NCBI RefSeq assembly: GCF_009193255.1
Contig: NZ_WACG01000006.1
Coordinates: 186,001-250,000 of the forward strand
Source: Arthrobacter koreensis
Lineage (GTDB): Bacteria > Actinomycetota > Actinomycetes > Actinomycetales > Micrococcaceae
Length of the DNA: 64,000 nt
Direction: 5' to 3'
The notes under the pieces are model-generated. The model was not told where the DNA came from. It did not search any database and worked only from the letters and a program-made list of their open reading frames with translations. Numbering within the stretch: the first letter of the stretch is position 1; every line of letters begins with the position of its first letter. Below are positions 1 through 64,000 of this stretch, piece by piece. The position numbers and the translations under genes are program-made.

Positions 1-351
1 CCAGCTCCAGCCCATCAGGATCACTACGTTCGCTGCCACCGGCACCAGGCTTCCCCTGGCACCGAATGCTCCGCGGGTGATGGCCATGGTTGGAAGCCCG
101 GTGCGCGTCCCAATGTTGCCGATCAAGGTCAGGACGACGGCGCCCAGGAGAGTGCCGAGGATAATCATCCACACCGCGGAACCAAAGCTGACACCGGGAA
201 CAATCAGGGTGCCCGTGAGCAGGGTCGTCACCACGAAGTTGGCTGCCAGCCAGATCATGCCAATGCGCGGCGCGGACAGGGTGCCGCGCACGGGGCCGGA
301 GCCTTCGTTGCTCTGCTGCAGGTGCCGGTCAAGGCGGCGGTAGAGGTTCAT
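1..351 (-). CDS. NCS1-family purine/cytosine permease, N-terminal part
   Basis: This reverse-strand gene starts at the ATG at 351-349 and runs off the left edge, so only about 116 N-terminal residues are visible. An AGGA Shine-Dalgarno sits 5 nt before the start. After a charged N-terminus there are hydrophobic segments at about residues 32-52 and 58-78 and a third entering the window edge. The stretch GLPTMAITRGAFGARGS between them is typical of the nucleobase:cation symporter-1 family (CodB, PucI, Mhp1), where it forms part of the substrate site. It would import a nucleobase, hydantoin or related compound across the inner membrane. The substrate cannot be told from this fragment. Confidence 0.8.
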   Translation of the reverse strand, partial: MNLYRRLDRHLQQSNEGSGPVRGTLSAPRIGMIWLAANFVVTTLLTGTLIVPGVSFGSAVWMIILGTLLGAVVLTLIGNIGTRTGLPTMAITRGAFGARGSLVPVAANVVILMGWSW

Positions 352-414
352 GGGTGTCCTAGGGGTGCGGGGCCGGGCGGGATTCCACCAACAAGGTTCT
401 TGGTTTCTTATGAG

Positions 415-426
415 CAACATGTGTTG
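415..426. promoter_or_regulatory. Candidate operator upstream of the NCS1 permease
   Basis: A perfect 12-bp palindrome (CAACATGTGTTG) lies 64 bp upstream of the permease start, in an AT-rich patch of otherwise GC-rich DNA. AT-rich palindromes of this size are common GntR/TetR-class operators. No regulator gene is visible beside it, so the assignment is tentative. Confidence 0.3.
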
Positions 427-510
427 TCTATAAGTTACATGAGCCCCTGGTGGTGGCCGTCACAATTCCGCCACACTTCCGCGCCTGGTCCTGCAGACCC
501 GCACGGCAGA

Positions 511-1398
511 CTATTTGAGCAGCCGGGACATCCTGCGGTCAGCGAGCAGCTTTCCCCCGGTCTGGCAGGTGGGACAGTACTGCAGGGACGAATCGGCGAA
601 GGATACTTCCCGTACGGTGTCGCCACAGACGGGGCACGGTTCCCCGGTGCGGGCGTGGACCCGCAGAGCCCGGCGCTTTGAGTCCTTCAGCTCCGCTGCC
701 GGACGCCCCGCGGCGTTGTCGATGGCGGACTCCAGCACCGCGCGCATCGCCTCGTACAGCCGTTTGGTTTCCTCCGGCTTGAGTTTTGACGCGTTCGCGA
801 ACGGGGACAGATGCGCCGCGTGAAGGATTTCATCGCTGTAGGCGTTGCCGATCCCCGCTATGACTGACTGGTCCCGCAGCAGGCCCTTGATCTGGCCCCG
901 GTGGCCGGCGACCAGCTCCGCGAACGTGGGCTCATCGACGTCGAACGCTTCCGGACCCAGCCGGGCAATGCCCGGCACCTCGGCCGGATCCCGGACCAGG
1001 TAGACAGCCAGGGACTTTTTGGTTCCAGCCTCAGTGAGGTCAAAACCGGGTTCGTCCCCACCGGGTTCCGCTGCTGCGAAGCGGACGCGCAGCGCCATGC
1101 GCCCCTTGCCCGGACGCAGTTTGCCGGGCTTCAGCGCATCGGACCAGCGCAGCCAGCCGGCCTTGGCCAGATCCATCACCAGGTGCACTCCCCCGGCCGT
1201 AATGATCAGGTATTTTCCGCGGCGCTGCACTGCCGTCACGGGGCCTTCCTGCAACGCCTCCAGCGGCACCCCAGCCGTTTTCAGCACAGCGAAGGAAAGC
1301 ACTTCGACGTCGGCTACCTGCGCGGGCGAGCCGCCGTCCGGCAGCAGTTTGGTCCGCAGGAAATCGGCGAGTCCCTGCACTTCAGGCATCTCGGGCAT
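511..1398 (-). CDS. Fpg/Nei-family DNA glycosylase / AP lyase
   Basis: This is a 295-aa protein. It starts MPEMPEVQ, so after Met removal the N-terminal Pro2 is the Schiff-base nucleophile and Glu3 the general acid of the formamidopyrimidine glycosylase family. The conserved beta-hairpin lysine lies in RRGKYLII (about residue 61). The H2TH element IAGIGNAYSDEILHAA lies near residue 180. A C-terminal C-x2-C...C-x2-C zinc finger (CPVCGD...YCPTC) closes the protein. It should excise oxidised bases and nick the abasic site in base-excision repair. Fpg versus Nei-type substrate preference is not readable. It is divergently transcribed from the methionine aminopeptidase gene, with 70 bp between starts. 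Confidence 0.93.
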   Translation of the reverse strand: MPEMPEVQGLADFLRTKLLPDGGSPAQVADVEVLSFAVLKTAGVPLEALQEGPVTAVQRRGKYLIITAGGVHLVMDLAKAGWLRWSDALKPGKLRPGKGRMALRVRFAAAEPGGDEPGFDLTEAGTKKSLAVYLVRDPAEVPGIARLGPEAFDVDEPTFAELVAGHRGQIKGLLRDQSVIAGIGNAYSDEILHAAHLSPFANASKLKPEETKRLYEAMRAVLESAIDNAAGRPAAELKDSKRRALRVHARTGEPCPVCGDTVREVSFADSSLQYCPTCQTGGKLLADRRMSRLLK

Positions 1399-1468
1399 GC
1401 CTACACCCTAGACGGTCTGCCAGAATGCAGAACAGACGCCAATTCTCCTGCCCCATGAAAGGCACCAC

Positions 1469-2245
1469 ATGATCGAGATCCTGAACGCAGCTGAAGTGGC
1501 GAAGGCCCGGGTTACCGGCCGGCTCGTCGCAGACATTCTCCAGGCCATGAACTCGCGCGCAACCGTCGGCACCAACCTGCTGGAAATAGACCAGTGGACG
1601 GGGCAGATGATCAAGGACGCCGGTGCCGAATCCTGCTACATCGACTACGCGCCCTCATTTGGCCGCGGCCCCTTTGGACACTACATCTGCACAGGTGTGA
1701 ACGACGCAGTGCTGCACGGCCTTCCGCATGACTACAAGCTGCAGGACGGAGATCTGCTGACCCTTGACCTCGCGGTCTCCAAGGACGGGATTGCCGCTGA
1801 CTCGGCTATCAGCTTCATCGTCGGGAACAGCCGGCCGGCTGAAAGCGTAAAGCTGATCGGTGCCACCGAACGGGCGCTGGCCGCCGGCATCGCCGCGGCA
1901 CGTCCGGGGGCGAAGATCGGTGACCTTTCCTACGCGATCGGCACGGTGCTGTCCGGCGCCGGGTACCCGGTGAACACTGAATTCGGCGGACACGGAATCG
2001 GCTCCACCATGCACCAGGACCCGCACGTTCCCAACACGGGGCGTCCGGGCCGCGGCTACGTGCTGCAACCGGGGCTAATGCTCGCGCTCGAGCCGTGGGT
2101 CATGGAGGACACGGACCAGCTCACGTTCGACGCCGACGGCTGGACACTGCGCAGCGCGACGGGGGCGCTCACCGCGCACAGCGAACACACCATCATCATC
2201 ACGGACGACGGCGCCGAGATCCTCACCCTGCCCTCGGCTGGATAG
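1469..2245 (+). CDS. map: Type I methionine aminopeptidase
   Basis: This 258-aa protein removes the initiator Met from nascent proteins. The five dinuclear-metal ligands of the family can be placed: Asp in LLTLDLAV, Asp in GIAADSAISF, His in GGHGIGSTMH, Glu in ALEPWVME and Glu in HSEHTIII. The substrate histidine lies in YICTGVND/LHGLP. There is no N-terminal zinc-finger extension, as is usual for a bacterial single-domain enzyme. AAAGG precedes the ATG by about 7 nt. Actinobacteria often carry two map genes, so this may be the second copy rather than the one next to the ribosomal or adk genes. Confidence 0.93.
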   Translation: MIEILNAAEVAKARVTGRLVADILQAMNSRATVGTNLLEIDQWTGQMIKDAGAESCYIDYAPSFGRGPFGHYICTGVNDAVLHGLPHDYKLQDGDLLTLDLAVSKDGIAADSAISFIVGNSRPAESVKLIGATERALAAGIAAARPGAKIGDLSYAIGTVLSGAGYPVNTEFGGHGIGSTMHQDPHVPNTGRPGRGYVLQPGLMLALEPWVMEDTDQLTFDADGWTLRSATGALTAHSEHTIIITDDGAEILTLPSAG

Positions 2246-2261
2246 CCCGGCGCCCGCCGGG

Positions 2262-2303
2262 TTCCCGTCTCCCGCTTCCCGTCTCCCGCTTCCCGTCTCC
2301 CGC
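2262..2303. repeat. Three perfect 14-bp tandem repeats
   Basis: The unit TTCCCGTCTCCCGC occurs three times head to tail without a mismatch (2262-2275, 2276-2289, 2290-2303). It starts 16 bp after the map stop codon and directly abuts the palindromic element at 2304. It is non-coding and a probable slippage site. Confidence 0.95.
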
Positions 2304-2363
2304 ATCGAGATGACAGAAACTGCCCGAATCCGGGCTCTAACGGGCAGTTTCTGTCATCTCGAT
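2304..2363. repeat. Intergenic palindromic element, copy 1 (23-bp perfect arms)
   Basis: Arms 2304-2326 and 2341-2363 are perfect reverse complements over 23 bp around a 14-nt loop; the core is GAGATGACAGAAACTGC. It lies between two convergent genes (map and the PRISE-like reductase) and could act as a bidirectional terminator. A second, diverged copy in the opposite orientation lies at 6529-6586 and shares loop sequence too, so this is a repeat family and not only a terminator. Confidence 0.9.
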
Positions 2364-2381
2364 TCAGGGGCGGGGAACTGA

Positions 2382-3455
2382 TCAGGGAATGATCCGGTCC
2401 GCGCGGTACTGGTCGAACAGCTGCAGGAAGCTGTCTTCCGTGCGGCGGTAGCCGGTGAAGCCGGCGAGGCGGCTCTTGCTCATATCCGCGAGGACCTCCA
2501 TGGTGCGCCCCAGGTCTGCATCCGTGTGCCACCAGGACGCGATTCGGGCAAGGTTTGCCTCGCTGAGCCCCTCCTCGGCAGCGATGTCCGACCACACCTG
2601 TTCCATGCCCAGCATCTGCTGTTCGAGGGGACGTGGGGAATCCTTGAACCCTTCGGCTTCCACACCGAAATAGGCAGCCAGTTTTGGCCACATCCAGCGC
2701 CAGCGAAAAACATCACCGTTGACCACGTTGTAGGCCTGGTTGCCGGATTCTTCGGTGGTCGCTGCCCACATCATGTGCTCGGCAAGAAGGTTTCCGTCAG
2801 TGACATCCGTGAGACCATTCCACTGGGTTTCCGAGCCCGGGAAGATGAAGGGCCTGCCCAGTTTCCTGCAGATGGTGGCCTGCGCGGCCAGGGTCAGCCC
2901 CATGTTCATGGCATTGCCGACGGCGTGGCCAACCACGGTGTGCGACCGGTGTACCGACCAGCGGAAGCCCTGCTTTTCAGCGGCCGCCCAGAGTTCGTCT
3001 TCCTGCGCGTAGTAGAAGTTGTCGACGGGCAGCCGGGGCTCTTCTTCCCGGAATGGAGTGTCCGGAACCGGCCCCGCTCCGTACGCTTCGAACGGGCCCA
3101 GATAGTGCTTGAGGCCGGTCATGAGTGCCACGTGTTCAACCGGGGCGTGTTCGAGGGCCCGGAGCACATTCCTCAGCATCGCTCGGTTGACGCGGATGTT
3201 TTCTTCCTCGGTGTCCTGCCGTGCCCAGGCCGTGAAAAACACGTGCGTAGGCGTTTCCCCGCGGAGGGCATCCGCGAGACTGTCTGCTGCCAGCAGGTCG
3301 GCAGGGATATGCCGGGAATCCGAGCCGCTCACGGGGTTCCGGGACAGTGAAAGTACCGTCCAGCCGCCCTCCTGGTTCAGCCGTCGAATGATGGACGATC
3401 CGGCGATGCCGCTTCCGCCGATGACCAGCGCTGTCTTGTTGGATTCGGTGACCAT
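2382..3455 (-). CDS. PRISE-like SDR oxidoreductase (progesterone 5-beta-reductase/iridoid-synthase-like)
   Basis: This 357-aa protein has an N-terminal Rossmann motif GGSGIAGSSIIRRL (about residues 12-25) and FFTAWARQDTEEENIRVN. The signature NFYYAQED replaces the usual SDR YxxxK with the FYY motif of the PRISE family (plant progesterone 5-beta-reductase and iridoid synthase). WSVHRSHTVVGHA follows, as in that family. PRISE enzymes reduce activated C=C bonds of enones with NADPH; the bacterial substrate is unknown. The ATG at 3455 is preferred over the TTG one codon upstream. It lies downstream of ramB on the same strand, across a structured 100-bp spacer. Confidence 0.8.
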   Translation of the reverse strand: MVTESNKTALVIGGSGIAGSSIIRRLNQEGGWTVLSLSRNPVSGSDSRHIPADLLAADSLADALRGETPTHVFFTAWARQDTEEENIRVNRAMLRNVLRALEHAPVEHVALMTGLKHYLGPFEAYGAGPVPDTPFREEEPRLPVDNFYYAQEDELWAAAEKQGFRWSVHRSHTVVGHAVGNAMNMGLTLAAQATICRKLGRPFIFPGSETQWNGLTDVTDGNLLAEHMMWAATTEESGNQAYNVVNGDVFRWRWMWPKLAAYFGVEAEGFKDSPRPLEQQMLGMEQVWSDIAAEEGLSEANLARIASWWHTDADLGRTMEVLADMSKSRLAGFTGYRRTEDSFLQLFDQYRADRIIP

Positions 3456-3512
3456 CAATTCACCCTATCCCCCGGGGCTCCTCCCGGTGATGCGGGGACC
3501 GCCGGCCGGTGT

Positions 3513-3573
3513 CAGTCCCCGCGCCTCGCGATCCGGGGACTGAGCGTCCTTTCGAAGGGCACTCAGTCCCCGG
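3513..3573 (-). terminator. Two mutually exclusive hairpins between ramB and the PRISE gene
   Basis: Three related arms lie here: 3562-3573, 3533-3544 and 3513-3521. The middle arm is a perfect 12-bp reverse complement of the first, which overlaps the ramB stop codon. It is also a 9-bp reverse complement of the third. Only one pairing can form at a time. No U-run follows, so a simple intrinsic terminator is not certain; an attenuator-like or mRNA-stability role is possible. Confidence 0.55.
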
Positions 3574-5059
3574 AGTGTGCCTGCAGGAAGCTGTACACCT
3601 CGGTCTCGTCCACGCCGGGAAATGCACCGGGAGGCAGCGCGGCGAGCAAATGCGAATGCGCCCGGGCGCTGGGCCAGGCCATGCCGGACCATTCAGTGGC
3701 CAGCTCCGCAGGCGGCGTGCGGCAGCAGTCAGGATCCGGGCAGCGGGACTTGGAGCGCTCGGTGGTGTCCCGGCCGCGGAACCACTTCACGTGCGCGTAC
3801 GGCACGCCGATGCTGAGGGAGAACAGTCCCCCGGAGCTGCGCTCGGTACGTGCAGTACACCAAAACGTTCCGGCCGGTGTATCCGTGTACTGGTTGTACG
3901 CACTGAACTTGTCGGGCACTGAAAACACCTCGCGGCTGGTCCAGTACCTGCAGATTGGCTGGCCCTCGATGGCGCCGGTGTGGTCGGAAGGGAACGTCAC
4001 GCCGTCGTTCTCATAGGCCTTGTAGACAATGCCGCTCTCATGCACTTTCTGGAAGTGCGTGCGGATACCCAGGTGCTCCGTGGCCAGGTTGGTGAAGCGG
4101 TGCGCCGCGGTTTCGTAGGAGACGGCAAAAGCGTCACGAATGTCCTCGACGGCGATTTCCTTGGCGGTCTTGGCCCGCTGCAGGAACTCGACCGTGGCTT
4201 TCTCCGGCAGCAGCAGTGCGGCGGCGAAATAGTTGGTCGCCACGCGCTGGCTGAGGAACTCGCCGTAGCTGCGCGGCGTCTGGTGATCCAGCACGTAGTG
4301 GCCCAGCGCCTGCAGCAGCACCGAGCGCGGATCATGTTCGGAACGCTGGGACTGCGTCAGGTAGATGCGCTTGTTCTTCAGGTCCGTCACGGAGCGCGTG
4401 GAATGCGGCAGGTCAGAGACGTGGTGCAGGCTGAATCCAAGGTGGGCGGCGATATCCGCAATGACGTGCTGGGACAGCGGACCGTTGGTATGGCCCACTG
4501 AATCCAGCACTCTCTGGGCGGCCTGTTCGTACTCGGGGAAGTAGTTGTTGCGCTCCCGCATCATCGCCCGCAGCTCCCCGTTGGCTCGTCGCGCTTCCTC
4601 CGGAGTGGCCACCTGTTCGTTCAGCCGGCGTTCCAGTTCGGCCTGCAGGCCGACGAGGGATTCCAGCACATCAAGGGGCAGACGCGAAGAAATGCGAACC
4701 TTCGGCAGGCCCAGGGACTGGTACAGCGGGCCGCGCTGCGCGCGCTCAAGCTCGATTTCGAGTGCGGCCCGGCGGCTGGGCGGCTCCGAGCCGAGCAGCT
4801 GGTCGATGCTCACGTCCAGCGCCTTGGCCAGGGCCTGCAGCAGCCCCAGTTTCGGCTCACGCTTGCCGTTTTCGATCAATGAGAGCTGGGAGGCCACGGT
4901 CCCGACGGCGGCGCCAAGGTCATCGAGTGTCATGCCCTTGGCCTTGCGCAGGTGCCGCACCCGGCGGCCCAGGGAGATGACGTCCAGCGAGGAGTCGGCC
5001 GCGCCGGCGTCGTTCGATGTACCGGTTGAAATGGGCCGGTTCCATGTTGCGCTCGTCAC
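3563..5059 (-). CDS. ramB: RamB-type acetate-metabolism regulator (XRE HTH plus degenerate ImmA/IrrE-like domain)
   Basis: This is a cytoplasmic regulator of about 498 aa. An XRE helix-turn-helix (LGRRVRHLRKAKGMTLDDLG to QLSLIENGKREP) lies near the N-terminus. A central IrrE/ImmA-like region has a degraded zinc-protease site (QALGHYVLDH, without the HExxH glutamate). A C-terminal short-chain-fatty-acid-regulator domain is rich in Cys and Trp. This is the architecture of RamB/ScfR. In Corynebacterium glutamicum RamB represses glyoxylate-cycle and acetate-activation genes; here it diverges from aceA, which supports the name. The start is ambiguous: GTG at 5059 (MTSATWN) or ATG at 5086 (MHFFAY). 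Neither has a well-spaced Shine-Dalgarno. A longer reading to 5281 would run into aceA and is unlikely. Confidence 0.85.
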   Translation of the reverse strand: MTSATWNRPISTGTSNDAGAADSSLDVISLGRRVRHLRKAKGMTLDDLGAAVGTVASQLSLIENGKREPKLGLLQALAKALDVSIDQLLGSEPPSRRAALEIELERAQRGPLYQSLGLPKVRISSRLPLDVLESLVGLQAELERRLNEQVATPEEARRANGELRAMMRERNNYFPEYEQAAQRVLDSVGHTNGPLSQHVIADIAAHLGFSLHHVSDLPHSTRSVTDLKNKRIYLTQSQRSEHDPRSVLLQALGHYVLDHQTPRSYGEFLSQRVATNYFAAALLLPEKATVEFLQRAKTAKEIAVEDIRDAFAVSYETAAHRFTNLATEHLGIRTHFQKVHESGIVYKAYENDGVTFPSDHTGAIEGQPICRYWTSREVFSVPDKFSAYNQYTDTPAGTFWCTARTERSSGGLFSLSIGVPYAHVKWFRGRDTTERSKSRCPDPDCCRTPPAELATEWSGMAWPSARAHSHLLAALPPGAFPGVDETEVYSFLQAHSGD

Positions 5060-5201
5060 AAATTCACAATAAGCGAAAAAGTGCATTTCTTTCCATAGAA
5101 AACCCCTAGAAAGGGGCTTGTTATTGCCCGAGTGTTGATTGCACAGCAAGGAAATGCCGGCTTCACAGCCGGTTCGCACCGCAACCAAGGAGACGTTAGG
5201 C
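5060..5201. promoter_or_regulatory. Divergent ramB-aceA control region
   Basis: This region holds an AT-rich tract (about 5060-5100), a small hairpin with CCCCT/AGGGG arms near 5103-5117, and a perfect 6-bp stem with TCAC loop at 5157-5172 in the aceA leader. The aceA Shine-Dalgarno AAGGAGA lies at about 5187-5193. RamB of C. glutamicum binds a TTTGCAAA-like site. I see only partial matches in the AT-rich tract and do not assign an operator. Confidence 0.5.
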
Positions 5202-6500
5202 ATGACGCAGGAAGCCAGCACCGCACGCACCGCAGAGCAGCTCGCCCAGGAATGGGCCAGCGATCCCCGCTGGGACGGCATTGAGCGCGACTACACTGCC
5301 GAGGACGTCGTCAAGCTCCGTGGCCGCGTCCAGGAAGAGCACACGCTGGCCCGCCGCGGCGCCGAGAAGCTGTGGGACCAGCTCCGCAATGCCGGGGACG
5401 AGGGCTACACCAACGCCCTCGGCGCCCTGACCGGCAACCAGGCCGTGCAGCAGGTCAAGGCCGGCTTGAAGGCCATTTACCTCTCCGGCTGGCAGGTGGC
5501 GGCCGACGCCAACAACTCCGGCCACACCTACCCGGACCAGTCGCTCTACCCGGCCAACTCGGTCCCCACCGTTGTCCGCCGCATCAACAACGCCCTGCTC
5601 CGCGCAGACCAGATCGAGTTCGCCGAAGGCATCCAGTCCGTGGATGACTACCTGGTGCCGATCGTGGCCGACGCCGAAGCCGGCTTTGGCGGCCCGCTGA
5701 ACGCCTACGAGCTGATGAAGTCCATGATCCAGGCCGGCGCCTCGGGCGTTCACTGGGAGGACCAGCTCGCCTCGGAGAAGAAGTGCGGCCACCTCGGCGG
5801 CAAGGTCCTCATCCCCACCAGCCAGCACATCCGCACCCTGAACGCTGCCCGCCTGGCAGCCGACGTCGCCGGCACGCCCACCGTGGTGATCGCCCGGACC
5901 GACGCCGAGGCCGCCACCCTGATCACCTCCGACGTCGACGAGCGGGACCAGGAGTTCATCACCGGCGAGCGCACGGCGGAAGGCTTCTACAAGGTCCGCA
6001 ACGGCATTGAACCCTGCATCGCCCGGGCCAAGGCCTACGCCCCGTACTCCGACCTCATCTGGATGGAGACCGGCACCCCGGACCTGGAAATGGCCCGCAA
6101 GTTCTCCGAAGCTGTCCGCTCCGAGTTCCCGGACCAGATGCTGGCCTACAACTGCTCGCCGTCCTTCAACTGGAAGAAGCACCTGGATGACGACACCATC
6201 GCCAAGTTCCAGCGCGAGCTCGGCGCCATGGGCTTCAAGTTCCAGTTCATCACCCTCGCTGGCTTCCACGCCCTGAACTACTCCATGTTCGACCTCGCCC
6301 ACGGCTACGCCCGTTCCGGCATGAGCGCCTACGTGGAACTGCAGGAGCGCGAGTTCGGCGCCGAAGACCGCGGCTACACCGCCACCCGTCACCAGCGCGA
6401 AGTCGGCACCGGCTACTTCGACGCTATTGCCACCGCCCTGAACCCCGAGGGCAGCACCCTGGCACTGGCCGGCTCCACCGAAACCGCCCAGTTCCACTAA
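5202..6500 (+). CDS. aceA: Isocitrate lyase
   Basis: This 432-aa cytoplasmic enzyme splits isocitrate to glyoxylate and succinate, the first step of the glyoxylate shunt. The catalytic signature KKCGH is present in [13 protein letters not shown], with the active-site Cys near residue 194. [11 protein letters not shown] and WMETGTPD are Mg2+/substrate-binding regions of the family. The length matches the short actinobacterial AceA1 type. AAGGAGA 9 nt upstream supports the ATG at 5202 over the earlier in-frame ATG at 5139. It is followed by aceB in the same direction, with RamB divergent upstream. Confidence 0.97.
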
Positions 6501-6516
6501 CCAGCAGCACCCCCGT

Positions 6517-6528
6517 CCCCCCCCCCCC
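6517..6528. repeat. C12 homopolymer tract
   Basis: An uninterrupted run of twelve C residues follows the aceA stop. It can pair with the G-run at about 6593-6600 beyond the palindromic element, extending that hairpin. Homopolymers of this length are slippage-prone and hard to sequence, so the exact count may be unreliable. Confidence 0.85.
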
Positions 6529-6586
6529 TCGAGATAGCAGAAACTGCACGTTAGAGCCTCGAAAAGAGCACTTTCTGTCATCTCGA
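6529..6586. repeat. Intergenic palindromic element, copy 2 (inverted relative to copy 1)
   Basis: The arms at 6529-6550 and 6566-6586 are reverse complements with about three mismatches. Aligned to the reverse complement of 2304-2363, the copy matches over most of ~59 nt, including the loop stretch CGTTAGAGCC. It lies between aceA and aceB and would form a strong hairpin in a joint transcript. Confidence 0.85.
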
Positions 6587-6637
6587 TGGAAGGGGGGCGG
6601 GGACCCAAACTTTTAGAAACACGCGAAGGAGCACGCC

Positions 6638-8272
<1,635 letters not shown>

Positions 8273-8285
8273 GCTTGGCTATACA

Positions 8286-8317
8286 GCGGGGCCGGATGCG
8301 AAAGCGTCCGGCCCCGC
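8286..8317 (+). terminator. Hairpin terminator after aceB
   Basis: Perfect 11-bp GC-rich arms (8286-8296 and 8307-8317) surround a core with a GAAA loop, 13 nt after the aceB stop. Only a short T-stretch follows, so termination strength is uncertain. Confidence 0.75.
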
Positions 8318-8439
8318 TTCCATGTGCCCGGGGCCGCGCATCTGTGGGGAGCACCACGTATCGACGCCGGTCCCGGCCGGGAGGCGTACCATTGATTGGC
8401 CGCTGTTGCGGCTCATCCCCCAGCTCAAGGTGTTTTTCC

Positions 8440-9873
8440 ATGTCTTCCTTCGGCCACGCCCTGGCCCGCGGACTGAACGTCCGGCACATCCGTTTCATGG
8501 CCCTCGGCTCCGCAATTGGCACCGGACTCTTCTACGGCTCCGCGGCAGCCATCCAGGCGGCCGGACCGGCCGTGCTCCTCGCCTACATCATTGGCGGCGC
8601 GGCAGTCTTCCTGGTGATGCGGGCACTGGGCGAGATGGCCGTCCGGCATCCGGTCTCCGGTTCCTTTGGGCAGTACGCCAGCCGCTACCTCGGCCCCTTC
8701 GCCGGGTTCATCACCGGCTGGACGTTCGCCTTCGAAATGGCGATCGTGGCGATCGCGGATGTGACGGCCTTTGGCATCTACATGGGCTTCTGGTTCCCGG
8801 ACGTGCCGCGCTGGATCTGGATCCTCGCCGTCGTGCTCTTTATTGCCGCGCTGAACCTGATGCGGGTGAAGGTGTTTGGGGAAACCGAGTTCTGGCTCTC
8901 CATCATCAAGGTCAGCGCCATCATTGCCATGATTACCGGCGGCGCTGCCATCATCGTCTTCGGCTTCGGCCTGGAGGACGCAGCCAATCCCGGCCTGGAA
9001 ACCCTGCTGGGCTCCGGCGGCTTCTTCGCCAACGGCTTCTGGGGCCTGCTGGCCTCCTTCGCCGTGGTGATGTTCGCCTTTGGCGGTATTGAAACCATCG
9101 GCATCACCGCCGGTGAAGCGGAGAACCCCAAAAAGGCCATCCCCGCGGCGGTGAACACCGTGCCGGTGCGCATCCTGCTCTTCTACGTGGGTGCGCTGTC
9201 CGTGCTCATGATGATCTTCCCGTGGGAGCAGATCGACGGCGAAACCAGCCCGTTCGTGCAGATCTTCGACTCGCTGGGCATTCCCGCCGCAGCGCACATC
9301 CTCAACGCCGTGGTGATCACGGCGGCCCTCTCAGCGATCAACTCGGACACCTTCGGCGCCGGCCGCATGATGTTCTCCCTCGCCCAGCAGGGCCAGGCAC
9401 CTGCAGCCTTCGCCAGGATTTCCCGCCGGGGCGTGCCGTGGATGACGGTAGCCGTCATGGCCGCCGTCCTGCTCGTCGGCGTCGTACTGAACGCAGTGCT
9501 GCCCGAGTCCCTGTTCCTGCTTATCGCCTCCATCGCCACGTTCGCCACTGTGTGGGTATGGCTGATGATCCTGCTCTCCCACATCGCGATGAAGCGGGAG
9601 ATTTCGCGCAAGGGCATGCCGGCGTCGGAATTCGGTGTGCCGTTCTGGCCTGTTGCCTCCTACGCGGCGCTGGCCTTCATGATCTTCATTGTGGTGCTGC
9701 TGGGCGTCATGCCGGACACCCGCGTGGCGCTGGTGGTGGGCGTCGTCTGGATCGGCTTCCTCTTCGCCGCCTACCGCATCTGGGTCCGCGGCAACGGCAG
9801 GGAGCGCGCGGTGCTCGCGGATGAAACCGGAACACCGGAAAGCACGACGGCGGAGGCCGGCGGGCGCAGCTAG
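8440..9873 (+). CDS. Amino-acid permease, AAT branch of the APC superfamily
   Basis: This is a 477-aa integral membrane protein with about 12 helices. The N-terminal [20 protein letters not shown] is the conserved first half-helix that binds the amino-acid backbone in AnsP/CycA/GabP-type permeases. [21 protein letters not shown] is the next family signature. AAGG lies 10 nt before the ATG at 8440; the longer reading to 8275 would cover the terminator and is rejected. It probably imports an amino acid or GABA by proton symport. It stands alone between the aceB terminator and a convergent VOC gene, whose stop overlaps its own by 4 nt. Confidence 0.85.
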
Positions 9874-10241
9874 CCCTCGCCCCAGCACAGGCAGAACGGG
9901 TGTCCTGCCGGATCCGCGTAGACCTGGAAGCCGGTGGGCGCCGTGGTGTCCTCGGAAGCCTGCAGCAGCTCCGCCCCCAGGGACAGCGCTTCGGCATGCG
10001 CCGAGGCCAGGTCTTCCACGTGGAGGTCCAGGTGCATCTGCTGCGGCTGGCCGTCCGGCCATTGCGGCCGGACGTGGTCCGGTGCCAGCTGGATGGCGAG
10101 GACCTTTTGCCCATCTACCTGAACGCTGTGCCAGTCATCGTCCTGCTCGATGGCCGTTCCACCGAGCAGCGACGCCCAGAACGTGCTTTCAACACTGAGG
10201 TCCGGAGCATCGATGACGAGTGTCTGCCTGGTGAGTTTCAT
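9870..10241 (-). CDS. VOC-superfamily (glyoxalase/bleomycin-resistance-like) protein
   Basis: This protein of about 123 aa has a beta-alpha-beta-beta-beta fold pattern: [21 protein letters not shown] in the first half and [22 protein letters not shown] to [19 protein letters not shown] in the second. That two-module layout is typical of VOC proteins, and a metal-ligand His/Glu set is plausible. The substrate is unknown. An alternative ATG at 10253 adds four residues; neither start has a strong Shine-Dalgarno. It converges on the permease with a 4-nt overlap. Confidence 0.75.
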
Positions 10242-10290
10242 GTCCGGGATCATTCCACACGAACCGGCCGCACGGAACGGTGCGTCCGGC

Positions 10291-10315
10291 CCCCGGGGAA
10301 TAGAAATCCCCGGGG
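10291..10315. promoter_or_regulatory. Strong hairpin in the 5' region of the FrnE-like gene
   Basis: Perfect 9-bp arms (CCCCGGGGA / TCCCCGGGG) with a 7-nt loop end 3 nt before the TTG start at 10319. The structure would cover the ribosome-binding region of that mRNA, so it may limit translation. Confidence 0.55.
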
Positions 10316-10318
10316 CAG

Positions 10319-11041
10319 TTGTTGCCGACGGATGTGTTGGTAGAAATCTGGTCCGATATCGGATGCCCCTGGTGTTTCATTGGCAAGCGGCGGTTTGAGG
10401 CTGCCCTGTCCCGCTTCGAGCACGCTCCGGAGGTGGAAGTCCGCTGGCGCAGCTACCAGCTGGACCCCACGCTGCCCGAGCGTTTCGAGGGCACGGAAGT
10501 CGAGTACCTCAGCAAGGTCAAGGGCATGGACCCGGCCCAGGTTTCCGGGATGCTGGACCACGTCACCGCCCAGGCTGCCGGTGTTGGCCTGAGCTACCGG
10601 TTCGATGAGCTCAAGGTCGCAAACACTTTCACCGCGCACCGCCTCATTCACCTTGCCCATGACCGGCGCGGCGCCGAAGCTGCTGCCGGGGTGAAGGAAG
10701 CGCTCCTCGCCGCCCACTTCGAGCAGGGCCGGGACATTTCCAGCCACGATGTGCTGGCCGGGATTGGTGCAGAGGCCGGGCTGGATCCCGAAGCAGTGCG
10801 CAGCGTCCTGGCAGGGAGCGAGTACACCGATTCAGTGAACGCGGACATCGCCGAGGCCCGGGCCCTGGGCGTCAGCGGCGTCCCGTTCTTCGTGCTGGAC
10901 CGAAAGTACGGCATTTCCGGAGCGCAGCCCGAAGAGGTATTCACCCAGGCGCTCTCCCAGGCCTGGGCAGAAAGCAGGCAGCCGCTGCAGCCCATCGCCG
11001 CCGAAAGCGGAGCCTGCGCCGTCGACGGCAGCGGCTGCTAG
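10319..11041 (+). CDS. DsbA-family oxidoreductase, FrnE-like
   Basis: This 240-aa protein has a thioredoxin fold with an N-terminal CPWC active site (IWSDIGCPWCFIGKRRFE, Cys near residues 16 and 19), an alpha-helical insertion, and the cis-proline loop GVSGVPFFVLD. This matches the FrnE/2-hydroxychromene-carboxylate-isomerase-like branch of the DsbA superfamily. No signal peptide is present, so it is cytoplasmic, as FrnE of Deinococcus is. It probably acts in disulfide exchange or oxidative-stress defence. The start is TTG at 10319 or GTG at 10334 (MLVEIWSD); the second gives the more usual N-terminus. Confidence 0.83.
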   Translation: MLPTDVLVEIWSDIGCPWCFIGKRRFEAALSRFEHAPEVEVRWRSYQLDPTLPERFEGTEVEYLSKVKGMDPAQVSGMLDHVTAQAAGVGLSYRFDELKVANTFTAHRLIHLAHDRRGAEAAAGVKEALLAAHFEQGRDISSHDVLAGIGAEAGLDPEAVRSVLAGSEYTDSVNADIAEARALGVSGVPFFVLDRKYGISGAQPEEVFTQALSQAWAESRQPLQPIAAESGACAVDGSGC

Positions 11042-11057
11042 CCAGCTCCCGGCTTCC

Positions 11058-11600
11058 TCACTTACCCGGTTGGAAGCCGAACTCCAGGGAACCTCCCCAG
11101 GTTCCAGGGAGTTCGGCTGCCCGCTGCAGGATAGTCACCGTTCCGGAGTAGGCGTCCACCTCAACGAGGTCACCTGTCCGAATGACCTGTACGGGATCCT
11201 CGTCCAGCTCACTGACCGTTGGAACCCTGGTGACGACGGCGCCAAGCACGGCCTTCGTGCTCATCTTGCTGAAAACCATGGCCGCCGGGGCCGCACCAAG
11301 AAGCCGGGTGCTTTGAAAGAATCCGGACCATCCGGATGAGCCCTTGGCGCCTGGGAAGACCAGGACCCTGCCCGCGAATGACACCCCGCAGAGGGGATGG
11401 CGCCGCTCGATGATGGTGCCTGTAGCCGGGTCGATCCCGCCCCAACCGGAAATAGTGGCAGGCGAAACAAGAGCCAAGCCCCGCGTCTTCCCGGGGACGA
11501 TTCCACGTCCCCGCAGTACAACGTGGTTTCCGCTTTCCGTCGCCCCGCCGGGTGCTGCCGCAGCCGCCTGCGGTGCCGTGTCCTGATCCGGGATGCTCAC
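11058..11600 (-). CDS. Aconitase X small (swivelling-domain) subunit, AcnX-S
   Basis: This 180-aa protein carries the AcnX swivel (DUF126-like) domain: VVLRGRGIVPGKTRGLALVS near the N-terminus, ISGWGGIDPATGTI and GRVLVFPGAKGSSGWSGFF in the middle, and GDLVEVDAYSGTVTI at the end. It pairs with the catalytic subunit just upstream. The GTG start overlaps the stop of that gene by 4 nt (GTGA), so translation is coupled. A split of AcnX into two polypeptides is known as the type II form. It is the last gene of the operon. Confidence 0.87.
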   Translation of the reverse strand: MSIPDQDTAPQAAAAAPGGATESGNHVVLRGRGIVPGKTRGLALVSPATISGWGGIDPATGTIIERRHPLCGVSFAGRVLVFPGAKGSSGWSGFFQSTRLLGAAPAAMVFSKMSTKAVLGAVVTRVPTVSELDEDPVQVIRTGDLVEVDAYSGTVTILQRAAELPGTWGGSLEFGFQPGK

Positions 11601-12877
11601 TGCAGGACCCCGTTCCACTTGCCTGTCAGGGCCGCCCGGACACAGTCCTCCGTAGTTCCAAACCACGCTTCGATGCCCAGGATTGCCGGCAGGTAGTGCG
11701 CCTGTTTTGCGCTGTCCGTAGCGAAGACCCTGGTTCCTTCCGGCGCAACCCGTGACATGGCAGGACACGAATCCGTGAGCAGCCGTCCCCCGGCACGTTC
11801 AATCACCGCGGAGTATCCATTCCGGTCGGCCACGGCGCGCAGGGCGCGCGGCGTCATCACCCACAGCTCGGTGTTCGGGTTCAGTTTCCTGCCCTCAAGC
11901 AGCGAGGCAATCTGGGCTATCTGCTCAAGGGAGGCATGGGGGCAGCCGAGCAGGATGAAGTCCACGTCTTCGGAGTCGCCCTGGCTGTTCAGCGAAGCGT
12001 AGGCGGCCTGCCGGTCGGCCTCCGTATAGGCAACGGCTTCCGGGACAGTGGCATGTCCGAAGGCATCATTGACGGTGGGCGCCTCCGGTGTGACGCCGGG
12101 CAGGTGGAAGATCTCCACGCCTCCGCTGGTGGCCAGTGCCGCGCCCAGATGCTTCAAATCGTTCAACGACGGTAATCCCAGGTTCCCGGTCAGGACCGGA
12201 CGCTCTTCCTGCACCACGTCCCCGGTGAAGTATCCGAACAGGCCCCAGTCCAGGAAGGAATCGATCCTCACATCGGACCTGATGAGGTGAGTGCCCTTCC
12301 GGTTCGCGTCGAGGTGGTTTCCCCAGTACGGGATCCGCCCTGTGAGACCGGCTGCGCCGGTGGAGGTCGTCCCTTCGCAGTTGGACTTCGCGCCGATCAC
12401 CGAGTTGGCGTAGACAACCGCTGAGGACTCCATCCAGGCAATGTGTTCGCCGCGGACCGGCAGGTTGCCCACCTGGTAGGGGGTACAGGTCGCCAGGATG
12501 TTGATGCCCCGGTCACTCGCGAAGGATTCCGCGTCTGCCTGCAGTTCCACCAAATGCGGGCTGTAGGGCGTGATGTTGAGTGCGTCGGCGCTGAAGCCGT
12601 GCTGTAACTGGCAGGTGGGAACACGCATCTTCGGAATCTCGATGTCCTCATCGCAGTCCAGGTTGATGACGGCATAGGCCTTGTTCCAACCGCCCTCGGC
12701 GGCGATTTTGTTCTTGGCCGGAGTGGGCTGGGTGGATGTCCCGGCCACGTTGCGCACGCTGCACAGGCGCTCAGCACCGAGTCCTTCCCCGTAGCGGATC
12801 AGCAGGTCCATGGCGGCTGCGACGGCGGAACCGTCCCGGCCGTCACGCATCGCCTTGTCATCATCGGTCAGTTGCAA
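11597..12877 (-). CDS. Aconitase X catalytic subunit, AcnX-L
   Basis: This protein of about 426 aa belongs to the DUF521/AcnX catalytic family, Fe-S hydro-lyases related to aconitase. Characterised members are cis-3-hydroxy-L-proline dehydratases (bacteria) and mevalonate-5-phosphate dehydratases (archaea). Candidate cluster ligands are the Cys in GAKSNCEGTTS, LLGCPHASLEQ and LLTDSCPAMS. TLD-like substrate loops include VAGTSTQPTPAKN and TCTPYQVGNLP. The start is TTG at 12877, with AGGGAG 9 nt upstream; the longer frame to 13018 only shadows the upstream gene. Its first 17 nt overlap the end of the FAD oxidoreductase gene. The substrate here is unknown. Confidence 0.88.
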   Translation of the reverse strand: MQLTDDDKAMRDGRDGSAVAAAMDLLIRYGEGLGAERLCSVRNVAGTSTQPTPAKNKIAAEGGWNKAYAVINLDCDEDIEIPKMRVPTCQLQHGFSADALNITPYSPHLVELQADAESFASDRGINILATCTPYQVGNLPVRGEHIAWMESSAVVYANSVIGAKSNCEGTTSTGAAGLTGRIPYWGNHLDANRKGTHLIRSDVRIDSFLDWGLFGYFTGDVVQEERPVLTGNLGLPSLNDLKHLGAALATSGGVEIFHLPGVTPEAPTVNDAFGHATVPEAVAYTEADRQAAYASLNSQGDSEDVDFILLGCPHASLEQIAQIASLLEGRKLNPNTELWVMTPRALRAVADRNGYSAVIERAGGRLLTDSCPAMSRVAPEGTRVFATDSAKQAHYLPAILGIEAWFGTTEDCVRAALTGKWNGVLQ

Positions 12878-14204
12878 GAACCTGCTCCCTTCCGGGTTGT
12901 CCGCCTGCTGTTTCGTCCTCGCCGATGTTGACCCGAATGCGTTCACGCAGGTCGGCCAGGTTGATCTCGGAAACCGGTCCGCCGTCGGCAAGGTCGAGGG
13001 CATGGGCAGCCGCCTCACCCATTGCCGCGCAGGGGCCCATCACCCGCACACTGGACAGGGCCGCAGCATCGCCGTCAACGCAGCGTCCTGCGGCGAGCAG
13101 GTTCACCGCACCGCGCGGAGTGATACTGCCCAAGGGCACATAGTGGACGTGCTCGGAATCAAAGACGTCCCACACGTATCCCTCCGGCCGGTCATGCAGC
13201 TCGATCGGCCAGGCGGTACGCGCCACCGCATCCTCGAAACGGAAGCCGGTCTTCACCTCATCAGTGGTGAGCTGGTGCTCTCCTGCAATCCACCTGGTCT
13301 GCCGGCGCCCCGGGAAGCCATAAAGGCGGACTGTGGCCCGTCCGAACGCGTCGGGGAACTCGGCCCGCAGGAAGTCGACCACCCTGTCCGCCTGTTCCTT
13401 GCCGCGCAGCTGGGCAGCGGAAGCTTCGATCACCTGCAGCGGAGCTTCCACGTGGGTCATGTTCATGACGGCGGTATCCCGCCCCGGGAAGAAGAAGGCA
13501 AGTCCGTCGCGCCGGAGCAATCCGTACTCGTCTGCCTTCTCGGCTACCCGGTTGGTCAGTTCGTCAGCCGGAGGAGCGTGCACAGGATCCAGGTTTTCCA
13601 GCCGGACCTGCTGGGACCCCCAGATGGTCCGTTCAGGTACCCGGCATTCCAAACCTGCTTCCCAGGTCAGCGCCGCGTCACCGCTCGCATCTATGAAAGA
13701 GTCCGCACTGACCCGGATCAGCCCGTATCTGGTGGCGAAAACGACGGCGCGCAGGTGACCGCCGTCGTTCTCCACGTCCAGGATGGATGCCCCGGTCACC
13801 GGAATGACCCCGGCCCGGTCGATCTGGGTTTCCATCCAGCGTCCGACGGCGTTCTCGTCATAGTTCACGGTGATGGTGTGCCGGTAGTTGTAGGAAATGT
13901 CGCCGGTCCGTGCCAGGTCTTCGAACATTGGATCGAAGATGCCGTGGGTGAGCTGCCGGTATTCGGGTCCGTTGCCGAAAACCCCGCAAAACAGCCCGAT
14001 CAGCGAATTGGCGCACTGGCCGCCGAGAACGGGCAGGGCGTCAACGATCACTACCCTTCGTCCCAGCCTGGCCGCCGTCAGCGCGGCGGAGATGCCGGCA
14101 ATACCGGCACCGACGACGCACAGGTCCGCGGACAGTTCTTCGGCCGGCGCGTGCGGCGGTTTTGTGAGAGTGCGAATCTTTACTTCAGTCAGTGGGTGAG
14201 GCAT
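12861..14204 (-). CDS. FAD-dependent oxidoreductase (FAD_oxidored type)
   Basis: This 447-aa protein has an N-terminal dinucleotide-binding motif VVGAGIAGISAALTAARLG (about residues 30-48), an acidic end to the second strand (VVIVDALPVLGG), and a C-terminal FAD loop LLAAGRCVDGDAAALSS. The segment SFIDASGDAALTWEAG is typical of the PF12831-type flavoproteins. It would oxidise an alcohol or amine, or act on a C=C bond; the acceptor is unknown. AAGGA lies 6 nt before the ATG at 14204. It is 29 nt after the IlvD/Edd gene and overlaps AcnX-L by 17 nt, so it belongs to the same catabolic operon. Confidence 0.85.
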   Translation of the reverse strand: MPHPLTEVKIRTLTKPPHAPAEELSADLCVVGAGIAGISAALTAARLGRRVVIVDALPVLGGQCANSLIGLFCGVFGNGPEYRQLTHGIFDPMFEDLARTGDISYNYRHTITVNYDENAVGRWMETQIDRAGVIPVTGASILDVENDGGHLRAVVFATRYGLIRVSADSFIDASGDAALTWEAGLECRVPERTIWGSQQVRLENLDPVHAPPADELTNRVAEKADEYGLLRRDGLAFFFPGRDTAVMNMTHVEAPLQVIEASAAQLRGKEQADRVVDFLRAEFPDAFGRATVRLYGFPGRRQTRWIAGEHQLTTDEVKTGFRFEDAVARTAWPIELHDRPEGYVWDVFDSEHVHYVPLGSITPRGAVNLLAAGRCVDGDAAALSSVRVMGPCAAMGEAAAHALDLADGGPVSEINLADLRERIRVNIGEDETAGGQPGREQVLATDR

Positions 14205-14233
14205 GAAAATCCTTATCATCTGTGGAAGCCGCA

Positions 14234-15907
14234 CTAGCGGCTTAGGGTGGCCCCGTGTTCCAGCGGCGAGACGTTGCGGGCATAGAGCCCGAGCCAACCC
14301 CTCGTCTGCCCGCCGGAGCGGGGAGCCGCGGATTCCGTCCGGCGATGGTCGAGTTCGCCGGCGGGAACGTCGAGGTCCACTGTCCTGGCCGGGATATCGA
14401 TGGCGACCCGGTCGCCGTCGCGCACAAGCCGCAGCGGGCCGTCCACCCCGCCTTCAGGTTTGACCTCCCCGACGACGATTCCCTGGTTCACGAGGCCGGA
14501 CAGCTGGCCGTCAGTGAGCACGGCGACCTTGCCGGTCAGTCCCGCGCCATTGAGCGCGAAGACCACGTTGGAGGCCATGCCCATCCCCGGGGTGCCCACC
14601 GGACCGACCCCGCGCAGCACCAGGACCTCCCCGGGCAGGACTGCGCCCGTCTCGATCGCGGAGATGGCTGCTGCGGCTTCTTCGAAGACCCGCGCCGGTC
14701 CGGCGAACCGGTCATCGCGTTTTTCGGTAGCCGAGAGCTTGACGATTGACCCTTCGGGTGCCAGGGATCCGCGCAGGATCTGAATAGTCGCCTGCACTCC
14801 GCGCGGGTTGTCCAGCGGCCTGATCAGCTCCGGGTCGGGGACCTCGAAGCCCTCCAGGGCCTGGTTCAGCGATTCACCGGTGATGGTGGTGGCATGCAGG
14901 TCCAGCACTGGCTTCAGCTGCGTGAGCACGGCACGGGCACCGCCGGCACCTTCAAAGTCCTCGATGCTGTCCGGCCCGCTCGGACGGACCGCTGCCAGCG
15001 GCCGGACGTGTTCGGCCAGTTCGGTGAAGAGACCATTGATGTCCACGTCCACCCCGGTTTCAACCGCGATCGCCTGGAGGTGCTTGACGCTGTTGATGGA
15101 ACCGCTGACGGCGAGTACGGCGGCGGCCGCGTTGCGGAAAGCACCCGCCGTCATGATCGAGCGGGGCGTGCGCCCATGCCGGACAGCGTCCAGGATCGCT
15201 GTGGCAGAGCGTGCCGCGTTGTCCCACATCTTGGGGCTGTTGGCCGCAACCGGCGCAGCACCGGGCAGGGTCATGCCCAGGGCCTCCGCGACGATGTGCA
15301 TGGTGTTGGCGGTACCCATGCCCGTGCACACGCCCGGTCCCTTGATCGCGCGGTCGCTGATCGAGCACAGATCCTCGACGGTGATCCCGCCGGTGGCCAC
15401 GTGCCCGGCTTGAATAAAGACTTCCTCGATGTCTGCCGGCTCGCCGCTGTCGAGTACGCCGCAGGGCTGGTAACCGCAGGGGATAACGATGGTGGGCACA
15501 TTGATCCGGCCTGCTGCCATGAGCTGCCCCGGCGTGGTCTTGTCGCACGAGGCCAGGCAGATCATGCCGTCCAGCATGGCGCCCTCAACGGCCGCTTCGA
15601 CGTCGTTGGCCAGCAGGTCCCGGCTGGAGAGCACGTAACCGCCTTTACCCCCGGCCGCCATGATGAAGTCGGTGGGCGCGACCGTCCGGATCTCGAACGC
15701 CACGCCGCCTGCTTCTCGAACCGCCTCGCAGACCCGGTCCGCAATGTCATCCAGGTGGCTGAAGCAGGGGGCTAGTTTCGACGACGAGTTGACGACGGCG
15801 ATCTTGGGTTTGGTCAGGTCCTCATCGGTGAGGCCAAGCACCTTCCACTGGGTGCGCCGGGTGGCCCACCGTGGACTTCCGACCGGAAAGTTGCTGCGCA
15901 GTTCCAT
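14234..15907 (-). CDS. IlvD/Edd-family Fe-S dehydratase
   Basis: This 557-aa protein has all three Fe-S cysteines of the family in place: Cys48 in LAPCFSHL, Cys121 in ASCDKTTPG and Cys194 in GVCTGMGTANTM. The Mg-binding and catalytic regions follow (TDGQLSGLVNQG near the C-terminus). The family includes dihydroxyacid dehydratase, 6-phosphogluconate dehydratase and several sugar-acid dehydratases. The operon context with uptake genes argues for a catabolic polyhydroxy acid and not valine/isoleucine synthesis. Its ATG directly follows the TAA stop of the permease gene (no gap), so translation is coupled. Confidence 0.88.
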   Translation of the reverse strand: MELRSNFPVGSPRWATRRTQWKVLGLTDEDLTKPKIAVVNSSSKLAPCFSHLDDIADRVCEAVREAGGVAFEIRTVAPTDFIMAAGGKGGYVLSSRDLLANDVEAAVEGAMLDGMICLASCDKTTPGQLMAAGRINVPTIVIPCGYQPCGVLDSGEPADIEEVFIQAGHVATGGITVEDLCSISDRAIKGPGVCTGMGTANTMHIVAEALGMTLPGAAPVAANSPKMWDNAARSATAILDAVRHGRTPRSIMTAGAFRNAAAAVLAVSGSINSVKHLQAIAVETGVDVDINGLFTELAEHVRPLAAVRPSGPDSIEDFEGAGGARAVLTQLKPVLDLHATTITGESLNQALEGFEVPDPELIRPLDNPRGVQATIQILRGSLAPEGSIVKLSATEKRDDRFAGPARVFEEAAAAISAIETGAVLPGEVLVLRGVGPVGTPGMGMASNVVFALNGAGLTGKVAVLTDGQLSGLVNQGIVVGEVKPEGGVDGPLRLVRDGDRVAIDIPARTVDLDVPAGELDHRRTESAAPRSGGQTRGWLGLYARNVSPLEHGATLSR

Positions 15908-16702
15908 TTAGCCCTCCGCCTTCCGCCCGTAAACCGACTCGTGCCAGGGGATCGCCAGGCGTTTGAAGGATGTGACGATGAAGTACATGGCCAGGCCGAC
16001 GGAAGCAAGCATCAGGATGACGGCGAAGAGTGCAGGTGCGTTGAGTTCGTTCAAAGTCCTGACAACCATGTAGCCCAGGCCTTCGTTGCCGCCGAGATAT
16101 TCGCCAACAATTGTTCCGATCACTGCCAGGACAATCGCCGTTTCCATTCCCGCGAACACGTGGGGCATCATGCTTTTGATTTCCAGGTGGGTGAAGGTCT
16201 GCCAGCGGTTGGCGTTGATGGACTGCATGACGTCACGGTGGCCGCGGTCTACGGAGCGGACGCCGAGCAGGACGTTCAGCATCACGGGGAAGAAGGCCAG
16301 GAGCGCGGCAATGATGACCTTGGTGGTCATGCCGAATCCGAACCAGATGACGAAGAGCGGAATCAGCGCAACCTTGGGAATGACCTCCAGTGCAATGATC
16401 AGGGGACGCACGCTGGCTTCCAGCAGTGGAAGCTTGCCGAGCAGGACGCCGACGATAATGCCGGCGGCAACGCCGACCGAGAACCCGATCACAATCTCGA
16501 TGACGGTGATCCGGACGTGCTGCCAGGTACTGGCCTGCACCAGGAGGTCGCCGAGGTTTTCGAAGACCTGGCTGGGCGGCGGGAGCACGAGCGGCGAGAC
16601 GTCCAAGGCCTTGACTGACAGCTCCCAGACCACGAAGAGGACCACCAGCAGCCCGGGTGTCGTGATCCAGGGCAGTACCTTGATGAGTTTGCGGCGGTTC
16701 AC
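15908..16702 (-). CDS. ABC transporter permease, SsuC/TauC family
   Basis: This 264-aa inner-membrane protein has about six helices (first at residues 12-31) and the EAA loop for the ATPase in the region MLNVLLGVRSVDRGHRDVMQSINANRW. It belongs to the binding-protein-dependent permeases for sulfonates, nitrate, taurine, aromatic acids and pyrimidine precursors. The GTG start overlaps the ATPase stop by 4 nt. A single permease gene suggests a homodimeric channel. With the ATPase and binding protein it imports the operon's unknown substrate. Confidence 0.88.
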   Translation of the reverse strand: MNRRKLIKVLPWITTPGLLVVLFVVWELSVKALDVSPLVLPPPSQVFENLGDLLVQASTWQHVRITVIEIVIGFSVGVAAGIIVGVLLGKLPLLEASVRPLIIALEVIPKVALIPLFVIWFGFGMTTKVIIAALLAFFPVMLNVLLGVRSVDRGHRDVMQSINANRWQTFTHLEIKSMMPHVFAGMETAIVLAVIGTIVGEYLGGNEGLGYMVVRTLNELNAPALFAVILMLASVGLAMYFIVTSFKRLAIPWHESVYGRKAEG

Positions 16703-17544
16703 TGTTCGTCCTCCTGGTTCAGGGAAGCGCGAAGCTCCGCCACTACGGTGTTGAACTCCTTGCCGGTCTGGACTTCCACTGCGCGCGGCCGGGCCAGCGG
16801 CACGTCTGCGATGTCCTTGATCCGGCCTGGCCGAGGGGTGAGGTGGACGACGCGGTCGCCGAGGAACACGGCCTCCTCGATGTCATGCGTTACGAAGACC
16901 ACCGTTGCCTGGGTGGCCAGGGCGATCCGCTGGATCTCGAGGTTCATCTTTTCCCGGGTCAGCGCATCGAGGGCACCGAATGGCTCGTCCATGAGCAGCA
17001 GCTCGGGGTTGTCGCTGAGGGCGCGGGCGATCGCGGCACGCTGCCGCATACCGCCGGACAGCTCACGCGGATAACTGCGCAGGAATTTGTCCAGCCCCAC
17101 CAGTTCAGCCAGTTCCCCGGCCCTTTCCAGCCGTTCCCGCTTCTTGACCCCCCGCAGTTTCAGCGGAAGGGCAATGTTTTCCTCGATGCTGTACCAGGGA
17201 AACAGGTTGGCATCCTGGAAAACGACGCCGAGGCGCTTGATCACGCTGGAATCGACCGTTCCGTTGTGCCAGAGGCTCTTGTCCCCTATCTCAACCTGTC
17301 CTGCCGTCGGCGCCACCAGTCCCGCCATGATCCGCAGCAGGGTGGTCTTGCCGCAGCCTGAGCGTCCGATCAGTGACACGAACTCCCTGCGGCGGATTTC
17401 AAGGTTGATATTGGACAGGGCTTCCACTGAGCCGCGTTCGGTCTTGTATGTCTTATGGAGACCTTCAATGCGGATCTCCACCGGCCGGCCGTCGCCCTCC
17501 GCTGCGGGGAGCGAGGCCAGGGTGCTGTCAACGTGCATGGTCAT
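16699..17544 (-). CDS. ABC transporter ATP-binding protein, SsuB/TauB family
   Basis: This 281-aa protein has Walker A GRSGCGKTT (about residue 60), Q-loop VVFQDANLFPW, signature LSGGMRQR, Walker B LLLMDEP with D-loop ALDALTRE, and H-loop VFVTHDIEEA. The Q-loop DANLFPW and switch region VHLTPRPGRI are typical of the nitrate/sulfonate/taurine importer ATPases. It lies 15 nt after the binding-protein gene and 4 nt overlapped with the permease. Confidence 0.92.
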   Translation of the reverse strand: MTMHVDSTLASLPAAEGDGRPVEIRIEGLHKTYKTERGSVEALSNINLEIRRREFVSLIGRSGCGKTTLLRIMAGLVAPTAGQVEIGDKSLWHNGTVDSSVIKRLGVVFQDANLFPWYSIEENIALPLKLRGVKKRERLERAGELAELVGLDKFLRSYPRELSGGMRQRAAIARALSDNPELLLMDEPFGALDALTREKMNLEIQRIALATQATVVFVTHDIEEAVFLGDRVVHLTPRPGRIKDIADVPLARPRAVEVQTGKEFNTVVAELRASLNQEDEQ

Positions 17545-17559
17545 TCCTCAATCCCGGCG

Positions 17560-18633
17560 TTACTTGCTGGCCGGGAGGTAGCTGTTGTCCATCCACTGCT
17601 TCGGGTCGCTGCCGGCTGGGATCATCCCCGCGTCGACAAGCTCTTCATAGCCCTCGACCCAGTACTCCTCCACCGTTTGCAGGAGCGGCTGGGTACCCTT
17701 GGCTGTCCAGAGGCTGCGGCTCTGGCGGAGCGATTCCTTGGCAACCGTGTCGTCGTCGAGCGAGGCGAAGGAGTACTTGGATCGCATCGTTTCCAGCACG
17801 CCGTCGAGCTCTTCGTCGTCCACGATCGCCTGCGTGGCGTCGTGTATGGCTGCCAGGTACTTCCGGATATCGTCCCCGTGCTCTTCGAGGCCTTCCTTGG
17901 TGGCCGTATAGACCTGGGCATCTGCACGGACGGAGTCCCCGGCGTCGAACACCGCGGCCTCACCCTCAAACTGCTGGCTGGCCACAATCGACTGGTCAAT
18001 GCTGACCATGTAGCCGACGATGTCTCCGCGCTTGACCAGTTCGAATGTTCCCGGACCGAGGCCAACCACCTGCCTCTTGACCTCACTGGGATCGAAGCCG
18101 GCCTTATGCAGCATCAGTGACAGTGACTTGTCACTGGTGCCGCCTTCCGAGGGGACACCCATGGTGGTGCCGAGAAAATCCTCCGGCTTCTCCAACGGGT
18201 GGTCTTTGCTGTACAGGGTTCGGATGGAGGAACCGCGAACGATGCTGCCCACGTTGACCAGCGGCTGTCCGTCAGCAGCTGCGGTCATGAGGTCGATTGC
18301 TCCGACGCGCGTCAGGGGAGCAACTCCGGAGATCAACGTCTGAAGGGCCTGGGGAGACCCTTTGGTCGTTTGGAATGTCACTTTGAGACCCTGCTCAGCG
18401 AAATACCCTCCCGCATCCGCAAGCAGTTCGGGCGCTACGGAAAGCGTCTCCATGGGGAGGTAGCTCAGGTATGTGAAGTCCTTTAGTCCGCCGGTGGCGG
18501 CGGGTGCCGTTGAGCTGCCGCAGCTGACGATCGTGCTGCTGAAGGCCCCGAGCGTGGCCACGCCCAGCGCGCCTGTCAGGAAGCCCCGGCGGTTGATGGG
18601 CGGACGTTGGGTCTGTGCATTCGTGGGGAACAT
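17560..18633 (-). CDS. Substrate-binding lipoprotein, NMT1/SsuA-like, Tat-targeted
   Basis: This 357-aa protein has an N-terminus INRRGFLTGALGVATLGAF with the twin-arginine motif and ends in a lipobox-like STIVSCGSS. It is therefore probably folded in the cytoplasm, exported by Tat and lipid-anchored. The mature part begins LKDFTYLSYLPMETLSVAPE, then GGYFAEQGLKVTFQTTKGSP and AIDLMTAAADGQPLVNVG, the usual NMT1/THI5-like layout. AGAGGAG lies 6 nt before the ATG. This family binds planar or anionic compounds; the ligand is not predictable. It is the first gene of the catabolic operon after the regulator. Confidence 0.87.
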   Translation of the reverse strand: MFPTNAQTQRPPINRRGFLTGALGVATLGAFSSTIVSCGSSTAPAATGGLKDFTYLSYLPMETLSVAPELLADAGGYFAEQGLKVTFQTTKGSPQALQTLISGVAPLTRVGAIDLMTAAADGQPLVNVGSIVRGSSIRTLYSKDHPLEKPEDFLGTTMGVPSEGGTSDKSLSLMLHKAGFDPSEVKRQVVGLGPGTFELVKRGDIVGYMVSIDQSIVASQQFEGEAAVFDAGDSVRADAQVYTATKEGLEEHGDDIRKYLAAIHDATQAIVDDEELDGVLETMRSKYSFASLDDDTVAKESLRQSRSLWTAKGTQPLLQTVEEYWVEGYEELVDAGMIPAGSDPKQWMDNSYLPASK

Positions 18634-18751
18634 CGTTGTCTCCTCTTTCGGTGGAAAACCGTTGGAGACACTCTCTCAACCCCTGGCAGACGCCCCTAGT
18701 CACTTCCCGCTGAATGAGATCTGCGTCACTATTCGTTCGTTCATGACGAAC
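18634..18751 (-). promoter_or_regulatory. Candidate operator sites between iclR and the binding-protein gene
   Basis: Two inverted repeats lie here. One is perfect (GTTCGT-n5-ACGAAC, 18735-18751) and overlaps the iclR stop. The other is an imperfect GTTG...CAAC-type repeat around 18661-18680, about 30 bp before the binding-protein start. Either could be an IclR-family site; no clear -35/-10 pair was found. Confidence 0.35.
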
Positions 18752-19565
18752 TGACGGACTGCTGCCAGGACCGGGTGATGCCGAGCGCCGCTGTCTGGAC
18801 CGCGTGCGCCGCGGACTGCTCATGCAGCCGCCCCAGCGGGGTGTTCACGGAGATGGCGGCCACAACGGTACCGGTCCAGTCACGGATGGGCGCCGCGACT
18901 GAGATGGCATCCAGGACGACCTGCCGGTCACTGACCGCAAATCCCTGGGTGCGGATCCCGGCGAGTCTTTTCCTGAGCCTGACCGGGTCCGTCTCAGTCA
19001 ACGGCGTATACGTCCGCAGCGAGCCGCTGAGGAAACCGTCCTGGACGGCAGCCGGCGCGTTGGCAAGCAGAACAAGCCCAACGGACGTGACGTGGAGCGG
19101 GTACCGGCTTCCTACCCGAGGCCGGTCAAACGGAGAATCTGCCGGCGCGAGCCTTTCGATGAATACACTCTCCGACCCTTCCCGGACTGCAAGATGGACG
19201 GGGTATTGGGTGATCGTTGACAGGTCACGCATGAAGGGCAGGGCCAAACGCTGCACGCCGACTGACCGCGGCGCGTACGACGCCATTTCCCACAGGACGA
19301 GCCCAACGTGGTAGCGCCCCTCCGGGCTCTTTTCCAGCAAACGCTGCTCCACCAGTGCAGAGAGTATTCGATGGCACGTCGACATGGGGAGCCCTGCCAG
19401 GCGGCTGATTTCACTCGCACTGAGGGCTTCGTTTCCTTCTCCAAAAGATCGCAGAATCCCCACCACACGGGAAAGGACGCTGCGTCCGTCGTCGCTTCGC
19501 AACAGACCTCCCGGGCTCGGCAGGACACTCAACCCCCACTCTAGACGCGGGTCATGCAGAGCCAC
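18741..19565 (-). CDS. IclR-family transcriptional regulator
   Basis: This 274-aa protein has a winged HTH (SVLSRVVGILRSFGEGNEALSAS context, recognition helix in LPMSTCHRILSALVEQ) at about residues 28-95. The C-terminal IclR effector domain includes YPVHLAVREGSESVFIERL, YPLHVTSVGLVLLA and VAAISVNTPLGRL. IclR proteins sense small organic acids and act as repressors or activators of catabolic operons. It lies directly upstream of, and co-directional with, the transporter-dehydratase operon and is its likely regulator. Confidence 0.9.
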   Translation of the reverse strand: MALHDPRLEWGLSVLPSPGGLLRSDDGRSVLSRVVGILRSFGEGNEALSASEISRLAGLPMSTCHRILSALVEQRLLEKSPEGRYHVGLVLWEMASYAPRSVGVQRLALPFMRDLSTITQYPVHLAVREGSESVFIERLAPADSPFDRPRVGSRYPLHVTSVGLVLLANAPAAVQDGFLSGSLRTYTPLTETDPVRLRKRLAGIRTQGFAVSDRQVVLDAISVAAPIRDWTGTVVAAISVNTPLGRLHEQSAAHAVQTAALGITRSWQQSVSSS

Positions 19566-19630
19566 CGGTTTTTGACACGCAGGCAGTCACATAGATTCGG
19601 GCTCAGCCACGAACCGATTACCTCAGCCGG

Positions 19631-20314
19631 CTAGCTCCCGGCTTCCGCGCCTTCGGACGGCTGGCCGCTCTTCCACGGGCAGCTGATCGGCCCGGGTGCG
19701 GCGGCCTCGGCTTTCTCCACCGGAACCAGGTTGTTGTAGCCCGAGCCGATGACAACGTCCACGGACGCATCGTCCCGGTCGTCCTGGATGTACTGGGTAT
19801 CCGGGATCTGCTGCTGCAGCGTGAATGCACCCGGCTCGCCGTCGGGCCCGGACAGGATGATGGCCGTCATTCCTTCACGGTTCACCGTACTGTTGCCCAC
19901 CACTCCGATGGAGAATCCGCGGTTCTTGAGGGCCTCCGCCACTTCGCCTGCCAGGCCGGGGGTGGCGGTTGTGTTGTAGACGTTTACCGTCACCGTCTCC
20001 GGCGACTGGTACAGGTACGGTCCCGCCGGGCACCCGGTTTCCACTGCCGGACGGGCATCCGACCGGGGAAGGTTGATCCACCCGGCGCTGATGCCCTGGG
20101 CAACCACAGCCGCAAGGACCAGCAGCCCAATCAGCGCGCCCAGCACCACGCCATGGAATTTGCGCTTGCGCCTGGCCCGGAGTTCGGCCGCCGGATCGCC
20201 GTCTTCATCGAAGACGGCTCCCAGGTCCTGCTCCGTCACAATCCGGTGGCCGTGCCACTCGGTGGGGTCGCTCCCGGCGTCCCTGCGCTGCCCTCGAGGG
20301 GGCTCGTTAGTCAT
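19631..20314 (-). CDS. LytR C-terminal-domain protein, membrane-anchored
   Basis: This 227-aa protein has a cytoplasmic N-terminus with a positively charged patch (RARRKRKFHG) and one transmembrane helix (GVVLGALIGLLVLAAVVAQG, about residues 55-75). An extracellular LytR_C domain follows, starting ETVTVNVYNTTATPGLAGEV and containing VVGNSTVNREGMTAIILSG and DVVIGSGYNNLVPV. The domain occurs at the end of LytR-CpsA-Psr cell-wall ligases and alone in many actinobacteria; its function is unknown. The start overlaps the preceding small gene by 8 nt, a pairing conserved across actinobacteria. Confidence 0.85.
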   Translation of the reverse strand: MTNEPPRGQRRDAGSDPTEWHGHRIVTEQDLGAVFDEDGDPAAELRARRKRKFHGVVLGALIGLLVLAAVVAQGISAGWINLPRSDARPAVETGCPAGPYLYQSPETVTVNVYNTTATPGLAGEVAEALKNRGFSIGVVGNSTVNREGMTAIILSGPDGEPGAFTLQQQIPDTQYIQDDRDDASVDVVIGSGYNNLVPVEKAEAAAPGPISCPWKSGQPSEGAEAGS

Positions 20315-20606
20315 CGATGACCAGCACGCGGGCGTGCAGTATGGTCCGCTGGTGCAAAGCTGTCCTGACCGCTCGGTGCAGTCCGTCTTCCAGGTACATG
20401 GTGCCCCTCCATTGCACTACGTGCGGGAAAAGGTCTCCAAAGAAGGTCGAGTCCTCGGCCAGCAGAGCGCCGAGGTCCAGGGTGGCCTTTGTGGTCACCA
20501 GTTCGTCCAGCCGGACCTGCCGGGGAGGTACCGCTGCCCAGTCCTTGGGTGTTACGTATCCGTGGTCGGGGTAGGGGCGCACATCGCCAACAGCTTTGAA
20601 GATCAC
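20307..20606 (-). CDS. Conserved actinobacterial small protein (often auto-named VapB-type antitoxin)
   Basis: This 99-aa protein has no membrane segment. The motif YLEDGLHRAVRTALHQRTILHARVLV resembles the DGhHR stretch of ParB/sulfiredoxin-like folds, and VRLDELVTTKATLDL precedes it. Automated pipelines often call this family a VapB antitoxin, but no PIN-domain toxin is nearby and I do not support that label. The start is GTG, with a -10-like TAGTCT 6 nt upstream, so the mRNA could be leaderless. It overlaps the LytR_C gene by 8 nt, which suggests a joint function. Confidence 0.72.
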   Translation of the reverse strand: MIFKAVGDVRPYPDHGYVTPKDWAAVPPRQVRLDELVTTKATLDLGALLAEDSTFFGDLFPHVVQWRGTMYLEDGLHRAVRTALHQRTILHARVLVIDD

Positions 20607-20722
20607 TCAACCAGACTAGAGAAGTTCCGCATCCAAGGAAACAGGACTCCCCGGCAGCAGCCGCATAGTTACGCCGATCGGGGCCGGATATGGTCTCCGC
20701 GCTGGTCCGGGGATACTTAAGC

Positions 20723-21616
20723 ATGACTTCTGCGCGTTTTGGCCTGCTGCTCGACGTCGACGGACCGGTGGCGTCCCCGCTGACCCGGACCGTCTCTCCC
20801 GCGGTGATCGGCCACCTGGTTGCCCTTGCCGCGGCGGGCTGGCCGGTGGTGTTCAACACCGGCCGTTCGGACGAATTCATCCGCACCCAGGTCATGGAAC
20901 CCATGATTGCCGCCGGGCTGCCTGCGGACGTGACCCTGCATGCGGTCTGCGAGAAGGGCGGCGTCTGGTTTTCCTTTTCCGGGTCCGGTGCCGGCGAGGT
21001 GAGCGTGGACGGGGAACTGGCCCTGCCGGCGTCGTACGCCTCCGCGATCCGGGACCTGGTGGCGGAGAAGTACACCGGGCACATGTTCTTCGATGAGACC
21101 AAGCGCTCCATGGTCTCCGTGGAGCAGAACGTGGACGTGGCCAATGCGGACTACCTGGCCGAGCAGAAGGAGTTCGACGCCGATGCGCTGGAGCTGATGT
21201 CCCGGTTCGACATGGGCGTGTGCCGCCTTGACCACCACGCACCCGGCTCCGACGATTCGGTCGACTACCGGATCGACCCCACCATCATCTCCACTGATAT
21301 CGAAGCCCTCGGCGCCGGCAAGGACCTCGGCGCCCGGCGCGCACTGACACTTCTCCAGGACGCCGGGACTCCCGTCCCGCGGACCTGGCGGACGGTGGGT
21401 GATTCCCGGACCGACTACGCGATGGCCGATGAGCTCCATGCCCTGGGCTACGACGTCGCGCATGTGGATGTCCGCCCGGCCGACGGCGTGCCGGCCAAGC
21501 CGTATCCGGTGCTCACCGCCGGAGAACTCATCCACGACGACGCCGGAGAGGCGTTCCTGTGCCGGTGGACGCAGATGGCCGCCGGGGAGGCCGTGGACGA
21601 CTCGGCCGTGGTGTAG
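20723..21616 (+). CDS. HAD-superfamily hydrolase
   Basis: This 297-aa protein has motif I LLLDVDGPV (the two Asp nucleophile/acid residues), motif II in VVFNTGRSDEF, motif III Lys in GAGKDLGARRAL and motif IV VGDSRTDYAMADEL. The NTGR version of motif II and the cap between motifs II and III resemble type IIB phosphatases (sucrose- or trehalose-phosphate phosphatase-like). A sugar-phosphate substrate is likely but not specified. The ATG at 20723 is preferred over earlier starts because the family begins a few residues before motif I. It is divergent from the small conserved gene at 20606. Confidence 0.8.
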   Translation: MTSARFGLLLDVDGPVASPLTRTVSPAVIGHLVALAAAGWPVVFNTGRSDEFIRTQVMEPMIAAGLPADVTLHAVCEKGGVWFSFSGSGAGEVSVDGELALPASYASAIRDLVAEKYTGHMFFDETKRSMVSVEQNVDVANADYLAEQKEFDADALELMSRFDMGVCRLDHHAPGSDDSVDYRIDPTIISTDIEALGAGKDLGARRALTLLQDAGTPVPRTWRTVGDSRTDYAMADELHALGYDVAHVDVRPADGVPAKPYPVLTAGELIHDDAGEAFLCRWTQMAAGEAVDDSAVV

Positions 21617-21710
21617 GACCCGCAGGCAACGGGAAACCGCGTTTATTACGCTCTGCCCCACCAGCAACACGGCAAAACACCTAGTCAGAGACGAATGACG
21701 CTATGTTGCG

Positions 21711-21724
21711 TAACATTTGGTTCC
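21711..21724 (+). promoter_or_regulatory. Candidate operator upstream of the 2OG oxygenase
   Basis: A short inverted repeat (ATGTT-GCGT-AACAT) lies about 33-46 bp before the oxygenase start. The location and AT content fit an operator, but no regulator is adjacent. Confidence 0.35.
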
Positions 21725-21756
21725 CGGTTGACAGGCCCCGGTGCTACGTTTCCGGA

Positions 21757-22791
21757 ATGAGCGATAACCCCACATCGATCCCTGTCCTGGACCTCAGCAC
21801 GGCCCGCAACGCGGACGGCACCTTCAACACCGAATTCATCGACAAACTGCGGAAAGCCACCCACAAGATCGGGTTCTTCCAGCTGGTCGGCTACGGTGCA
21901 GGCGAGGAACGCGTCAAGGACCTCTTCGATGTCACCAAGCGCTTCTTCGACCTCCCGCTCGAAGACCGCCTGGAGCTGGACAACCGCAAGTCACCGCACT
22001 TCCGCGGCTACACCCGCCTGGGAACCGAGCTGACCCAGGGCCGTCCCGACGCCCGCGAGCAGGTCGACTTCGGCCCCGAGCGTGAACCCGTGACGGATTA
22101 CCCCGCAGACCAGCCGTACTGGCTGGTGCAGGGACCCAACCTCTTCCCGGACACCGTGCTGCCGGAACTGCGTGAGACGTCCATGGAGTGGGCCGCACTC
22201 ATGAGCGAGGTAGGCGCCGAACTCCTCGCCGCGATCTCCGTGTCCCTGGAGCTGCCGGAGGACCACTTCGCCGAGCCGTTCGAAGGCACCCCCGCCTGGA
22301 TGGCCAAGCTCATCCACTACGTGGGCGGCGTCGTGAAGGAAGCCGGCACCCAGGGTGTTGGCTCCCACGCCGACTACGGTTTTGTCACCCTGCTGCTGCA
22401 GGACGAGGTGGGCGGCCTGGAGGTCAAGCCGCACGAGTCCGACGAATGGCTCCCGGTTGAGCCGATCCCCGGCGCACTGGTGGTCAACCTGGGCGAGATG
22501 CTCGAAGTTGCCACCCAGGGCTACCTCTCCGCAACCATCCACCGGGTGCAGGCTCCGCCGCCCGGCGTGGACCGCTACGCCATCCCGTTCTTCTGGTCCC
22601 CGCGCCTGGATTCGGTCATCGATCCGGTGCAGCTTCCTCCGGCCCTGGCCGCTGAGTCCCGCGGCATCTCCGATGATCCGCAGAACCCGATGCTGGCCTC
22701 CTACGGCGCCAACGTCCTGAAGGGCTGGCTCCGCGCCCACCCGCAGGTCGCAGCCATCCACCACCCGGAACTGGTTCCGGCGAAGAAGTAG
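21757..22791 (+). CDS. Isopenicillin-N-synthase-like 2-oxoglutarate/Fe(II) oxygenase
   Basis: This 344-aa protein has the DIOX_N region with IPVLDLSTAR and IGFFQLVGYG near the N-terminus. The double-stranded beta-helix core has the iron triad: His and Asp in GSHADYGFVTLL, distal His in ATIHRVQAP. The 2-oxoglutarate-binding Arg lies in DRYAIPFFWSP. Bacterial members hydroxylate or desaturate small molecules; this one is not specific enough to name. A strong hairpin terminator follows. Substrate unknown. Confidence 0.85.
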   Translation: MSDNPTSIPVLDLSTARNADGTFNTEFIDKLRKATHKIGFFQLVGYGAGEERVKDLFDVTKRFFDLPLEDRLELDNRKSPHFRGYTRLGTELTQGRPDAREQVDFGPEREPVTDYPADQPYWLVQGPNLFPDTVLPELRETSMEWAALMSEVGAELLAAISVSLELPEDHFAEPFEGTPAWMAKLIHYVGGVVKEAGTQGVGSHADYGFVTLLLQDEVGGLEVKPHESDEWLPVEPIPGALVVNLGEMLEVATQGYLSATIHRVQAPPPGVDRYAIPFFWSPRLDSVIDPVQLPPALAAESRGISDDPQNPMLASYGANVLKGWLRAHPQVAAIHHPELVPAKK

Positions 22792-22803
22792 CAAAACGTA
22801 CGA

Positions 22804-22849
22804 CGGCGGCCCGGCAGGCTGGTGCTTTAGGCACCCCTCCGGGCCGCCG
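22804..22849 (+). terminator. Terminator hairpin after the 2OG oxygenase
   Basis: Perfect 11-bp GC arms (22804-22814, 22839-22849) enclose a second inner stem (GGTGC/GCACC). It starts 13 nt after the stop codon. No long T-run follows. Confidence 0.75.
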
Positions 22850-22940
22850 GCGTTAACCCGGCACACCGTTCCTCTCCATCCCCGAAACGGATAGGGTGAA
22901 CGGACCGGCAGCGACGCCGGCCCTGAACAGGAGATCACGC

Positions 22941-23228
22941 ATGGCGACAGTCCCGGGCCCGCTAGACCACACCTTCACCGCCCCGATTGGGGTGAAGGTC
23001 AAAGGTGATGTCTGGTCCTGTGTTGAAATGCCGGGATCCGCGGAGTTCTTCGGGACCGGAAAGACCGTGAAGGTGGCAGCGACCGTGGATGAGGAACCGA
23101 TCCGCGGCGGGCTGATGCCCACCGGCCAGGGCGGTCACATGCTTTCCATCAGCGCCAAGCTGCGCAAGAAGCTGGGCAAGGACATCGGAGACACGGTCAC
23201 CGTCCGCCTCACCGAACGGCTGAGCTAG
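22941..23228 (+). CDS. DUF1905-domain protein
   Basis: This is a 95-aa protein. It begins DHTFTAPIGVKVKGDVWSC, then GKTVKVAATVDEEPIRGGLMPTG, and ends ISAKLRKKLGKDIGDTVTVRL. That is the beta-barrel-like DUF1905 family, whose function is unknown. AGGAGA lies 6 nt before the ATG. It converges on nagA across a small hairpin at 23245-23264. Confidence 0.85.
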   Translation: MATVPGPLDHTFTAPIGVKVKGDVWSCVEMPGSAEFFGTGKTVKVAATVDEEPIRGGLMPTGQGGHMLSISAKLRKKLGKDIGDTVTVRLTERLS

Positions 23229-23249
23229 CCGCCCGGGAAGGCACGGCAG

Positions 23250-24470
23250 CTAAAGCCAGCTGCCCCGGCGCATCACCCGGACAGGCACCAGGGCCTCGTC
23301 CAGCACCAGGAGATCAGCGAAGGCTCCGGGAAGCAGTGAGCCCAGCTCCTGCCCGCGGCCCAGCACTCCGGCCGGCACGGCCGATGCGGAGGTCACGGCA
23401 TCAGCCAGGGAAACCCCGGCCCCCACGGCATTCCGGACAAGGTCCGCCATGGCCGCGGTGCCGCCGGCAATCGATCCGGTGGTCATCAGGCGGGCGATCC
23501 CGCCCTGGACGAGGACTTCGGCAGGCCCCAGCCGGTACTGGCCGTCAGCCAGACCCGCCGCAGCCATCGAATCGGTGACTAGGGCAATGTTTCCGGCTCC
23601 GAGCAGATCGAACATGGTTGCCACCATGTAGGCGTCCAGGTGCGCGTTATCGGCAATGAGCTCGACGGCGGCATGGCCCGCCTCCGCGGCGCGCAGGCAG
23701 GCCGAAGCAGCTCCCGGCGCACGGTGGTGGATCGGATCCATGCCGTTGAACAGATGGGTGACGGTGGGCCGGCCACCGGATGGCCCGGCTGCCGCCATCA
23801 GTTGCCTCGCCCTGCCCAAAGATTCGTGCGCCTGTTCCGCTGTGCACGCGGTATGCCCCAGGGAGGGGGTCACCCCGTTCCCGGCCAGCAGCTCCACCAG
23901 CGCGGCAGCTCCCGGAAGCTCCGGTGCATAGGTCATGGTGCGCAGCCAGCCGCGTCCGGCGTCGATGAGCTCCTGCGCGAGTTCCAGGTCCGGCGCCAGC
24001 AGCCAGCGCGGGTCCTGGGCCCCGCAGCGGACTTCGGAGAGGAACGGACCTTCCAGGTGGATGCCCGCTATGTGGCCGTCCTCGGCCAGCCCGGCCAGCA
24101 CCGACATCTGCCGCAGCAGGACTTCCGGTTCGTCGGTGACCAGGCTCGCCATGACGGTGGTGCTCCCGGCACGATGCAGTCCGGCTACAGCCTCGCGGAT
24201 CGAGGAGGCATCAGCACGGGAAAAGTCGACGCCGTAGGCTCCGTGGCAGTGCAGGTCCACCAGTCCCGGAACCATCACCTCTCCGGCGGCGAGGTCAACG
24301 ACGCCGTCATCAGGTGTGGGTGTCAGGCCGCTGAACGGACCGGCGTATGTGACCACGCCGCCGTCGACCACCACTGCCGCGTCAGGCAGCAGCGTCTCGA
24401 GGACGGCGGCACCGCGCAGGACGAGGCGCGGACGTCCGGTGGAGGACGGGGCAGGACTCGTGTCCGTCAT
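23250..24470 (-). CDS. nagA: N-acetylglucosamine-6-phosphate deacetylase
   Basis: This 406-aa amidohydrolase-fold enzyme hydrolyses GlcNAc-6-P to GlcN-6-P and acetate. Visible are DLHCHGAYGVDF (metal-site HxH and substrate loop), the metal Glu in GIHLEGPFLSE, the His in PSLGHTACT, HLFNGMDPIHHR, and the catalytic Asp in LVTDSMAAAG. It is the last gene of nanR-nagB-nagA, 15 nt after nagB. In this locus it processes the GlcNAc-6-P produced from sialic acid by NanA, NanK and NanE. Confidence 0.94.
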   Translation of the reverse strand: MTDTSPAPSSTGRPRLVLRGAAVLETLLPDAAVVVDGGVVTYAGPFSGLTPTPDDGVVDLAAGEVMVPGLVDLHCHGAYGVDFSRADASSIREAVAGLHRAGSTTVMASLVTDEPEVLLRQMSVLAGLAEDGHIAGIHLEGPFLSEVRCGAQDPRWLLAPDLELAQELIDAGRGWLRTMTYAPELPGAAALVELLAGNGVTPSLGHTACTAEQAHESLGRARQLMAAAGPSGGRPTVTHLFNGMDPIHHRAPGAASACLRAAEAGHAAVELIADNAHLDAYMVATMFDLLGAGNIALVTDSMAAAGLADGQYRLGPAEVLVQGGIARLMTTGSIAGGTAAMADLVRNAVGAGVSLADAVTSASAVPAGVLGRGQELGSLLPGAFADLLVLDEALVPVRVMRRGSWL

Positions 24471-24485
24471 GGGGATGGCCTTTTG

Positions 24486-25229
24486 CTAGAGGAGGGACGC
24501 GGCTGCGGGGTCGGCCAGGACAGTGACCCGGCCATGCAGCTGCAGGACGGACGCGGGGCACTCCGGGCTCACGGGTCCCCGCAGTGCTGCGCGCAGGGCC
24601 TCGGCCTTGTCTTGGCCCCGGGCGATAAGCAGCAGCTGCCCCGCGTCAAGGATGGTGCCCAGTCCCTGCGTCAGGCAGCGGGTCGGCACGCTGTCCAGGG
24701 AGTCGAAGAACCGCTGGTTGGCACGGCGGGTGTCCTCGGTAAGAATCTCGACCCGGGTGCGCGAGTCCAGTGCCCCGCCGGGTTCATTGAACGCGAGGTG
24801 TCCGTTGCGGCCAATGCCCAGGATCTGCAGGTCGATTCCCCCGGCTGCCGCAATGCTGCGCTCGTACTCGTCACAGGCCTTCTGGAGGTCCTTCCGGTGC
24901 GGATCCGGAAGATGCACGGCCTGCGGGTCCAGCCTGAGCGGTTCGATGATCTCGCGGCGCAGTACCTCGGCATAGCTCTGCGGATGGCCGACGGGCAGGC
25001 CCACGTACTCATCCAGGGCAAACCAGGCGGCACGGCTAAAGTCTGCGCCGCTGGCGGACAGCGCGGCGTAGAGCGGAGAGGGCGATGAGCCGGTGGCTAC
25101 GCCAATGACCGGATCCCGGCGCGCGGCCAGCGCATCCAGCACCAGTCCTGCGGCGGCCGGGCCGATTTCCCCGGGCTGCAGTTCCCGTACCAGCGGAGCG
25201 GCGGAACGGTTCATGGTGCCGGCCCTCAT
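24486..25229 (-). CDS. nagB: Glucosamine-6-phosphate deaminase
   Basis: This 247-aa enzyme converts GlcN-6-P to fructose-6-phosphate and ammonia. It has GVATGSSPSPLYAAL (phosphate loop), FALDEYVGLPVGHPQSY (catalytic Asp region), LGIGRNGHLAFNEPGG (active-site His and substrate contacts) and TQGLGTILDA. Its length fits the short, non-allosteric type. Its ATG overlaps the nanR stop by 4 nt (ATGA), so it is translationally coupled to the regulator gene. Confidence 0.95.
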   Translation of the reverse strand: MRAGTMNRSAAPLVRELQPGEIGPAAAGLVLDALAARRDPVIGVATGSSPSPLYAALSASGADFSRAAWFALDEYVGLPVGHPQSYAEVLRREIIEPLRLDPQAVHLPDPHRKDLQKACDEYERSIAAAGGIDLQILGIGRNGHLAFNEPGGALDSRTRVEILTEDTRRANQRFFDSLDSVPTRCLTQGLGTILDAGQLLLIARGQDKAEALRAALRGPVSPECPASVLQLHGRVTVLADPAAASLL

Positions 25230-25960
25230 GCCTCACGCAGCTTTGCCAGCTGTGCCCGGATGCCGTCAAAGTGCCGGCGGAGACGCTCGGAAGCCAGTTC
25301 CTTGTCCCCCGACTTGACCGCTTCCAGGATGCCGCGGTGCACTGCGGCATTCTCCTCCAGGTTGACCAGCGGATCTCCGCCCAGCTCCAGGTGGATCTTG
25401 CGGTAGACCTGCCAGAAGACAGACATCAGGTTGGAGAGCAGTTCGTTGCCCAGGGGTTCGAAGAGCTGGTAGTGGAAACGCTCATCCACCTCGGTGAACG
25501 TGTTTCCGCCGGCTGCCGCGGTTTCCATTTCCCGGACGGTGGCTTCGATTTCCGCCAGGTGCTCAGGGGTCCAGAGATCCATGGCTTCGCCGATGAGGCC
25601 CGCTTCCAGGGCCTGCCGCACGTCCACGAGCTGGAGTGCTTCCTTGCCCTCATGCCGCAGGGACAGCCGCCCCCGGAAGGTCAGGCCGTCCGCCAGTGCG
25701 TCAAAGTTGGCCGGTGCAACGAACATTCCAAATCCGTGCCGGATCTCCACAACACCCAGTGCCTGCAGCACCTTGAGTGCTTCGCGGAGGGTGTTGCGTC
25801 CGATCCCCAGGGCTGCGGCCAGCTCGGCCTCCGTGGGGAGCGCGTCTCCGGCCTTCAGGTCACGCTCGAGGATGAGCTCCATGATTTCAGCCTGCAGGGC
25901 CCGGGATCGGTTCTGGGCACTGAACCGCGCCGGCGGCAGTGAAGCATGGGGCAGGCTCAT
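25226..25960 (-). CDS. nanR: FadR-subfamily GntR regulator of the sialic-acid regulon
   Basis: This 244-aa protein has a winged HTH at residues 25-85 (MELILERDLKAGDALPTEAE, LGIGRNTLREALKVLQALG, VEIRHGFGMFV) and a C-terminal all-helical FCD effector domain with metal/ligand residues in DVRQALEAGLIGEA and DERFHYQLFEPLGN. GAGGAGGAC just before the ATG at 25960 fixes the start. It is divergent from siaE. In C. glutamicum a GntR-type NanR represses the equivalent genes. The inverted-repeat sites in the intergenic region (26026-26142) and over the sialidase promoter are its likely operators, and it is probably autoregulated. Confidence 0.9.
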   Translation of the reverse strand: MSLPHASLPPARFSAQNRSRALQAEIMELILERDLKAGDALPTEAELAAALGIGRNTLREALKVLQALGVVEIRHGFGMFVAPANFDALADGLTFRGRLSLRHEGKEALQLVDVRQALEAGLIGEAMDLWTPEHLAEIEATVREMETAAAGGNTFTEVDERFHYQLFEPLGNELLSNLMSVFWQVYRKIHLELGGDPLVNLEENAAVHRGILEAVKSGDKELASERLRRHFDGIRAQLAKLREA

Positions 25961-26025
25961 TAGTCCTCCTCGGACGGCGAATGGACGGGCTATGGGATAC
26001 AACTTAGCCGATAGCACCACAGGTT

Positions 26026-26052
26026 ATAGGATGTCCTATCTTTAGGACATCC
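26026..26052. promoter_or_regulatory. NanR operator 1 (tandem GGATGTCC / GGACATCC)
   Basis: A perfect 10-bp inverted repeat (arms 26029-26038 and 26043-26052) consists of two GGA-n2-TCC sites. The left one is itself a 14-bp palindrome, ATAGGATGTCCTAT (26026-26039). It lies between nanR and siaE, 66-92 bp from the nanR start, so it could control both directions. Confidence 0.7.
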
Positions 26053-26078
26053 CTTCGGAATGAGTGTCAGGTATTCGC

Positions 26079-26108
26079 TTGACGTTCCCATGTGAGGAAC
26101 CTTACAGT
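26079..26108 (+). promoter_or_regulatory. Predicted siaE promoter
   Basis: A -35 TTGACG (26079-26084) and -10 TACAGT (26103-26108) are separated by 18 nt. Transcription would start near 26115, just before operator 2. The sialidase promoter has the identical -10 hexamer. Confidence 0.6.
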
Positions 26109-26121
26109 TCTCGCAACAAGC

Positions 26122-26142
26122 ATCGGACATCCTACGTCCGAT
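26122..26142 (+). promoter_or_regulatory. NanR operator 2 downstream of the siaE promoter
   Basis: A perfect inverted repeat ATCGGAC-n7-GTCCGAT holds the same GGACATCC core as operator 1. It covers about +8 to +28 of the predicted siaE transcript, a classic repressor roadblock position. Confidence 0.7.
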
Positions 26143-26168
26143 AAGTGACATGGATGGCGAGGCAACAG

Positions 26169-27779
26169 ATGAACAATTCTCTTGAAACCAGCGGCCTGCT
26201 GAACGATTCAAGCCGCCGCAATTTCCTCAAGCTGGCTGGCGTCATGGGTGCCGCTGCCGCTTTCGCAGGCTCGATTTCCGCCTGCAGTCCCGGCGGCAGC
26301 CCCGCCCCGGCCGGCAGCGCTGCCGCAGCCGAGGGCACAGGCTCCATCGAGGCAGGTATCTCCTACCAGCTCTCCACCGGCTTCGACCCGATGATTTCAA
26401 CGGGCGCAACGCCGCAGGCGGCAAACCTGCACATCTTCGAGGGCCTGACCGAGCTCCACCCCGCTACCCGCGAACCGTACCTCGCGCTGGCCGCGGCGGA
26501 GCCCTCGAAGATCGATGACACCACCTGGGAAGTGAAGCTCCGCGACGGCGCGAAGTTCCACAACGGGAATCCGGTCACGACCGAAGACGTGGTGTTCTCC
26601 TTCGAGCGTGTGCTGGATCCGGCGAACAAGTCCCTGTTCGCCGGCTTCATCCCCTTCATCGACTCCGTCACCGCCAAGGACGAGTCAACCGTGGAGTTCA
26701 AGCTCAAGTACCCCTTCCCCGGCTTCAGTCCGCGCATCTCCGTCATCAAGATTGTGCCGAAGTCCGTGGTCACGGCAGATCCCGCCGGCTTCGACCTGAA
26801 GCCCGTCGGTTCCGGCCCCTACAGCCTGGTCTCTGCCGTGAAGGAAGACCGCATCGTCTTCAAGAAGTTCGATGACTACAACGGCAAGTACCCGGCACGG
26901 GTCGCGGACATGACCTGGCTGCTGCTGGCCGACCCGGCCGCCCGCGTTGCCGCGGTTCCGTCCCGCGCCCAGGCCATCGAGGACGTGCCCTACCTGGACG
27001 TGGACCAGCTGGCCACCAAGGTTGAGGTTGAATCCGTCCAGTCCTTCGGCCTGCTGTTCCTGATGTTCAACTGCGCCAAGTTCACGGACAAGCGCGTCCG
27101 CCAGGCCCTGCACTACGCAATCGACACCGATGCCGTAATCACCAAGGCGCTGCTGGGCAACGCCACCGCGGCCACCTCCTACTTCCAGAAGGGCCACCCG
27201 TCCTACAGCGAAGCCGCCGCCGTTTACGGCTACGACGCCGAGAAGGCCAAGTCGCTGCTGAAGGAAGCCGGGATGGCGAACATCACCGTCACCCTCACCT
27301 CTACCGACACCGGCTGGGTGACCCGCGTGGTCCCGCTGATCAAGGAGTACTGGGACGCAATCGGCGTCACCACCACGCTGGAGATCCTGCAGTCCGCAGC
27401 CGTCTATGCTCCGGAAAAGGTGGGCGGCAAGAACTTCGACGTCCTCTGCGCCCCGGGCGATCCCTCGGTCTTCGGCAATGACGGTGACATCCTGCTCAGC
27501 TGGTTCTACCGCGGAGCCACCTGGATGGAAAACCGCGCCGGCTGGAACACCACATCGGAGTACGCAGACGTGCAGGCCAAGCTGGACGAGGCCGTAAAGC
27601 TGGACGAGGACAAGGCCAAGGCCATCCACGCCGACGTGGTGGACATCGTCTCCGAAGAAGTCCCGCTCTACCCGCTGTTCCACCGCAAGCTGCCCACCGC
27701 ATGGGATGCCAATACACTGGACGGCTTCGCGCCGCTGCCCACCACCGGCGTCTCCTTCGTCGGCGTCGGCCGCAAGTAA
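26169..27779 (+). CDS. siaE: Sialic-acid ABC transporter, substrate-binding lipoprotein (SBP_bac_5)
   Basis: This is a 536-aa protein. Its signal [19 protein letters not shown] has a twin-arginine motif and is followed by the lipobox ISACSPG, so it is probably a Tat-exported lipoprotein. The mature part has the oligopeptide/dipeptide-binding fold: [40 protein letters not shown] and [17 protein letters not shown]. Peptide-type binding proteins are used for sialic acid in Haemophilus ducreyi SatA and C. glutamicum SiaE. The nanA/K/E neighbours make Neu5Ac the most likely ligand. A strong hairpin follows the gene before siaF. Confidence 0.88.
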
Positions 27780-27801
27780 CTGCTGGAAACAGCTCGCACT
27801 C

Positions 27802-27827
27802 GGCGGGGCGCTCCCGGGCGCCCCGCC
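27802..27827 (+). terminator. Intra-operon hairpin between siaE and siaF
   Basis: Perfect 10-bp GC arms with a 6-nt loop start 23 nt after the siaE stop. They are followed by a weak T-stretch (TGCTTTATT). Such hairpins behind binding-protein genes usually stabilise or partly terminate the message, so that more binding protein than permease is made. Confidence 0.7.
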
Positions 27828-27857
27828 TGCTTTATTCCCCCGCATTGGAGTACTTGA

Positions 27858-28817
27858 GTGACAATGTTTATCCGCCTGCTAGGGCGCCGGCTTGCTGTCC
27901 TGCCGATCATGCTCCTGGGCGTCACCGTCATGGTCTTCCTGGTGCTGTCCGTGATTCCCGCAGACCGCGCCACCGCCGTCCTGGGCGAGAACGCCAGCGA
28001 AGATGCCAAGGAGGCCTGGCGTGAGGAACGCGGCCTGAATGACTCCCTGCTGGTCCAGTTCTTCCGCTATCTCAGCGGTGTTCTCCGGCTGGACTTCGGC
28101 GTGACCAACCCGCCTGAGGAATCCGTGGCCACCAAGATTGCCACCGCGTTCCCGGTCACCCTGCAGCTGACCTTCCTGGGCATCCTGCTCGCCGTGGTGC
28201 TGGCCCTGACGCTCGGCATCACCGCGGCCCTGTACCGCGACCGCTGGCCGGACCAGGTTATCCGCATCTTCTCCATCGCCGCGATCGCCACCCCCTCCTT
28301 CTGGCTGGCCATCCTGCTGATCCAGTGGTTTGCCCTTCCCGAAGGCTCGATCTTCCCCACCGGCGGCCTCGCCTGGGCAGACCAGTACGGCTTCGTCGGC
28401 TGGCTCTATTCAATGGCCCTGCCGGCCCTGGCCCTGGGCATCCCGGTCTCCGCGTCCCTGATCCGCGTGGTGCGCACCTCCATGGTGGAGGAACTGGACC
28501 GTGACTACGTCCGTACCGCCATCGGCAACGGCGTCCCCTACCGCACCGTGGTAGCCCGAAACGTGCTGCGCAACGCGCTCGTCACCCCCGTCACCGTGCT
28601 GGGGCTCCGCGTGGGCTACCTGCTCGGCGGCGCCGTCGTCATCGAAAAAATCTTCAGCCTCAACGGCATGGGAGACCTCATTGTGGTGGGCCTGACGACG
28701 TCGGACACCAACCTCGTGCAGGGCGCGGTGCTCACCATCGCCGTCGCCTTTGTCCTCGTCAACATCGTTGTTGACCTGCTCTACCTGGCCATCAACCCCC
28801 GAATCCGGACGGTGTAA
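27858..28817 (+). CDS. siaF: Sialic-acid ABC transporter permease (DppB/OppB type)
   Basis: This 319-aa inner-membrane protein has a first helix at residues 10-30, a periplasmic loop with ERGLNDSLLVQFFRYLSGVL, and the EAA loop ELDRDYVRTAIGNGVPYRTV. This is typical of the B-type permease of peptide/nickel importers. The GTG at 27858, 7 nt after GGAG, is preferred to the ATG two codons later. Its partner permease is the N-terminal half of the next gene, which starts 2 nt after its stop. Confidence 0.9.
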   Translation: MTMFIRLLGRRLAVLPIMLLGVTVMVFLVLSVIPADRATAVLGENASEDAKEAWREERGLNDSLLVQFFRYLSGVLRLDFGVTNPPEESVATKIATAFPVTLQLTFLGILLAVVLALTLGITAALYRDRWPDQVIRIFSIAAIATPSFWLAILLIQWFALPEGSIFPTGGLAWADQYGFVGWLYSMALPALALGIPVSASLIRVVRTSMVEELDRDYVRTAIGNGVPYRTVVARNVLRNALVTPVTVLGLRVGYLLGGAVVIEKIFSLNGMGDLIVVGLTTSDTNLVQGAVLTIAVAFVLVNIVVDLLYLAINPRIRTV

Positions 28818-28819
28818 CC

Positions 28820-30931
28820 ATGCGCAACTCCCTGGCCGAACGGCTCAGCAATACCGGAGCCCGCTTCACTGCGCTGAACCTCAGCTCCAAACTCGCGCTG
28901 GGCTTCCTGGCGTTCATTGTCCTGGTGGCCGTTTTCGGCCCCTTCTTCGCCCCGTTCGGAGAGAACGAATCCAGCGCCCCGGTGCTCCCGCCCGGCGGCG
29001 AACACCTCTTCGGCACGGACGGGTCCAGCTATGACGTGTTCTCCCGCATGCTTTACGGCGCCCGCGTCTCCATCTCGATCGGCCTCGGCGCCGTCGCCCT
29101 GGCCCTGATCCTCGGTTCCATCCTGGGCGCCATCGCCGCCACCTCCCGCAAGGCCGTCAGTGAGACGGTCATGCGCATCCTGGACATCCTGATGGCCTTC
29201 CCGGGCATCGCCCTGGCCGCTGCGCTGCTGTTCGCGCTGCGGGACCACTCGCTGAACCTGTTCGGTTCCACCGTCCCGGTGCTCATCCTCGCGATCGCCA
29301 TTGTCTACACCCCGCAGCTGGCCCGCGTGGTCCGCGCGAACGTGCTGGCCCAGTACGGCGAAGACTACGTCCGCGCCGAACGTGTGATCGGCGCCGGCCG
29401 CACCTACATCCTGCTCAAGCACATTGCCCGGAACTGCGCCGCCCCGGTGCTGGTCTTCGCTACCGTCATGGTTGCCGACGCGATCATCCTTGAGGCATCG
29501 CTCTCCTTCCTGGGAGCCGGCGTGCAGCAGCCCGCGGCCTCCTGGGGCAACGTCATGGCGGACGGGCGCAACGTGGTCTTCAGCGGCGCCTGGTGGCCCA
29601 CCACGTTCGGCGGCATCACCATCCTGCTGACCGTGCTGGCCCTGAACATCCTGGCCGAAGGGCTCACGGATGCCATGGTCAACCCGCGCAGCCGCAAGCC
29701 GCGCCGGCAGGCCCCCGCCGCCGTCGGTGCCGTGGCCACCGCCGCGCAGCCGTCCGCCCTGGACGCTGCAGGCACGTCTCTGACCGAGCACGACGGCGGT
29801 GCACCGGAGACCGCCGAGGCCCCCTCCGTGGGCGCGAACGTCCACAAACCCGGCTCGCTCGAGGCCCTGGCAATGGAGCTGGACCGGCTTGCCGCCGTCG
29901 AGGCTACCCGCACCGACCGCCTGCCGGCCGTCGCTGCCGATGCCCCGGTGATCCTGGAAGTGAAGGATCTGTCCATCCGCTTCCCGGAACGCTACGGGGA
30001 CACGGCCATCGTGGACCGGGTGAGCTTCACCGTCCGTGAGGGCGAAACCATGGGCCTGGTCGGTGAATCCGGCTGCGGCAAATCCATCACCTCCCTGGCC
30101 ATCATGGGACTGCTCCCGCGTACCGCGCAGCTGACCGGGTCCATCCGGTTCAACGGCAAGGAACTGCTCACCAATGATCCGAAGGAACGCGACCGGCTCT
30201 ACAAGGGGCTGCGCGGCGAGCAGATCGCCATGGTCTACCAGGACGCGCTCAGCTCGCTGAACCCGTCCATGCTGATCAAGGACCAGATGGCCCAGCTGAC
30301 CCGGCGCGGCGGCCGCAAGAGCCCGCGCGAGTTGCTGGAACTGGTGAAGCTGGATCCGGACCGCACGCTCAAGAGCTACCCCCACGAGCTCTCCGGCGGC
30401 CAGCGCCAGCGGGTGCTGATCGCCATGGCGCTCTCCCGCTCACCGAAGATCGTGGTGGCGGACGAACCGACGACGGCGCTGGACGTGACCGTGCAGAAAC
30501 AGGTGGTGGACCTGCTGAACGAGCTGCGCGAACAGCTCGGCTTCGCCATGGTGTTCGTCAGCCACGACCTGGCCCTGGTGGCGTCGCTGGCGCACCGCGT
30601 CACGGTGATGTACGCCGGGCAGGTGGTTGAATCCGGCGACGTTCCGGACCTGCTGCAGGATCCCCGGCACGAATACACCCGCGGCCTCCTCGGCGCGGTG
30701 CTCTCCATCGAGGCCGGCGCGGACCGCCTGCACCAGATCCAGGGCACCGTCCCCTCTCCCCGGGACTTCGCGCCCGGAGACCGGTTCGCCGAGCGGTCCC
30801 TGCGGCCCGACGCCGATCCCAACCAGGTCCTCAAGTTCGTCCAGGTTGGGGACAGCACGCACTACTGGGCCAGCCACGAGACGGGCGCAGACCTCGTTGA
30901 AACCGGCGCAAGCACAAGGCAGGAAGCATGA
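28820..30931 (+). CDS. siaG: Sialic-acid ABC transporter fused permease/ATPase
   Basis: This 703-aa fusion has residues 1-290 as a DppC-type permease (first helix at about 28-47; EAA region [20 protein letters not shown]). Residues 290-375 are an Ala/Pro-rich linker. Residues 375-700 are a DppD-type ATPase with Walker A GESGCGKS (about 414), Q-loop [12 protein letters not shown], signature LSGGQRQR (about 523) and Walker [12 protein letters not shown] (about 545). I see no frameshift or internal start that would make two proteins. A similar fused subunit is described for Sat/SiaEFGI sialic-acid importers. The stop overlaps the siaI start by 4 nt (ATGA). Confidence 0.93.
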
Positions 30932-31737
30932 GCACGGAAACCAGCACCACCCCCGTCCTGGAACTGAGGGGCATCAAGGTCCACCACCGGGCCCGCACCG
31001 GCTCCCTGTTCCGGCCCAATATCGTCAAGGCCGTGGACGGCGTGGACTTCACCGTCCGCCGCGGCGAAACCGTGGGAATCGTCGGCGAATCCGGCTGCGG
31101 CAAGTCCACGCTGGCCTCCGTGCTGGTGGGACTGCAGGAACCCACCGCCGGTGAGGTGCTCTTCCACGGGAAGAAGGTCAGCACACGGGCCTCCTCCTCG
31201 AAGAAAACCTTCGGCCGCGCCGTCGGCGTCGTCTTCCAGGACCCGGCCACCGCACTGAACCCGCGCATGACCATCCAGGACATCCTCACCGATCCGCTGC
31301 AGGTCCACGGCATCGGCACCCAGGCCTCCCGCGCGGCCCGGGTAAAGGAGCTGCTCAGCCTGGTCGGGCTGCCGCAGTCCGCCGCGGAGGTTACCCCGCA
31401 CCAGGTGTCCGGCGGGCAGCGGCAGCGCGTCGCGATCGCCCGGGCCCTGGCCCTGGATCCGTCCGTGATCGTGGCCGATGAACCGACGTCGGCGCTGGAC
31501 GTTTCAGTCCGCGCGCAGGTCCTGAACCTGCTCTCGGACCTCAAGCGGGAACTGAACCTGGGCATGGTTTTCATCTCCCATGACATCCAGACCGTCCGCT
31601 ACGTCTCCGACCGCATCTGCGTCATGTACTACGGACGGATCGTCGAAGAGGGCCCGGCCGCCGAGGTCTTCGACCGGCCCACCAATGACTACACCAAGAG
31701 CCTGCTCGGCGCGGCTCCCAGCCTATTGCACGTCTAG
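30928..31737 (+). CDS. siaI: Sialic-acid ABC transporter ATP-binding protein (DppF/OppF type)
   Basis: This 269-aa protein has Walker [11 protein letters not shown]-loop [12 protein letters not shown], signature VSGGQRQR, Walker [13 protein letters not shown] and H-loop [12 protein letters not shown]. The usual C-terminal oligopeptide-transporter extension is short. It would pair with the ATPase half of the fused subunit to form a heterodimeric engine. The ATGA overlap with siaG indicates coupled translation. Confidence 0.93.
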
Positions 31738-31758
31738 AACCAAGCACTGGAGAACCAC

Positions 31759-32691
31759 TTGTCACACGCATCAAAGCCCAGCTTCCACGGCGTCATCCCG
31801 CCCGTCGTCACGCCCCGCACGGCGGACGGTGCCGTTGACACGGCGTCGCTGGAGAAGCTCACCAAATACCTGCTCGACGGCGGTGTCACCGGGCTTTTCA
31901 TCCTCGGGTCCTCCGGTGAGGTCCCCTACCTGACCAACGCCGAGCGGGACACGGTGATCCGCACGGTCGCCGGCGTCAACGCCGGCGAGGTGCCCATCAT
32001 CGCCGGCGCCTGCGAACAGACCACTGCACGCACCGTCGAGGAGGCCCGCCGCCTGGTGGGCCTCGGCGCGGATGCCATCGTGGCGACGTCGCAGTTCTAC
32101 GCCATCTCGGACATCGCCGAGACGGACACCCACTTCCGGTCCCTGCACGCCGCGCTGGACGTTCCGCTGTTCGCGTACGACGTGCCCGTCCGCACCCACT
32201 TCAAGCTTCCGCTGCCGCTGCTGGTCCAGCTGGCCCAGGACGGCGTGCTGGCCGGCGTGAAGGACTCCTCCGGCGACGACGTGTCCTTCCGCCAGCTGCT
32301 GCTGGCCACCCGCGGCCTGCCGGACTTCGCCGTGTTTACCGGGCATGAGGTTGTGGTGGACGGCGCGCTGCTGGGCGGCGCCGCCGGTGTGGTGCCGGGC
32401 CTGGGCAACGTGGATCCGGCCGGCTACGCCGCACTGTACTCCGCGGCAAAGGCCGGCGACTTCGCCGAAGCCGCCCGCGTCCAGGACCGGCTCGCCGGCC
32501 TCTTCGACATCGTCTACACACCCACCCCCGGCCGGGTCTCCCCCGGCGCGGCCGGCCTGGGCGCGTTCAAGACCGCGCTGATGCTGCTCGGCGTCATCGA
32601 CACCAACGTGATGTCCGCACCGATGACCGCCCTGAACGAGGCCGAGACCGCCGCCATCCGCGGCATCCTCGAACGCAGCGGACTGCTCTGA
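31759..32691 (+). CDS. nanA: N-acetylneuraminate lyase (DapA/NanA family)
   Basis: This 310-aa TIM-barrel aldolase should split Neu5Ac to ManNAc and pyruvate. Schiff-base Lys168 lies in AGVKDSSGDD, catalytic Tyr140 in FAYDVPVRTHFKLP, and the carboxylate-binding loop is GSSGEVPYLT. These motifs fall between classical NanA and DapA, so sequence alone does not decide; the nanK/nanE/nagA/nagB context does. The start is TTG with GGAG 8 nt upstream. It lies 21 nt after siaI. Confidence 0.87.
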   Translation: MSHASKPSFHGVIPPVVTPRTADGAVDTASLEKLTKYLLDGGVTGLFILGSSGEVPYLTNAERDTVIRTVAGVNAGEVPIIAGACEQTTARTVEEARRLVGLGADAIVATSQFYAISDIAETDTHFRSLHAALDVPLFAYDVPVRTHFKLPLPLLVQLAQDGVLAGVKDSSGDDVSFRQLLLATRGLPDFAVFTGHEVVVDGALLGGAAGVVPGLGNVDPAGYAALYSAAKAGDFAEAARVQDRLAGLFDIVYTPTPGRVSPGAAGLGAFKTALMLLGVIDTNVMSAPMTALNEAETAAIRGILERSGLL

Positions 32692-32696
32692 TTCCC

Positions 32697-33653
32697 ATGC
32701 GGCATGTTCTCGGCATCGATCTGGGCGGCACCAAGACGGCGGGCGGGATTGTCGACGCCGGCGGGAACGTGGTGTTCTCCGCCGCGGTCCCGACTCCGGC
32801 GCAGGCCGGTGCGGACAGCGTCCTGCGGGCCGCCGCCACGCTGGCCGCATCACTGCTGGCCGAGGCCGAAAGCCGGGGCCTGCAGGTGGACGCCCTGGGC
32901 ATCGGCTCGGCCGGCGTGATCGACTCCGCCCGCGGCGTCGTACTGTCAGCCACGGACTCGATCCGCGGCTGGGCCGGAACCGCGCTGACCGCAGAACTCT
33001 CGGCCCGCACCGGGCTGCGCTGCACGGCACTGAACGACGTCCACGCGCATGCCCTGGGCGAAAGCTGGCTCGGCGCCGGTGCCGGTGTTCCGAGTGTCCT
33101 CTTCCTGGGCATGGGCACCGGCGTTGGCGGCAGCTACGTGCTGAACGGACAGCCGCTGGAAGGCGCATCCTTCGCCGCCGGACACACCGGGCACCTCGCC
33201 TCGCCGTTCGCCGTCGAGTCCGGGCAGCCGGTGCCCTGCAGCTGCGGCGGCGCAGGGCATGTGGAGGCCGTCGCTTCCGGGCCGGGCATCTTCGCGCTCT
33301 ACACCCGGTTGGGCGGCAGCACGGCGGCGGATACCCGCGGCGTCTATGCGCTGGCAGCCGACGGCGACCCCGTAGCCGCGAAGGCACTGCACCGCGGTGC
33401 CGCAGCGGCCGGCTCGGCGATCGGCGGACTGGCCAACGTCCTTGATCCGCACATTGTGGTGGTGGGCGGCGGCCTGGCCTTCGCCGGTCCGCTCTGGTGG
33501 AACACGATGGAAGCCCAGGCCCGCGCCGAGCTGCTGCCTCCACTCGCGGACCTGCTGATAGTGCCCGCCCAGCTGGGCGAGACGGCGGCCATCCGCGGCG
33601 CCGCCCGCCGGGCCCTGACGCTCATTCCCGCTACCGAAGGCTCCCATGCTTAA
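32697..33653 (+). CDS. nanK: ROK-family kinase, probable N-acetylmannosamine kinase
   Basis: This 318-aa protein has the phosphate loop GIDLGGTKTAGGIVDAGG, catalytic Asp in TALNDVHAHALGE and GMGTGVGGSYVLNG. The ROK zinc motif is altered: C-S-C-G-G-A-G-H-V-E near residue 181, where the usual third Cys is His; GHTGH supplies the other histidine. It should phosphorylate ManNAc to ManNAc-6-P. The start lies 5 nt after the nanA stop without a good Shine-Dalgarno, so it is coupled. Its end overlaps nanE by 8 nt. Confidence 0.87.
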   Translation: MRHVLGIDLGGTKTAGGIVDAGGNVVFSAAVPTPAQAGADSVLRAAATLAASLLAEAESRGLQVDALGIGSAGVIDSARGVVLSATDSIRGWAGTALTAELSARTGLRCTALNDVHAHALGESWLGAGAGVPSVLFLGMGTGVGGSYVLNGQPLEGASFAAGHTGHLASPFAVESGQPVPCSCGGAGHVEAVASGPGIFALYTRLGGSTAADTRGVYALAADGDPVAAKALHRGAAAAGSAIGGLANVLDPHIVVVGGGLAFAGPLWWNTMEAQARAELLPPLADLLIVPAQLGETAAIRGAARRALTLIPATEGSHA

Positions 33654-34320
33654 TCTCCAAACCCTCCGTTCCTCCCTGATCGTTTCCTGCCAGGCCTACC
33701 CCGGCGAGCCGATGCGGGATCCGCAGACCACCGCACAGGTGGCCCAGTCCGCCGTGATTGGCGGTGCCGCTGCCGTCCGGGTGCAGGGACTCAGCGACAT
33801 CGCCCGGGTGCGTTCCGCCGTCGAGGTTCCCGTCATTGGCCTCTGGAAGGACGGGCACGACGGCGTCTTCATCACCCCTACGCTGCACCACGCCCTTGCC
33901 TGCGCCGGAGCCGGGGCCCACATCGTGGCTCTGGACGGTACCCGCCGTGAACGTCCGGACGGACTGTCCCTGGCCCAGACCATCGCCGGCGTCCACGAAG
34001 GCTCCAACGCGCTGGTCATGGCGGACTGCGGATCAGCCGCCGACGCCGTTGCTGCCGCCACGGCGGGTGCGGACATTATCGGCACCACACTCGCCGGCTA
34101 CACGGGCGAGCGGCCGAAGACCGACGGTCCGGATCTTGAACTCCTGGCGGAGATTGCTGCCCTTGACCTCGGCCTGCCGCTGATCGCCGAGGGCCGCATC
34201 CACACCCCCGCACAAGGCCGGGCCGCGCTGGACGCCGGAGCGTTCGCCGTCGTGGTGGGCACGGCCATTACGCATCCGGCGACCATCACCGGCTGGTTCG
34301 CGGACGCGCTGGCACCGTGA
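33646..34320 (+). CDS. nanE: N-acetylmannosamine-6-phosphate 2-epimerase
   Basis: This 224-aa TIM-barrel enzyme converts ManNAc-6-P to GlcNAc-6-P. Family motifs are SLIVSCQAYPGEPM at the N-terminus, catalytic Lys in IGLWKDGHDGVFITPT, HIVALDGTRRERPDG, and Glu in LPLIAEGRIHTPAQ. It overlaps nanK by 8 nt and the next gene by 4 nt (GTGA). Its product is the substrate of NagA at the left end of the locus. Confidence 0.95.
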   Translation: MLNLQTLRSSLIVSCQAYPGEPMRDPQTTAQVAQSAVIGGAAAVRVQGLSDIARVRSAVEVPVIGLWKDGHDGVFITPTLHHALACAGAGAHIVALDGTRRERPDGLSLAQTIAGVHEGSNALVMADCGSAADAVAAATAGADIIGTTLAGYTGERPKTDGPDLELLAEIAALDLGLPLIAEGRIHTPAQGRAALDAGAFAVVVGTAITHPATITGWFADALAP

Positions 34321-35306
34321 CGTCCTTCCGGGCCGTAGGGTCCTTCCGGGAGCGGGTGGATCCGGAGCTGCTGGCCGGGCTCGCGTTTTCCGAGGAACAT
34401 CCACCCCCGGTGTCCCTGGCCGAACTGGCAGGCTTCCGGGAGCAGGCAGAGGCGCCGGCCGCCGCCGTCGTTGATCCGGGAGTGCGGATCCGGGACTATG
34501 CAGCCAACGGCGTGCCGCTCCGCGTCTTTACGCCCTCCGGTCCCGGCCCGCACCCTGCCGTTTACTGGATCCACGGCGGCGGGATGATCGCCGGCAGCGC
34601 CGAGCTGGATACGGCCTACTGCGCGGAGCTGAGCGTGCGCGTCGGGGCTGTGGTCGTGGCGGCGGATTACCGGCTTGCCCCGGAGCATCCGTATCCGGCG
34701 CCGCTGCAGGACGTGCTCGCCGGACTGCGCTGGCTGTTCACCGCCGCCGGGGAGCTGAACGTTGACCCCGGGCGCATCGCCGTCGGCGGTTCCAGCGCGG
34801 GCGGCGGACTGGCCGCCGGTCTGGCGCTGCTCAACCGGGACCAGGACCGGCTGCCCCTGGCGTTCCTCTACCTGATGTACCCCATGCTGGATCCCACGCA
34901 CAGCTCCGCGTCCGCCCGGGAATTTCGCAGCATTCCCACCTGGAACCGCGCCCACAGTGAGTTCGCGTGGAGCTGCTACCTGGCCGGTGCTGCTCCGGTG
35001 CCGCCTCACGCGGCGCCCGCGCTGGCCGAAGATGTTGGGGGGCTGCCCCCGGTGCTGCTCCAGACCGCGGAGCTGGATCTGTTCCGTGACGAGGACATCG
35101 CGTTCGCGGCGAAGCTGATGCAGGCCGGCGTTCCCACGGAACTGCATGTCTATCCCGGGGCCTATCACGGCTTCGAACTGAACTGCCCGGAATCTTTTGT
35201 GGGCGCCCGGTGCCTGCTGGACCGGAACCGCGCCCTGGCCCGGGCGCTGCACGGCACAACCACCGATACTCCGCTGACCACCGCTACGAAAGGCACCTGC
35301 TCATGA
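34317..35306 (+). CDS. HSL-family alpha/beta-hydrolase esterase in the sialic-acid operon
   Basis: This 329-aa protein has the oxyanion-hole motif HGGG (VYWIHGGGMIAG), nucleophile elbow GGSSAGGG, acid in TAELDLFRDED and catalytic His in GAYHGFEL. This is the hormone-sensitive-lipase/acetyl-esterase family. There is no signal peptide, so it acts in the cytoplasm. The GTG start overlaps the nanE stop (GTGA), tying its expression to sialic-acid use. I infer removal of O-acetyl groups from imported sialic acid. Characterised sialate O-acetylesterases such as NanS are SGNH hydrolases, so this would be a different fold for the job. Confidence 0.85.
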   Translation: MTSFRAVGSFRERVDPELLAGLAFSEEHPPPVSLAELAGFREQAEAPAAAVVDPGVRIRDYAANGVPLRVFTPSGPGPHPAVYWIHGGGMIAGSAELDTAYCAELSVRVGAVVVAADYRLAPEHPYPAPLQDVLAGLRWLFTAAGELNVDPGRIAVGGSSAGGGLAAGLALLNRDQDRLPLAFLYLMYPMLDPTHSSASAREFRSIPTWNRAHSEFAWSCYLAGAAPVPPHAAPALAEDVGGLPPVLLQTAELDLFRDEDIAFAAKLMQAGVPTELHVYPGAYHGFELNCPESFVGARCLLDRNRALARALHGTTTDTPLTTATKGTCS

Positions 35307-35572
35307 GGCTTGAAGGCTGGCACATTGTCATCATCATCGTCATTGCGATTCTTCTCTTCGGCGCTCCCAAGCTCCCCGGCCTGGCGCGCAGCGTCGGCCA
35401 GTCCCTGCGGATCTTCAAGTCCGAGGTCCGGCAGCTGAAGGAGGACGACGTTCCTTCCGCGAAGACGGATCCCGGAACCGGCGCCGTCGTGCCCCCGGCC
35501 GCTCCGGCTCCCGCTCCCGCCTCCCGTCGAGAGGCCAGTTACGGCTCGTATGAGGCGCCAAAGGAGCCCTAA
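35303..35572 (+). CDS. tatA: TatA-family translocase subunit encoded in the sialic-acid operon
   Basis: This 89-aa protein has an N-terminal helix WHIVIIIVIAILLFGAP (residues 6-22) followed by the conserved hinge KLPGLARSVGQSLRIFKSEV. That amphipathic helix is diagnostic of TatA/TatE. A Pro/Ala-rich acidic tail follows. It forms the pore component of twin-arginine export. Its ATG overlaps the esterase stop by 4 nt, making it the last gene of the sialic-acid operon. No tatB or tatC is in the window. The SiaE binding protein of the same operon carries a twin-arginine signal, so the gene may boost Tat capacity when that operon is induced. Confidence 0.88.
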   Translation: MRLEGWHIVIIIVIAILLFGAPKLPGLARSVGQSLRIFKSEVRQLKEDDVPSAKTDPGTGAVVPPAAPAPAPASRREASYGSYEAPKEP

Positions 35573-35633
35573 TTGACCTCTCGATGAGGGGGATTCCGTT
35601 CGGCAAGGGGGCCGGGACGTGCTCTTCGGAAGG

Positions 35634-35682
35634 CCATGGGCCGCCGGTTCCGCAGCTGCGGAACCGGCGGCCCGTGGTTTTT
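35634..35682. terminator. Bidirectional terminator between the nan operon and the sialidase gene
   Basis: A long stem (about 20 bp, one T-G wobble) closes on an AGCT core. It is followed by a TTTTT run on the plus strand (35678-35682). It lies between convergent tatA and sialidase and serves both, most strongly the plus strand. Confidence 0.85.
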
Positions 35683-35689
35683 CCGTGCC

Positions 35690-37714
35690 TTACTTCAGGC
35701 GCACGGCTTCGCCCAGCACCCGGCCCGCGGCGCTGGACGCACCGGAGACGTTCCAGGCTGTGTCCGGGACGAAGTATCCCCTGGCGACGTCGACGGCAGT
35801 GACCGTGTAACGCGGCGTGGTGCAGTTGTAACCGGCCCCTGCCGGGAGCGCCGAGTAGCGGCAGTTACCCGTTCCCGGAGGAACAAACGGACTGAAGTTG
35901 CCGGAAGTGGGGACCACCGCTGCGGTGGCCGGCCCGGTGTTACTGACGTCGAACCGGTACGAGACCGTCTCGCCCGCGGAGTAGGGGTCCGAAACGACGT
36001 TGCGCGCGGCGTCGTCCCGGCTGCCGGTGATGCTGACTCCGGCGAGGGAGCCCGCAGGAGCCTGGATGCCGCTCTTCAGGGCTACCGGATAGCCGAAGAC
36101 CTTATCGGTGCCCGAAGCCGCTCCGGAGATCGCCCACGTGGTGTCCGGAACGAAGTACCCCTGCGCCGCTTCCTCGGCGGTAACCGTGTGCGCCGGAGTA
36201 GTGCACACGTAGGAAGCGCCCGGGGCCAGGGAGAGGTAACGGCAGTTGCCCGTTCCCGGGGCGGTAAGCGGTGCGAAGTTACCCGCCGTCGGCGTCACGG
36301 TAACCGTCCCTGCATTGTTGTTCCTGACAGTGAAGCTGTAGCTGACGCTCTGGCCCGCGGTGTAGGGATTGGCGGCAAGGTCGCGCGAGGTGTCCGTGCG
36401 GGTACCGGAAATGCTCACACCGGCAATGGTGGTGGTGCTGGGCGCCGGGGGCGGCGTGCAGCTGTTCAGCCAGCTGTCGCTGAACTTCGCGAACATGATG
36501 CCGTTGCTGTAGCTGGATTCGTACAGCACGCCGATCTGCCCGCTTTCCAGCCGGGTGACTGTCGAATATGCGGAGAAACCGGATCGGATGGTCCGCGGCA
36601 CTCCCCAGGTGGCGCCGTCGTCACAGGAAACCCGGGCGGAAACGTTTTGCCTGCTGTCCGGATTGTTGGCGTTGGTGAAGATCAGCTTCTTCGCGTCGGC
36701 GCTGCCGGCAGGAGCATCCGGGAAGAGCCGGGCGATCGCCGCGTTGTTGGCAGGATCAGTCAGCGCCGTGTCCAGGGTGACGGGCCCGTACGAGGCGCCG
36801 CCGTCGGTGGATATCGCCACCTTGCGGGCGTTGTCCGCGGCGTTGTTGGAGCGGGAGTTGAGCATCACCCGGCCGTCGGAGAGTTCCACTGTCTTGTTCT
36901 CGTCCATCCGGGTGCCCCCGTTGGCGCCCTTGACCCAGGTGGCTCCGTGATCATCGGAGTACACGCTGTAGGCCTGGATGGCGTTGGTTCCGTCCGCCTG
37001 CCGCACGTCGCCGGCGAATTGCTGGATGAGCCGTCCGGCGTAGGGCCCGTAGCGCAGCTGGATGCCCTCTCCCGAACTGGCGAACATGCTGCGAACGTCT
37101 CCGGGCTGCGGGTTCGTGGTGCTGCTTCCGGGTTTGACGATGCTGGTGATCAGCCGTGGAGCACCCCAGGAGAGTCCGCCGTCGCTGGATTCGGAGACTT
37201 GCGCGCTGATGATGTTCCGGTTCGCGTCATCGTTGCCGAAGGTGCTGCTGGCATACCCCGCGTTCTTGGAATAGACGGAGAACAGGAACAGCTTTCCGGT
37301 CTCGGCGTCGTACACGAAGCTGGGATCGCTGTAGCCGAACTTGCCTGCTCCGTTGTTGGCCGTGTCCAGGTTCCCGGCCAGGATGGTGCGCTGTGCGCCC
37401 CAGGTGGCTCCGCCGTCGGTGCTGCGGCGCATGACGATCGAGTTTGGGTTGGGCGAATCAGCGGCGTTGTTGGGCCGGCCGTCCCAGGCGGCAACAACGA
37501 CGCCGTTGCCGAGGTAGCTCAGGGCCGGAATGCGGTAGGCGGCGAACGGGCTCACCACTGTGGCACCGAGGTTCTGCTCGCTAAAGGTTCCGGGTGGATC
37601 GGTAGGCGCGGCGGCTGCCGGACCGGCAACCAGAAGGCTGGACAGCGCGACGCCGGCGGCGAGCGCAGCAGCGGCTAGGCGGCCGGGCCTTCGAAGCAGG
37701 GGTGATCGGGACAT
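35690..37714 (-). CDS. nanP: Secreted sialidase (GH33) with two C-terminal repeat modules
   Basis: This is a 674-aa protein. The signal peptide (MSRSPLLRRPGRLAAAALAA to AGPAAAAP) has RR before the core, so Tat export is possible. The six-bladed propeller is marked by YRIPAL (arginine-triad Arg) and Asp boxes RSTDGGATW, ESSDGGLSW, YSDDHGATW and ISTDGGASY, with a fifth degenerate one. The nucleophile pair lies in VLYESSYSNG. Two ~118-residue repeats follow (AGVSISGTR... and AGVSITGSR..., each with GNCRY and GYFVPDT). No LPXTG anchor is present, so it is secreted. It should release sialic acid from glycoconjugates. AAAGGA 5 nt before the ATG fixes the start. Confidence 0.92.
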   Translation of the reverse strand: MSRSPLLRRPGRLAAAALAAGVALSSLLVAGPAAAAPTDPPGTFSEQNLGATVVSPFAAYRIPALSYLGNGVVVAAWDGRPNNAADSPNPNSIVMRRSTDGGATWGAQRTILAGNLDTANNGAGKFGYSDPSFVYDAETGKLFLFSVYSKNAGYASSTFGNDDANRNIISAQVSESSDGGLSWGAPRLITSIVKPGSSTTNPQPGDVRSMFASSGEGIQLRYGPYAGRLIQQFAGDVRQADGTNAIQAYSVYSDDHGATWVKGANGGTRMDENKTVELSDGRVMLNSRSNNAADNARKVAISTDGGASYGPVTLDTALTDPANNAAIARLFPDAPAGSADAKKLIFTNANNPDSRQNVSARVSCDDGATWGVPRTIRSGFSAYSTVTRLESGQIGVLYESSYSNGIMFAKFSDSWLNSCTPPPAPSTTTIAGVSISGTRTDTSRDLAANPYTAGQSVSYSFTVRNNNAGTVTVTPTAGNFAPLTAPGTGNCRYLSLAPGASYVCTTPAHTVTAEEAAQGYFVPDTTWAISGAASGTDKVFGYPVALKSGIQAPAGSLAGVSITGSRDDAARNVVSDPYSAGETVSYRFDVSNTGPATAAVVPTSGNFSPFVPPGTGNCRYSALPAGAGYNCTTPRYTVTAVDVARGYFVPDTAWNVSGASSAAGRVLGEAVRLK

Positions 37715-37834
37715 CTCGGTCCTTTCAAGAGCCGGCAGTGGACCCGCCGGCGGCCGGCCCGCTGCCGGGCGGCGGCGGGACCAGTCCGCCACCGGATCCG
37801 CCCCGGGTCACTCCATGGCATGAAATCCAACGTT

Positions 37835-37875
37835 GGACATCCTATGACTGTAGAGAGGAGCGTGGCTGTGGACAA
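37835..37875 (-). promoter_or_regulatory. Predicted sialidase promoter with NanR operator
   Basis: On the minus strand, -35 TTGTCC (37875-37870) and -10 TACAGT (37852-37847) are separated by 17 nt. The operator core ATAGGATGTCC (37845-37835) follows 1 nt later. An 11-bp identity with the nanR-siaE site (26026-26036) and the same -10 hexamer as siaE point to shared NanR control. A perfect 12-bp palindrome (TCCAACGTTGGA) overlaps the downstream end. Confidence 0.65.
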
Positions 37876-37922
37876 TGGTTCGCGTTCAAACGCGTGTGAC
37901 CGGTGGGGACATTGGGTCGAGT

Positions 37923-37947
37923 GGGGCGCGGGGGCGTTGGGGTTGGG
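37923..37947 (+). other. Potential G-quadruplex
   Basis: Four G-runs (4, 5, 4 and 3 G) with loops of 3, 4 and 2 nt match the canonical quadruplex pattern on the plus strand, about 50 bp upstream of the sialidase -35. Confidence 0.6.
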
Positions 37948-38086
37948 CGTCGCGGGGGCGTCGCAGGCGCGGCGGGGCGGAGCAGGCTCGGCAGACGCGG
38001 GGGCCTCGCAGGCGCGGCAGGCGGAGACGCCGGGGCTGGGCAGGCACGGCGGGCACTGCACCCCGTGCGGCGCATGCATCGGTGAG

Positions 38087-38167
38087 TTCGGGTCGCTGAG
38101 AGATACCCTGCCGCATCTCTCGGGGACTTCGGGTCGCTTAGAGACACCCTCCTGAATCCTTCGGGGA
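38087..38167. repeat. Imperfect 41-bp-period tandem repeat, two units
   Basis: Units 38087-38126 and 38128-38167 both start TTCGGGTCGCT and end CTCGGGGA/TTCGGGGA, with shared GAGA-ACCCT-type middles. The second unit runs into the left arm of the 38156-38256 inverted repeat. Confidence 0.8.
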
Positions 38168-38256
38168 GATAACCCCCTTCGACGCGCCCAAAGCAGCGCC
38201 ATCCGAACGAAGGATGTGGCAGCGGGCCCCAAAAGAGCGTTATCTCCCCGAAGGAT
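38156..38256. repeat. 101-bp inverted-repeat element with 18-bp perfect ends
   Basis: The ends 38156-38173 and 38239-38256 are perfect reverse complements (ATCCTTCGGGGAGATAAC) around a 65-bp GC-rich centre. No ORF or flanking target duplication was found. It resembles a miniature palindromic repeat unit. Confidence 0.85.
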
Positions 38257-38338
38257 GCGCCGCCCGCGTGACTTCCACCCCACATCGAACTTCGGGGCCG
38301 GCGGACGCCGAGGCTAGCGGCAGGCTACGACGCCGAGG

Positions 38339-38944
38339 CTAGCGGCGGCCCAGAACGGCAACCAGGAAGTCCGACTCGACGTCAAACGGGCGCAGGTCCC
38401 AGGTGGAGAACTTCTGCTCGACAGTCAGCCCCACGGAGGAGGCATCCTCAAAGAAGGTCCCGAAATCGTAACCGCGGCCTGCGCCGAAGCCGACGACGAT
38501 TCGCCCGCCCGGCGCCAGATGCTGCTTCATCCTTTCCAGGGCATCCGGCGCGGTTCCGGGAGCCAGGAACGCCATCACGTTGCCGGCGCTGACAATCAGG
38601 TCGAACGGCTCGGCAATACCCTCGGCGGGCAGGTCCAGTTCGGTCAGGTCCATAGTGAACCAGGGAAGGTCCGGGAAGTCCTTCTGCGCGGCCGCAATCA
38701 GTTCCGGGTCAACATCAACGCCGACGACGCTGTGCCCGCGGCGGGCAAGCTCGCCACCCACACGTCCCGGACCGCAGCCTGCATCGAGGATCCGTGAGCC
38801 ACGAGGAAGCATTGCGTCCACCAGCCGCGCTTCGCCGGCCAGGTCGGCTCCGTCTTCCCGCATCTGCTCGAAGCGCTGGATGTACCAGGCTGAGTGGTCG
38901 GGGTTCTGCCGCTTCTTTGCTTCCCACAGGGTTTCTTTACGCAC
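38339..38944 (-). CDS. Class I SAM-dependent methyltransferase
   Basis: This 201-aa protein has motif I RILDAGCGPGRVGGELARRG (SAM-binding loop), an acidic end of strand 2 in VVGVDVDPELI, and motif IV in FDLIVSAGNVMAFL. It is a small cytoplasmic Rossmann methyltransferase of the Methyltransf_11/25 type; the substrate is unknown. The conserved N-terminus MRKETLWEAKK supports the GTG start at 38944, although the Shine-Dalgarno GGAGGG is unusually close to it. Confidence 0.85.
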   Translation of the reverse strand: MRKETLWEAKKRQNPDHSAWYIQRFEQMREDGADLAGEARLVDAMLPRGSRILDAGCGPGRVGGELARRGHSVVGVDVDPELIAAAQKDFPDLPWFTMDLTELDLPAEGIAEPFDLIVSAGNVMAFLAPGTAPDALERMKQHLAPGGRIVVGFGAGRGYDFGTFFEDASSVGLTVEQKFSTWDLRPFDVESDFLVAVLGRR

Positions 38945-39329
38945 CCCTCCAGCCTACGCGGGGCGGGGCGCTCGGCCGCCGCACGGGTTCCCACTACCCG
39001 TAACGCCAGTTACCTCAATGAACCCCATCAGCACCATGGGCACCCAGGAGTGGGAGCACAGGCGCCGAGCTGCCGGGCGACTAAGACAACCGGGCACCAA
39101 AACCCCGGGCTGCCCACCCCACGCCACAGGACTGCAGGAGCGCCGAGTCACTGAGACGTCGGGCCGGCGCGGCGCCAGAGACCGACAGGTCCGCGCGGCG
39201 CCAGGTCCCAGGGCCGGGCCGAGCGCCCCCGGCCCCCGAGCCCTACGGCCTCGGAGCCCCCATCACCACGCCCTAGAACCTCCACACCACCCCTTGACGC
39301 CCCGCGTCCGTCAACTTAGATTGACACTC
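38945..39329. other. Intergenic region with the promoter of the HTH/Clp_N cassette
   Basis: Of 385 bp, only the right-hand end (39294-39329, promoter) has an identifiable role. The rest is GC-rich and lacks a convincing ORF. A frame starting at an ATG at 39018 reads into the HTH gene but has low-complexity Arg/Pro-rich content. Confidence 0.6.
39294..39322 (+). promoter_or_regulatory. Promoter giving a probably leaderless transcript
   Basis: A -35 TTGACG (39294-39299), 17-nt spacer and -10 TAGATT (39317-39322) lie such that transcription should start 7-8 nt later, at or next to the A of the ATG at 39330. An inverted repeat GTCAA-n6-TTGAC overlaps the -10. Confidence 0.75.
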
Positions 39330-39545
39330 ATGGAAGAAAGTTCCCGGCTGGCCGCCGCAGCCGCCAGCCCTGACCCGGCAACCGGCCTGGCCGCCGTCGT
39401 GGCACTGGGCAAACTGCGTGACCAGCTCGAAGCCGTCCAGGTGGCCAACGCCCGGGCGCAGGGCTGGTCCTGGCAGGCCATTGCGGACCAGCTCGGCGTC
39501 AGCAAGCAGGCAGTCCACCAGAAGTACAACCGGAAACCGAGGTAA
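39330..39545 (+). CDS. Small HTH DNA-binding protein
   Basis: This 71-aa protein is an N-terminal helix (ATGLAAVVALGKLRDQLEAV) followed by a helix-turn-helix, ARAQGWSWQAIADQLGVSKQ, and a basic end VHQKYNRKPR. It looks like a stand-alone sigma/resolvase-type HTH regulator. There is no Shine-Dalgarno; the promoter spacing indicates leaderless translation. It is 4 nt from the Clp_N gene, and the pair recurs in related actinobacteria as far as I know. It probably regulates its own operon. Confidence 0.82.
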   Translation: MEESSRLAAAAASPDPATGLAAVVALGKLRDQLEAVQVANARAQGWSWQAIADQLGVSKQAVHQKYNRKPR

Positions 39546-39549
39546 CACC

Positions 39550-40209
39550 ATGTTTGAGCGCTTCACCCAACAAGCCCGATCCAGCGTTGTCGCAGCTCAG
39601 GAAGGAGCGCACACCCTCCAAGCGACACAAATCCTCCCGGCACACGTGCTGCTGGGCGCCGTTGCTTCAGCCGAGGCGTCGAACTCTCCGCTGGCCGGGA
39701 TCCTGGCGGAAGCAGGAATCACCTCCGCCGCCCTGCAGCCGGAGTTGCTGGCCCTCGGTTCGGCCACCGTTCTCAACGAACAGGATGCCGAAGCGCTTCA
39801 GTCCATCGGCATCGACCTGCAGGCGGTGCGGCGGGCGGTCGAGGAGCAGTTTGGCCCCGGTGCGCTCGACGCCGACGCGTTGGCGCCGGCGTCGGTCGAG
39901 GCGTCAGCGTCGGCCTCCGCACCGCGAAACCGGTTCGGCCGCCTCAAGGGCGGCGGCACCAAGCGCGGCGGCACCAAGGGCAGCGGAGTCAGAGGCAGGG
40001 GGATACCGTTCAGCAGGGGCGCAAAGTCGGTGTTGGAAAACAGCCTCCGCGAAGCTGCCGCCCACAGGGACGGCTACATCGGAGCCGAACACATTGTGCT
40101 GGGGGTGATCCGCACAGCAGACCCCACGGCAACGGCGCTGATCAGCAGCCATACGAACCCTGCCGAACTGGCTACCCGGATCCGCAACACCCTGAACCGC
40201 GCCGCCTAA
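39550..40209 (+). CDS. Clp N-terminal-domain protein lacking ATPase domains
   Basis: This 219-aa protein starts MFERFTQQARSSVVAAQEGA, the first helix of ClpC-type N-domains. One Clp_N repeat occupies residues 1-80 (ILPAHVLLGAVASAE) and a second residues 155-215 (KSVLENSLREAAAHRDGYIGAEHIVLGVI). A Gly/Lys-rich linker (about residues 120-150) joins them. There is no Walker motif. A free N-domain could bind substrates, adaptors or phospho-arginine and modulate ClpC; that is inference. It directly follows the HTH gene. Confidence 0.85.
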   Translation: MFERFTQQARSSVVAAQEGAHTLQATQILPAHVLLGAVASAEASNSPLAGILAEAGITSAALQPELLALGSATVLNEQDAEALQSIGIDLQAVRRAVEEQFGPGALDADALAPASVEASASASAPRNRFGRLKGGGTKRGGTKGSGVRGRGIPFSRGAKSVLENSLREAAAHRDGYIGAEHIVLGVIRTADPTATALISSHTNPAELATRIRNTLNRAA

Positions 40210-40229
40210 ACCGCGTGTCCAAGCACGGC

Positions 40230-41141
40230 TCAGAGAGCGGATGACGGCGAACCCGGCCGGGACGGGCCTGCGGCATGTGGTCCGGGCGGGGAAGACACAG
40301 CACGCTGCGACTCCCCGGCGGCTGGGAGGTGGGCCGATGCCAGCAGCGCCAGCTTCCCGGCGTCGTCCGTCCCCTGTTCCGGGTGGAAGACCACCAGCGT
40401 GATTCCGTCCGCCCCGCCCACCTCCAGCCGTTCCCGGTTCAGAGTCAGCTCTCCAACCTGCGGGTGGTTCAAGCGGAGGGAACCGCCCGTCCTGCCCTTT
40501 ACGTCGTGTTTGGCCCAGAGCTTCACGAACCTCGGGCTTGCCAGCGAAAGCTCGCCGGTCAACTCGATGAACCGCGGATCGTCAATGTCCTTGCCCACGG
40601 CCTGCCGCAGGCTTGCCACCAGGCATTCAGCGACCTCCTCCCAGTCCGGGTACAGGTCCTGTTCCGTCGGATCCAGGAACAGGTCCCGGAGGTGGTTACG
40701 GCCGGCGGACAGCCTCGGTGACAGCGCGCTGGCCAGCGGATTCGCAGCCAGGACGTCGAAGTAGCGCCCCTCGAGGAACGCCGGCTGCGTCATGGAATTC
40801 AACAGGTTCAGCGCGCCGGGCGGAGGGACCTCGGCACGGGCCTTCCGTCTGCGGGGACTGGGGGCCTCACAGACCAGGGCCACCAGATGGGCCAGGTGGT
40901 CCTGGTCCAGGCGCAGCACCCGGGCGAGTGACTCGACCACCTGCAGGGACGGATTCCGGTCCCGTCCGCGCTCAAGCCTCAGGTAGTAGTCGGCGCTGAT
41001 TCCAGCCAGCATCGCCACCTCCTCCCGCCGCAGTCCGGGCACGCGCCGCACTCCGCCGTCGGGAATTCCCGCCTGCTCGGGAGTCACAAGGGCACGCCGG
41101 GCCCGGAGATAGGCTCCGAGTGCGTTGGTCGTCTCAGTCAT
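40230..41141 (-). CDS. XRE-type regulator with MmyB-like ligand-binding domain
   Basis: This 303-aa protein has an HTH at residues 10-75 (LGAYLRARRALVTPEQAG, VPGLRREEVAMLAGISADYY, LRLERGRDRNPS). The C-terminal PAS-like MmyB domain follows (GRYFDVLAANPLASALSP, RNHLRDLFLDPTEQDLYPDW, LNHPQVGELTLNRERLEV). A low-complexity tail (PPGPHAAGPSRPGSP) follows. It is divergent from an SDR oxidoreductase gene, a very common arrangement in which the regulator controls the reductase. The ATG at 41141 is chosen because the longer frame covers the intergenic region. Confidence 0.87.
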   Translation of the reverse strand: MTETTNALGAYLRARRALVTPEQAGIPDGGVRRVPGLRREEVAMLAGISADYYLRLERGRDRNPSLQVVESLARVLRLDQDHLAHLVALVCEAPSPRRRKARAEVPPPGALNLLNSMTQPAFLEGRYFDVLAANPLASALSPRLSAGRNHLRDLFLDPTEQDLYPDWEEVAECLVASLRQAVGKDIDDPRFIELTGELSLASPRFVKLWAKHDVKGRTGGSLRLNHPQVGELTLNRERLEVGGADGITLVVFHPEQGTDDAGKLALLASAHLPAAGESQRAVSSPPGPHAAGPSRPGSPSSAL

Positions 41142-41182
41142 GGGATTACAGTACGACGCCGCGGACCGGCGGAAGAGGGCCC

Positions 41183-41208
41183 TGTCACACCCCTGGATAA
41201 AGGGGACA
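41183..41208. promoter_or_regulatory. Candidate operator between MmyB-like regulator and SDR gene
   Basis: An interrupted inverted repeat TGTC...CCCCT-n6-AGGGG-ACA sits midway between the two divergent starts and is a plausible regulator site. Confidence 0.35.
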
Positions 41209-41285
41209 CTGGTTGCCGCCAAGTGCCGCTCCTAGCTTGGTAGCAGGCCCGGACCGGGCCGGCAGCTTTCAACCCAAGGAGTCCC

Positions 41286-41975
41286 ATGACCGTCACATTG
41301 ATCACCGGCGCCAACCGCGGCATCGGCTACGAAACCGCCCGGCAGCTCATCAGGCTTGGCCACACCGTCTGGATCGGCGCCCGGGATGCCGAACGCGGGG
41401 GAAAAGCCGCGGCAGAGCTCGGTGCCCGGTTTGTGCCGCTTGATGTCACCGACGATGCTTCCGTAAGCGAAGCACTGGACACCATCGGCCGGGCCGAGGG
41501 AGCCCTGGACGTGCTGGTGAACAACGCCGGAGTGATGGCCACCGGTGTCCCGGACGGACCCTCGGCGCTGCGCTCCTTCGATACCAACGCCGTCGCTATT
41601 GTCCGCGTCACTGAGGCTGCGCTCCCCTGGCTGCGCCGGTCCCCGAACCCAGTGGTCGTGAACGTCACTTCCAGCATGGGGTCCTTCTGGGCGGTGACCA
41701 ACCCGGAACGTCCGGAGTCCACCATCAGCGCCGCACCGCTGTACGCAGCCTCCAAGGCAGCCGCAACCATGCTCACGGTCCAGTACGCCAAGGCGCACCC
41801 GGACGTGAAGTTCAACGCGGTGGAGCCCGGCTTTACCGCCACGGACATGACTGCGGACATGGAGGGCGGGCGTCCGGTGGAGGACAGCGCGGCCGTGGTG
41901 GCGCGGCTGGCAGCGCTTGGCCCGGAGGGACCCACCGGAACCTTCACCGACGAGACCGGCGTGCTGCCCTGGTAG
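41286..41975 (+). CDS. SDR-family NAD(P)-dependent oxidoreductase
   Basis: This 229-aa classical SDR has cofactor motif TLITGANRGIGYETARQL at the N-terminus, VLVNNAGVMATG, catalytic Ser in VVNVTSSMG and the Tyr/Lys pair in APLYAASKAAATML. ARDAER after strand 2 suggests NADP preference. AAGGAG lies 5 nt before the ATG. It reduces or oxidises an unknown carbonyl/alcohol under the divergent MmyB-like regulator. It abuts the convergent VOC gene with no gap. Confidence 0.9.
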   Translation: MTVTLITGANRGIGYETARQLIRLGHTVWIGARDAERGGKAAAELGARFVPLDVTDDASVSEALDTIGRAEGALDVLVNNAGVMATGVPDGPSALRSFDTNAVAIVRVTEAALPWLRRSPNPVVVNVTSSMGSFWAVTNPERPESTISAAPLYAASKAAATMLTVQYAKAHPDVKFNAVEPGFTATDMTADMEGGRPVEDSAAVVARLAALGPEGPTGTFTDETGVLPW

Positions 41976-42383
41976 CTACACGCCGTTGATGCGGATCTGG
42001 TTGCCGGCCGGGTCGCGGAAAGCGCAGTCGCGGATGCCGTAGGGCTGGTCGGTCGGCTCCTGGATGACTTCCGCGCCGGCCGACTGGACGGCGTCGAACG
42101 CCGCATCCACATCTGTGGAGGAGAGCACCAGGGTGGCGAACGTCCCCTTGGCCATCATCTCGGCAATCATCCGCGTCTCTTCCTCGGTGATGGAGGGATC
42201 AGCGGACGGCGGATACAGCACCACGGAGACCTCCGGCTGGCCCGCCGGGCCCACGGTGATCCACCGCATTCCCTCGTAGCCGACGTCGTTCCGCACCTCG
42301 AAGCCCAGGGCGTCACGATAGAACGCGAGGGACTCGTCGGGGTCGGTCTGGGGCAGGAAACTGTTGGATATGTTCAGGTTCAT
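41976..42383 (-). CDS. VOC-superfamily protein
   Basis: This 135-aa protein has two beta-alpha-beta modules: SLAFYRDALGFEVRNDVGYE, then LVLSSTDVDAAFDAVQSAGAEV and CAFRDPAGNQIRI. The ending DPAGNQIRI is characteristic of glyoxalase/bleomycin-resistance-like proteins. It lies 14 nt after the AraC-type gene on the same strand, so the regulator and VOC protein form an operon. Substrate unknown. Confidence 0.85.
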   Translation of the reverse strand: MNLNISNSFLPQTDPDESLAFYRDALGFEVRNDVGYEGMRWITVGPAGQPEVSVVLYPPSADPSITEEETRMIAEMMAKGTFATLVLSSTDVDAAFDAVQSAGAEVIQEPTDQPYGIRDCAFRDPAGNQIRINGV

Positions 42384-42397
42384 GCCGGCAACGATAG

Positions 42398-42838
42398 TTA
42401 GCGGCCGGCGGGCTGCGCTTCTTGATTCCTGACCGGTTTGGAAACGTTCTTCGCGACACAGGACGGCATGCCTTTGGTCGCATCCGCGTGCTCGCGCCGG
42501 TAGGTGCTCGGCGGGATGCCCACCAGTTCCGTAAAGCGGGTGCTGAAAGTGCCCAGTGAGGAACAGCCGACGGCGAAGCACACCTCGGTCACGGACAGGT
42601 CGCCGCGGCGGAGCAGGGCCATGGCCCGTTCGATGCGCCGGGTCATGAGATACGAATACGGCGCCTCGCCGAAGGCCCGTTTGAACTCCCTGCTCAGGTG
42701 CCCGGAAGACATGTGCGCGTCGCGGGCGAGCGCATCAACGTTGAGGGGCTGGGCGTACTCCCGATCGATCCGGTCCCGGACGCGGCGGAGCACCACCAGA
42801 TCCCGCAGCCGCTGGTTCTGGGCTGTACTGCTGGACAT
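42398..42838 (-). CDS. AraC-family transcriptional regulator (HTH domain only)
   Basis: This 146-aa protein consists mainly of the two-HTH AraC domain: DRIDREYAQPLNVDALARDA, MSSGHLSREFKRAFGEAPYS, VTEVCFAVGCSSLGTFSTRF and GIPPSTYRRE. There is no separate ligand domain, so it is a short SoxS/MarA-like form. It precedes the VOC gene in a two-gene operon and probably regulates it. Confidence 0.88.
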   Translation of the reverse strand: MSSSTAQNQRLRDLVVLRRVRDRIDREYAQPLNVDALARDAHMSSGHLSREFKRAFGEAPYSYLMTRRIERAMALLRRGDLSVTEVCFAVGCSSLGTFSTRFTELVGIPPSTYRREHADATKGMPSCVAKNVSKPVRNQEAQPAGR

Positions 42839-42870
42839 GGGGATACGGTAACCCCTGTGTGCGGGGCAGG

Positions 42871-43326
42871 CTAGGGAGCTGCGCTTCGTGCGCGCATTTC
42901 GCGGTGCCGGTTCACGAATCGCAGCACCCACACCAGGAGGGCATTCCCGGCGAGGGTTCCGCCAGCCACCAGGATGGCGCCCACGGCCCACAGTCCGGAG
43001 TCATCGCCGAGGGCAGCGGTCAGCATCCAGGCAGCTGTGAACCCAACGGGGAGCGCAGGAATCAGCAGCAGCGGACGGAGAACCTTCACGCCCATCCAGG
43101 CCAGCACCATCCAGGTCACTGCGCAGCCGGCAACCTGCCACGACTCGTACGGGCCGGAGCTCTCACTTCCGGAACCGTCCCGGACGGTATCCCAGGCAAA
43201 CCATCCCCACCACAGGCCTGCGCCCAGCACGGTGAAGGCGATGGCCGCACCGGGCTGCAGCGTCCGGGCTATGCCAGGAGCCAGGACAGGGCGGGTTTCA
43301 GCGGAACCGGGTGCGGTGGAGGTCAT
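42871..43326 (-). CDS. Hypothetical membrane protein
   Basis: This 151-aa protein has four predicted helices at about residues 27-47 (AIAFTVLGAGLWWGWFAWDT), 62-80, 84-104 and 112-135. The C-terminus is basic (RFVNRHREMRARS). I recognise no family. It stands alone between the AraC-type gene and the butanediol-type dehydrogenase. Confidence 0.65.
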   Translation of the reverse strand: MTSTAPGSAETRPVLAPGIARTLQPGAAIAFTVLGAGLWWGWFAWDTVRDGSGSESSGPYESWQVAGCAVTWMVLAWMGVKVLRPLLLIPALPVGFTAAWMLTAALGDDSGLWAVGAILVAGGTLAGNALLVWVLRFVNRHREMRARSAAP

Positions 43327-43601
43327 GCCTCAACCCTGCCACCCGGACGGCGCACGGCAAAGGAACCGCCCGGGGGCTGTTTAACCAGCGTGGTTCCTTC
43401 GGGCAGCCTCTTCACGGCGTACCCGGATCCACTGATACAGGCCGAAGGCGCACAGGCAACGGTCCCAGCACCCGCCACCACCTCCCCACACCCCCCCGCT
43501 GTGCGCACAGCGGTCCAGAGGCCTACGGTGGGAAGTGAGGAGCGCAGTGCACTGTGCTTTTCCCAGAAGTCCAGAAGAATGTCCGGAAGAATGGAGTAGT
43601 C

Positions 43602-44678
43602 ATGAAAGCCGCCCGCTACTACGACCGCGGTGATATCCGCGTGGACGAGCTGCCGGAGCCGGAGGTTCTGCCGGGAACCGTGGGGATCGACGTCGCCTGG
43701 TGCGGCATCTGCGGTACCGACCTCCACGAGTATCTCGAGGGGCCCATCTTCGCGCCGGGCCACGGACATACCCACCCCATCTCCGGCGAGGGACTGCCGG
43801 TCACGCTGGGCCATGAGTTCTCCGGCGTGGTGTACGCCGTAGGCGAGGGTGTTGAGGACCTCGAAGTCGGCCAGCACGTGGTCGTTGAGCCCTACATCAT
43901 CCGGGACGACGTCGACACCGGTCCGGATAGCCGGGACTACCACCTCTCCCCAGACATGAACTTCATCGGCCTCGCCGGCCGCGGGGGTGGGCTGGGTGAG
44001 AAGGTGGTGGTGCAGCGGCGCTGGGTGCATCCCATCGACAACTCGGTTCCCCTGGACCAGGCTGCCCTGATCGAACCCCTGTCAGTTGGGTATCACGCCG
44101 TGGAGCGGTCCGGTGCGAAAGCAGGAGACGTGGCACTGGTCGGCGGCGCGGGGCCTATTGGCCTGCTGACCGCTGCTGTCCTCAAAGCCCAGGGCGTCAC
44201 CGTTGCCATCTCCGAGCTCAGCCCGCTGCGCCGCGAGAAGGCCCTGGAAGCCGGCGTCGCCGACTACGCCCTGGACCCGTCCCAGGTGGACGTGGCGGAA
44301 GAGGTACGGAAGATAACGGATGGCAAGGGCGCGGACGTCGCATTTGAATGCAGCAGTGTCCAGGCGGTGCTGGACACGCTGATGGATGCCCTGCGACCCA
44401 CCGGAGTGCTGGTGGTCGTATCCATCTGGGGCAAACGCTCGGATTTCGACATCCACAAACTGGTGATGAAGGAAATCGACATGCGCGGCACCATCGCCTA
44501 TGTGAATTCCCACCCCGCCACCATCGAACTGGTGGAGTCCGGCAAGATCGACCTCTCACCGTTCATCACCGGGAAGATCGGCCTGGAGGGGCTGGTGGAC
44601 GAGGGTTTCGACACCCTCATCAACCGCAATGAAACAGCGGTGAAGATCCTGGTCTCCCCCTCCGGCGAAGGTCTCTGA
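43602..44678 (+). CDS. Zinc-dependent 2,3-butanediol-type dehydrogenase
   Basis: This 358-aa medium-chain dehydrogenase has the catalytic zinc site in WCGICGTDLHEYLEG and LGHEFSGVV, GHTHPISGEGLPVT as in (R,R)-butanediol dehydrogenases, and NAD site VGGAGPIGLLTAAVLKAQG. The four-cysteine structural zinc loop is absent or altered (DVDTGPDSRDYHLSPDM in its place). It would interconvert acetoin and 2,3-butanediol or a similar vicinal diol. GGAG precedes the ATG and a strong intrinsic terminator follows. Confidence 0.87.
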   Translation: MKAARYYDRGDIRVDELPEPEVLPGTVGIDVAWCGICGTDLHEYLEGPIFAPGHGHTHPISGEGLPVTLGHEFSGVVYAVGEGVEDLEVGQHVVVEPYIIRDDVDTGPDSRDYHLSPDMNFIGLAGRGGGLGEKVVVQRRWVHPIDNSVPLDQAALIEPLSVGYHAVERSGAKAGDVALVGGAGPIGLLTAAVLKAQGVTVAISELSPLRREKALEAGVADYALDPSQVDVAEEVRKITDGKGADVAFECSSVQAVLDTLMDALRPTGVLVVVSIWGKRSDFDIHKLVMKEIDMRGTIAYVNSHPATIELVESGKIDLSPFITGKIGLEGLVDEGFDTLINRNETAVKILVSPSGEGL

Positions 44679-44698
44679 GTCCTCTGACTAAAGACTGA

Positions 44699-44745
44699 GG
44701 TGCCGGTGCGCGGGACGGATCCCACGCACCGGCACCGCCTTTTTT
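44699..44745 (+). terminator. Intrinsic terminator after the butanediol-type dehydrogenase
   Basis: Perfect 12-bp arms (44699-44710, 44725-44736) are followed 3 nt later by TTTTTT (44740-44745). This is the clearest rho-independent terminator in the window. Confidence 0.92.
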
Positions 44746-44753
44746 AACCGGCT

Positions 44754-45770
44754 CTAGGAGTCGCCGGATACGCGGATCAGGACCTTGCCCGTCACACCTC
44801 TTTCGACGGCGTCGTGCGCGGCAGCGGTCTCCTCCAGCGGGAACCAGGTCAGCGGCAGGCCTGCTTCTTCGCCAACCGGGAGGACGCCGTCGCGCAGTGC
44901 TTCCGTAATGTCCTTCACGGCGGCCTGGTGCGCGGCTTCGCCCTCGGTATAGACAAGGACACCCTGCCAGCGGACGTTCTTGGCGAAGCTCGCAACAATC
45001 GGCGCGGTGAACTCTTCACCGTTGTTGTTCGCGTAATAGGCGATGCTGCCGTGGTTGGCGATGACCTCGACGTCCAGCGCCGCGTTCTGCGCCGGGGACA
45101 CCTCGACAATGTGGTCCACGCCCTCCGGAGCGATCTCGCGGATCCGGCGGGCTTCGGCGAGATCGGGGTAACGCACAATGTGATGCGCGCCGGCCGCGCG
45201 GGCGAGCTGTGCCTTGGCGTCGCTGCTCACCGTGGCGATCACGGTGGCTCCCGCCCAGGCAGCCAGCTGGATCGCTGCGTGGCCCACTGCTCCGGCTCCG
45301 CCCTGCACCAGCACGGTGCGGCCGTCCAGGGATCCGGGGGCAAGGCGGCCGGGACCGAATTCGTGGACCGTCAGGGCGCGGTGCGCGGTCATCGCCGGGA
45401 CGCCGAGGCTGGCTGCGACGTCGAATCCGATGCCTTCGGGGAGCACGACGGCGCGGTCCGCGGGCAGCACGGTGTATTCCTGTGCGGTGCCGGTCGGCCG
45501 CCCGTGCGCCGCGAGGTAGATCCACACCCGGTCCCCCACGGCCAGGCCGGAGACACCTTCACCGACTGCATCCACCACGCCGGCCCCGTCCTGGTTGGGC
45601 ACCACCTCATCGAACGGGACGCCGCCCATCCGGGCCTTCCAGTCCGTGGGGTTCACGCCGGACACGGTGACGCGGACCCGCACTTCGCCGGGACCGGGAT
45701 CGGCAACCTCACGCTCGGCGAGGGAGAGGACAGAGGACGCTCCGGACTCGGAGTAGACGATTGCTTTCAT
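44754..45770 (-). CDS. NADPH:quinone reductase / zeta-crystallin-like MDR oxidoreductase
   Basis: This 338-aa protein starts MKAIVYSESGASSVLSL. It has VSGVNPTDWKARMGG, NQDGAGVVDAVGEGV and cofactor motif VLVQGGAGAVGHAAIQLAAW. No zinc-binding cysteines are present, as in quinone oxidoreductases. It uses NADPH to reduce quinones or enones. The frame is open upstream to 46112, but the MKAIVY start at 45770 is the family N-terminus. It converges on the terminator at 44699-44745. Confidence 0.88.
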   Translation of the reverse strand: MKAIVYSESGASSVLSLAEREVADPGPGEVRVRVTVSGVNPTDWKARMGGVPFDEVVPNQDGAGVVDAVGEGVSGLAVGDRVWIYLAAHGRPTGTAQEYTVLPADRAVVLPEGIGFDVAASLGVPAMTAHRALTVHEFGPGRLAPGSLDGRTVLVQGGAGAVGHAAIQLAAWAGATVIATVSSDAKAQLARAAGAHHIVRYPDLAEARRIREIAPEGVDHIVEVSPAQNAALDVEVIANHGSIAYYANNNGEEFTAPIVASFAKNVRWQGVLVYTEGEAAHQAAVKDITEALRDGVLPVGEEAGLPLTWFPLEETAAAHDAVERGVTGKVLIRVSGDS

Positions 45771-45893
45771 AGAGGATTCCAAGGAGTAAAGGCATTCATC
45801 TATTCCCCGCCGGGCACCGCTTTTCCGGCCGAATGCGGACCTTCCGCACGGCCCGGCACGGCAAACAACGGGTGAACACGGCATGAGCACTGG

Positions 45894-45922
45894 TTGAACG
45901 AGAAGCGAAACCGCACTAAAAT
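45894..45922 (+). promoter_or_regulatory. Predicted promoter of the OpgB-like gene
   Basis: A -35 TTGAAC (45894-45899), 17-nt spacer and -10 TAAAAT (45917-45922) are close to the vegetative consensus. They imply a 5' leader of about 67 nt before the GTG at 45996. Confidence 0.7.
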
Positions 45923-45995
45923 GCCATGGACCCGAGAACGGGTAATTGTCAAGAGGTTTGTACAAAACCCAAATCCTGGATTGTGAGGTGCTTCC

Positions 45996-47567
45996 GTGGC
46001 CGGACGGTTTTCTTCCGCTGCCCGCCGCGGCGGCGCCATCGCGGGGCAGGTTCTGATCTATCTCCTGCTCTGGGCCGGGCTGGTGATGCTCGGCGCTGCC
46101 GGCGTCATCCACTTCAACTGGGGCCGCATTTCCGTGGGCCAGATGCTCCTGAACCTGATGTCCGTGGAGCCCGACGGCGGCGGCGGCTCAATTGTCTGGA
46201 CCGCCATCCTGTGGATCGGCGTCGTACCCGTGCTCCTCACCGTTGCCGCAGTGCTCTGGCACCAGCACCGGCGGCGCCGCCGCCGCGTTTCCGGCGGGCA
46301 TCTGCGCACCCCGCGCCCGCACTGGGTGATGCGCGTCCTCGCCACGTTCGTGGTCTCGGCCGTCGTCGTGGGCGGCACCACCGCGTTCGCCACCACCGTC
46401 AGCCTTCCGCAGTACATCAAGGCTGCGATGTCCCAGTACGACATCGGCGATTACTACTCCGCGCCGTCCGTCAGCGCCGGTGCTGAAAAGCGCAACCTGG
46501 TGATGATCTACCTGGAATCCGGCGAACAGACCCTCGCGGACGACGAACTGTTCGAAAAGGACGCGTTTGTCCCCCTGAAGGACGCCACCAGCGCGGACAA
46601 GGGCTGGCAAAGCATTGAAGACTTCCAGCAGTACAAGGGCGGCGGCTGGACCATGGCCGGCCTGGTTTCCACGCAGTGCGGCATTCCGCTCAAGGGCAGC
46701 GGCCTGGGCGGAGGCGGCAGCAGCAGCTCCGGCAAGGACGCCCGCAACGTGGCCGACGGCGATGTGGACACCTATCTGAGCGGCACCACCTGCCTGGGCG
46801 ACGTGCTGCAGGACAACGGCTACACCAGCGTGTTCATGGGCGGGGCCAGCTCCACGTTCGCGGCCAAGAAGACATTCCTCACCGGCCACGGCTATGACCA
46901 GGTGCTGGGCCTGGCCGACTGGCGGGAAGCCGGGGAAGCCGAGGAGGACTTCCGTCCCGACTGGGGCCTCAGCGACGAGCGACTGATGGCCAACGCCAAG
47001 GACAAGGTGGATGAGCTGCACGCCGGCGCGGAGCAGACCGGCAAGCCGTTCAACCTCTCCGTCCTCACCCTGGACACGCACGAACCCGTGCACATTTATG
47101 ACTACTGCACCGTGGACACCGAAAACGTGGTCACCTCCGCGTTCCACTGCTCCATGGTCCAGGTGGCGGATTTCGTGAACCATCTGGAAGCCCAGGGCTA
47201 CCTCGAAGACACCGCTGTGGTCATCATGGGCGACCACCTCAAGCACATGAGTGCCGGCGATGCCTTCCATGAACAGCTGGACTACCACCCGAACCGCACC
47301 ATCTTCAACCGAATCTGGGTTCCCGGCGGCGCCGGCGCAGAGCTGCGGCCCGGGGTGGACCAGCTGAGCATGTTCCCCACCATTCTCGAAGCAGCGGGCC
47401 TCACCGTGAAGGACCATGAAGCCGGCCTCGGCGTCTCGGCCTTCACCCGGCAGATCCCCCCGGGTTCGGCGCAGTTCCTGGCCCCGGAAATGTATGCCGA
47501 GCTGCTGGATTCAAACTCCAGCCGGTTCTACGCCGGTGCCTGGGCCGGCGAAGCGCTGGCCCGCTAA
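45996..47567 (+). CDS. OpgB/LtaS-like phosphoglycerol transferase (alkaline-phosphatase superfamily)
   Basis: This 523-aa protein has three N-terminal helices (about residues 15-38, 64-86 and 108-130) and then a large extracellular sulfatase-fold domain. NLVMIYLESGEQTLAD is the metal-binding start. GGWTMAGLVSTQCGIPL carries the Thr nucleophile region and closely resembles E. coli OpgB. LSVLTLDTHEPVH and VVIMGDHLKHM complete the metal site. It would transfer phosphoglycerol from phosphatidylglycerol to a glycan or lipoteichoic-acid-like polymer outside the membrane. A Gly/Ser-rich insertion follows the nucleophile. Confidence 0.88.
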   Translation: MAGRFSSAARRGGAIAGQVLIYLLLWAGLVMLGAAGVIHFNWGRISVGQMLLNLMSVEPDGGGGSIVWTAILWIGVVPVLLTVAAVLWHQHRRRRRRVSGGHLRTPRPHWVMRVLATFVVSAVVVGGTTAFATTVSLPQYIKAAMSQYDIGDYYSAPSVSAGAEKRNLVMIYLESGEQTLADDELFEKDAFVPLKDATSADKGWQSIEDFQQYKGGGWTMAGLVSTQCGIPLKGSGLGGGGSSSSGKDARNVADGDVDTYLSGTTCLGDVLQDNGYTSVFMGGASSTFAAKKTFLTGHGYDQVLGLADWREAGEAEEDFRPDWGLSDERLMANAKDKVDELHAGAEQTGKPFNLSVLTLDTHEPVHIYDYCTVDTENVVTSAFHCSMVQVADFVNHLEAQGYLEDTAVVIMGDHLKHMSAGDAFHEQLDYHPNRTIFNRIWVPGGAGAELRPGVDQLSMFPTILEAAGLTVKDHEAGLGVSAFTRQIPPGSAQFLAPEMYAELLDSNSSRFYAGAWAGEALAR

Positions 47568-47659
47568 CCGACGCGCGCACCTATCCGCGCCCGGACCTCC
47601 TGCGCGTTCGACCCTCCCCGCCGGTGCCATTTAAAGGAATCTCCGGCACACTGGGTCCC

Positions 47660-48733
47660 GTGAGCTCAATCCCCTGGGTGCTGCACGTGGATCTCGACCA
47701 GTTCATCGCAGCGGTCGAGGTGCTTCGCCGCCCTGAACTGGCGGGAAAACCGGTGATCGTGGGCGGACGCGGGGACCCGACCGAGCGTGCCGTTGTGTCC
47801 ACGGCGTCCTACGAAGCCCGCGCCTTCGGTGTCGGGTCCGGGATGCCGCTGCGGGTCGCCGCGCGGAAAGTGCCCGACGCCGTGTTCCTCCCCGTGGATG
47901 CGGAGGCCTACCTCGCCGCCTCGGAATCCGTGATGTCCACACTGCGGGCCCAGCCAGGCGCCGTCGTGCAGGTCCTTGGCTGGGACGAAGCGTTCGTGGG
48001 GATCGACGCCGGGGATCCGGAAGCCTACGCGCGGACCCTGCAGGCCGCCGTCCTGGCCGAGACCCGGCTGCACTGCAGCGTCGGCATCGGAGATACCCTG
48101 ATCCGGGCCAAGAACGCCACCGATTTTGGCAAGCCTGCCGGAACGTTCCGGCTGACGGAGGAGAACTGGCTGGACGTCATGGGCGCCAAGCCCACCAAGG
48201 ACCTCTGGGGCGTGGGCAACAAGATCTCTGCGCGGCTGGCGAAGCTGGACATCCATACCGTGGCCGAGCTTGCCGCAGCCGATCCGCAGGACCTGGTTCC
48301 GGAGTTCGGACCCAAGATGGGTCCCTGGTACGCCACGCTCGGACGCGGCGACGGAAGCCGGGAAGTGGATGACACTCCGTGGGTGGCGCGCGGGCACAGC
48401 CGGGAGACCACCTTCCAGACCAACCTCACCGATCCGGAGCAGGTGCGGGGCGCCGTCGAACAGCTGACCGCGGAGGTTCTTCGGGATGTGGCGGCGGAGG
48501 GACGGCCGGTTATCGGGCTGACGCTGAAAGTCCGGTACGCCCCGTTCACCACCAAGACCCACGCCCGGAAAATTCCGGAGACCTTCGACCGGGATGAGGT
48601 CCTGGCCAGGGCGCTGGACCTTGCGGGGGCGATCGAAGACGGCCGTCCCATCCGGCTGCTCGGGCTGCGGGCGGAAATGACCATGCCCAACGACGCGCGG
48701 AAGGGACACACGCCCACGCGCGGCGGCTGGTAA
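47660..48733 (+). CDS. dinB: Y-family DNA polymerase IV
   Basis: This 357-aa protein has the first catalytic Asp in VLHVDLDQFIAAVEVLRRPE and the second acidic pair in VLGWDEAFVGIDAGD. VVSTASYEARAFGVGSGMPL (fingers), an HhH region DLWGVGNKISARLAKLDIHT and a little-finger domain to the end follow. It does translesion synthesis. There is no C-terminal beta-clamp motif that I can recognise. The start is GTG at 47660 (conserved N-terminus) or GTG at 47624; the upstream AAGGA fits neither well. Confidence 0.9.
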   Translation: MSSIPWVLHVDLDQFIAAVEVLRRPELAGKPVIVGGRGDPTERAVVSTASYEARAFGVGSGMPLRVAARKVPDAVFLPVDAEAYLAASESVMSTLRAQPGAVVQVLGWDEAFVGIDAGDPEAYARTLQAAVLAETRLHCSVGIGDTLIRAKNATDFGKPAGTFRLTEENWLDVMGAKPTKDLWGVGNKISARLAKLDIHTVAELAAADPQDLVPEFGPKMGPWYATLGRGDGSREVDDTPWVARGHSRETTFQTNLTDPEQVRGAVEQLTAEVLRDVAAEGRPVIGLTLKVRYAPFTTKTHARKIPETFDRDEVLARALDLAGAIEDGRPIRLLGLRAEMTMPNDARKGHTPTRGGW

Positions 48734-48837
48734 ATCCGTGACCGCAAAGGGGTGGTACGGTCTGCCCCGGCGGGTGCACGATGGGTCTTACCGGCCGGGC
48801 GGACGGATCCCGGGTCCTCGAAGGAAGGTGCAGTCCC

Positions 48838-48966
48838 ATGGCAGATCTCGGAGGAATGGCGGACAAGGCCAAAGAAGCAGCCCAGGACAACCCGGAGAAG
48901 GTTGACCAGGCCAAGGACAAGATCAAGGACGCCGTCGACGGAAACAAGGACGACGAACAGAACTGA
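48838..48966 (+). CDS. MT0933-type antitoxin-like small protein
   Basis: This 42-aa, highly charged, probably helical protein (MADLGGMADKAKEAAQDNPE... to the acidic end) matches the MT0933/Rv0909 family. In Mycobacterium that family is annotated as the antitoxin to an SRPBCC-type protein. No toxin gene is adjacent here. GAAGGAAGG lies about 7 nt before the ATG, and a perfect hairpin follows, so this is a real independent small gene, possibly abundant. Confidence 0.78.
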   Translation: MADLGGMADKAKEAAQDNPEKVDQAKDKIKDAVDGNKDDEQN

Positions 48967-48980
48967 CCCCGCAAACATCA

Positions 48981-49016
48981 ACGGCCGGGCCGCCCGTCAC
49001 CGGGCGGCCCGGCCGT
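48981..49016 (+). terminator. Perfect 16-bp-stem terminator
   Basis: Arms 48981-48996 and 49001-49016 are perfect reverse complements with a TCAC loop, 14 nt after the small-gene stop, followed by TTTCGGT. It could also serve the converging EAL gene. Confidence 0.85.
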
Positions 49017-49062
49017 TTCGGTGTGTCAGGAAGCGGCTGTTCGCCGGGCTCCCGGGCTGGCG

Positions 49063-49803
49063 TTACGCGGCCCGGACCTGTGGAAGTTCCTCGAACGCAG
49101 GCTTGGCGAACCAGTAGCCCTGGAAGAGCCGGATACCGGATTCCTTCAGAACCTCGAACTCCTGCTCGGTCTCGATCCCTTCGGCCAGCACGGTGATGTC
49201 CAGGTCCCCTGCGATCGCGAGGATTCCGTCCACGACTGCCCTGCGGGCCGGACTGGTGTCGATTCCGCGGATCAGCTTCATGTCGATCTTGATCAGGTCC
49301 GGCTGGAAATCAGCCAGCAGCCCCAGCCCCGCGTAGCCGGCACCGAAGTCATCCAGGGCAGTGGTGAACCCGTGCCTGCGGTATTCAGTGATGATGTTCG
49401 TGAGGTGGCCGGTGTCCCGGACTTCTTCGTTTTCGGTGAACTCGAACATGATCGAGGACATCGGAAAGCTGAACCGGCGGGCAGCATTCAGCGTGGCGCG
49501 CAGGCAGGCCGCCGGTTCGTAGACCGCTTTCGGCAGGAAGTTGATGGACAACTTCAACTCTTCCTCCGCGGGAAACAACCGGGCTGCCAGTTCGATCGCC
49601 TTGGTCCGGCAGTCCTGGTCGAACCGGTACATCTGGTCCGGGGACACCTTGGACAGGACCTCGAAAGCGCCCTCGCCGCCCATTCCGCGGACCAGTGCCT
49701 CATAGCCCCACACACGCTGTTCGACGGCGTCGTAAATCGGCTGGAAAGCCATGCTGAAATCGAAATCGAGCTTTGAAGCCGTACTGCAGCCGTCACATGG
49801 CAT
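49063..49803 (-). CDS. EAL-domain protein, probable c-di-GMP phosphodiesterase
   Basis: This 246-aa stand-alone EAL domain lacks a sensor or membrane segment. Key motifs are intact: YEALVRG (EAL), ELKLSINFLPKA (metal Asn), MFEFTENEE, TALDDFGAGYAG (DDFGAG metal site), LIKIDMKLIRG (Lys), AEGIETEQE and FQGYWFAKP (QG). Activity is therefore likely. The N-terminus CDGCSTASK has two cysteines. It would hydrolyse c-di-GMP in the cytoplasm. The ATG at 49803 follows GGGGGAC. Confidence 0.88.
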   Translation of the reverse strand: MPCDGCSTASKLDFDFSMAFQPIYDAVEQRVWGYEALVRGMGGEGAFEVLSKVSPDQMYRFDQDCRTKAIELAARLFPAEEELKLSINFLPKAVYEPAACLRATLNAARRFSFPMSSIMFEFTENEEVRDTGHLTNIITEYRRHGFTTALDDFGAGYAGLGLLADFQPDLIKIDMKLIRGIDTSPARRAVVDGILAIAGDLDITVLAEGIETEQEFEVLKESGIRLFQGYWFAKPAFEELPQVRAA

Positions 49804-49957
49804 GGAAGTCCCCCGGAGATTGATGTACCTGAAGATTACAGCGGGCTGTCCCTCTCCCGGAGCGCCCGGTAACGGCACGACTTCGTTGCCTAGGTGAGTG
49901 CCGTTTCGCCCGTCGCCCGCTAGGGTGGGACGACTGTCCGCTCTGTCCGGGGGAACC

Positions 49958-50749
49958 ATGAAGAAAGCCATCTCGATCCCTGCCCTTTCGCTGCTGCTCC
50001 TGACCGGGTGCGCGGCAGCTGACGCAGCGCCGGAAGCCGTGGTTCCGCCGCCGTCCGCGACGCCGTCTGCACCGGTATCCCCCGCGGCGCAGGACACGGA
50101 GGAACAGGCCTGCACAAAGCTCATGGGCACCGACGGCAGCGGCCCGCTCTACGAAAGCATTCGCCTGGTGCGGATCAGTGACGGAACGTTCGGCTTCCAG
50201 CCTTCGACGCCGGAAAAGACGGAAAGACTGCACCAGACGGTCCTCGCCGCTGCCGATGCAGCTCCTGAGGATCTGGGCGCGCTGCTGACTGACCTGTCCT
50301 CTGGCACGGCGGGCGCCCTGCAGGTGGCGGAGAGCAGCGAGGGGTGGTCGGTTTACTTCAGTCCCGAAGGCTGGAGCGCCGCCGCCGGTCAGCTGCTGAG
50401 CCGCTGCGCACCATACGAGCCTGCTGCTGCCAGTGTCCCGGCCGGGGCGGATCTCGGATCCCCGGACGCTGTGGGCGCCCGGTTCCCGGGCTACCCGCTG
50501 GTGGTGGATGCTTCGTCCATCGATTACCGTGCGGGTGCCTGGCTCGCCGGCAAGCTGGCGGACGGACGGGTAGTGGCGCTCGCCCCCAGTCTCTATGCCC
50601 CGTATGACCCGGCTGTCCCAGACCTGGGCTCCTACTATGCCGGATCCGGGGAAGTCTCCGGGGACAGCGCCGTCAAGCAGACGGTCTTTCCAGGCTCCAG
50701 CGCGGCCGGGGCATTCACCGGGGTAACGGCCGGAACCCAGGAGCCCTGA
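49958..50749 (+). CDS. Hypothetical lipoprotein
   Basis: This 263-aa protein has signal peptide MKKAISIPALSLLLLTGCAA with lipobox LLTGC, so it is a membrane-anchored extracytoplasmic lipoprotein. A Pro/Ala/Ser-rich spacer (about residues 22-48) precedes a globular part with Cys at CTKLMG and LLSRCAPYE. I recognise no family. GGGGGAA lies before the ATG. It is divergent from the EAL gene. Confidence 0.75.
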   Translation: MKKAISIPALSLLLLTGCAAADAAPEAVVPPPSATPSAPVSPAAQDTEEQACTKLMGTDGSGPLYESIRLVRISDGTFGFQPSTPEKTERLHQTVLAAADAAPEDLGALLTDLSSGTAGALQVAESSEGWSVYFSPEGWSAAAGQLLSRCAPYEPAAASVPAGADLGSPDAVGARFPGYPLVVDASSIDYRAGAWLAGKLADGRVVALAPSLYAPYDPAVPDLGSYYAGSGEVSGDSAVKQTVFPGSSAAGAFTGVTAGTQEP

Positions 50750-50796
50750 CCACTTCCATATTGTCCTGCCTCTGCACCAGTGCAATATTGGGACGC

Positions 50797-51444
50797 ATGC
50801 GGTGGACACGGCGTCTGACAGGTCTGGCGGCGGCCGCCGCGTGTGCTGCCGCCGCGGTACTGGCGCTGCGCCGCACATCCCTTCGGTGGGGCGCCACCGA
50901 GGCAGAGCGTGCCATGGACCTGCCGGGGGACGAACTGCTTCCCGTGCCTGATCTCACGGCGACCCGCGCCATCTCCATCGTCGCGCCGGCGTCGGCGGTG
51001 TGGCCCTGGCTGACGCAGCTCGGGCAAAACCGCGGCGGCTTTTACAGCCATGACTGGCTGGAGAACCTGATTGGCCTGGGTATTCACAGCGCGGAAACCA
51101 TTCGGCCGGAGCTGCAGGTTCAGGAACTCGGAGAGACTGTTGATCTTGCGCCGGGTGCCGGGCTCGCGGTGGTCAGGCTCGACGGCGAACGAGCCCTCGT
51201 GCTGGGCGGCGGAGTCGGGCCGGGTGTTTCCCCAAGCCCCCAGAGCGGCGGCGTTCCCTACGATTTCACCTGGGCCTTCGTTCTCCTGCCCCGGCCCGGC
51301 GGATCTACCCGGCTCGTGGTCCGTGAACGCTACGCCTACCGGACCGGATGGGCCGCAGCACTGGTAGAACCCGTGGAAATGCTCAGCTTCCTCATGTCCG
51401 AACGGATGCTGCGCGGCATCCGGGACCGCGCAGAGCGGACTTAG
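50797..51444 (+). CDS. SRPBCC-like membrane-anchored protein
   Basis: This 215-aa protein has one N-terminal helix (RLTGLAAAAACAAAAVLALR). The globular part begins ATRAISIVAPASAVWPWLTQ and continues LGQNRGGFYSHDWLENLIG and VDLAPGAGLAVVRLDGERAL, a layout seen in SRPBCC/polyketide-cyclase-like proteins often found beside membrane genes. It would bind a hydrophobic ligand; the function is unknown. The start is ATG at 50797; an upstream TTG at 50761 is possible. Confidence 0.72.
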   Translation: MRWTRRLTGLAAAAACAAAAVLALRRTSLRWGATEAERAMDLPGDELLPVPDLTATRAISIVAPASAVWPWLTQLGQNRGGFYSHDWLENLIGLGIHSAETIRPELQVQELGETVDLAPGAGLAVVRLDGERALVLGGGVGPGVSPSPQSGGVPYDFTWAFVLLPRPGGSTRLVVRERYAYRTGWAAALVEPVEMLSFLMSERMLRGIRDRAERT

Positions 51445-51489
51445 AGCGCCGTCGTCAGCACGCCGCGGAGAAACCCTGGAACTTCTGAG

Positions 51490-51521
51490 TTACCAATGGT
51501 AAGTTACGGATAGTAACTTAC
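51490..51521 (+). promoter_or_regulatory. TetR operator
   Basis: A perfect inverted repeat GTAAGTTAC-n5-GTAACTTAC (51499-51521) overlaps a second one, TTACC-AAT-GGTAA (51490-51502). They end 16 bp before the tetR start, so the regulator very probably represses its own operon. Confidence 0.8.
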
Positions 51522-51537
51522 TTGCAACGGGAGTCCA

Positions 51538-52152
51538 ATGACCACCACTAATCCATCGACCCGAGCACCCCGGCGCCGCCTGTCCAAACCGGAGCGCCGG
51601 GTCCAGCTGCTGGAAATGGCCCGGGAGCTCATCCGGGACGCGGGGACTGACGGGTTCACGCTCGGACGGCTCGCAGACCGGGCCGGGGTGACCAAACCGC
51701 TGGTGTATGACCATTTCGGCGACCGCGCGGGGGTCTTCGCGGAGCTGTACCGCGAGTTCGAGGCACGGCAGCGGAGCACCCTTTCCGCCGCCCTCGCAGA
51801 GGCCGAACCCCGGCTGCCCGTCATAGCGGAACTGGTCTCCGGCGCCTATATCGACTGCTGCCTCGCCGAAGGACGGGAACTGGCCGACGTCGTTGCCGCC
51901 CTCTCCGGTTTCGCAGCGCTGGAGGGAGTCCGGCAGGAGGCTGAGGACGCCTACCTCGCCATGTGCCGGACTGCCCTGGAGCCGTTCGCCGGCTCCCTCG
52001 GACTTGCCCAGCTGCAGGCGATCGTCGGCGCCGGGGATGCTCTGGCCCGCTCGGCGCTCTCCTCCCGCATCTCTGCCGACCAAGCCCGCAGCACCCTGAC
52101 TTCCGTGGTGCTTGCCGTCGCCGGCACCACCGGCTCCACCCAGGAGGACTGA
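51538..52152 (+). CDS. TetR-family transcriptional regulator
   Basis: This 204-aa protein has an HTH at residues 18-65 (RRVQLLEMARELIRDAGTDG, FTLGRLADRAGVTKPLVYDHFGDRAG). The C-terminal helical ligand domain is of the TetR_C type. It has a strong palindromic operator upstream and is followed without a gap by a flavodoxin-fold quinone reductase (TGAATG junction). It probably senses an electrophile or quinone and derepresses that enzyme. Confidence 0.9.
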   Translation: MTTTNPSTRAPRRRLSKPERRVQLLEMARELIRDAGTDGFTLGRLADRAGVTKPLVYDHFGDRAGVFAELYREFEARQRSTLSAALAEAEPRLPVIAELVSGAYIDCCLAEGRELADVVAALSGFAALEGVRQEAEDAYLAMCRTALEPFAGSLGLAQLQAIVGAGDALARSALSSRISADQARSTLTSVVLAVAGTTGSTQED

Positions 52153-52953
52153 ATGCCCATCTCCCATCCCCCCACCGCGGGACGCGCCCTGTGGGTGACC
52201 GCCCACCCCCGCGCAGAGTCCCTGAACGGACGCCTTTTCCGCGAAGGCGTCGAGGCCTTGTCCACCCGCTTCGAGGTAGCCACCTCGGACCTGTACGCGC
52301 AGGGCTTCGACCCCGTGCTGGGCGATGGCGACCTCGGTGATCTGGCAGGCGTGCCAGGCAACCTGGCCGCACAGGCCGGGGAATCCTATGCGGCCGGCCA
52401 GCTGCCGCCCGAGGTGCAGGCAGAGCAGGCCAAACTCGCCGCAGCCGAGCTGCTGATCCTGCAGTTCCCGCTCTGGTGGTACGGCCCGCCCGCCATCCTC
52501 AAGGGCTGGTTCGACCGCGTTCTCACCGACCGGTTTGCCTACGGTGACCTGGATCCTGAGCTCGGCGTCCCCCGGCGATACGGCGACGGCGGGCTGACGG
52601 GGCGCCGGGCGCTCGTCGTCGTCACGGCCGGAGAAGACGAACGTTCAATCGGGCCCCGCGGCATCAGCGGCGACCTGGAGTCACTGCTTTTCCCGCTGAC
52701 CCACGGCGTGCTCTGGTACACCGGCATTGAAACCCTGGACCTCCACGTGGTGTACGACGCCGATGACATGGACCCTGCCCGCGCGGAGCTGGAGGTCAAA
52801 CGGCTCCGGGAGCGGCTGCTGCTCCTGGAGGACGAGAAGCCCAGGCGCTTCCGGGCCCTGCGCGACGGCGACTACCGCGGCACGCGCGCCCTCCGCGCGG
52901 ACATTGCACCCGGCAGGATGGATTTGGGCATCCATTTCGCGGACAGCCCGTAG
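52153..52953 (+). CDS. NAD(P)H dehydrogenase (quinone), NQO1/MdaB-like flavodoxin fold
   Basis: This 266-aa protein has FMN/FAD-binding N-terminus ALWVTAHPRAESLNGRLFRE, LLILQFPLWWYGPPAILKGWFDRVL (the most conserved family motif), and ALVVVTAGEDERSIGPRG. It performs two-electron reduction of quinones, preventing radical formation. It is co-transcribed with, and immediately after, the TetR gene. Confidence 0.9.
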   Translation: MPISHPPTAGRALWVTAHPRAESLNGRLFREGVEALSTRFEVATSDLYAQGFDPVLGDGDLGDLAGVPGNLAAQAGESYAAGQLPPEVQAEQAKLAAAELLILQFPLWWYGPPAILKGWFDRVLTDRFAYGDLDPELGVPRRYGDGGLTGRRALVVVTAGEDERSIGPRGISGDLESLLFPLTHGVLWYTGIETLDLHVVYDADDMDPARAELEVKRLRERLLLLEDEKPRRFRALRDGDYRGTRALRADIAPGRMDLGIHFADSP

Positions 52954-53005
52954 CCGCCCCCGCCCCGTCCTCACGCAACGGGCCGCCAAGCGATCCCGAG
53001 CCTGC

Positions 53006-53473
53006 TCAGCCTGCAGAGGGCGCTTCGACGTCGAGCACCCAGGTGACACCGAAGCGGTCCGTGAGCATGCCGAAGCCGGGGCTCCAGGCGGAGGCGGCCA
53101 GCGGTTCAATGATCTCGCCGCCGTCGGCCAGGCCGTCCCAGAGCGTGCGCACTTCCTCCAGGTTCTGCCCGCGCAGGGACTGGAAGAACGTGCGGTCCGT
53201 GATGGTGGTGCCGTTTTCGCGCCGGGTGGTCCCTGCGGTCCGGGTAACGTCGGAGTCGTCCTGCCCCGGAATGTCATACGCCATGAGGCGGAAGCCGTCA
53301 GCCGTCTCGAGCTGGCCGAACACAATCTTGCCGGCACCGGGAGCCTCCTGGGGCATGCCGAAGTCGCCGTACGTCGCTGCCGTCACGGCGCCGCCGAAGA
53401 CCGACCGGTAAAACTCCAGGGCCTTGCCGGCGGTGCCACGGAAATTCAGGTGGGTTGTAGTGGAAATACTCAT
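53006..53473 (-). CDS. PhnB-like VOC-family protein
   Basis: This 155-aa protein begins THLNFRGTAGKALEFYRSVFGG, then AYDIPGQDD and GLADGGEIIEPLAASAWSPGFGMLTDRFGVTWVLD. The last stretch is the signature of PhnB/3-demethylubiquinone-methyltransferase-like VOC proteins, which are not true methyltransferases. It is divergent from the WYL regulator (98 bp), which is a frequent regulator-VOC pair. Confidence 0.87.
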   Translation of the reverse strand: MSISTTTHLNFRGTAGKALEFYRSVFGGAVTAATYGDFGMPQEAPGAGKIVFGQLETADGFRLMAYDIPGQDDSDVTRTAGTTRRENGTTITDRTFFQSLRGQNLEEVRTLWDGLADGGEIIEPLAASAWSPGFGMLTDRFGVTWVLDVEAPSAG

Positions 53474-53533
53474 GGGATTTGTTCCTCTCAGTCGGCACCC
53501 TTTGTGCCGTAAATCCACACTGGACCTGGTAGC

Positions 53534-53548
53534 GGACAGGATGTGTCC
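53534..53548. promoter_or_regulatory. Candidate WYL-regulator operator
   Basis: An inverted repeat GGACA-n5-TGTCC lies between the divergent VOC and WYL genes, 24 bp before the WYL start. Confidence 0.45.
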
Positions 53549-53571
53549 TCTTCTTCCGGGATACTCAATTC

Positions 53572-54528
53572 ATGCCCGGAACGTCCGCACGAATGCTAGC
53601 CCTGCTCTCGCTGCTGCAGTCCCGGCGGGATTGGCCGGGGCAGGTCCTGGCCGAACGGCTGGACGTCACGGTCCGAACCGTCCGGCGGGACGTGGACCGG
53701 CTCCGCGAACTCGGCTACACCATCGCGGCAGTCAAAGGCCCCGACGGCGGTTACCGCCTGGCAGCGGGAACTGACCTTCCGCCGCTGCTGTTCGACGACG
53801 AGCAGGCGGTGGCCATCGCCGTCGCACTCCAGAGCGCGCCCTCCAGCGGCGTGGCTCTGGATGAGGCCGCTGCCCGGGCACTGACAACGGTGAAACAGGT
53901 CATGCCCTCACGTCTGCGGCACCGGGTGGAGGGGATCCAGTTCACGGATGCCGGGACCTCCGCCCGCGTGGATCCGGTAGTCCTCGAAGCGGTCAGCACG
54001 GCGGCCAGGGACCAGAGAATCCTTCGGTTCAGCTACGGCGAGGACTGGGCGCTGCCGCCCAAAAGGGTTGAACCGCATGCCGTAATTGCCCGCCGCAGCC
54101 GTTGGTACCTGGTGGCCTGGGACCTGGATAAGGCGGACTGGCGCATTTACCGGCTGGACCGGATGGGGCCCAAGTCCCCCGCGGGAGCGCGTTTTGTGCC
54201 GCGGCCAATCCCCGGCGGCAGCGCGGGTTCTTTTCTCTCGGCGCGGCTGAAGGGATCGGAGGACGGCGATGCGTGGCCGTGCCGGGGTGAACTGCTCATC
54301 GAACTGCCTGCGTCCGCCGTAGCGCCGTGGATCGGCGACGGCGACCTGGAGGAAGTCTCCGCGACATCCTGCCGGGTGCGGGTGGGGTCATGGTCCTGGG
54401 CGGGGTTGCTGTCCTGGGCGGTGCGCTTCGACGCGCCGTTTACCGTTCTTGGCCCGGAGGCGTTCACCGCTTCGCTGCCAGGGTTTGCGGACAGGATTTC
54501 CGCGGCATACCGGGGGCCGGGTGGCTGA
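53572..54528 (+). CDS. WYL-domain transcriptional regulator (HTH_11)
   Basis: This 318-aa protein has an N-terminal winged HTH (MLALLSLLQSRRDWPGQVLA, LDVTVRTVRRDVDRLRELGY), then a WYL domain with RILRFSYGEDWALPPKRVEP and RRSRWYLVAWDLDKADWRIY, and a C-terminal WCX extension. WYL domains bind nucleotides or other small ligands. It probably controls the divergent PhnB-like gene. Confidence 0.9.
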   Translation: MPGTSARMLALLSLLQSRRDWPGQVLAERLDVTVRTVRRDVDRLRELGYTIAAVKGPDGGYRLAAGTDLPPLLFDDEQAVAIAVALQSAPSSGVALDEAAARALTTVKQVMPSRLRHRVEGIQFTDAGTSARVDPVVLEAVSTAARDQRILRFSYGEDWALPPKRVEPHAVIARRSRWYLVAWDLDKADWRIYRLDRMGPKSPAGARFVPRPIPGGSAGSFLSARLKGSEDGDAWPCRGELLIELPASAVAPWIGDGDLEEVSATSCRVRVGSWSWAGLLSWAVRFDAPFTVLGPEAFTASLPGFADRISAAYRGPGG

Positions 54529-54702
54529 GCCCTGCTCGGAACCGGCTGCCCCCGGGCCGGAGAACGACGCCGGGCGCGCCGGGAATGCCGTCCGTCCCGC
54601 CTATGTTGCCCCGGGTATGACCAGCCTGCATCCAGTCCGTCAGTTCACCGCCCCAACGGGCGTCCCGGATACCGGGGCCAGGTCCGGGTCCGGGGGCTCG
54701 TG

Positions 54703-55668
54703 ATGCGCGTTTCACTGCTCGACCGGTCCCGCAGCCGCGCGGGTGCGTCAGATGCCGAGACCATCGCCGGCACCGTGGAGCGGGCCGTGCGGGCTGAGGC
54801 GCTGGGATTCCGGCGGTTCTGGACCGCAGAGCACCATGGAGTACCGGGCATCGCCTCCTCTGCTCCAGCAGTGCTGCTGGCTGCGATCGGTGCGCGCACC
54901 CGGCACATTCGGCTCGGCAGCGGCGGGATCATGCTGCCTAATCACCGCCCGCTCGTCGTAGCGGAGCAGGCACTGCTGCTCGAATCCCTGTATCCGGGCC
55001 GGATCGATCTGGGGCTGGGCGGGTCCCTGGGTTTCACCCCCGCGGTGCGCGCGGCGCTGGGGCGCCCTCTCCTGCGGGACGGCGAATACGCTGCCGAACT
55101 CAGCGAGGTGCGGAACTATTTGACGGGCCGGGCAGCGATCACCGCCCGGCCGCAGACCGCTCCCCCGCCAATGTTCCTGCTGGCCATCAAGGACGGCCTG
55201 TCCCTGGCGGCCCGGCTGGGCCTGCCGGCCGTCGTGGGCGGTCCGCTGCTCCGCGACGCCGCAGCCATTGAGGGCTACTTCCGCGACTATCAGCCAACAC
55301 CCGAGACGCCGGAACCGTATCTGATCGCCTCGGCGGAGGTTCTGGTGGCGGAAAGCGCCGAACGGGCCCGGGAACTGCTGCTCCCTGAAGCATGGGCGCA
55401 CGCCGACTCGCGGGAGGTGGGCGAGTTCCGGCCGCTGCGCCCTGTGCAGGACGTGCAGCGCCTGCTGGAGACTGCCAGCCCGCGCAAGGCCGCCTCTGTG
55501 CGGAACTGGGCGGAATCCGCCGTCGTTGGCACTCCCGCACAGGCAGCCGAACGGCTGGCAGTGCTGCTGGAACGGACCGGCGCTTCGGAGCTAATGGCCA
55601 GCGTGAGCGCCTTCGACCCCGCTGACGTCGCCGCGACGGATACCTTCCTGGCTTCCCTGCAGGACTGA
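54703..55668 (+). CDS. LLM-class flavin-dependent oxidoreductase (MsnO8-like)
   Basis: This 321-aa TIM-barrel enzyme is of the luciferase-like type: MRVSLLDRSRSRAG, GFRRFWTAEHHGVPGIASSAP, HIRLGSGGIMLPNHRPLVVAEQ, and ESLYPGRIDLGLGGSLGF. These match the MsnO8/YhbW branch that uses FMNH2. GGGGG lies 7 nt before the ATG; a GTG one codon earlier is possible. Its last 78 bp overlap the 3' end of the convergent ASCH gene. Confidence 0.88.
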   Translation: MRVSLLDRSRSRAGASDAETIAGTVERAVRAEALGFRRFWTAEHHGVPGIASSAPAVLLAAIGARTRHIRLGSGGIMLPNHRPLVVAEQALLLESLYPGRIDLGLGGSLGFTPAVRAALGRPLLRDGEYAAELSEVRNYLTGRAAITARPQTAPPPMFLLAIKDGLSLAARLGLPAVVGGPLLRDAAAIEGYFRDYQPTPETPEPYLIASAEVLVAESAERARELLLPEAWAHADSREVGEFRPLRPVQDVQRLLETASPRKAASVRNWAESAVVGTPAQAAERLAVLLERTGASELMASVSAFDPADVAATDTFLASLQD

Positions 55669-56163
55669 CGCCTGCGGCGGCCACACCACGGTGAACCGTT
55701 CAAAGACGATGTCTTCGGCTTCAGACCACTGCCGCCCCTGGGCCGCCGATACGCGTGTCCAGTAGCGGCGGTGCTCACGCTGCCAGCTCTCCAGGCTGAG
55801 ATCGTCTTCGCCCTCGTCCCGGGCAAACGCTGCATCGGCGCTGGTGAAGGGGCCAAGCCGCAGTTCGGTGGTACGCAGGACGATCCGGGGCGCTCCGGTT
55901 CCGTCACACGCGATCCAGTGCGACCCGATCCTGGGCAGCGAATCTCCCCGGCCCAGGAAATCGGCCGCGAGTTCCGACGTCGCGCGTTTCCGTCCGCTGA
56001 GCACGTGCCCAAGGAGCTCGTCCGCCAGCCTGCGAGTATCCCCAAAATGCTCCACGGTGTACTCGGGGCACGCGGCCACCGCTTCCGGGTGGGCGGCGGT
56101 GTATTCGTGCCACATTCGGACGGCGGCGGGATGGTCGGGCTGGCTTACCGGCTGGGATTCCAC
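55591..56163 (-). CDS. ASCH-domain protein
   Basis: This 190-aa protein has a central ASCH fold: LADELLGHVLSGRKRATSEL (with the conserved GxKxxT-like GRKRAT), RIGSHWIACDGTGAPRIVLR and DLSLESWQREHRRYWTR. ASCH domains bind RNA or modified nucleosides; some are N4-acetylcytidine amidohydrolases. The start is GTG at 56163. The C-terminal ~26 residues overlap the opposite gene and are unlike the family, so they may be a run-on tail. Confidence 0.83.
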   Translation of the reverse strand: MESQPVSQPDHPAAVRMWHEYTAAHPEAVAACPEYTVEHFGDTRRLADELLGHVLSGRKRATSELAADFLGRGDSLPRIGSHWIACDGTGAPRIVLRTTELRLGPFTSADAAFARDEGEDDLSLESWQREHRRYWTRVSAAQGRQWSEAEDIVFERFTVVWPPQASVLQGSQEGIRRGDVSGVEGAHAGH

Positions 56164-56220
56164 CTGCCCATGATGTCAGGTGCGGCGGTGTGCCGACGTG
56201 CCGGCAGGTAGGGTGTGCCG

Positions 56221-57276
56221 ATGGATACCGGAGCGGAAGTGCTGCTGGAGGGACCGTGCGGCCGGCGGCTGTGCCTGGAACTGGCAATGATGCTGGACCC
56301 CACGGTCGCCTCTGCGGTGTTTTACCTCGGCTACGAACTGGATCCGGGCCGCGGAACGTCCGTCAAGCTGTTGAGCGTCTCCGGCGACGACGGCGGTGCG
56401 CCGCCGGTCCCGTCGCTGGAGGACATCACCGATGCACTTGAAGCCCTTGATCCCGGTTCCGCTGGGGCTGACCAGATTGACGGCGCCCTGGTCCGGGCGG
56501 TGGACAGCTCACGTCCATGGCAGGAACCGGACGGAGAGGACGCCCTCGCCGCGCTGCCGGAGGTGCAGGCCGCACTCGTCCCGCTGGCCTCGCGCGTGCT
56601 GGATACACCGTCGGCGCAGTGGTGGAACCAATTCCGGCCGGCCGAACAATCGGCCCTCGACTGGAGTCCGATCGGGAACCCGGCTCCTCCGCGGCACACC
56701 GCCGCCGAAACACTGTCCGCATGGGCGGCCGGGGCCCGCAGGGAAGAAGCCAGTGCGGCCCGGGACAGGCCCGCCGATCCGCACGCCAACTGGACCGGCA
56801 CATGGTGGTCCTTCCCCGAAGGGGCGCTCCGCACCGTGGCACAACTGCCCCTGGGCCTGGACCTCATCGAAGACTCCTTCGGGGAGACATCCGTCTCGGT
56901 GACCGGTGTTCGCGGGGCCGGACGTACGTACGAGGTGCGCTCCGGGTCCGATTGGGCGGCGCTGTGCCGCGAGTATCCATTTCCGGTCACGGCGTCCCGG
57001 CGCCATGACTGGTTCCGCTGCACCGGGCGTCACGGCGAATGGGTCATCCCGGACTGGGAGAAGGCCGCGGAAAAGTGGGATGCAGTCCATGTGACGGCGC
57101 TGGCATACCTCAGCTGCGCCAACCGGGCGCTGGACGTTGATGCCGGCCGGTCAACGGTCATGGCCGGATGGAATCCGGACACGACCATCTGGCTGACGGA
57201 CGCCGCCGGCGAAGACGGCCCTCCGGAACGCTGGTACCGCACGGCAACCGGTGAACCGTGGGTCAGGGAAGCGTAA
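56221..57276 (+). CDS. Conserved hypothetical protein
   Basis: This 351-aa protein lacks a signal peptide or helix. The N-terminal half (LCLELAMMLDPTVASAVFYL) is followed by an Ala/acid-rich region. The C-terminal half is Trp-rich (NWTGTWWSFPEG, ASRRHDWFRCTGRHGEWVIP, GWNPDTTIWL). I do not recognise the family. Codon use matches its neighbours, and a GTG-start ASCH gene diverges 57 bp away. Confidence 0.68.
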   Translation: MDTGAEVLLEGPCGRRLCLELAMMLDPTVASAVFYLGYELDPGRGTSVKLLSVSGDDGGAPPVPSLEDITDALEALDPGSAGADQIDGALVRAVDSSRPWQEPDGEDALAALPEVQAALVPLASRVLDTPSAQWWNQFRPAEQSALDWSPIGNPAPPRHTAAETLSAWAAGARREEASAARDRPADPHANWTGTWWSFPEGALRTVAQLPLGLDLIEDSFGETSVSVTGVRGAGRTYEVRSGSDWAALCREYPFPVTASRRHDWFRCTGRHGEWVIPDWEKAAEKWDAVHVTALAYLSCANRALDVDAGRSTVMAGWNPDTTIWLTDAAGEDGPPERWYRTATGEPWVREA

Positions 57277-57387
57277 TCCGCGCTCTATGGGCAGCCGACG
57301 GCGCCACAGTCCGGAATCGGGTGCTGTTCACACCGCGGGATGCCGTCTAGTCTCAGACCAGAAAATCAATGGGGGGGATACCGACAC

Positions 57388-57996
57388 ATGGGGAAGCAAT
57401 TCGCGGGCGCCGCCGCGGCACTGATGGCCGGCGTGCTGCTGGCAGGCTGCGGGCCAACCGACGCCGAAGTCAACGAAGCCCAGGCTGTTGCGGCGGCCAA
57501 GGCCAGCCCGGAGCCGACGCCGTGGGAGCCGAGGCCCTGCCACAGCGGCGAGGTCCAGCAGACGGATGCAGTGAGCGGCATGCAGAGTCTTCGGCCGGAC
57601 TGCCTCGACCAAGCCCTGGTGGAAGCCATCGAGGAGTTCCCGGAACCACTGCCTCCCGGTATTGACTGGTATTTCCGCACCATCGATTACTTTGATCCGA
57701 AGGAAAATCCGTCGCGTGAAGTACCCGTGATGATGGACGGCGGCCAGGACATGATGGTGGCCAGCTTCTGGCTTTGTGCGTGGATGGACACTTACCTGCA
57801 GGCGGTGGACGGCGATGACGCACCGGGGCAGGAAAACAGCATGGCTTATCTGTCCAGGTACACCGGCCTGCCGGCGATCCAGACGTTTTTCGTCGACCGG
57901 GAGGTCTTTGATTCACGCGTCATCGCGACGGCCCAGGCCAGCGATCCCACAAACCTTCGCAAGGAATTCCAGAGCTGCGGCGCCTACCGCGGCTAA
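57388..57996 (+). CDS. Hypothetical lipoprotein
   Basis: This 202-aa protein has signal MGKQFAGAAAALMAGVLLAG and lipobox LLAGCGPTD, so it is a lipid-anchored extracytoplasmic protein. The mature part has three more Cys (RPCHSGE, LRPDCLDQ and FQSCGAYRG near the end), possibly disulfide-bonded. I recognise no family. A GGGGGGG run lies upstream of the start. Confidence 0.75.
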   Translation: MGKQFAGAAAALMAGVLLAGCGPTDAEVNEAQAVAAAKASPEPTPWEPRPCHSGEVQQTDAVSGMQSLRPDCLDQALVEAIEEFPEPLPPGIDWYFRTIDYFDPKENPSREVPVMMDGGQDMMVASFWLCAWMDTYLQAVDGDDAPGQENSMAYLSRYTGLPAIQTFFVDREVFDSRVIATAQASDPTNLRKEFQSCGAYRG

Positions 57997-58128
57997 GCCC
58001 GGGGGCCGTAGGCAACCAGAGTTTCTCGGCAAGCGAGCTCCGCTTCCGGCTGGAACCACTCCCGCGGCGAAAGCACCTGACTTACCGTTGCAGGAGGGTG
58101 TGGGGCCGGGTTGAGGAAGGACGAGGCG

Positions 58129-59628
58129 ATGGACGACGCCGCGAAGACCGGGAGCCGGGCAGGAGGGGTGCTTGCAGCTACCTGCATTTCCACCCTGGTA
58201 GTGAACGCGAATACGTCGGCCGTGAGCATCCTGTTACCGGCCATCTCTGCGGATACCGGCACGTCAGTGGACATCCTGCAGTGGGCAGTGACCGGCTATT
58301 CGCTGGTCGGCGCGGCGGTGATCGTCACGTCCGGTTCGCTCGGCGACGTCTTCGGACGCCGCCGGGTCTTCCAGATGGGACTGCTGCTGTTCGTCCTCTC
58401 CTGCGTCATCATCGCGCTGGCTGGTACGGGCGGAATGGTCATTGCCGGCCGACTCATTCAGGGTGCGGCTGGAGCGACAATCCTGGCCTGCGGAATGAGC
58501 CTGCTTTCAGTGGCCAACTCCGGCGACGCGCAGCTGAAGGCAGTGTCCCTTTGGGGTGCCGCAGCAGCCGTCGGGGCCGCTGCGGGACCGCTGGCGGGCG
58601 GGTTGCTGGTTGATGCCACGGGCTGGCAGGGACTGTTTTGGATCGACGCCGGAATCGCCGTCGTGTGCATTGTGCTCACTGCGGCCACCGTTGGTGAATC
58701 CCGGGATCCGAACCGGGCGCAGACCATCGACTACGCGGGCACTGTGCTGATCGCGCTGACGCTGACACCCCTCATTCTCGGCGTCTCCATGAGCGGTGCA
58801 TGGGGCTGGTTCTCGGTCGCCACGCTCGGCTGCTTCGCGGTCATGATTGTTGCCGGCTACGCTTTCATCGCCGTCGAACGCCGGGTGGCGGTTCCGCTGC
58901 TGGACCTTTCACTGCTCCGAAACCGTGTCCTCGTTGGTTCGACAGTCGCCATCCTGATTGGCGCAGGAACCATCAACGCACTCATGTACCTGCTGAGCCT
59001 TTACTTCCAGGACCCGGCCACCCTGGGATTCAGTCCGCTGCAGGCAGGCCTCGCAACCCTTCCCGCCACCGCGGGGCTGGTGATCGTGGCTCCGCTGGTG
59101 CCCCGGCTGGCAGCGCAAGTGGGTGGCAGGCAAACGGTTGGCATCGGCTTCGCGCTGACCACGGCCGGCTTCGTCATTGTCGGTTTCGCTGAGTCGACGT
59201 GGGCCTATCCCCTGTTCCTGCTGCCGCTCGTTGCCATCGCCGTGGGAATGGGCCTCTCGAACGGCCCGGCGTCGTCGGCGGCCACCGCGGCAGTGCCGGG
59301 AAACCAGGTGGGCGGCGCGTCGGGGATCTCCAACATGGCCCGCTACGTCGGGGCGGCAGTTGCCACGGCACTGGCCGCCACCATCTACGGCAACGTCATC
59401 AGTGCCCAGACCGCGAACGGCGCTTCGAGCGGTGATGCCCTGGCCTCCGGCCTGACAGCAGCCGCGTGGGTGATGGCGGTATTCAGCTTCCTCGGCGTGC
59501 TGATGGCCTTCGTGATGGGGCGGCACCGGCGGGTCAAGGGCACCCTGCAGGATGCAGCCGCGTCAGCCGCAGCCACCACTTTCACTTTGCCAACAACTGC
59601 TACCGCCCGACCCAGCAGTATCACGTAA
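58129..59628 (+). CDS. MFS exporter, DHA2 (14-TMS) family
   Basis: This 499-aa membrane protein has motif A GSLGDVFGRRRVFQMG between helices 2 and 3, antiporter motif C region in GAAAAVGAAAGPLAGG, and enough hydrophobic segments for 14 helices. It is typical of EmrB/QacA-type drug:proton antiporters. GAGGAAGG and GAGG precede the ATG at 58129. It stands alone, without an adjacent TetR/MarR regulator. Substrate unknown. Confidence 0.87.
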   Translation: MDDAAKTGSRAGGVLAATCISTLVVNANTSAVSILLPAISADTGTSVDILQWAVTGYSLVGAAVIVTSGSLGDVFGRRRVFQMGLLLFVLSCVIIALAGTGGMVIAGRLIQGAAGATILACGMSLLSVANSGDAQLKAVSLWGAAAAVGAAAGPLAGGLLVDATGWQGLFWIDAGIAVVCIVLTAATVGESRDPNRAQTIDYAGTVLIALTLTPLILGVSMSGAWGWFSVATLGCFAVMIVAGYAFIAVERRVAVPLLDLSLLRNRVLVGSTVAILIGAGTINALMYLLSLYFQDPATLGFSPLQAGLATLPATAGLVIVAPLVPRLAAQVGGRQTVGIGFALTTAGFVIVGFAESTWAYPLFLLPLVAIAVGMGLSNGPASSAATAAVPGNQVGGASGISNMARYVGAAVATALAATIYGNVISAQTANGASSGDALASGLTAAAWVMAVFSFLGVLMAFVMGRHRRVKGTLQDAAASAAATTFTLPTTATARPSSIT

Positions 59629-59743
59629 CCATCTCTTTCCATCTCTGCCGGTCTCTTTCGGTTGACAAGGCTGGCCGCCCTCCGAGGCCGGTTTCATACT
59701 GAACTCATCATTAGGCTGGCCTACCTGATTCGGAGGCATTCTC

Positions 59744-59779
59744 ATGACTGCGCACGCGATACCAAGTGAGTCACCATGA
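59744..59779 (+). CDS. 11-residue leader ORF coupled to the APC permease
   Basis: The frame reads MTAHAIPSESP. It has an ideal Shine-Dalgarno (CGGAGG, 7 nt spacing), while the permease itself has none. The leader stop TGA overlaps the permease ATG (ATGA), so ribosomes finishing the leader would re-initiate on the permease. It may be only a coupling device or a regulatory leader peptide. Confidence 0.6.
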   Translation: MTAHAIPSESP

Positions 59780-61236
59780 GCACCGCCGACATTCCGATAG
59801 ACGGCTCAGGGTCGACGGCGGCGGCCCGGACCCGCCCCACCAGCACCCAGTGGATTTCCTGGATTGCACTGGCAATGATGACCACCAGTTCGGTGGCCAG
59901 CCTGCGGGCAGCACCCACAATGGCCGTCTACGGCCTGGCCTGCGTTTTCCTGTACCTGCTGCCTGCCCTGGTATTCCTGCTGCCCACCTCGCTTGTCTCC
60001 GCGGAGCTCGCTTCGGGCTGGACGGGCGGCGTCTACAAATGGGTTTCGGAGGGAATCTCAAAGCCCATGGGCTTCCTGGCCGTGTGGTGCCAGTTCGCCA
60101 TGACCATCTTCTACTACCCCAGCCTGCTGGGGTTCGTCGCGAGTACGCTCGCCTATGTCATTAATCCCCAGCTCGCGAGCAGCGGGGTGTGGACGGCCTG
60201 CGTAATCATCGTCGTCTACTGGTCCGGTGTGTGGGTGTCCTCGCGCGGCACCAAAGGCGTGGCGGGGCTGGCCAGCGGCGGGCTGATCATCGGGACACTG
60301 GTTCCGGGCGTTGTCCTGGTGACCCTCGGCGTCGTCTTCCTGGGACAGGGCAATGAATCTGCGGCGCCAATGACCGCCGAAAATCTGTTCCCGGTCTGGG
60401 CCGGGCTCTCCAGTCTGGTGCTGATCGTCAATAATTTCCTCTCCTACTCCGGGATGGAAATGAACGCCGTGCATGTATCCTCGCTGAAGAATCCGGCGAA
60501 GGAATATCCCAAGGCGATGTTCCTGGCCATGGGACTGGTGCTCGCGATCTTTATCCTGCCCGCCCTGGCTATCGCTTGGATCGTTCCGGCAGAGGAGCTC
60601 TCCCTCACCGCCGGTGTCATGCAGGCGTTCGACGCCGTCTTCGCGAATTTTGGCTGGCAGTGGCTGACGCCGATCGTCGGGATCATGCTGGTGACGGCGT
60701 CCCTGGGCGGCATGCTCACCTGGCTGGCCGGGCCATCCAAGGGGCTGCTGCTGATATCGAGGCAGGAAGGTTACCTTCCGCCGTTCCTGCAGAAGCTCAA
60801 CAAGAACGGTGTCCAGCAGAACATCCTGGTGGTCCAGGGAATCGTCACCACGGTGATCGGCCTGGCCTACGCGCTGCTGCCAAACGTTTCGAGTGCGTAC
60901 TGGATTTTCTCCGTCATCACCACCCAGGTGTACCTGATCATGTACCTGCTGATGTTCGTGGCTGCGGTCCGTCTGCGGCAGAAGCACCCGGACCATCCGC
61001 GCGGGTTCCGCGCCCCCATGCTCCTGGGGCTGTGCGGTGTGGGCTTCGCGGCCTCCCTGGCGGCGCTGCTGGTCGGGTTCGTGCCGCCGTCGCAGTTCGC
61101 GTCCGGCAATCCGGGGATCTACGTCCTGATTGTTGGCGGCGGCGCCCTGGGCCTGGGCCTTCTGGTGCCGTTCCTGTTCTACCGGTTCCGTAAGCCTTCC
61201 TGGAAACAGGACGCACTGCCGGAGGTGGAGTCATGA
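59776..61236 (+). CDS. APC-family amino-acid permease (glutamate:GABA-antiporter-like)
   Basis: This 486-aa protein has about 12 helices. ASLRAAPTMAVYGLACVFLY replaces the usual GxG helix-1 motif. FVLPTSL-like LLPTSLVSAELASGWTGGVYKWV and NNFLSYSGMEMNAVHVSSLKNPAKEYPKAM are characteristic of the YgjI/GadC (GGA) branch. No decarboxylase gene is near. It is the first full gene of an operon with a small membrane protein and an M20 peptidase, which suggests uptake of an amino acid or dipeptide-like amide. Confidence 0.87.
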   Translation: MSTADIPIDGSGSTAAARTRPTSTQWISWIALAMMTTSSVASLRAAPTMAVYGLACVFLYLLPALVFLLPTSLVSAELASGWTGGVYKWVSEGISKPMGFLAVWCQFAMTIFYYPSLLGFVASTLAYVINPQLASSGVWTACVIIVVYWSGVWVSSRGTKGVAGLASGGLIIGTLVPGVVLVTLGVVFLGQGNESAAPMTAENLFPVWAGLSSLVLIVNNFLSYSGMEMNAVHVSSLKNPAKEYPKAMFLAMGLVLAIFILPALAIAWIVPAEELSLTAGVMQAFDAVFANFGWQWLTPIVGIMLVTASLGGMLTWLAGPSKGLLLISRQEGYLPPFLQKLNKNGVQQNILVVQGIVTTVIGLAYALLPNVSSAYWIFSVITTQVYLIMYLLMFVAAVRLRQKHPDHPRGFRAPMLLGLCGVGFAASLAALLVGFVPPSQFASGNPGIYVLIVGGGALGLGLLVPFLFYRFRKPSWKQDALPEVES

Positions 61237-61679
61237 GCACGCCGGTGGAGCAGCAGCCAAAGCGCGAGCGCACCTGGATCTACATCGTTGCGGTGGTACT
61301 GCTCATCGGCCTGGGGCTGTGGGCCGTGCTCGCTTTCGGGGCCGCCCGGCAATCTCGTGAAGCGGAGGAGAAGGCGGACAGATTCATCACGCTGGTCGAG
61401 GCCGCCGGCGTCCGCACCCCGGACAAGGACCAGGTGATCCGCATCCTGGGCGATGACGGAGGTGCGGCCTGCGCCAACCCGAATGCGGCACTCAGCCGGG
61501 CGACCCTGAACTCAATGCTGGCCAACGGCGCCACGGGCCCCGGCGCCAGGCCCGTGATTTCGGACCGCCGGGCGGTCCTGGGACAGCTGCTGATCATCGA
61601 GGTCTACTGCCCCGCCGAACTGGATGAATTCAAGGCGTCAATCGATGACCTGAAGACCGACGACGTGACGGGAACCTGA
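61233..61679 (+). CDS. Small single-span membrane protein
   Basis: This 148-aa protein has one N-terminal helix (WIYIVAVVLLIGLGLWAVLA, residues 15-34) and then an extracytoplasmic domain with two cysteines (GGAACANPN, VYCPAELDEF) that could form a disulfide. I recognise no family. The ATGA overlap with the permease and 2-nt gap to the peptidase place it firmly in the operon. Confidence 0.75.
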   Translation: MSTPVEQQPKRERTWIYIVAVVLLIGLGLWAVLAFGAARQSREAEEKADRFITLVEAAGVRTPDKDQVIRILGDDGGAACANPNAALSRATLNSMLANGATGPGARPVISDRRAVLGQLLIIEVYCPAELDEFKASIDDLKTDDVTGT

Positions 61680-61681
61680 CC

Positions 61682-63028
61682 ATGGATCCACGGGAACGCG
61701 TGGCACAGCTGATGCCGCAGGCACATTCGGAACTGGCTGAACTCGTTGCGATCAAATCCGTAGCCGACCCCCGGCAGTTTCCGCCGGAAGAGTGCCAGCG
61801 GGCTGCTCAGTGGGTCAGGGACAGGTTCGCGCAGACCGGGTTCACCGATGCGCGGTTGGAAGAGACGCCGGACGGCAGCATGGTGGTTCTCGGGACCCGA
61901 CCCTGTGCCGATCCGCAGGCACCCACTGTGCTGCTGTATGCCCACTACGACGTCCAGCCTCCGCTGGATGACAAGGCCTGGCGGACTCCCCCGTTCGAGC
62001 TGACGGAGGTGGACGGCCGCTGGTACGGCCGGGGCGCGGCGGACTGCAAGGGCAATATCGTGATGCACCTGGCCGCCCTGCGCGCGCTGGGCGAGAACAT
62101 TCCGGTTAACCTCAAACTCGTCGTCGAGGGTTCCGAGGAGCAGGGCACCGGCGGGTTGGAGGCGTTCGTCGCATCCCATCCGGACCTGTTCCGTGCTGAC
62201 GCGATCCTGGTCTGCGATACGGGCAACGCGGCAGTGGGTTCCCCGGCGGCCACGGTGAGCCTGCGCGGGATGGTCAATGTTGTGGTGACGGTTGAGGCGC
62301 TCACCTCGGAGATACATTCCGGGATGTTCGGCGGACCGGCACCGGATGCCCTCGCTGCGCTGGTCACGATCCTCGGCAGCCTCCGCGATGCGCACGGCAA
62401 CACGACGGTGACCGGGCTGGAGAACAGCCGCCGCTGGGCCGGCGCCGCCTATGATCCGGAGCAGTTCCGCCGGGATGCGGGGGTGCTCGACGGCGTTTCG
62501 CTGCTTGGGGACGGCAGCGTCTCGGACATGCTGTGGTCACGGCCGGCCCTCACGATTCTCGGCATCGACTGTCCGCCCGTGGTCGGGTCCGCGGCGGCGA
62601 TCGTCCCCCGGGCGGCGGCGCGGCTGAACCTGCGGATCCCGCCGGGCACGACGCCCGCTGCTGCGCAGGAAGCCCTTACCGCGCACGTGCAAAAGGCGGC
62701 ACCGTGGGGCGTGCACGTCGCCGTGGATGTTGAGGCAACCGGGTCGCCCTTCGAGGCTTCGACGAACGGGCCGGCGTTCCAGGCCCTGGCTGCGTCCGCC
62801 CAGGAGGCCTACGGCCGCCCGATGACGAGCCTCGGCCAGGGCGGTTCGATCCCGCTGTGCAACGTATTCCAGGAGACCTATCCCAATGCGGAAATCATCC
62901 TGATGGGCGTGGAGGAGCCACAGGCCCTGATCCACGCTCCCAATGAAAGCGTGGCACCCAGCGAAATCGAGAACATGGCGCTCACCGAGGCGTTGTTCCT
63001 GGCACGCTACGGCGCTTCCACGGTTTGA
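61682..63028 (+). CDS. M20-family metallopeptidase (dipeptidase)
   Basis: This 448-aa protein has metal ligand His in YAHYDVQPP, bridging Asp in GRGAADCKGN, catalytic Glu pair in VEGSEEQGTGG, Asp in LVCDTGNAA and terminal His in LIHAPNE. The dimerisation (lid) domain lies in the middle (about residues 195-350). This is a dinuclear-zinc dipeptidase/carboxypeptidase. No signal is present, so it hydrolyses an imported dipeptide or N-acyl amino acid, probably the substrate of the co-transcribed permease. Confidence 0.92.
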   Translation: MDPRERVAQLMPQAHSELAELVAIKSVADPRQFPPEECQRAAQWVRDRFAQTGFTDARLEETPDGSMVVLGTRPCADPQAPTVLLYAHYDVQPPLDDKAWRTPPFELTEVDGRWYGRGAADCKGNIVMHLAALRALGENIPVNLKLVVEGSEEQGTGGLEAFVASHPDLFRADAILVCDTGNAAVGSPAATVSLRGMVNVVVTVEALTSEIHSGMFGGPAPDALAALVTILGSLRDAHGNTTVTGLENSRRWAGAAYDPEQFRRDAGVLDGVSLLGDGSVSDMLWSRPALTILGIDCPPVVGSAAAIVPRAAARLNLRIPPGTTPAAAQEALTAHVQKAAPWGVHVAVDVEATGSPFEASTNGPAFQALAASAQEAYGRPMTSLGQGGSIPLCNVFQETYPNAEIILMGVEEPQALIHAPNESVAPSEIENMALTEALFLARYGASTV

Positions 63029-63874
63029 TCAGACCGCAGCGACGGCCGGAGCGGCGGGCTCAAACGGGTACTGTTCCTGCTCGCCGCCCCGGACGACGAC
63101 GCACGTTGCCTCGGGCACTTCCTGCCACGCACCATAGAGGTCGCCCAGCGGCTCGCTGACCACCAGGCGGGAATCGTCCGAAAGCTTGCCGAGCAGTTCA
63201 TGCTCCGGGTACTGCGCCTGCAGCGCGGCGACGTCGCTGCTGACGAAGAGTGAACGCGAGTTCCGCTCACTGGAGTACCGGAACGCCCAGGTCGTCTCTC
63301 CGTCGGTGGCCGCTACGGTCATTTGGACCGGATGCTCCACGCCGCGGCGCTGCCCGGCATCCTCAATGAAGCCCACGGCCTCGGCGACGGCCGCGCGCGG
63401 ATCCTGCTCCAAGCCAAAGGTCAGGGCGAGGTAGAAGAACATTTCCGAGTCGGTGGATCCTTCTATCTCCGGATAGAGGCCAGGATCCACCGCCATGGCC
63501 AGGTCACGCTTGACCTGGGGAAAACCGCCGAGCACGCCGTTGTGCATCCAGAGCCACTTGCCGTGCCGGAAGGGATGGCAGTTCGTTTGCTGGATTGCGG
63601 TTCCGGTGGTGGCCCGGATGTGCGCGAAGACGCGGCGGGACGAGGCCTGCGCTGCCAGCTCCCGCAGGTTGCGGTCATGCCACGCGGGTTCGGTGCTGTG
63701 GAAGACGCCGGGAGTCGGTTCGGTGCCGTACCAGCCGACACCGAACCCGTCTCCGTTGGTGGTTTCAACGCCCAGGCGGGAGTGCTTGCTCTGCATCACC
63801 AAAGAGTTGACTGGTTTATACAGAAGGTCATCCAGCCGTACGGGTGAACCTGAATACGCTAACCAACGACACAT
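63029..63874 (-). CDS. Class II glutamine amidotransferase (GATase_4)
   Basis: This 281-aa protein has Cys2 (MCRWLAYSG) as nucleophile, exposed after Met removal. ETTNGDGFGVGWY, FAHIRATTGTAIQQTNCHPF and MHNGVLGGF give the oxyanion and glutamine site. It resembles the stand-alone YafJ/EgtC-type amidohydrolases. No ergothioneine genes are next to it, so EgtC is not supported. AAAGGAG 5 nt before the ATG at 63874 fixes the start over the open upstream frame. It abuts the M20 gene tail to tail. Confidence 0.9.
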   Translation of the reverse strand: MCRWLAYSGSPVRLDDLLYKPVNSLVMQSKHSRLGVETTNGDGFGVGWYGTEPTPGVFHSTEPAWHDRNLRELAAQASSRRVFAHIRATTGTAIQQTNCHPFRHGKWLWMHNGVLGGFPQVKRDLAMAVDPGLYPEIEGSTDSEMFFYLALTFGLEQDPRAAVAEAVGFIEDAGQRRGVEHPVQMTVAATDGETTWAFRYSSERNSRSLFVSSDVAALQAQYPEHELLGKLSDDSRLVVSEPLGDLYGAWQEVPEATCVVVRGGEQEQYPFEPAAPAVAAV

Positions 63875-64000
63875 GACGACTCCTTTGGATCGGGCCGTGA
63901 CGGCGAGTCTGTGGTCCGAATGGCGGGCTTCACTCCGTCGCCGTGCTCGGGCCGCAGGGTTAGTGGACCACAGATGGTTCATCGGGTCCATACGCCCCCG
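63875..64000. other. Window end, upstream of the glutamine amidotransferase
   Basis: These 126 bp hold the Shine-Dalgarno of the amidotransferase gene. The upstream frame is open to an ATG at 63991 but gives an Arg-rich peptide unlike the family. No further gene is identifiable. Confidence 0.5.

Follow-up and report, generated by a model that had tools for sequence, protein, structure and literature searches.

Two activities of aconitase X (AcnX) are described in the literature examined, and the accessible parts of that literature do not report that a bacterial two-subunit AcnX was assayed. The catabolic bacterial AcnX with an assigned function acts in cis-3-hydroxy-L-proline breakdown, according to the available sections of PMC5144071. 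The same sections class bacterial two-subunit AcnX as type IIa, apart from the archaeal type IIb to which the solved and assayed type II enzymes belong. The authors of PMC8184944, whose available text is our source for the roles of individual AcnX residues, assumed mevalonate 5-phosphate dehydratase activity for all active type-II AcnX. We analysed a window of 64,000 nt from Arthrobacter koreensis in which a two-subunit AcnX is encoded beside an importer and two further enzymes. We suggest, with a probability of about 0.6, that the locus arrived by horizontal transfer and works as a self-contained operon for the catabolism of a single small carboxylic acid taken up from outside.

The ORF list places all eight genes on the reverse strand (11058–19565), where the initial annotation had put them. 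They encode an IclR-family regulator (18741–19565; IclR_C, 111.4 bits); an NMT1-type ABC importer with an NMT1/SsuA-like substrate-binding protein (17560–18633; NMT1, 93.2 bits), ATPase (16699–17544; ABC_tran, 121.3 bits) and permease (15908–16702; BPD_transp_1, 100.6 bits); an IlvD/Edd dehydratase (14234–15907; ILVD_EDD_N, 304.5 bits; ILV_EDD_C, 175.0 bits); a PF12831 FAD-dependent oxidoreductase (12861–14204; FAD_oxidored, 242.9 bits); and the large (AcnX-L, 11597–12877; PF04412, 369.5 bits, cut-off 31.5) and small, swivel (AcnX-S, 11058–11600; AcnX_swivel_put, PF01989, 87.2 bits, cut-off 27) subunits of AcnX. Gene starts were chosen by ribosome site and overlap, giving GTG for AcnX-S, TTG for AcnX-L and, for the flavoprotein, the ATG at 14204 that is preceded by AAGGA. 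AcnX-S and AcnX-L overlap by 4 nt, AcnX-L and the flavoprotein by 17 nt, and permease and ATPase by 4 nt. Gaps of 29 nt (flavoprotein to IlvD/Edd), none (IlvD/Edd to permease), 15 nt (ATPase to binding protein) and 107 nt (binding protein to IclR) separate the others. These positions, together with Pfam scores above the curated cut-offs for all eight proteins, bear out the gene set and tight packing first described. Carrier and regulator names rest on scores below curated cut-offs: the best NCBIfam model for the regulator was PcaR/PcaU/PobR (121.2 bits, cut-off 284.75). The binding protein scored 55.3 bits against the SsuA model TIGR01728 (cut-off 163.5), which does not support its identification as an aliphatic sulfonate importer component. 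A promoter scan returned no hits, and a terminator scan four, no more than in shuffles.

An inserted block (11052–19637) is delimited by comparison with two same-genus sequences (L103 and L104), whose DNA similarity to the window ends at 11051 and is restored from 19638 onwards. The block is bracketed by a 17-nt direct repeat (left copy 11041–11057, right copy 19630–19646; 16 of 17 identical), of which the right copy overlies the end of a lytR_C-type gene. Three same-genus relatives carry an empty site between dsbA and the lytR_C-type gene, and the block is also found in another genus at 84% DNA identity. The operon block is a horizontally acquired insert, which supports the model of a self-contained catabolic unit. 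Neither a tRNA in the window nor an Rfam match in 10000–21000 was found that would explain the insertion. The block holds no enzymes beyond those listed for the operon, in agreement with the earlier remark that aldolase, kinase and CoA-ligase are missing.

A neighbourhood search, as foreseen in the initial annotation, showed that co-occurrence of the families is real from two anchors, the flavoprotein (53 loci) and AcnX (eight genomes). The 53 loci (L028–L080; plasmid loci L022–L027 left out) were fetched by the flavoprotein alone and contain AcnX-L in 50 cases, AcnX-S in 49 and IlvD in 36. Presence was counted by tblastn, since the gene caller missed or split genes; neighbours were counted from called genes. 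Where both partners were called, AcnX-L adjoins AcnX-S in 47/48 loci and IlvD adjoins the flavoprotein in 34/36. With AcnX as anchor, IlvD lies in the same cluster in six of eight genomes and a homologous flavoprotein in seven of eight clusters (own genome included in both counts), three of these flavoproteins being close and four only 26–29% identical. Thresholds for presence, and the boundary separating close from distant AcnX, were set after the scores were seen. To give a scale, a search of 394 class genomes at E 1e-40 or better matched AcnX-L in 15 of them. The class-wide flavoprotein search used a cut-off of 1e-60, which shuts out distant flavoproteins, and scored at most four candidates per genome; absence was judged from fetched regions. 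These co-conservation counts support a single conserved unit.

The operon enzymes are not an obligate set, because within the stretches examined IlvD was not seen in 17/53 loci and AcnX-L in 3/53 (L060, L063 and L072). L060 and L063 show neither, and the flavoprotein frame is broken in L080. Flavoprotein and AcnX stand without IlvD in 14 of the 53 loci, some of whose stretches stop at contig ends beyond which IlvD may lie. One genome (G115) encodes a 53% identical flavoprotein with neither AcnX nor IlvD in the 18 kb examined; another, 43% identical, lies on a Variovorax plasmid in a meta-cleavage-looking cluster, again with neither. On a Paroceanicella plasmid the order IlvD-FAD-AcnXL-AcnXS is as here, with TRAP genes close by. 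Plasmids of Cupriavidus, Polaromonas and Indioceanicola carry IlvD (50–52% identity) after a distant flavoprotein (27–30%), with no AcnX in the stretch examined; two mandelate racemase-type enzymes and dehydrogenases lie near the Polaromonas locus. In the plasmid search, IlvD identity was 48.5% for one match (H8) and at most 38.3% for the next, among the 20 matches listed.

Five kinds of carrier, including two MFS and two TRAP types, were considered, and at least one accompanies the core in 47/53 loci. Carriers vary between NMT1 ABC, aromatic-acid-type MFS and TRAP systems, and this variety weakens substrate inference from any one of them. The representative of the MFS carriers seen in 15 loci is nearest to the TIGR00895 aromatic acid/H+ symporters (329.1 bits, cut-off 418.55). 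In some relatives the core is joined by genes for an oxygenase, ADH or ALDH. AibH1H2-like oxygenase genes, a PF04909 pair (incomplete in some) with a small Rieske protein, are present in 11 loci. IlvD is not seen in 9 of these 11 compared with 8 of the 42 others (Fisher test, p 2e-4). On the flavoprotein tree, only four supported independent pairs bear on the two traits (same way 0.6, opposite 0.0, no difference 3.4 on average; sign test p 1), and we therefore refrain from proposing the oxygenase as a substitute for IlvD. Among 12 aligned AibH2-like rows, the metal ligands His209 and Asp334 pass a 95% filter, the DxH motif and the last His fail it, and only L066 (Actinomycetospora straminea) showed all the ligands. 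The mft genes adjoin the module in L086 and L088, and L042 contains NDMA-dependent ADHs, a mycofactocin-linked family. A role for mycofactocin in the pathway was set aside, because the best maturase match in the window genome stays under the cut-off (46.4 of 265 bits).

The IlvD/Edd protein has both Pfam domains and the three cysteines of its superfamily; Cys48, Cys121 and Cys194 are invariant in 27 aligned sequences (the window plus 26 of 40 called IlvD). With a second IlvD encoded in the genome it shares 36% identity. A biosynthetic dihydroxy-acid dehydratase function is not supported: the protein does not reach the TIGR00110 equivalog cut-off (461.9 of 618.15 bits). The second IlvD scores higher on PF00920 (449 versus 306.5 bits).

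Matches over the cut-off to PF04412 and PF01989 place the operon's AcnX in its family. Alignment to 7CNR and 7D2R indicates that the catalytic Ser, Glu, Lys and Tyr and the three Cys ligands are kept. In AcnX-L, Cys131, Cys312, Cys371, Glu150, Ser151, Lys391 and Tyr395 are invariant in 35 sequences (the window plus 34 of 51 called), as are Ser88, Ser89, Gly90 and Trp53 of AcnX-S in 33 (the window plus 32 of 51 called). Asp203 of the hydroxyproline enzyme aligns with Ala45 of AcnX-L (at least 90% conserved), its Thr72 with the invariant Gly90, and its ring-packing Trp35, in pairwise alignments, with Trp53. A third AcnX specificity is likely, because the catalytic residues appear to be kept while the positions of the ring-nitrogen contacts are Ala and Gly. 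Among solved structures, that of the Thermococcus enzyme (TkAcnX, 7CNR) comes nearest, at 204.3 bits. The phosphate contacts Asn53 and Asn79 fall outside the pairwise alignment with TkAcnX, and the Agrobacterium counterpart of Asn79 aligns with His.

Taken as a catabolic operon for one acid, the transferable eight-gene set probably imports and breaks down an organic acid. The IclR protein would sense the acid or a product, and the NMT1-type ABC system would import it. The flavoprotein may oxidise it, turning C-OH into C=O or desaturating a C-C bond of a ring or chain to C=C. With its predicted type-II three-cysteine Fe-S site, AcnX would take a proton beside a carboxylate and expel the β-hydroxyl. 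IlvD/Edd would perform similar chemistry on an α,β-dihydroxy form to give a 2-oxo acid, possibly as a branch or a step not needed in every lineage, and the end product would be something the host already handles. That one acid is oxidised and dehydrated twice, as first proposed, is plausible; the double dehydration seems not to be a fixed feature, given the 17/53 loci with no IlvD in the stretch examined. The polyhydroxy nature of the acid and the direct entry of its product into central metabolism, also proposed at first, are conjectural. Our tentative guess at the substrate class, more probably wrong than right, is a hydroxylated acid of cyclic or aromatic-acid-like shape and not an amine, because the ring-packing Trp is kept, the ring-nitrogen contacts are gone and an aromatic-acid-type MFS lies near the core elsewhere. 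More broadly, the chances are close to even, if slightly below, that the two-subunit bacterial AcnX of this clade has a third activity and forms the core of an undescribed pathway in Actinobacteria and Proteobacteria, movable as one block and with alternative front ends (IlvD, or an AibH1H2-type dinuclear metal oxygenase or TauD-type oxygenase hydroxylating an unactivated carbon).

Close to the initial proposal is a sugar-acid route, in which IlvD dehydrates an imported aldonic or aldaric acid to a 2-oxo-3-deoxy acid, the flavoprotein oxidises this and AcnX dehydrates at the other carboxylate. Solved or modelled IlvD/Edd relatives do include L-arabinonate, xylonate and galactonate dehydratases, and the Cupriavidus, Polaromonas and Indioceanicola plasmid loci, with mandelate racemase-type enzymes in Polaromonas, point the same way. 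However, the models for named sugar-acid dehydratases are far from their cut-offs (L-arabinonate, 324.8 of 882 bits), the inserted block lacks aldolase, kinase and semialdehyde dehydrogenase, and 14 loci with flavoprotein and AcnX showed no IlvD in the stretches examined; we regard this route as fairly unlikely. The loci without IlvD, and the three plasmid loci where IlvD accompanies a distant flavoprotein but no AcnX was seen, would also suit two modules on one transcript, in which the flavoprotein and AcnX form one route while IlvD serves an unrelated step, using another acid that is imported. The adjacency of IlvD and flavoprotein in 34/36 loci and the movement of the whole block as one make that arrangement improbable.

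A function as mevalonate 5-phosphate dehydratase, or in other biosynthesis, is suggested by the two-subunit type-II form, the similarity to the Thermococcus enzyme with its matching three-Cys pattern and the general assumption in the available text of PMC8184944. Judged by context, it is very improbable, since core isoprenoid synthesis would hardly come with an importer, be patchily distributed or spread horizontally, and the type II enzymes solved and assayed are of the separate archaeal class (PMC5144071, available sections). Breakdown of cis-3-hydroxy-L-proline, its reductase gene lying elsewhere in the genome, would match the assigned reaction of catabolic bacterial AcnX in the same sections, and AcnX-S aligns with the swivel domain of that enzyme (61.3 bits, behind 2HI6 and 7CNR at 74). 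The NF051439 equivalog gives 235.4 (AcnX-L) and 71.4 (AcnX-S) of 700 bits, a weak argument alone as the model describes the fused form, 555 long. PF02423 and PF02615, which we take to be the reductase families relevant to this pathway, have no match in the whole genome, whereas control genomes match in 8/14 and 4/14 cases. The hydroxyproline epimerase family appears only under its cut-off (26.1 of 27 bits). In a Paracoccus control cluster, 4-hydroxyproline epimerase, an Ldh family protein and fused AcnX occur together, and this epimerase and Ldh protein match only their own locus at E 1e-8 (loci L022–L100 and the window). With the ring-nitrogen contacts also lost, the operon is not the cis-3-hydroxyproline pathway, as had been argued at the outset, and we consider even a dispersed version scarcely credible.

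No described pathway with this gene combination was found in the literature searched, judged mostly from listings, and listings for DUF126, DUF521 and PF12831 gave nothing relevant; the suggestion of a possibly undescribed pathway stands to that extent. As the operon is compact and mobile, with its own importer and regulator, the substrate lends itself to direct identification by screens of the binding protein, the inducer and the enzymes. The question would also bear on the AibH2-like oxygenases, four of which have been characterised by authors who, in the available text, could not infer their natural substrates (PMC10811679).

Genes similar to the AibH1H2-AibG monooxygenase of the Rhodococcus wratislaviensis aib cluster occur in the 11 related loci but not in the window, and the words aconitase and dehydratase are absent from the main text of the aib paper (PMC7782822). 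With dihydroxy-acid dehydratase IlvD and L-arabinonate dehydratase, the operon's IlvD/Edd protein shares the two Pfam domains, the DGxxSG region and three conserved Cys, but it reaches the cut-off of none of the IlvD/Edd NCBIfam models listed. The hydroxyproline AcnX of Agrobacterium (7CNQ, 7D2R) shares superfamily, aligned catalytic residues and ring-packing Trp with the operon enzyme, which differs in being made of two separate subunits, in having the cysteine pattern of type II, Ala/Gly in place of the nitrogen contacts Asp203/Thr72 and a host genome without either reductase family searched. TkAcnX resembles it in having two subunits, three equivalent Cys and Ala at the Asp203 position. The operon enzyme differs from TkAcnX in Trp for Leu27, Gly for Val64 and a bacterial setting with an importer, in a block without mevalonate genes.

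The region 11058–19565 is occupied by eight reverse-strand genes, in the order IclR regulator, NMT1-type binding protein, ATPase, permease, IlvD/Edd dehydratase, PF12831 flavoprotein, and the large and small subunits of aconitase X (AcnX-L and AcnX-S). Re-reading the junctions showed the spacing figures of the initial annotation to be correct and suggested starts for the flavoprotein at 14204 (ATG preceded by AAGGA), for AcnX-L at 12877 (TTG, 17-nt overlap) and for AcnX-S at 11600 (GTG, 4-nt overlap). At 426 residues, AcnX-L has the most frequent length among 51 relatives. The operon as first described was confirmed, with all eight genes present and the set recurring in other loci.

A scan of genome contigs with the flavoprotein as sole query gave 53 loci, in which presence was scored by tblastn. 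AcnX-L was found in 50 of these, AcnX-S in 49 and IlvD in 36; the loci without a tblastn match to AcnX-L were L060, L063 (a 5-kb contig) and L072. AcnX-L adjoins AcnX-S in 47 of the 48 loci where both were called and IlvD adjoins the flavoprotein in 34/36, while flavoprotein and AcnX-L share a strand in 46/48 loci and are immediate neighbours in 33/48. To counter the bias of a single anchor, AcnX-L was also searched against 394 genomes of the class, a sample that overlaps the first (the G365 contig and the L031 record are equal in length). Matches at E 1e-40 occurred in 15/394, eight of them (our genome included) 53–100% identical. In seven of these eight a homologous flavoprotein lies inside the AcnX cluster, of the close kind in three (our genome, G208, G365) and at 26–29% identity in four; none accompanies AcnX in G207, whose contig is only 7.2 kb. 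IlvD lies within the cluster in six, the exceptions being G263 and G207. A Paroceanicella plasmid has the identical order IlvD, flavoprotein, AcnX-L, AcnX-S, with TRAP genes close by. Against a fixed set of enzymes weighs genome G115, where a 53% identical flavoprotein has neither AcnX nor IlvD in the 18 kb fetched. Flavoprotein plus AcnX, conserved together from both anchors, thus form the core, with IlvD as a frequent but not constant third enzyme.

Related arrangements were also seen. On Cupriavidus, Polaromonas and Indioceanicola plasmids (L023, L025, L027) an IlvD of 50–52% identity lies immediately behind a distant (27–30%) flavoprotein, and AcnX was not found in the ∼19.7 kb of these loci. 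A Variovorax paradoxus plasmid (L095, 5781–14723) has a 43% flavoprotein clustered with a hydroxyphenylpropionate-type hydroxylase, a VOC protein, hydrolases of the FAH and alpha/beta types and ABC importer genes; AcnX and IlvD are absent from the 21 kb covered. Scanned mycofactocin genes (mftC, mftD and mftF) adjoin an AcnX–flavoprotein–IlvD module at L086 (245–5214), as do mftF and three further genes matching L086 at L088 (10105–14995).

The entire operon (11041–19646) has been inserted between dsbA and a gene of lytR_C type. A DsbA search recovered loci from 11 relatives, of which six (L103, L104, L106, L107, L108, L109) have the lytR_C-type gene after dsbA inside the stretch and the other five do not; in G005, G023 and G017 (L103, L104 and L106), all of the same genus, the site is empty and the two genes abut. 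Similarity of the window to L103 and L104 ends at 11051 and restarts at 19638 (11062 and 19668 for L106), and a 17-nt direct repeat, 16/17 identical, flanks the operon at 11041–11057 and 19630–19646. DsbA is 92% identical to that of G005 and 61% to that of G035, a different genus; the flavoprotein is 94% identical to that of G035, and 8.4 kb of the block shares 84.3% DNA identity with the G035 copy (L093). The top flavoprotein match among 28 other same-genus genomes has 30% identity (G013, 1.8e-36). None of the eight genes is a transposase or integrase. Transfer of regulator, importer and enzymes as a unit argues that the remaining functions come from the host. In the AcnX-S tail, a 23-nt inverted repeat (11072–11121, 87% complementary, 4 nt between arms) lies where DNA similarity to the other-genus block stops (11122); the tail may be an insertion scar. 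Outside the insert, consecutive amidohydrolase, glucosamine-6-phosphate isomerase-like and GntR/FCD genes (23250–26020) look like amino-sugar use.

Carriers and regulators vary. By tblastn, the NMT1 binding protein is the carrier in 25/53 flavoprotein loci, MFS proteins resembling aromatic acid/H+ symporters occur in 15, those resembling metabolite/H+ symporters in four, TRAP in three and TAXI-TRAP in two; six have none of these, among them L064 with a branched-chain-type ABC system. With our own regulator queries, IclR was found in 20 loci, LysR type in 23, both in five and neither in 15. Eleven loci (L052, L053, L060, L062, L065–L068, L071, L075, L077) carry AibH1H2-like PF04909 genes with a small Rieske ferredoxin, and all of these except L060 also have AcnX; in L062 the contig stops within the pair, and in L053 the second gene of the pair is no more than a partial match. 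The 7.6-kb contig L080 has one such PF04909 gene and no Rieske match. The L066 pair has its best solved relatives in 6M1W (chains B and A), and its alignment with chain B covers the DxH, His, Glu and DYPH stretches; we take chain B as AibH2 because ligand numbers in PMC10401708 fit it. A TauD-type oxygenase occurs in 2/53 loci and in plasmid locus L024, ADH and ALDH genes lie downstream of AcnX-S in L042, as does an ALDH gene in L040. These added genes suggest that certain lineages introduce the hydroxyl group themselves. An apparent inverse relation between oxygenase and IlvD was lost once the flavoprotein tree was taken into account.

On the most economical reading, the operon serves to import and break down an organic acid, the order of steps being one that we infer. 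Our first guess at the substrate would be a cyclic or aromatic-acid-like hydroxy acid, our second a sugar acid. The suggestion of a possibly undescribed pathway stands in part: the enzyme families are all already known, and it is how they are combined and what this AcnX catalyses that appear undescribed in the open-access literature searched, a description elsewhere being possible. The competing idea that AcnX acts on cis-3-hydroxyproline with a reductase encoded elsewhere is unlikely: the genome, with 3.55 Mb in 15 contigs and a completeness of 100, has no PF02423 or PF02615 protein, the families we take to be the relevant reductases, and only a sub-cut-off match to PF05544. In a control Paracoccus hydroxyproline cluster, an Ldh-type reductase family gene adjoins the fused AcnX.

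Active-site residues were mapped by pairwise alignments, with roles from PMC8184944; for the Agrobacterium enzyme, the numbering of the chain was inferred to differ by 10 from that in the paper. The base Ser88 of AcnX-S is invariant in 33 aligned sequences, as are Glu150, Ser151, Lys391, Tyr395 and Cys131, Cys312 and Cys371 of AcnX-L in 35. Bacterial two-subunit AcnX is classed as type IIa (PMC5144071), and the cysteine pattern here is that of type II. PMC8184944 assumes, from archaeal members, that every active type II enzyme is a mevalonate 5-phosphate dehydratase; the sections consulted of the two papers contain no type IIa assay. The phosphate contacts of the Thermococcus enzyme fall outside its pairwise alignment with the AcnX here. 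Judged by context, a mevalonate-type pocket is unlikely. Compared with the hydroxyproline AcnX, the ring-packing Trp35 is retained as an invariant Trp53, whereas the holders of the ring nitrogen, Asp203 and Thr72, are replaced by Ala45 and Gly90. By alignment the enzyme is thus a complete AcnX, and its pocket differs from the hydroxyproline one.
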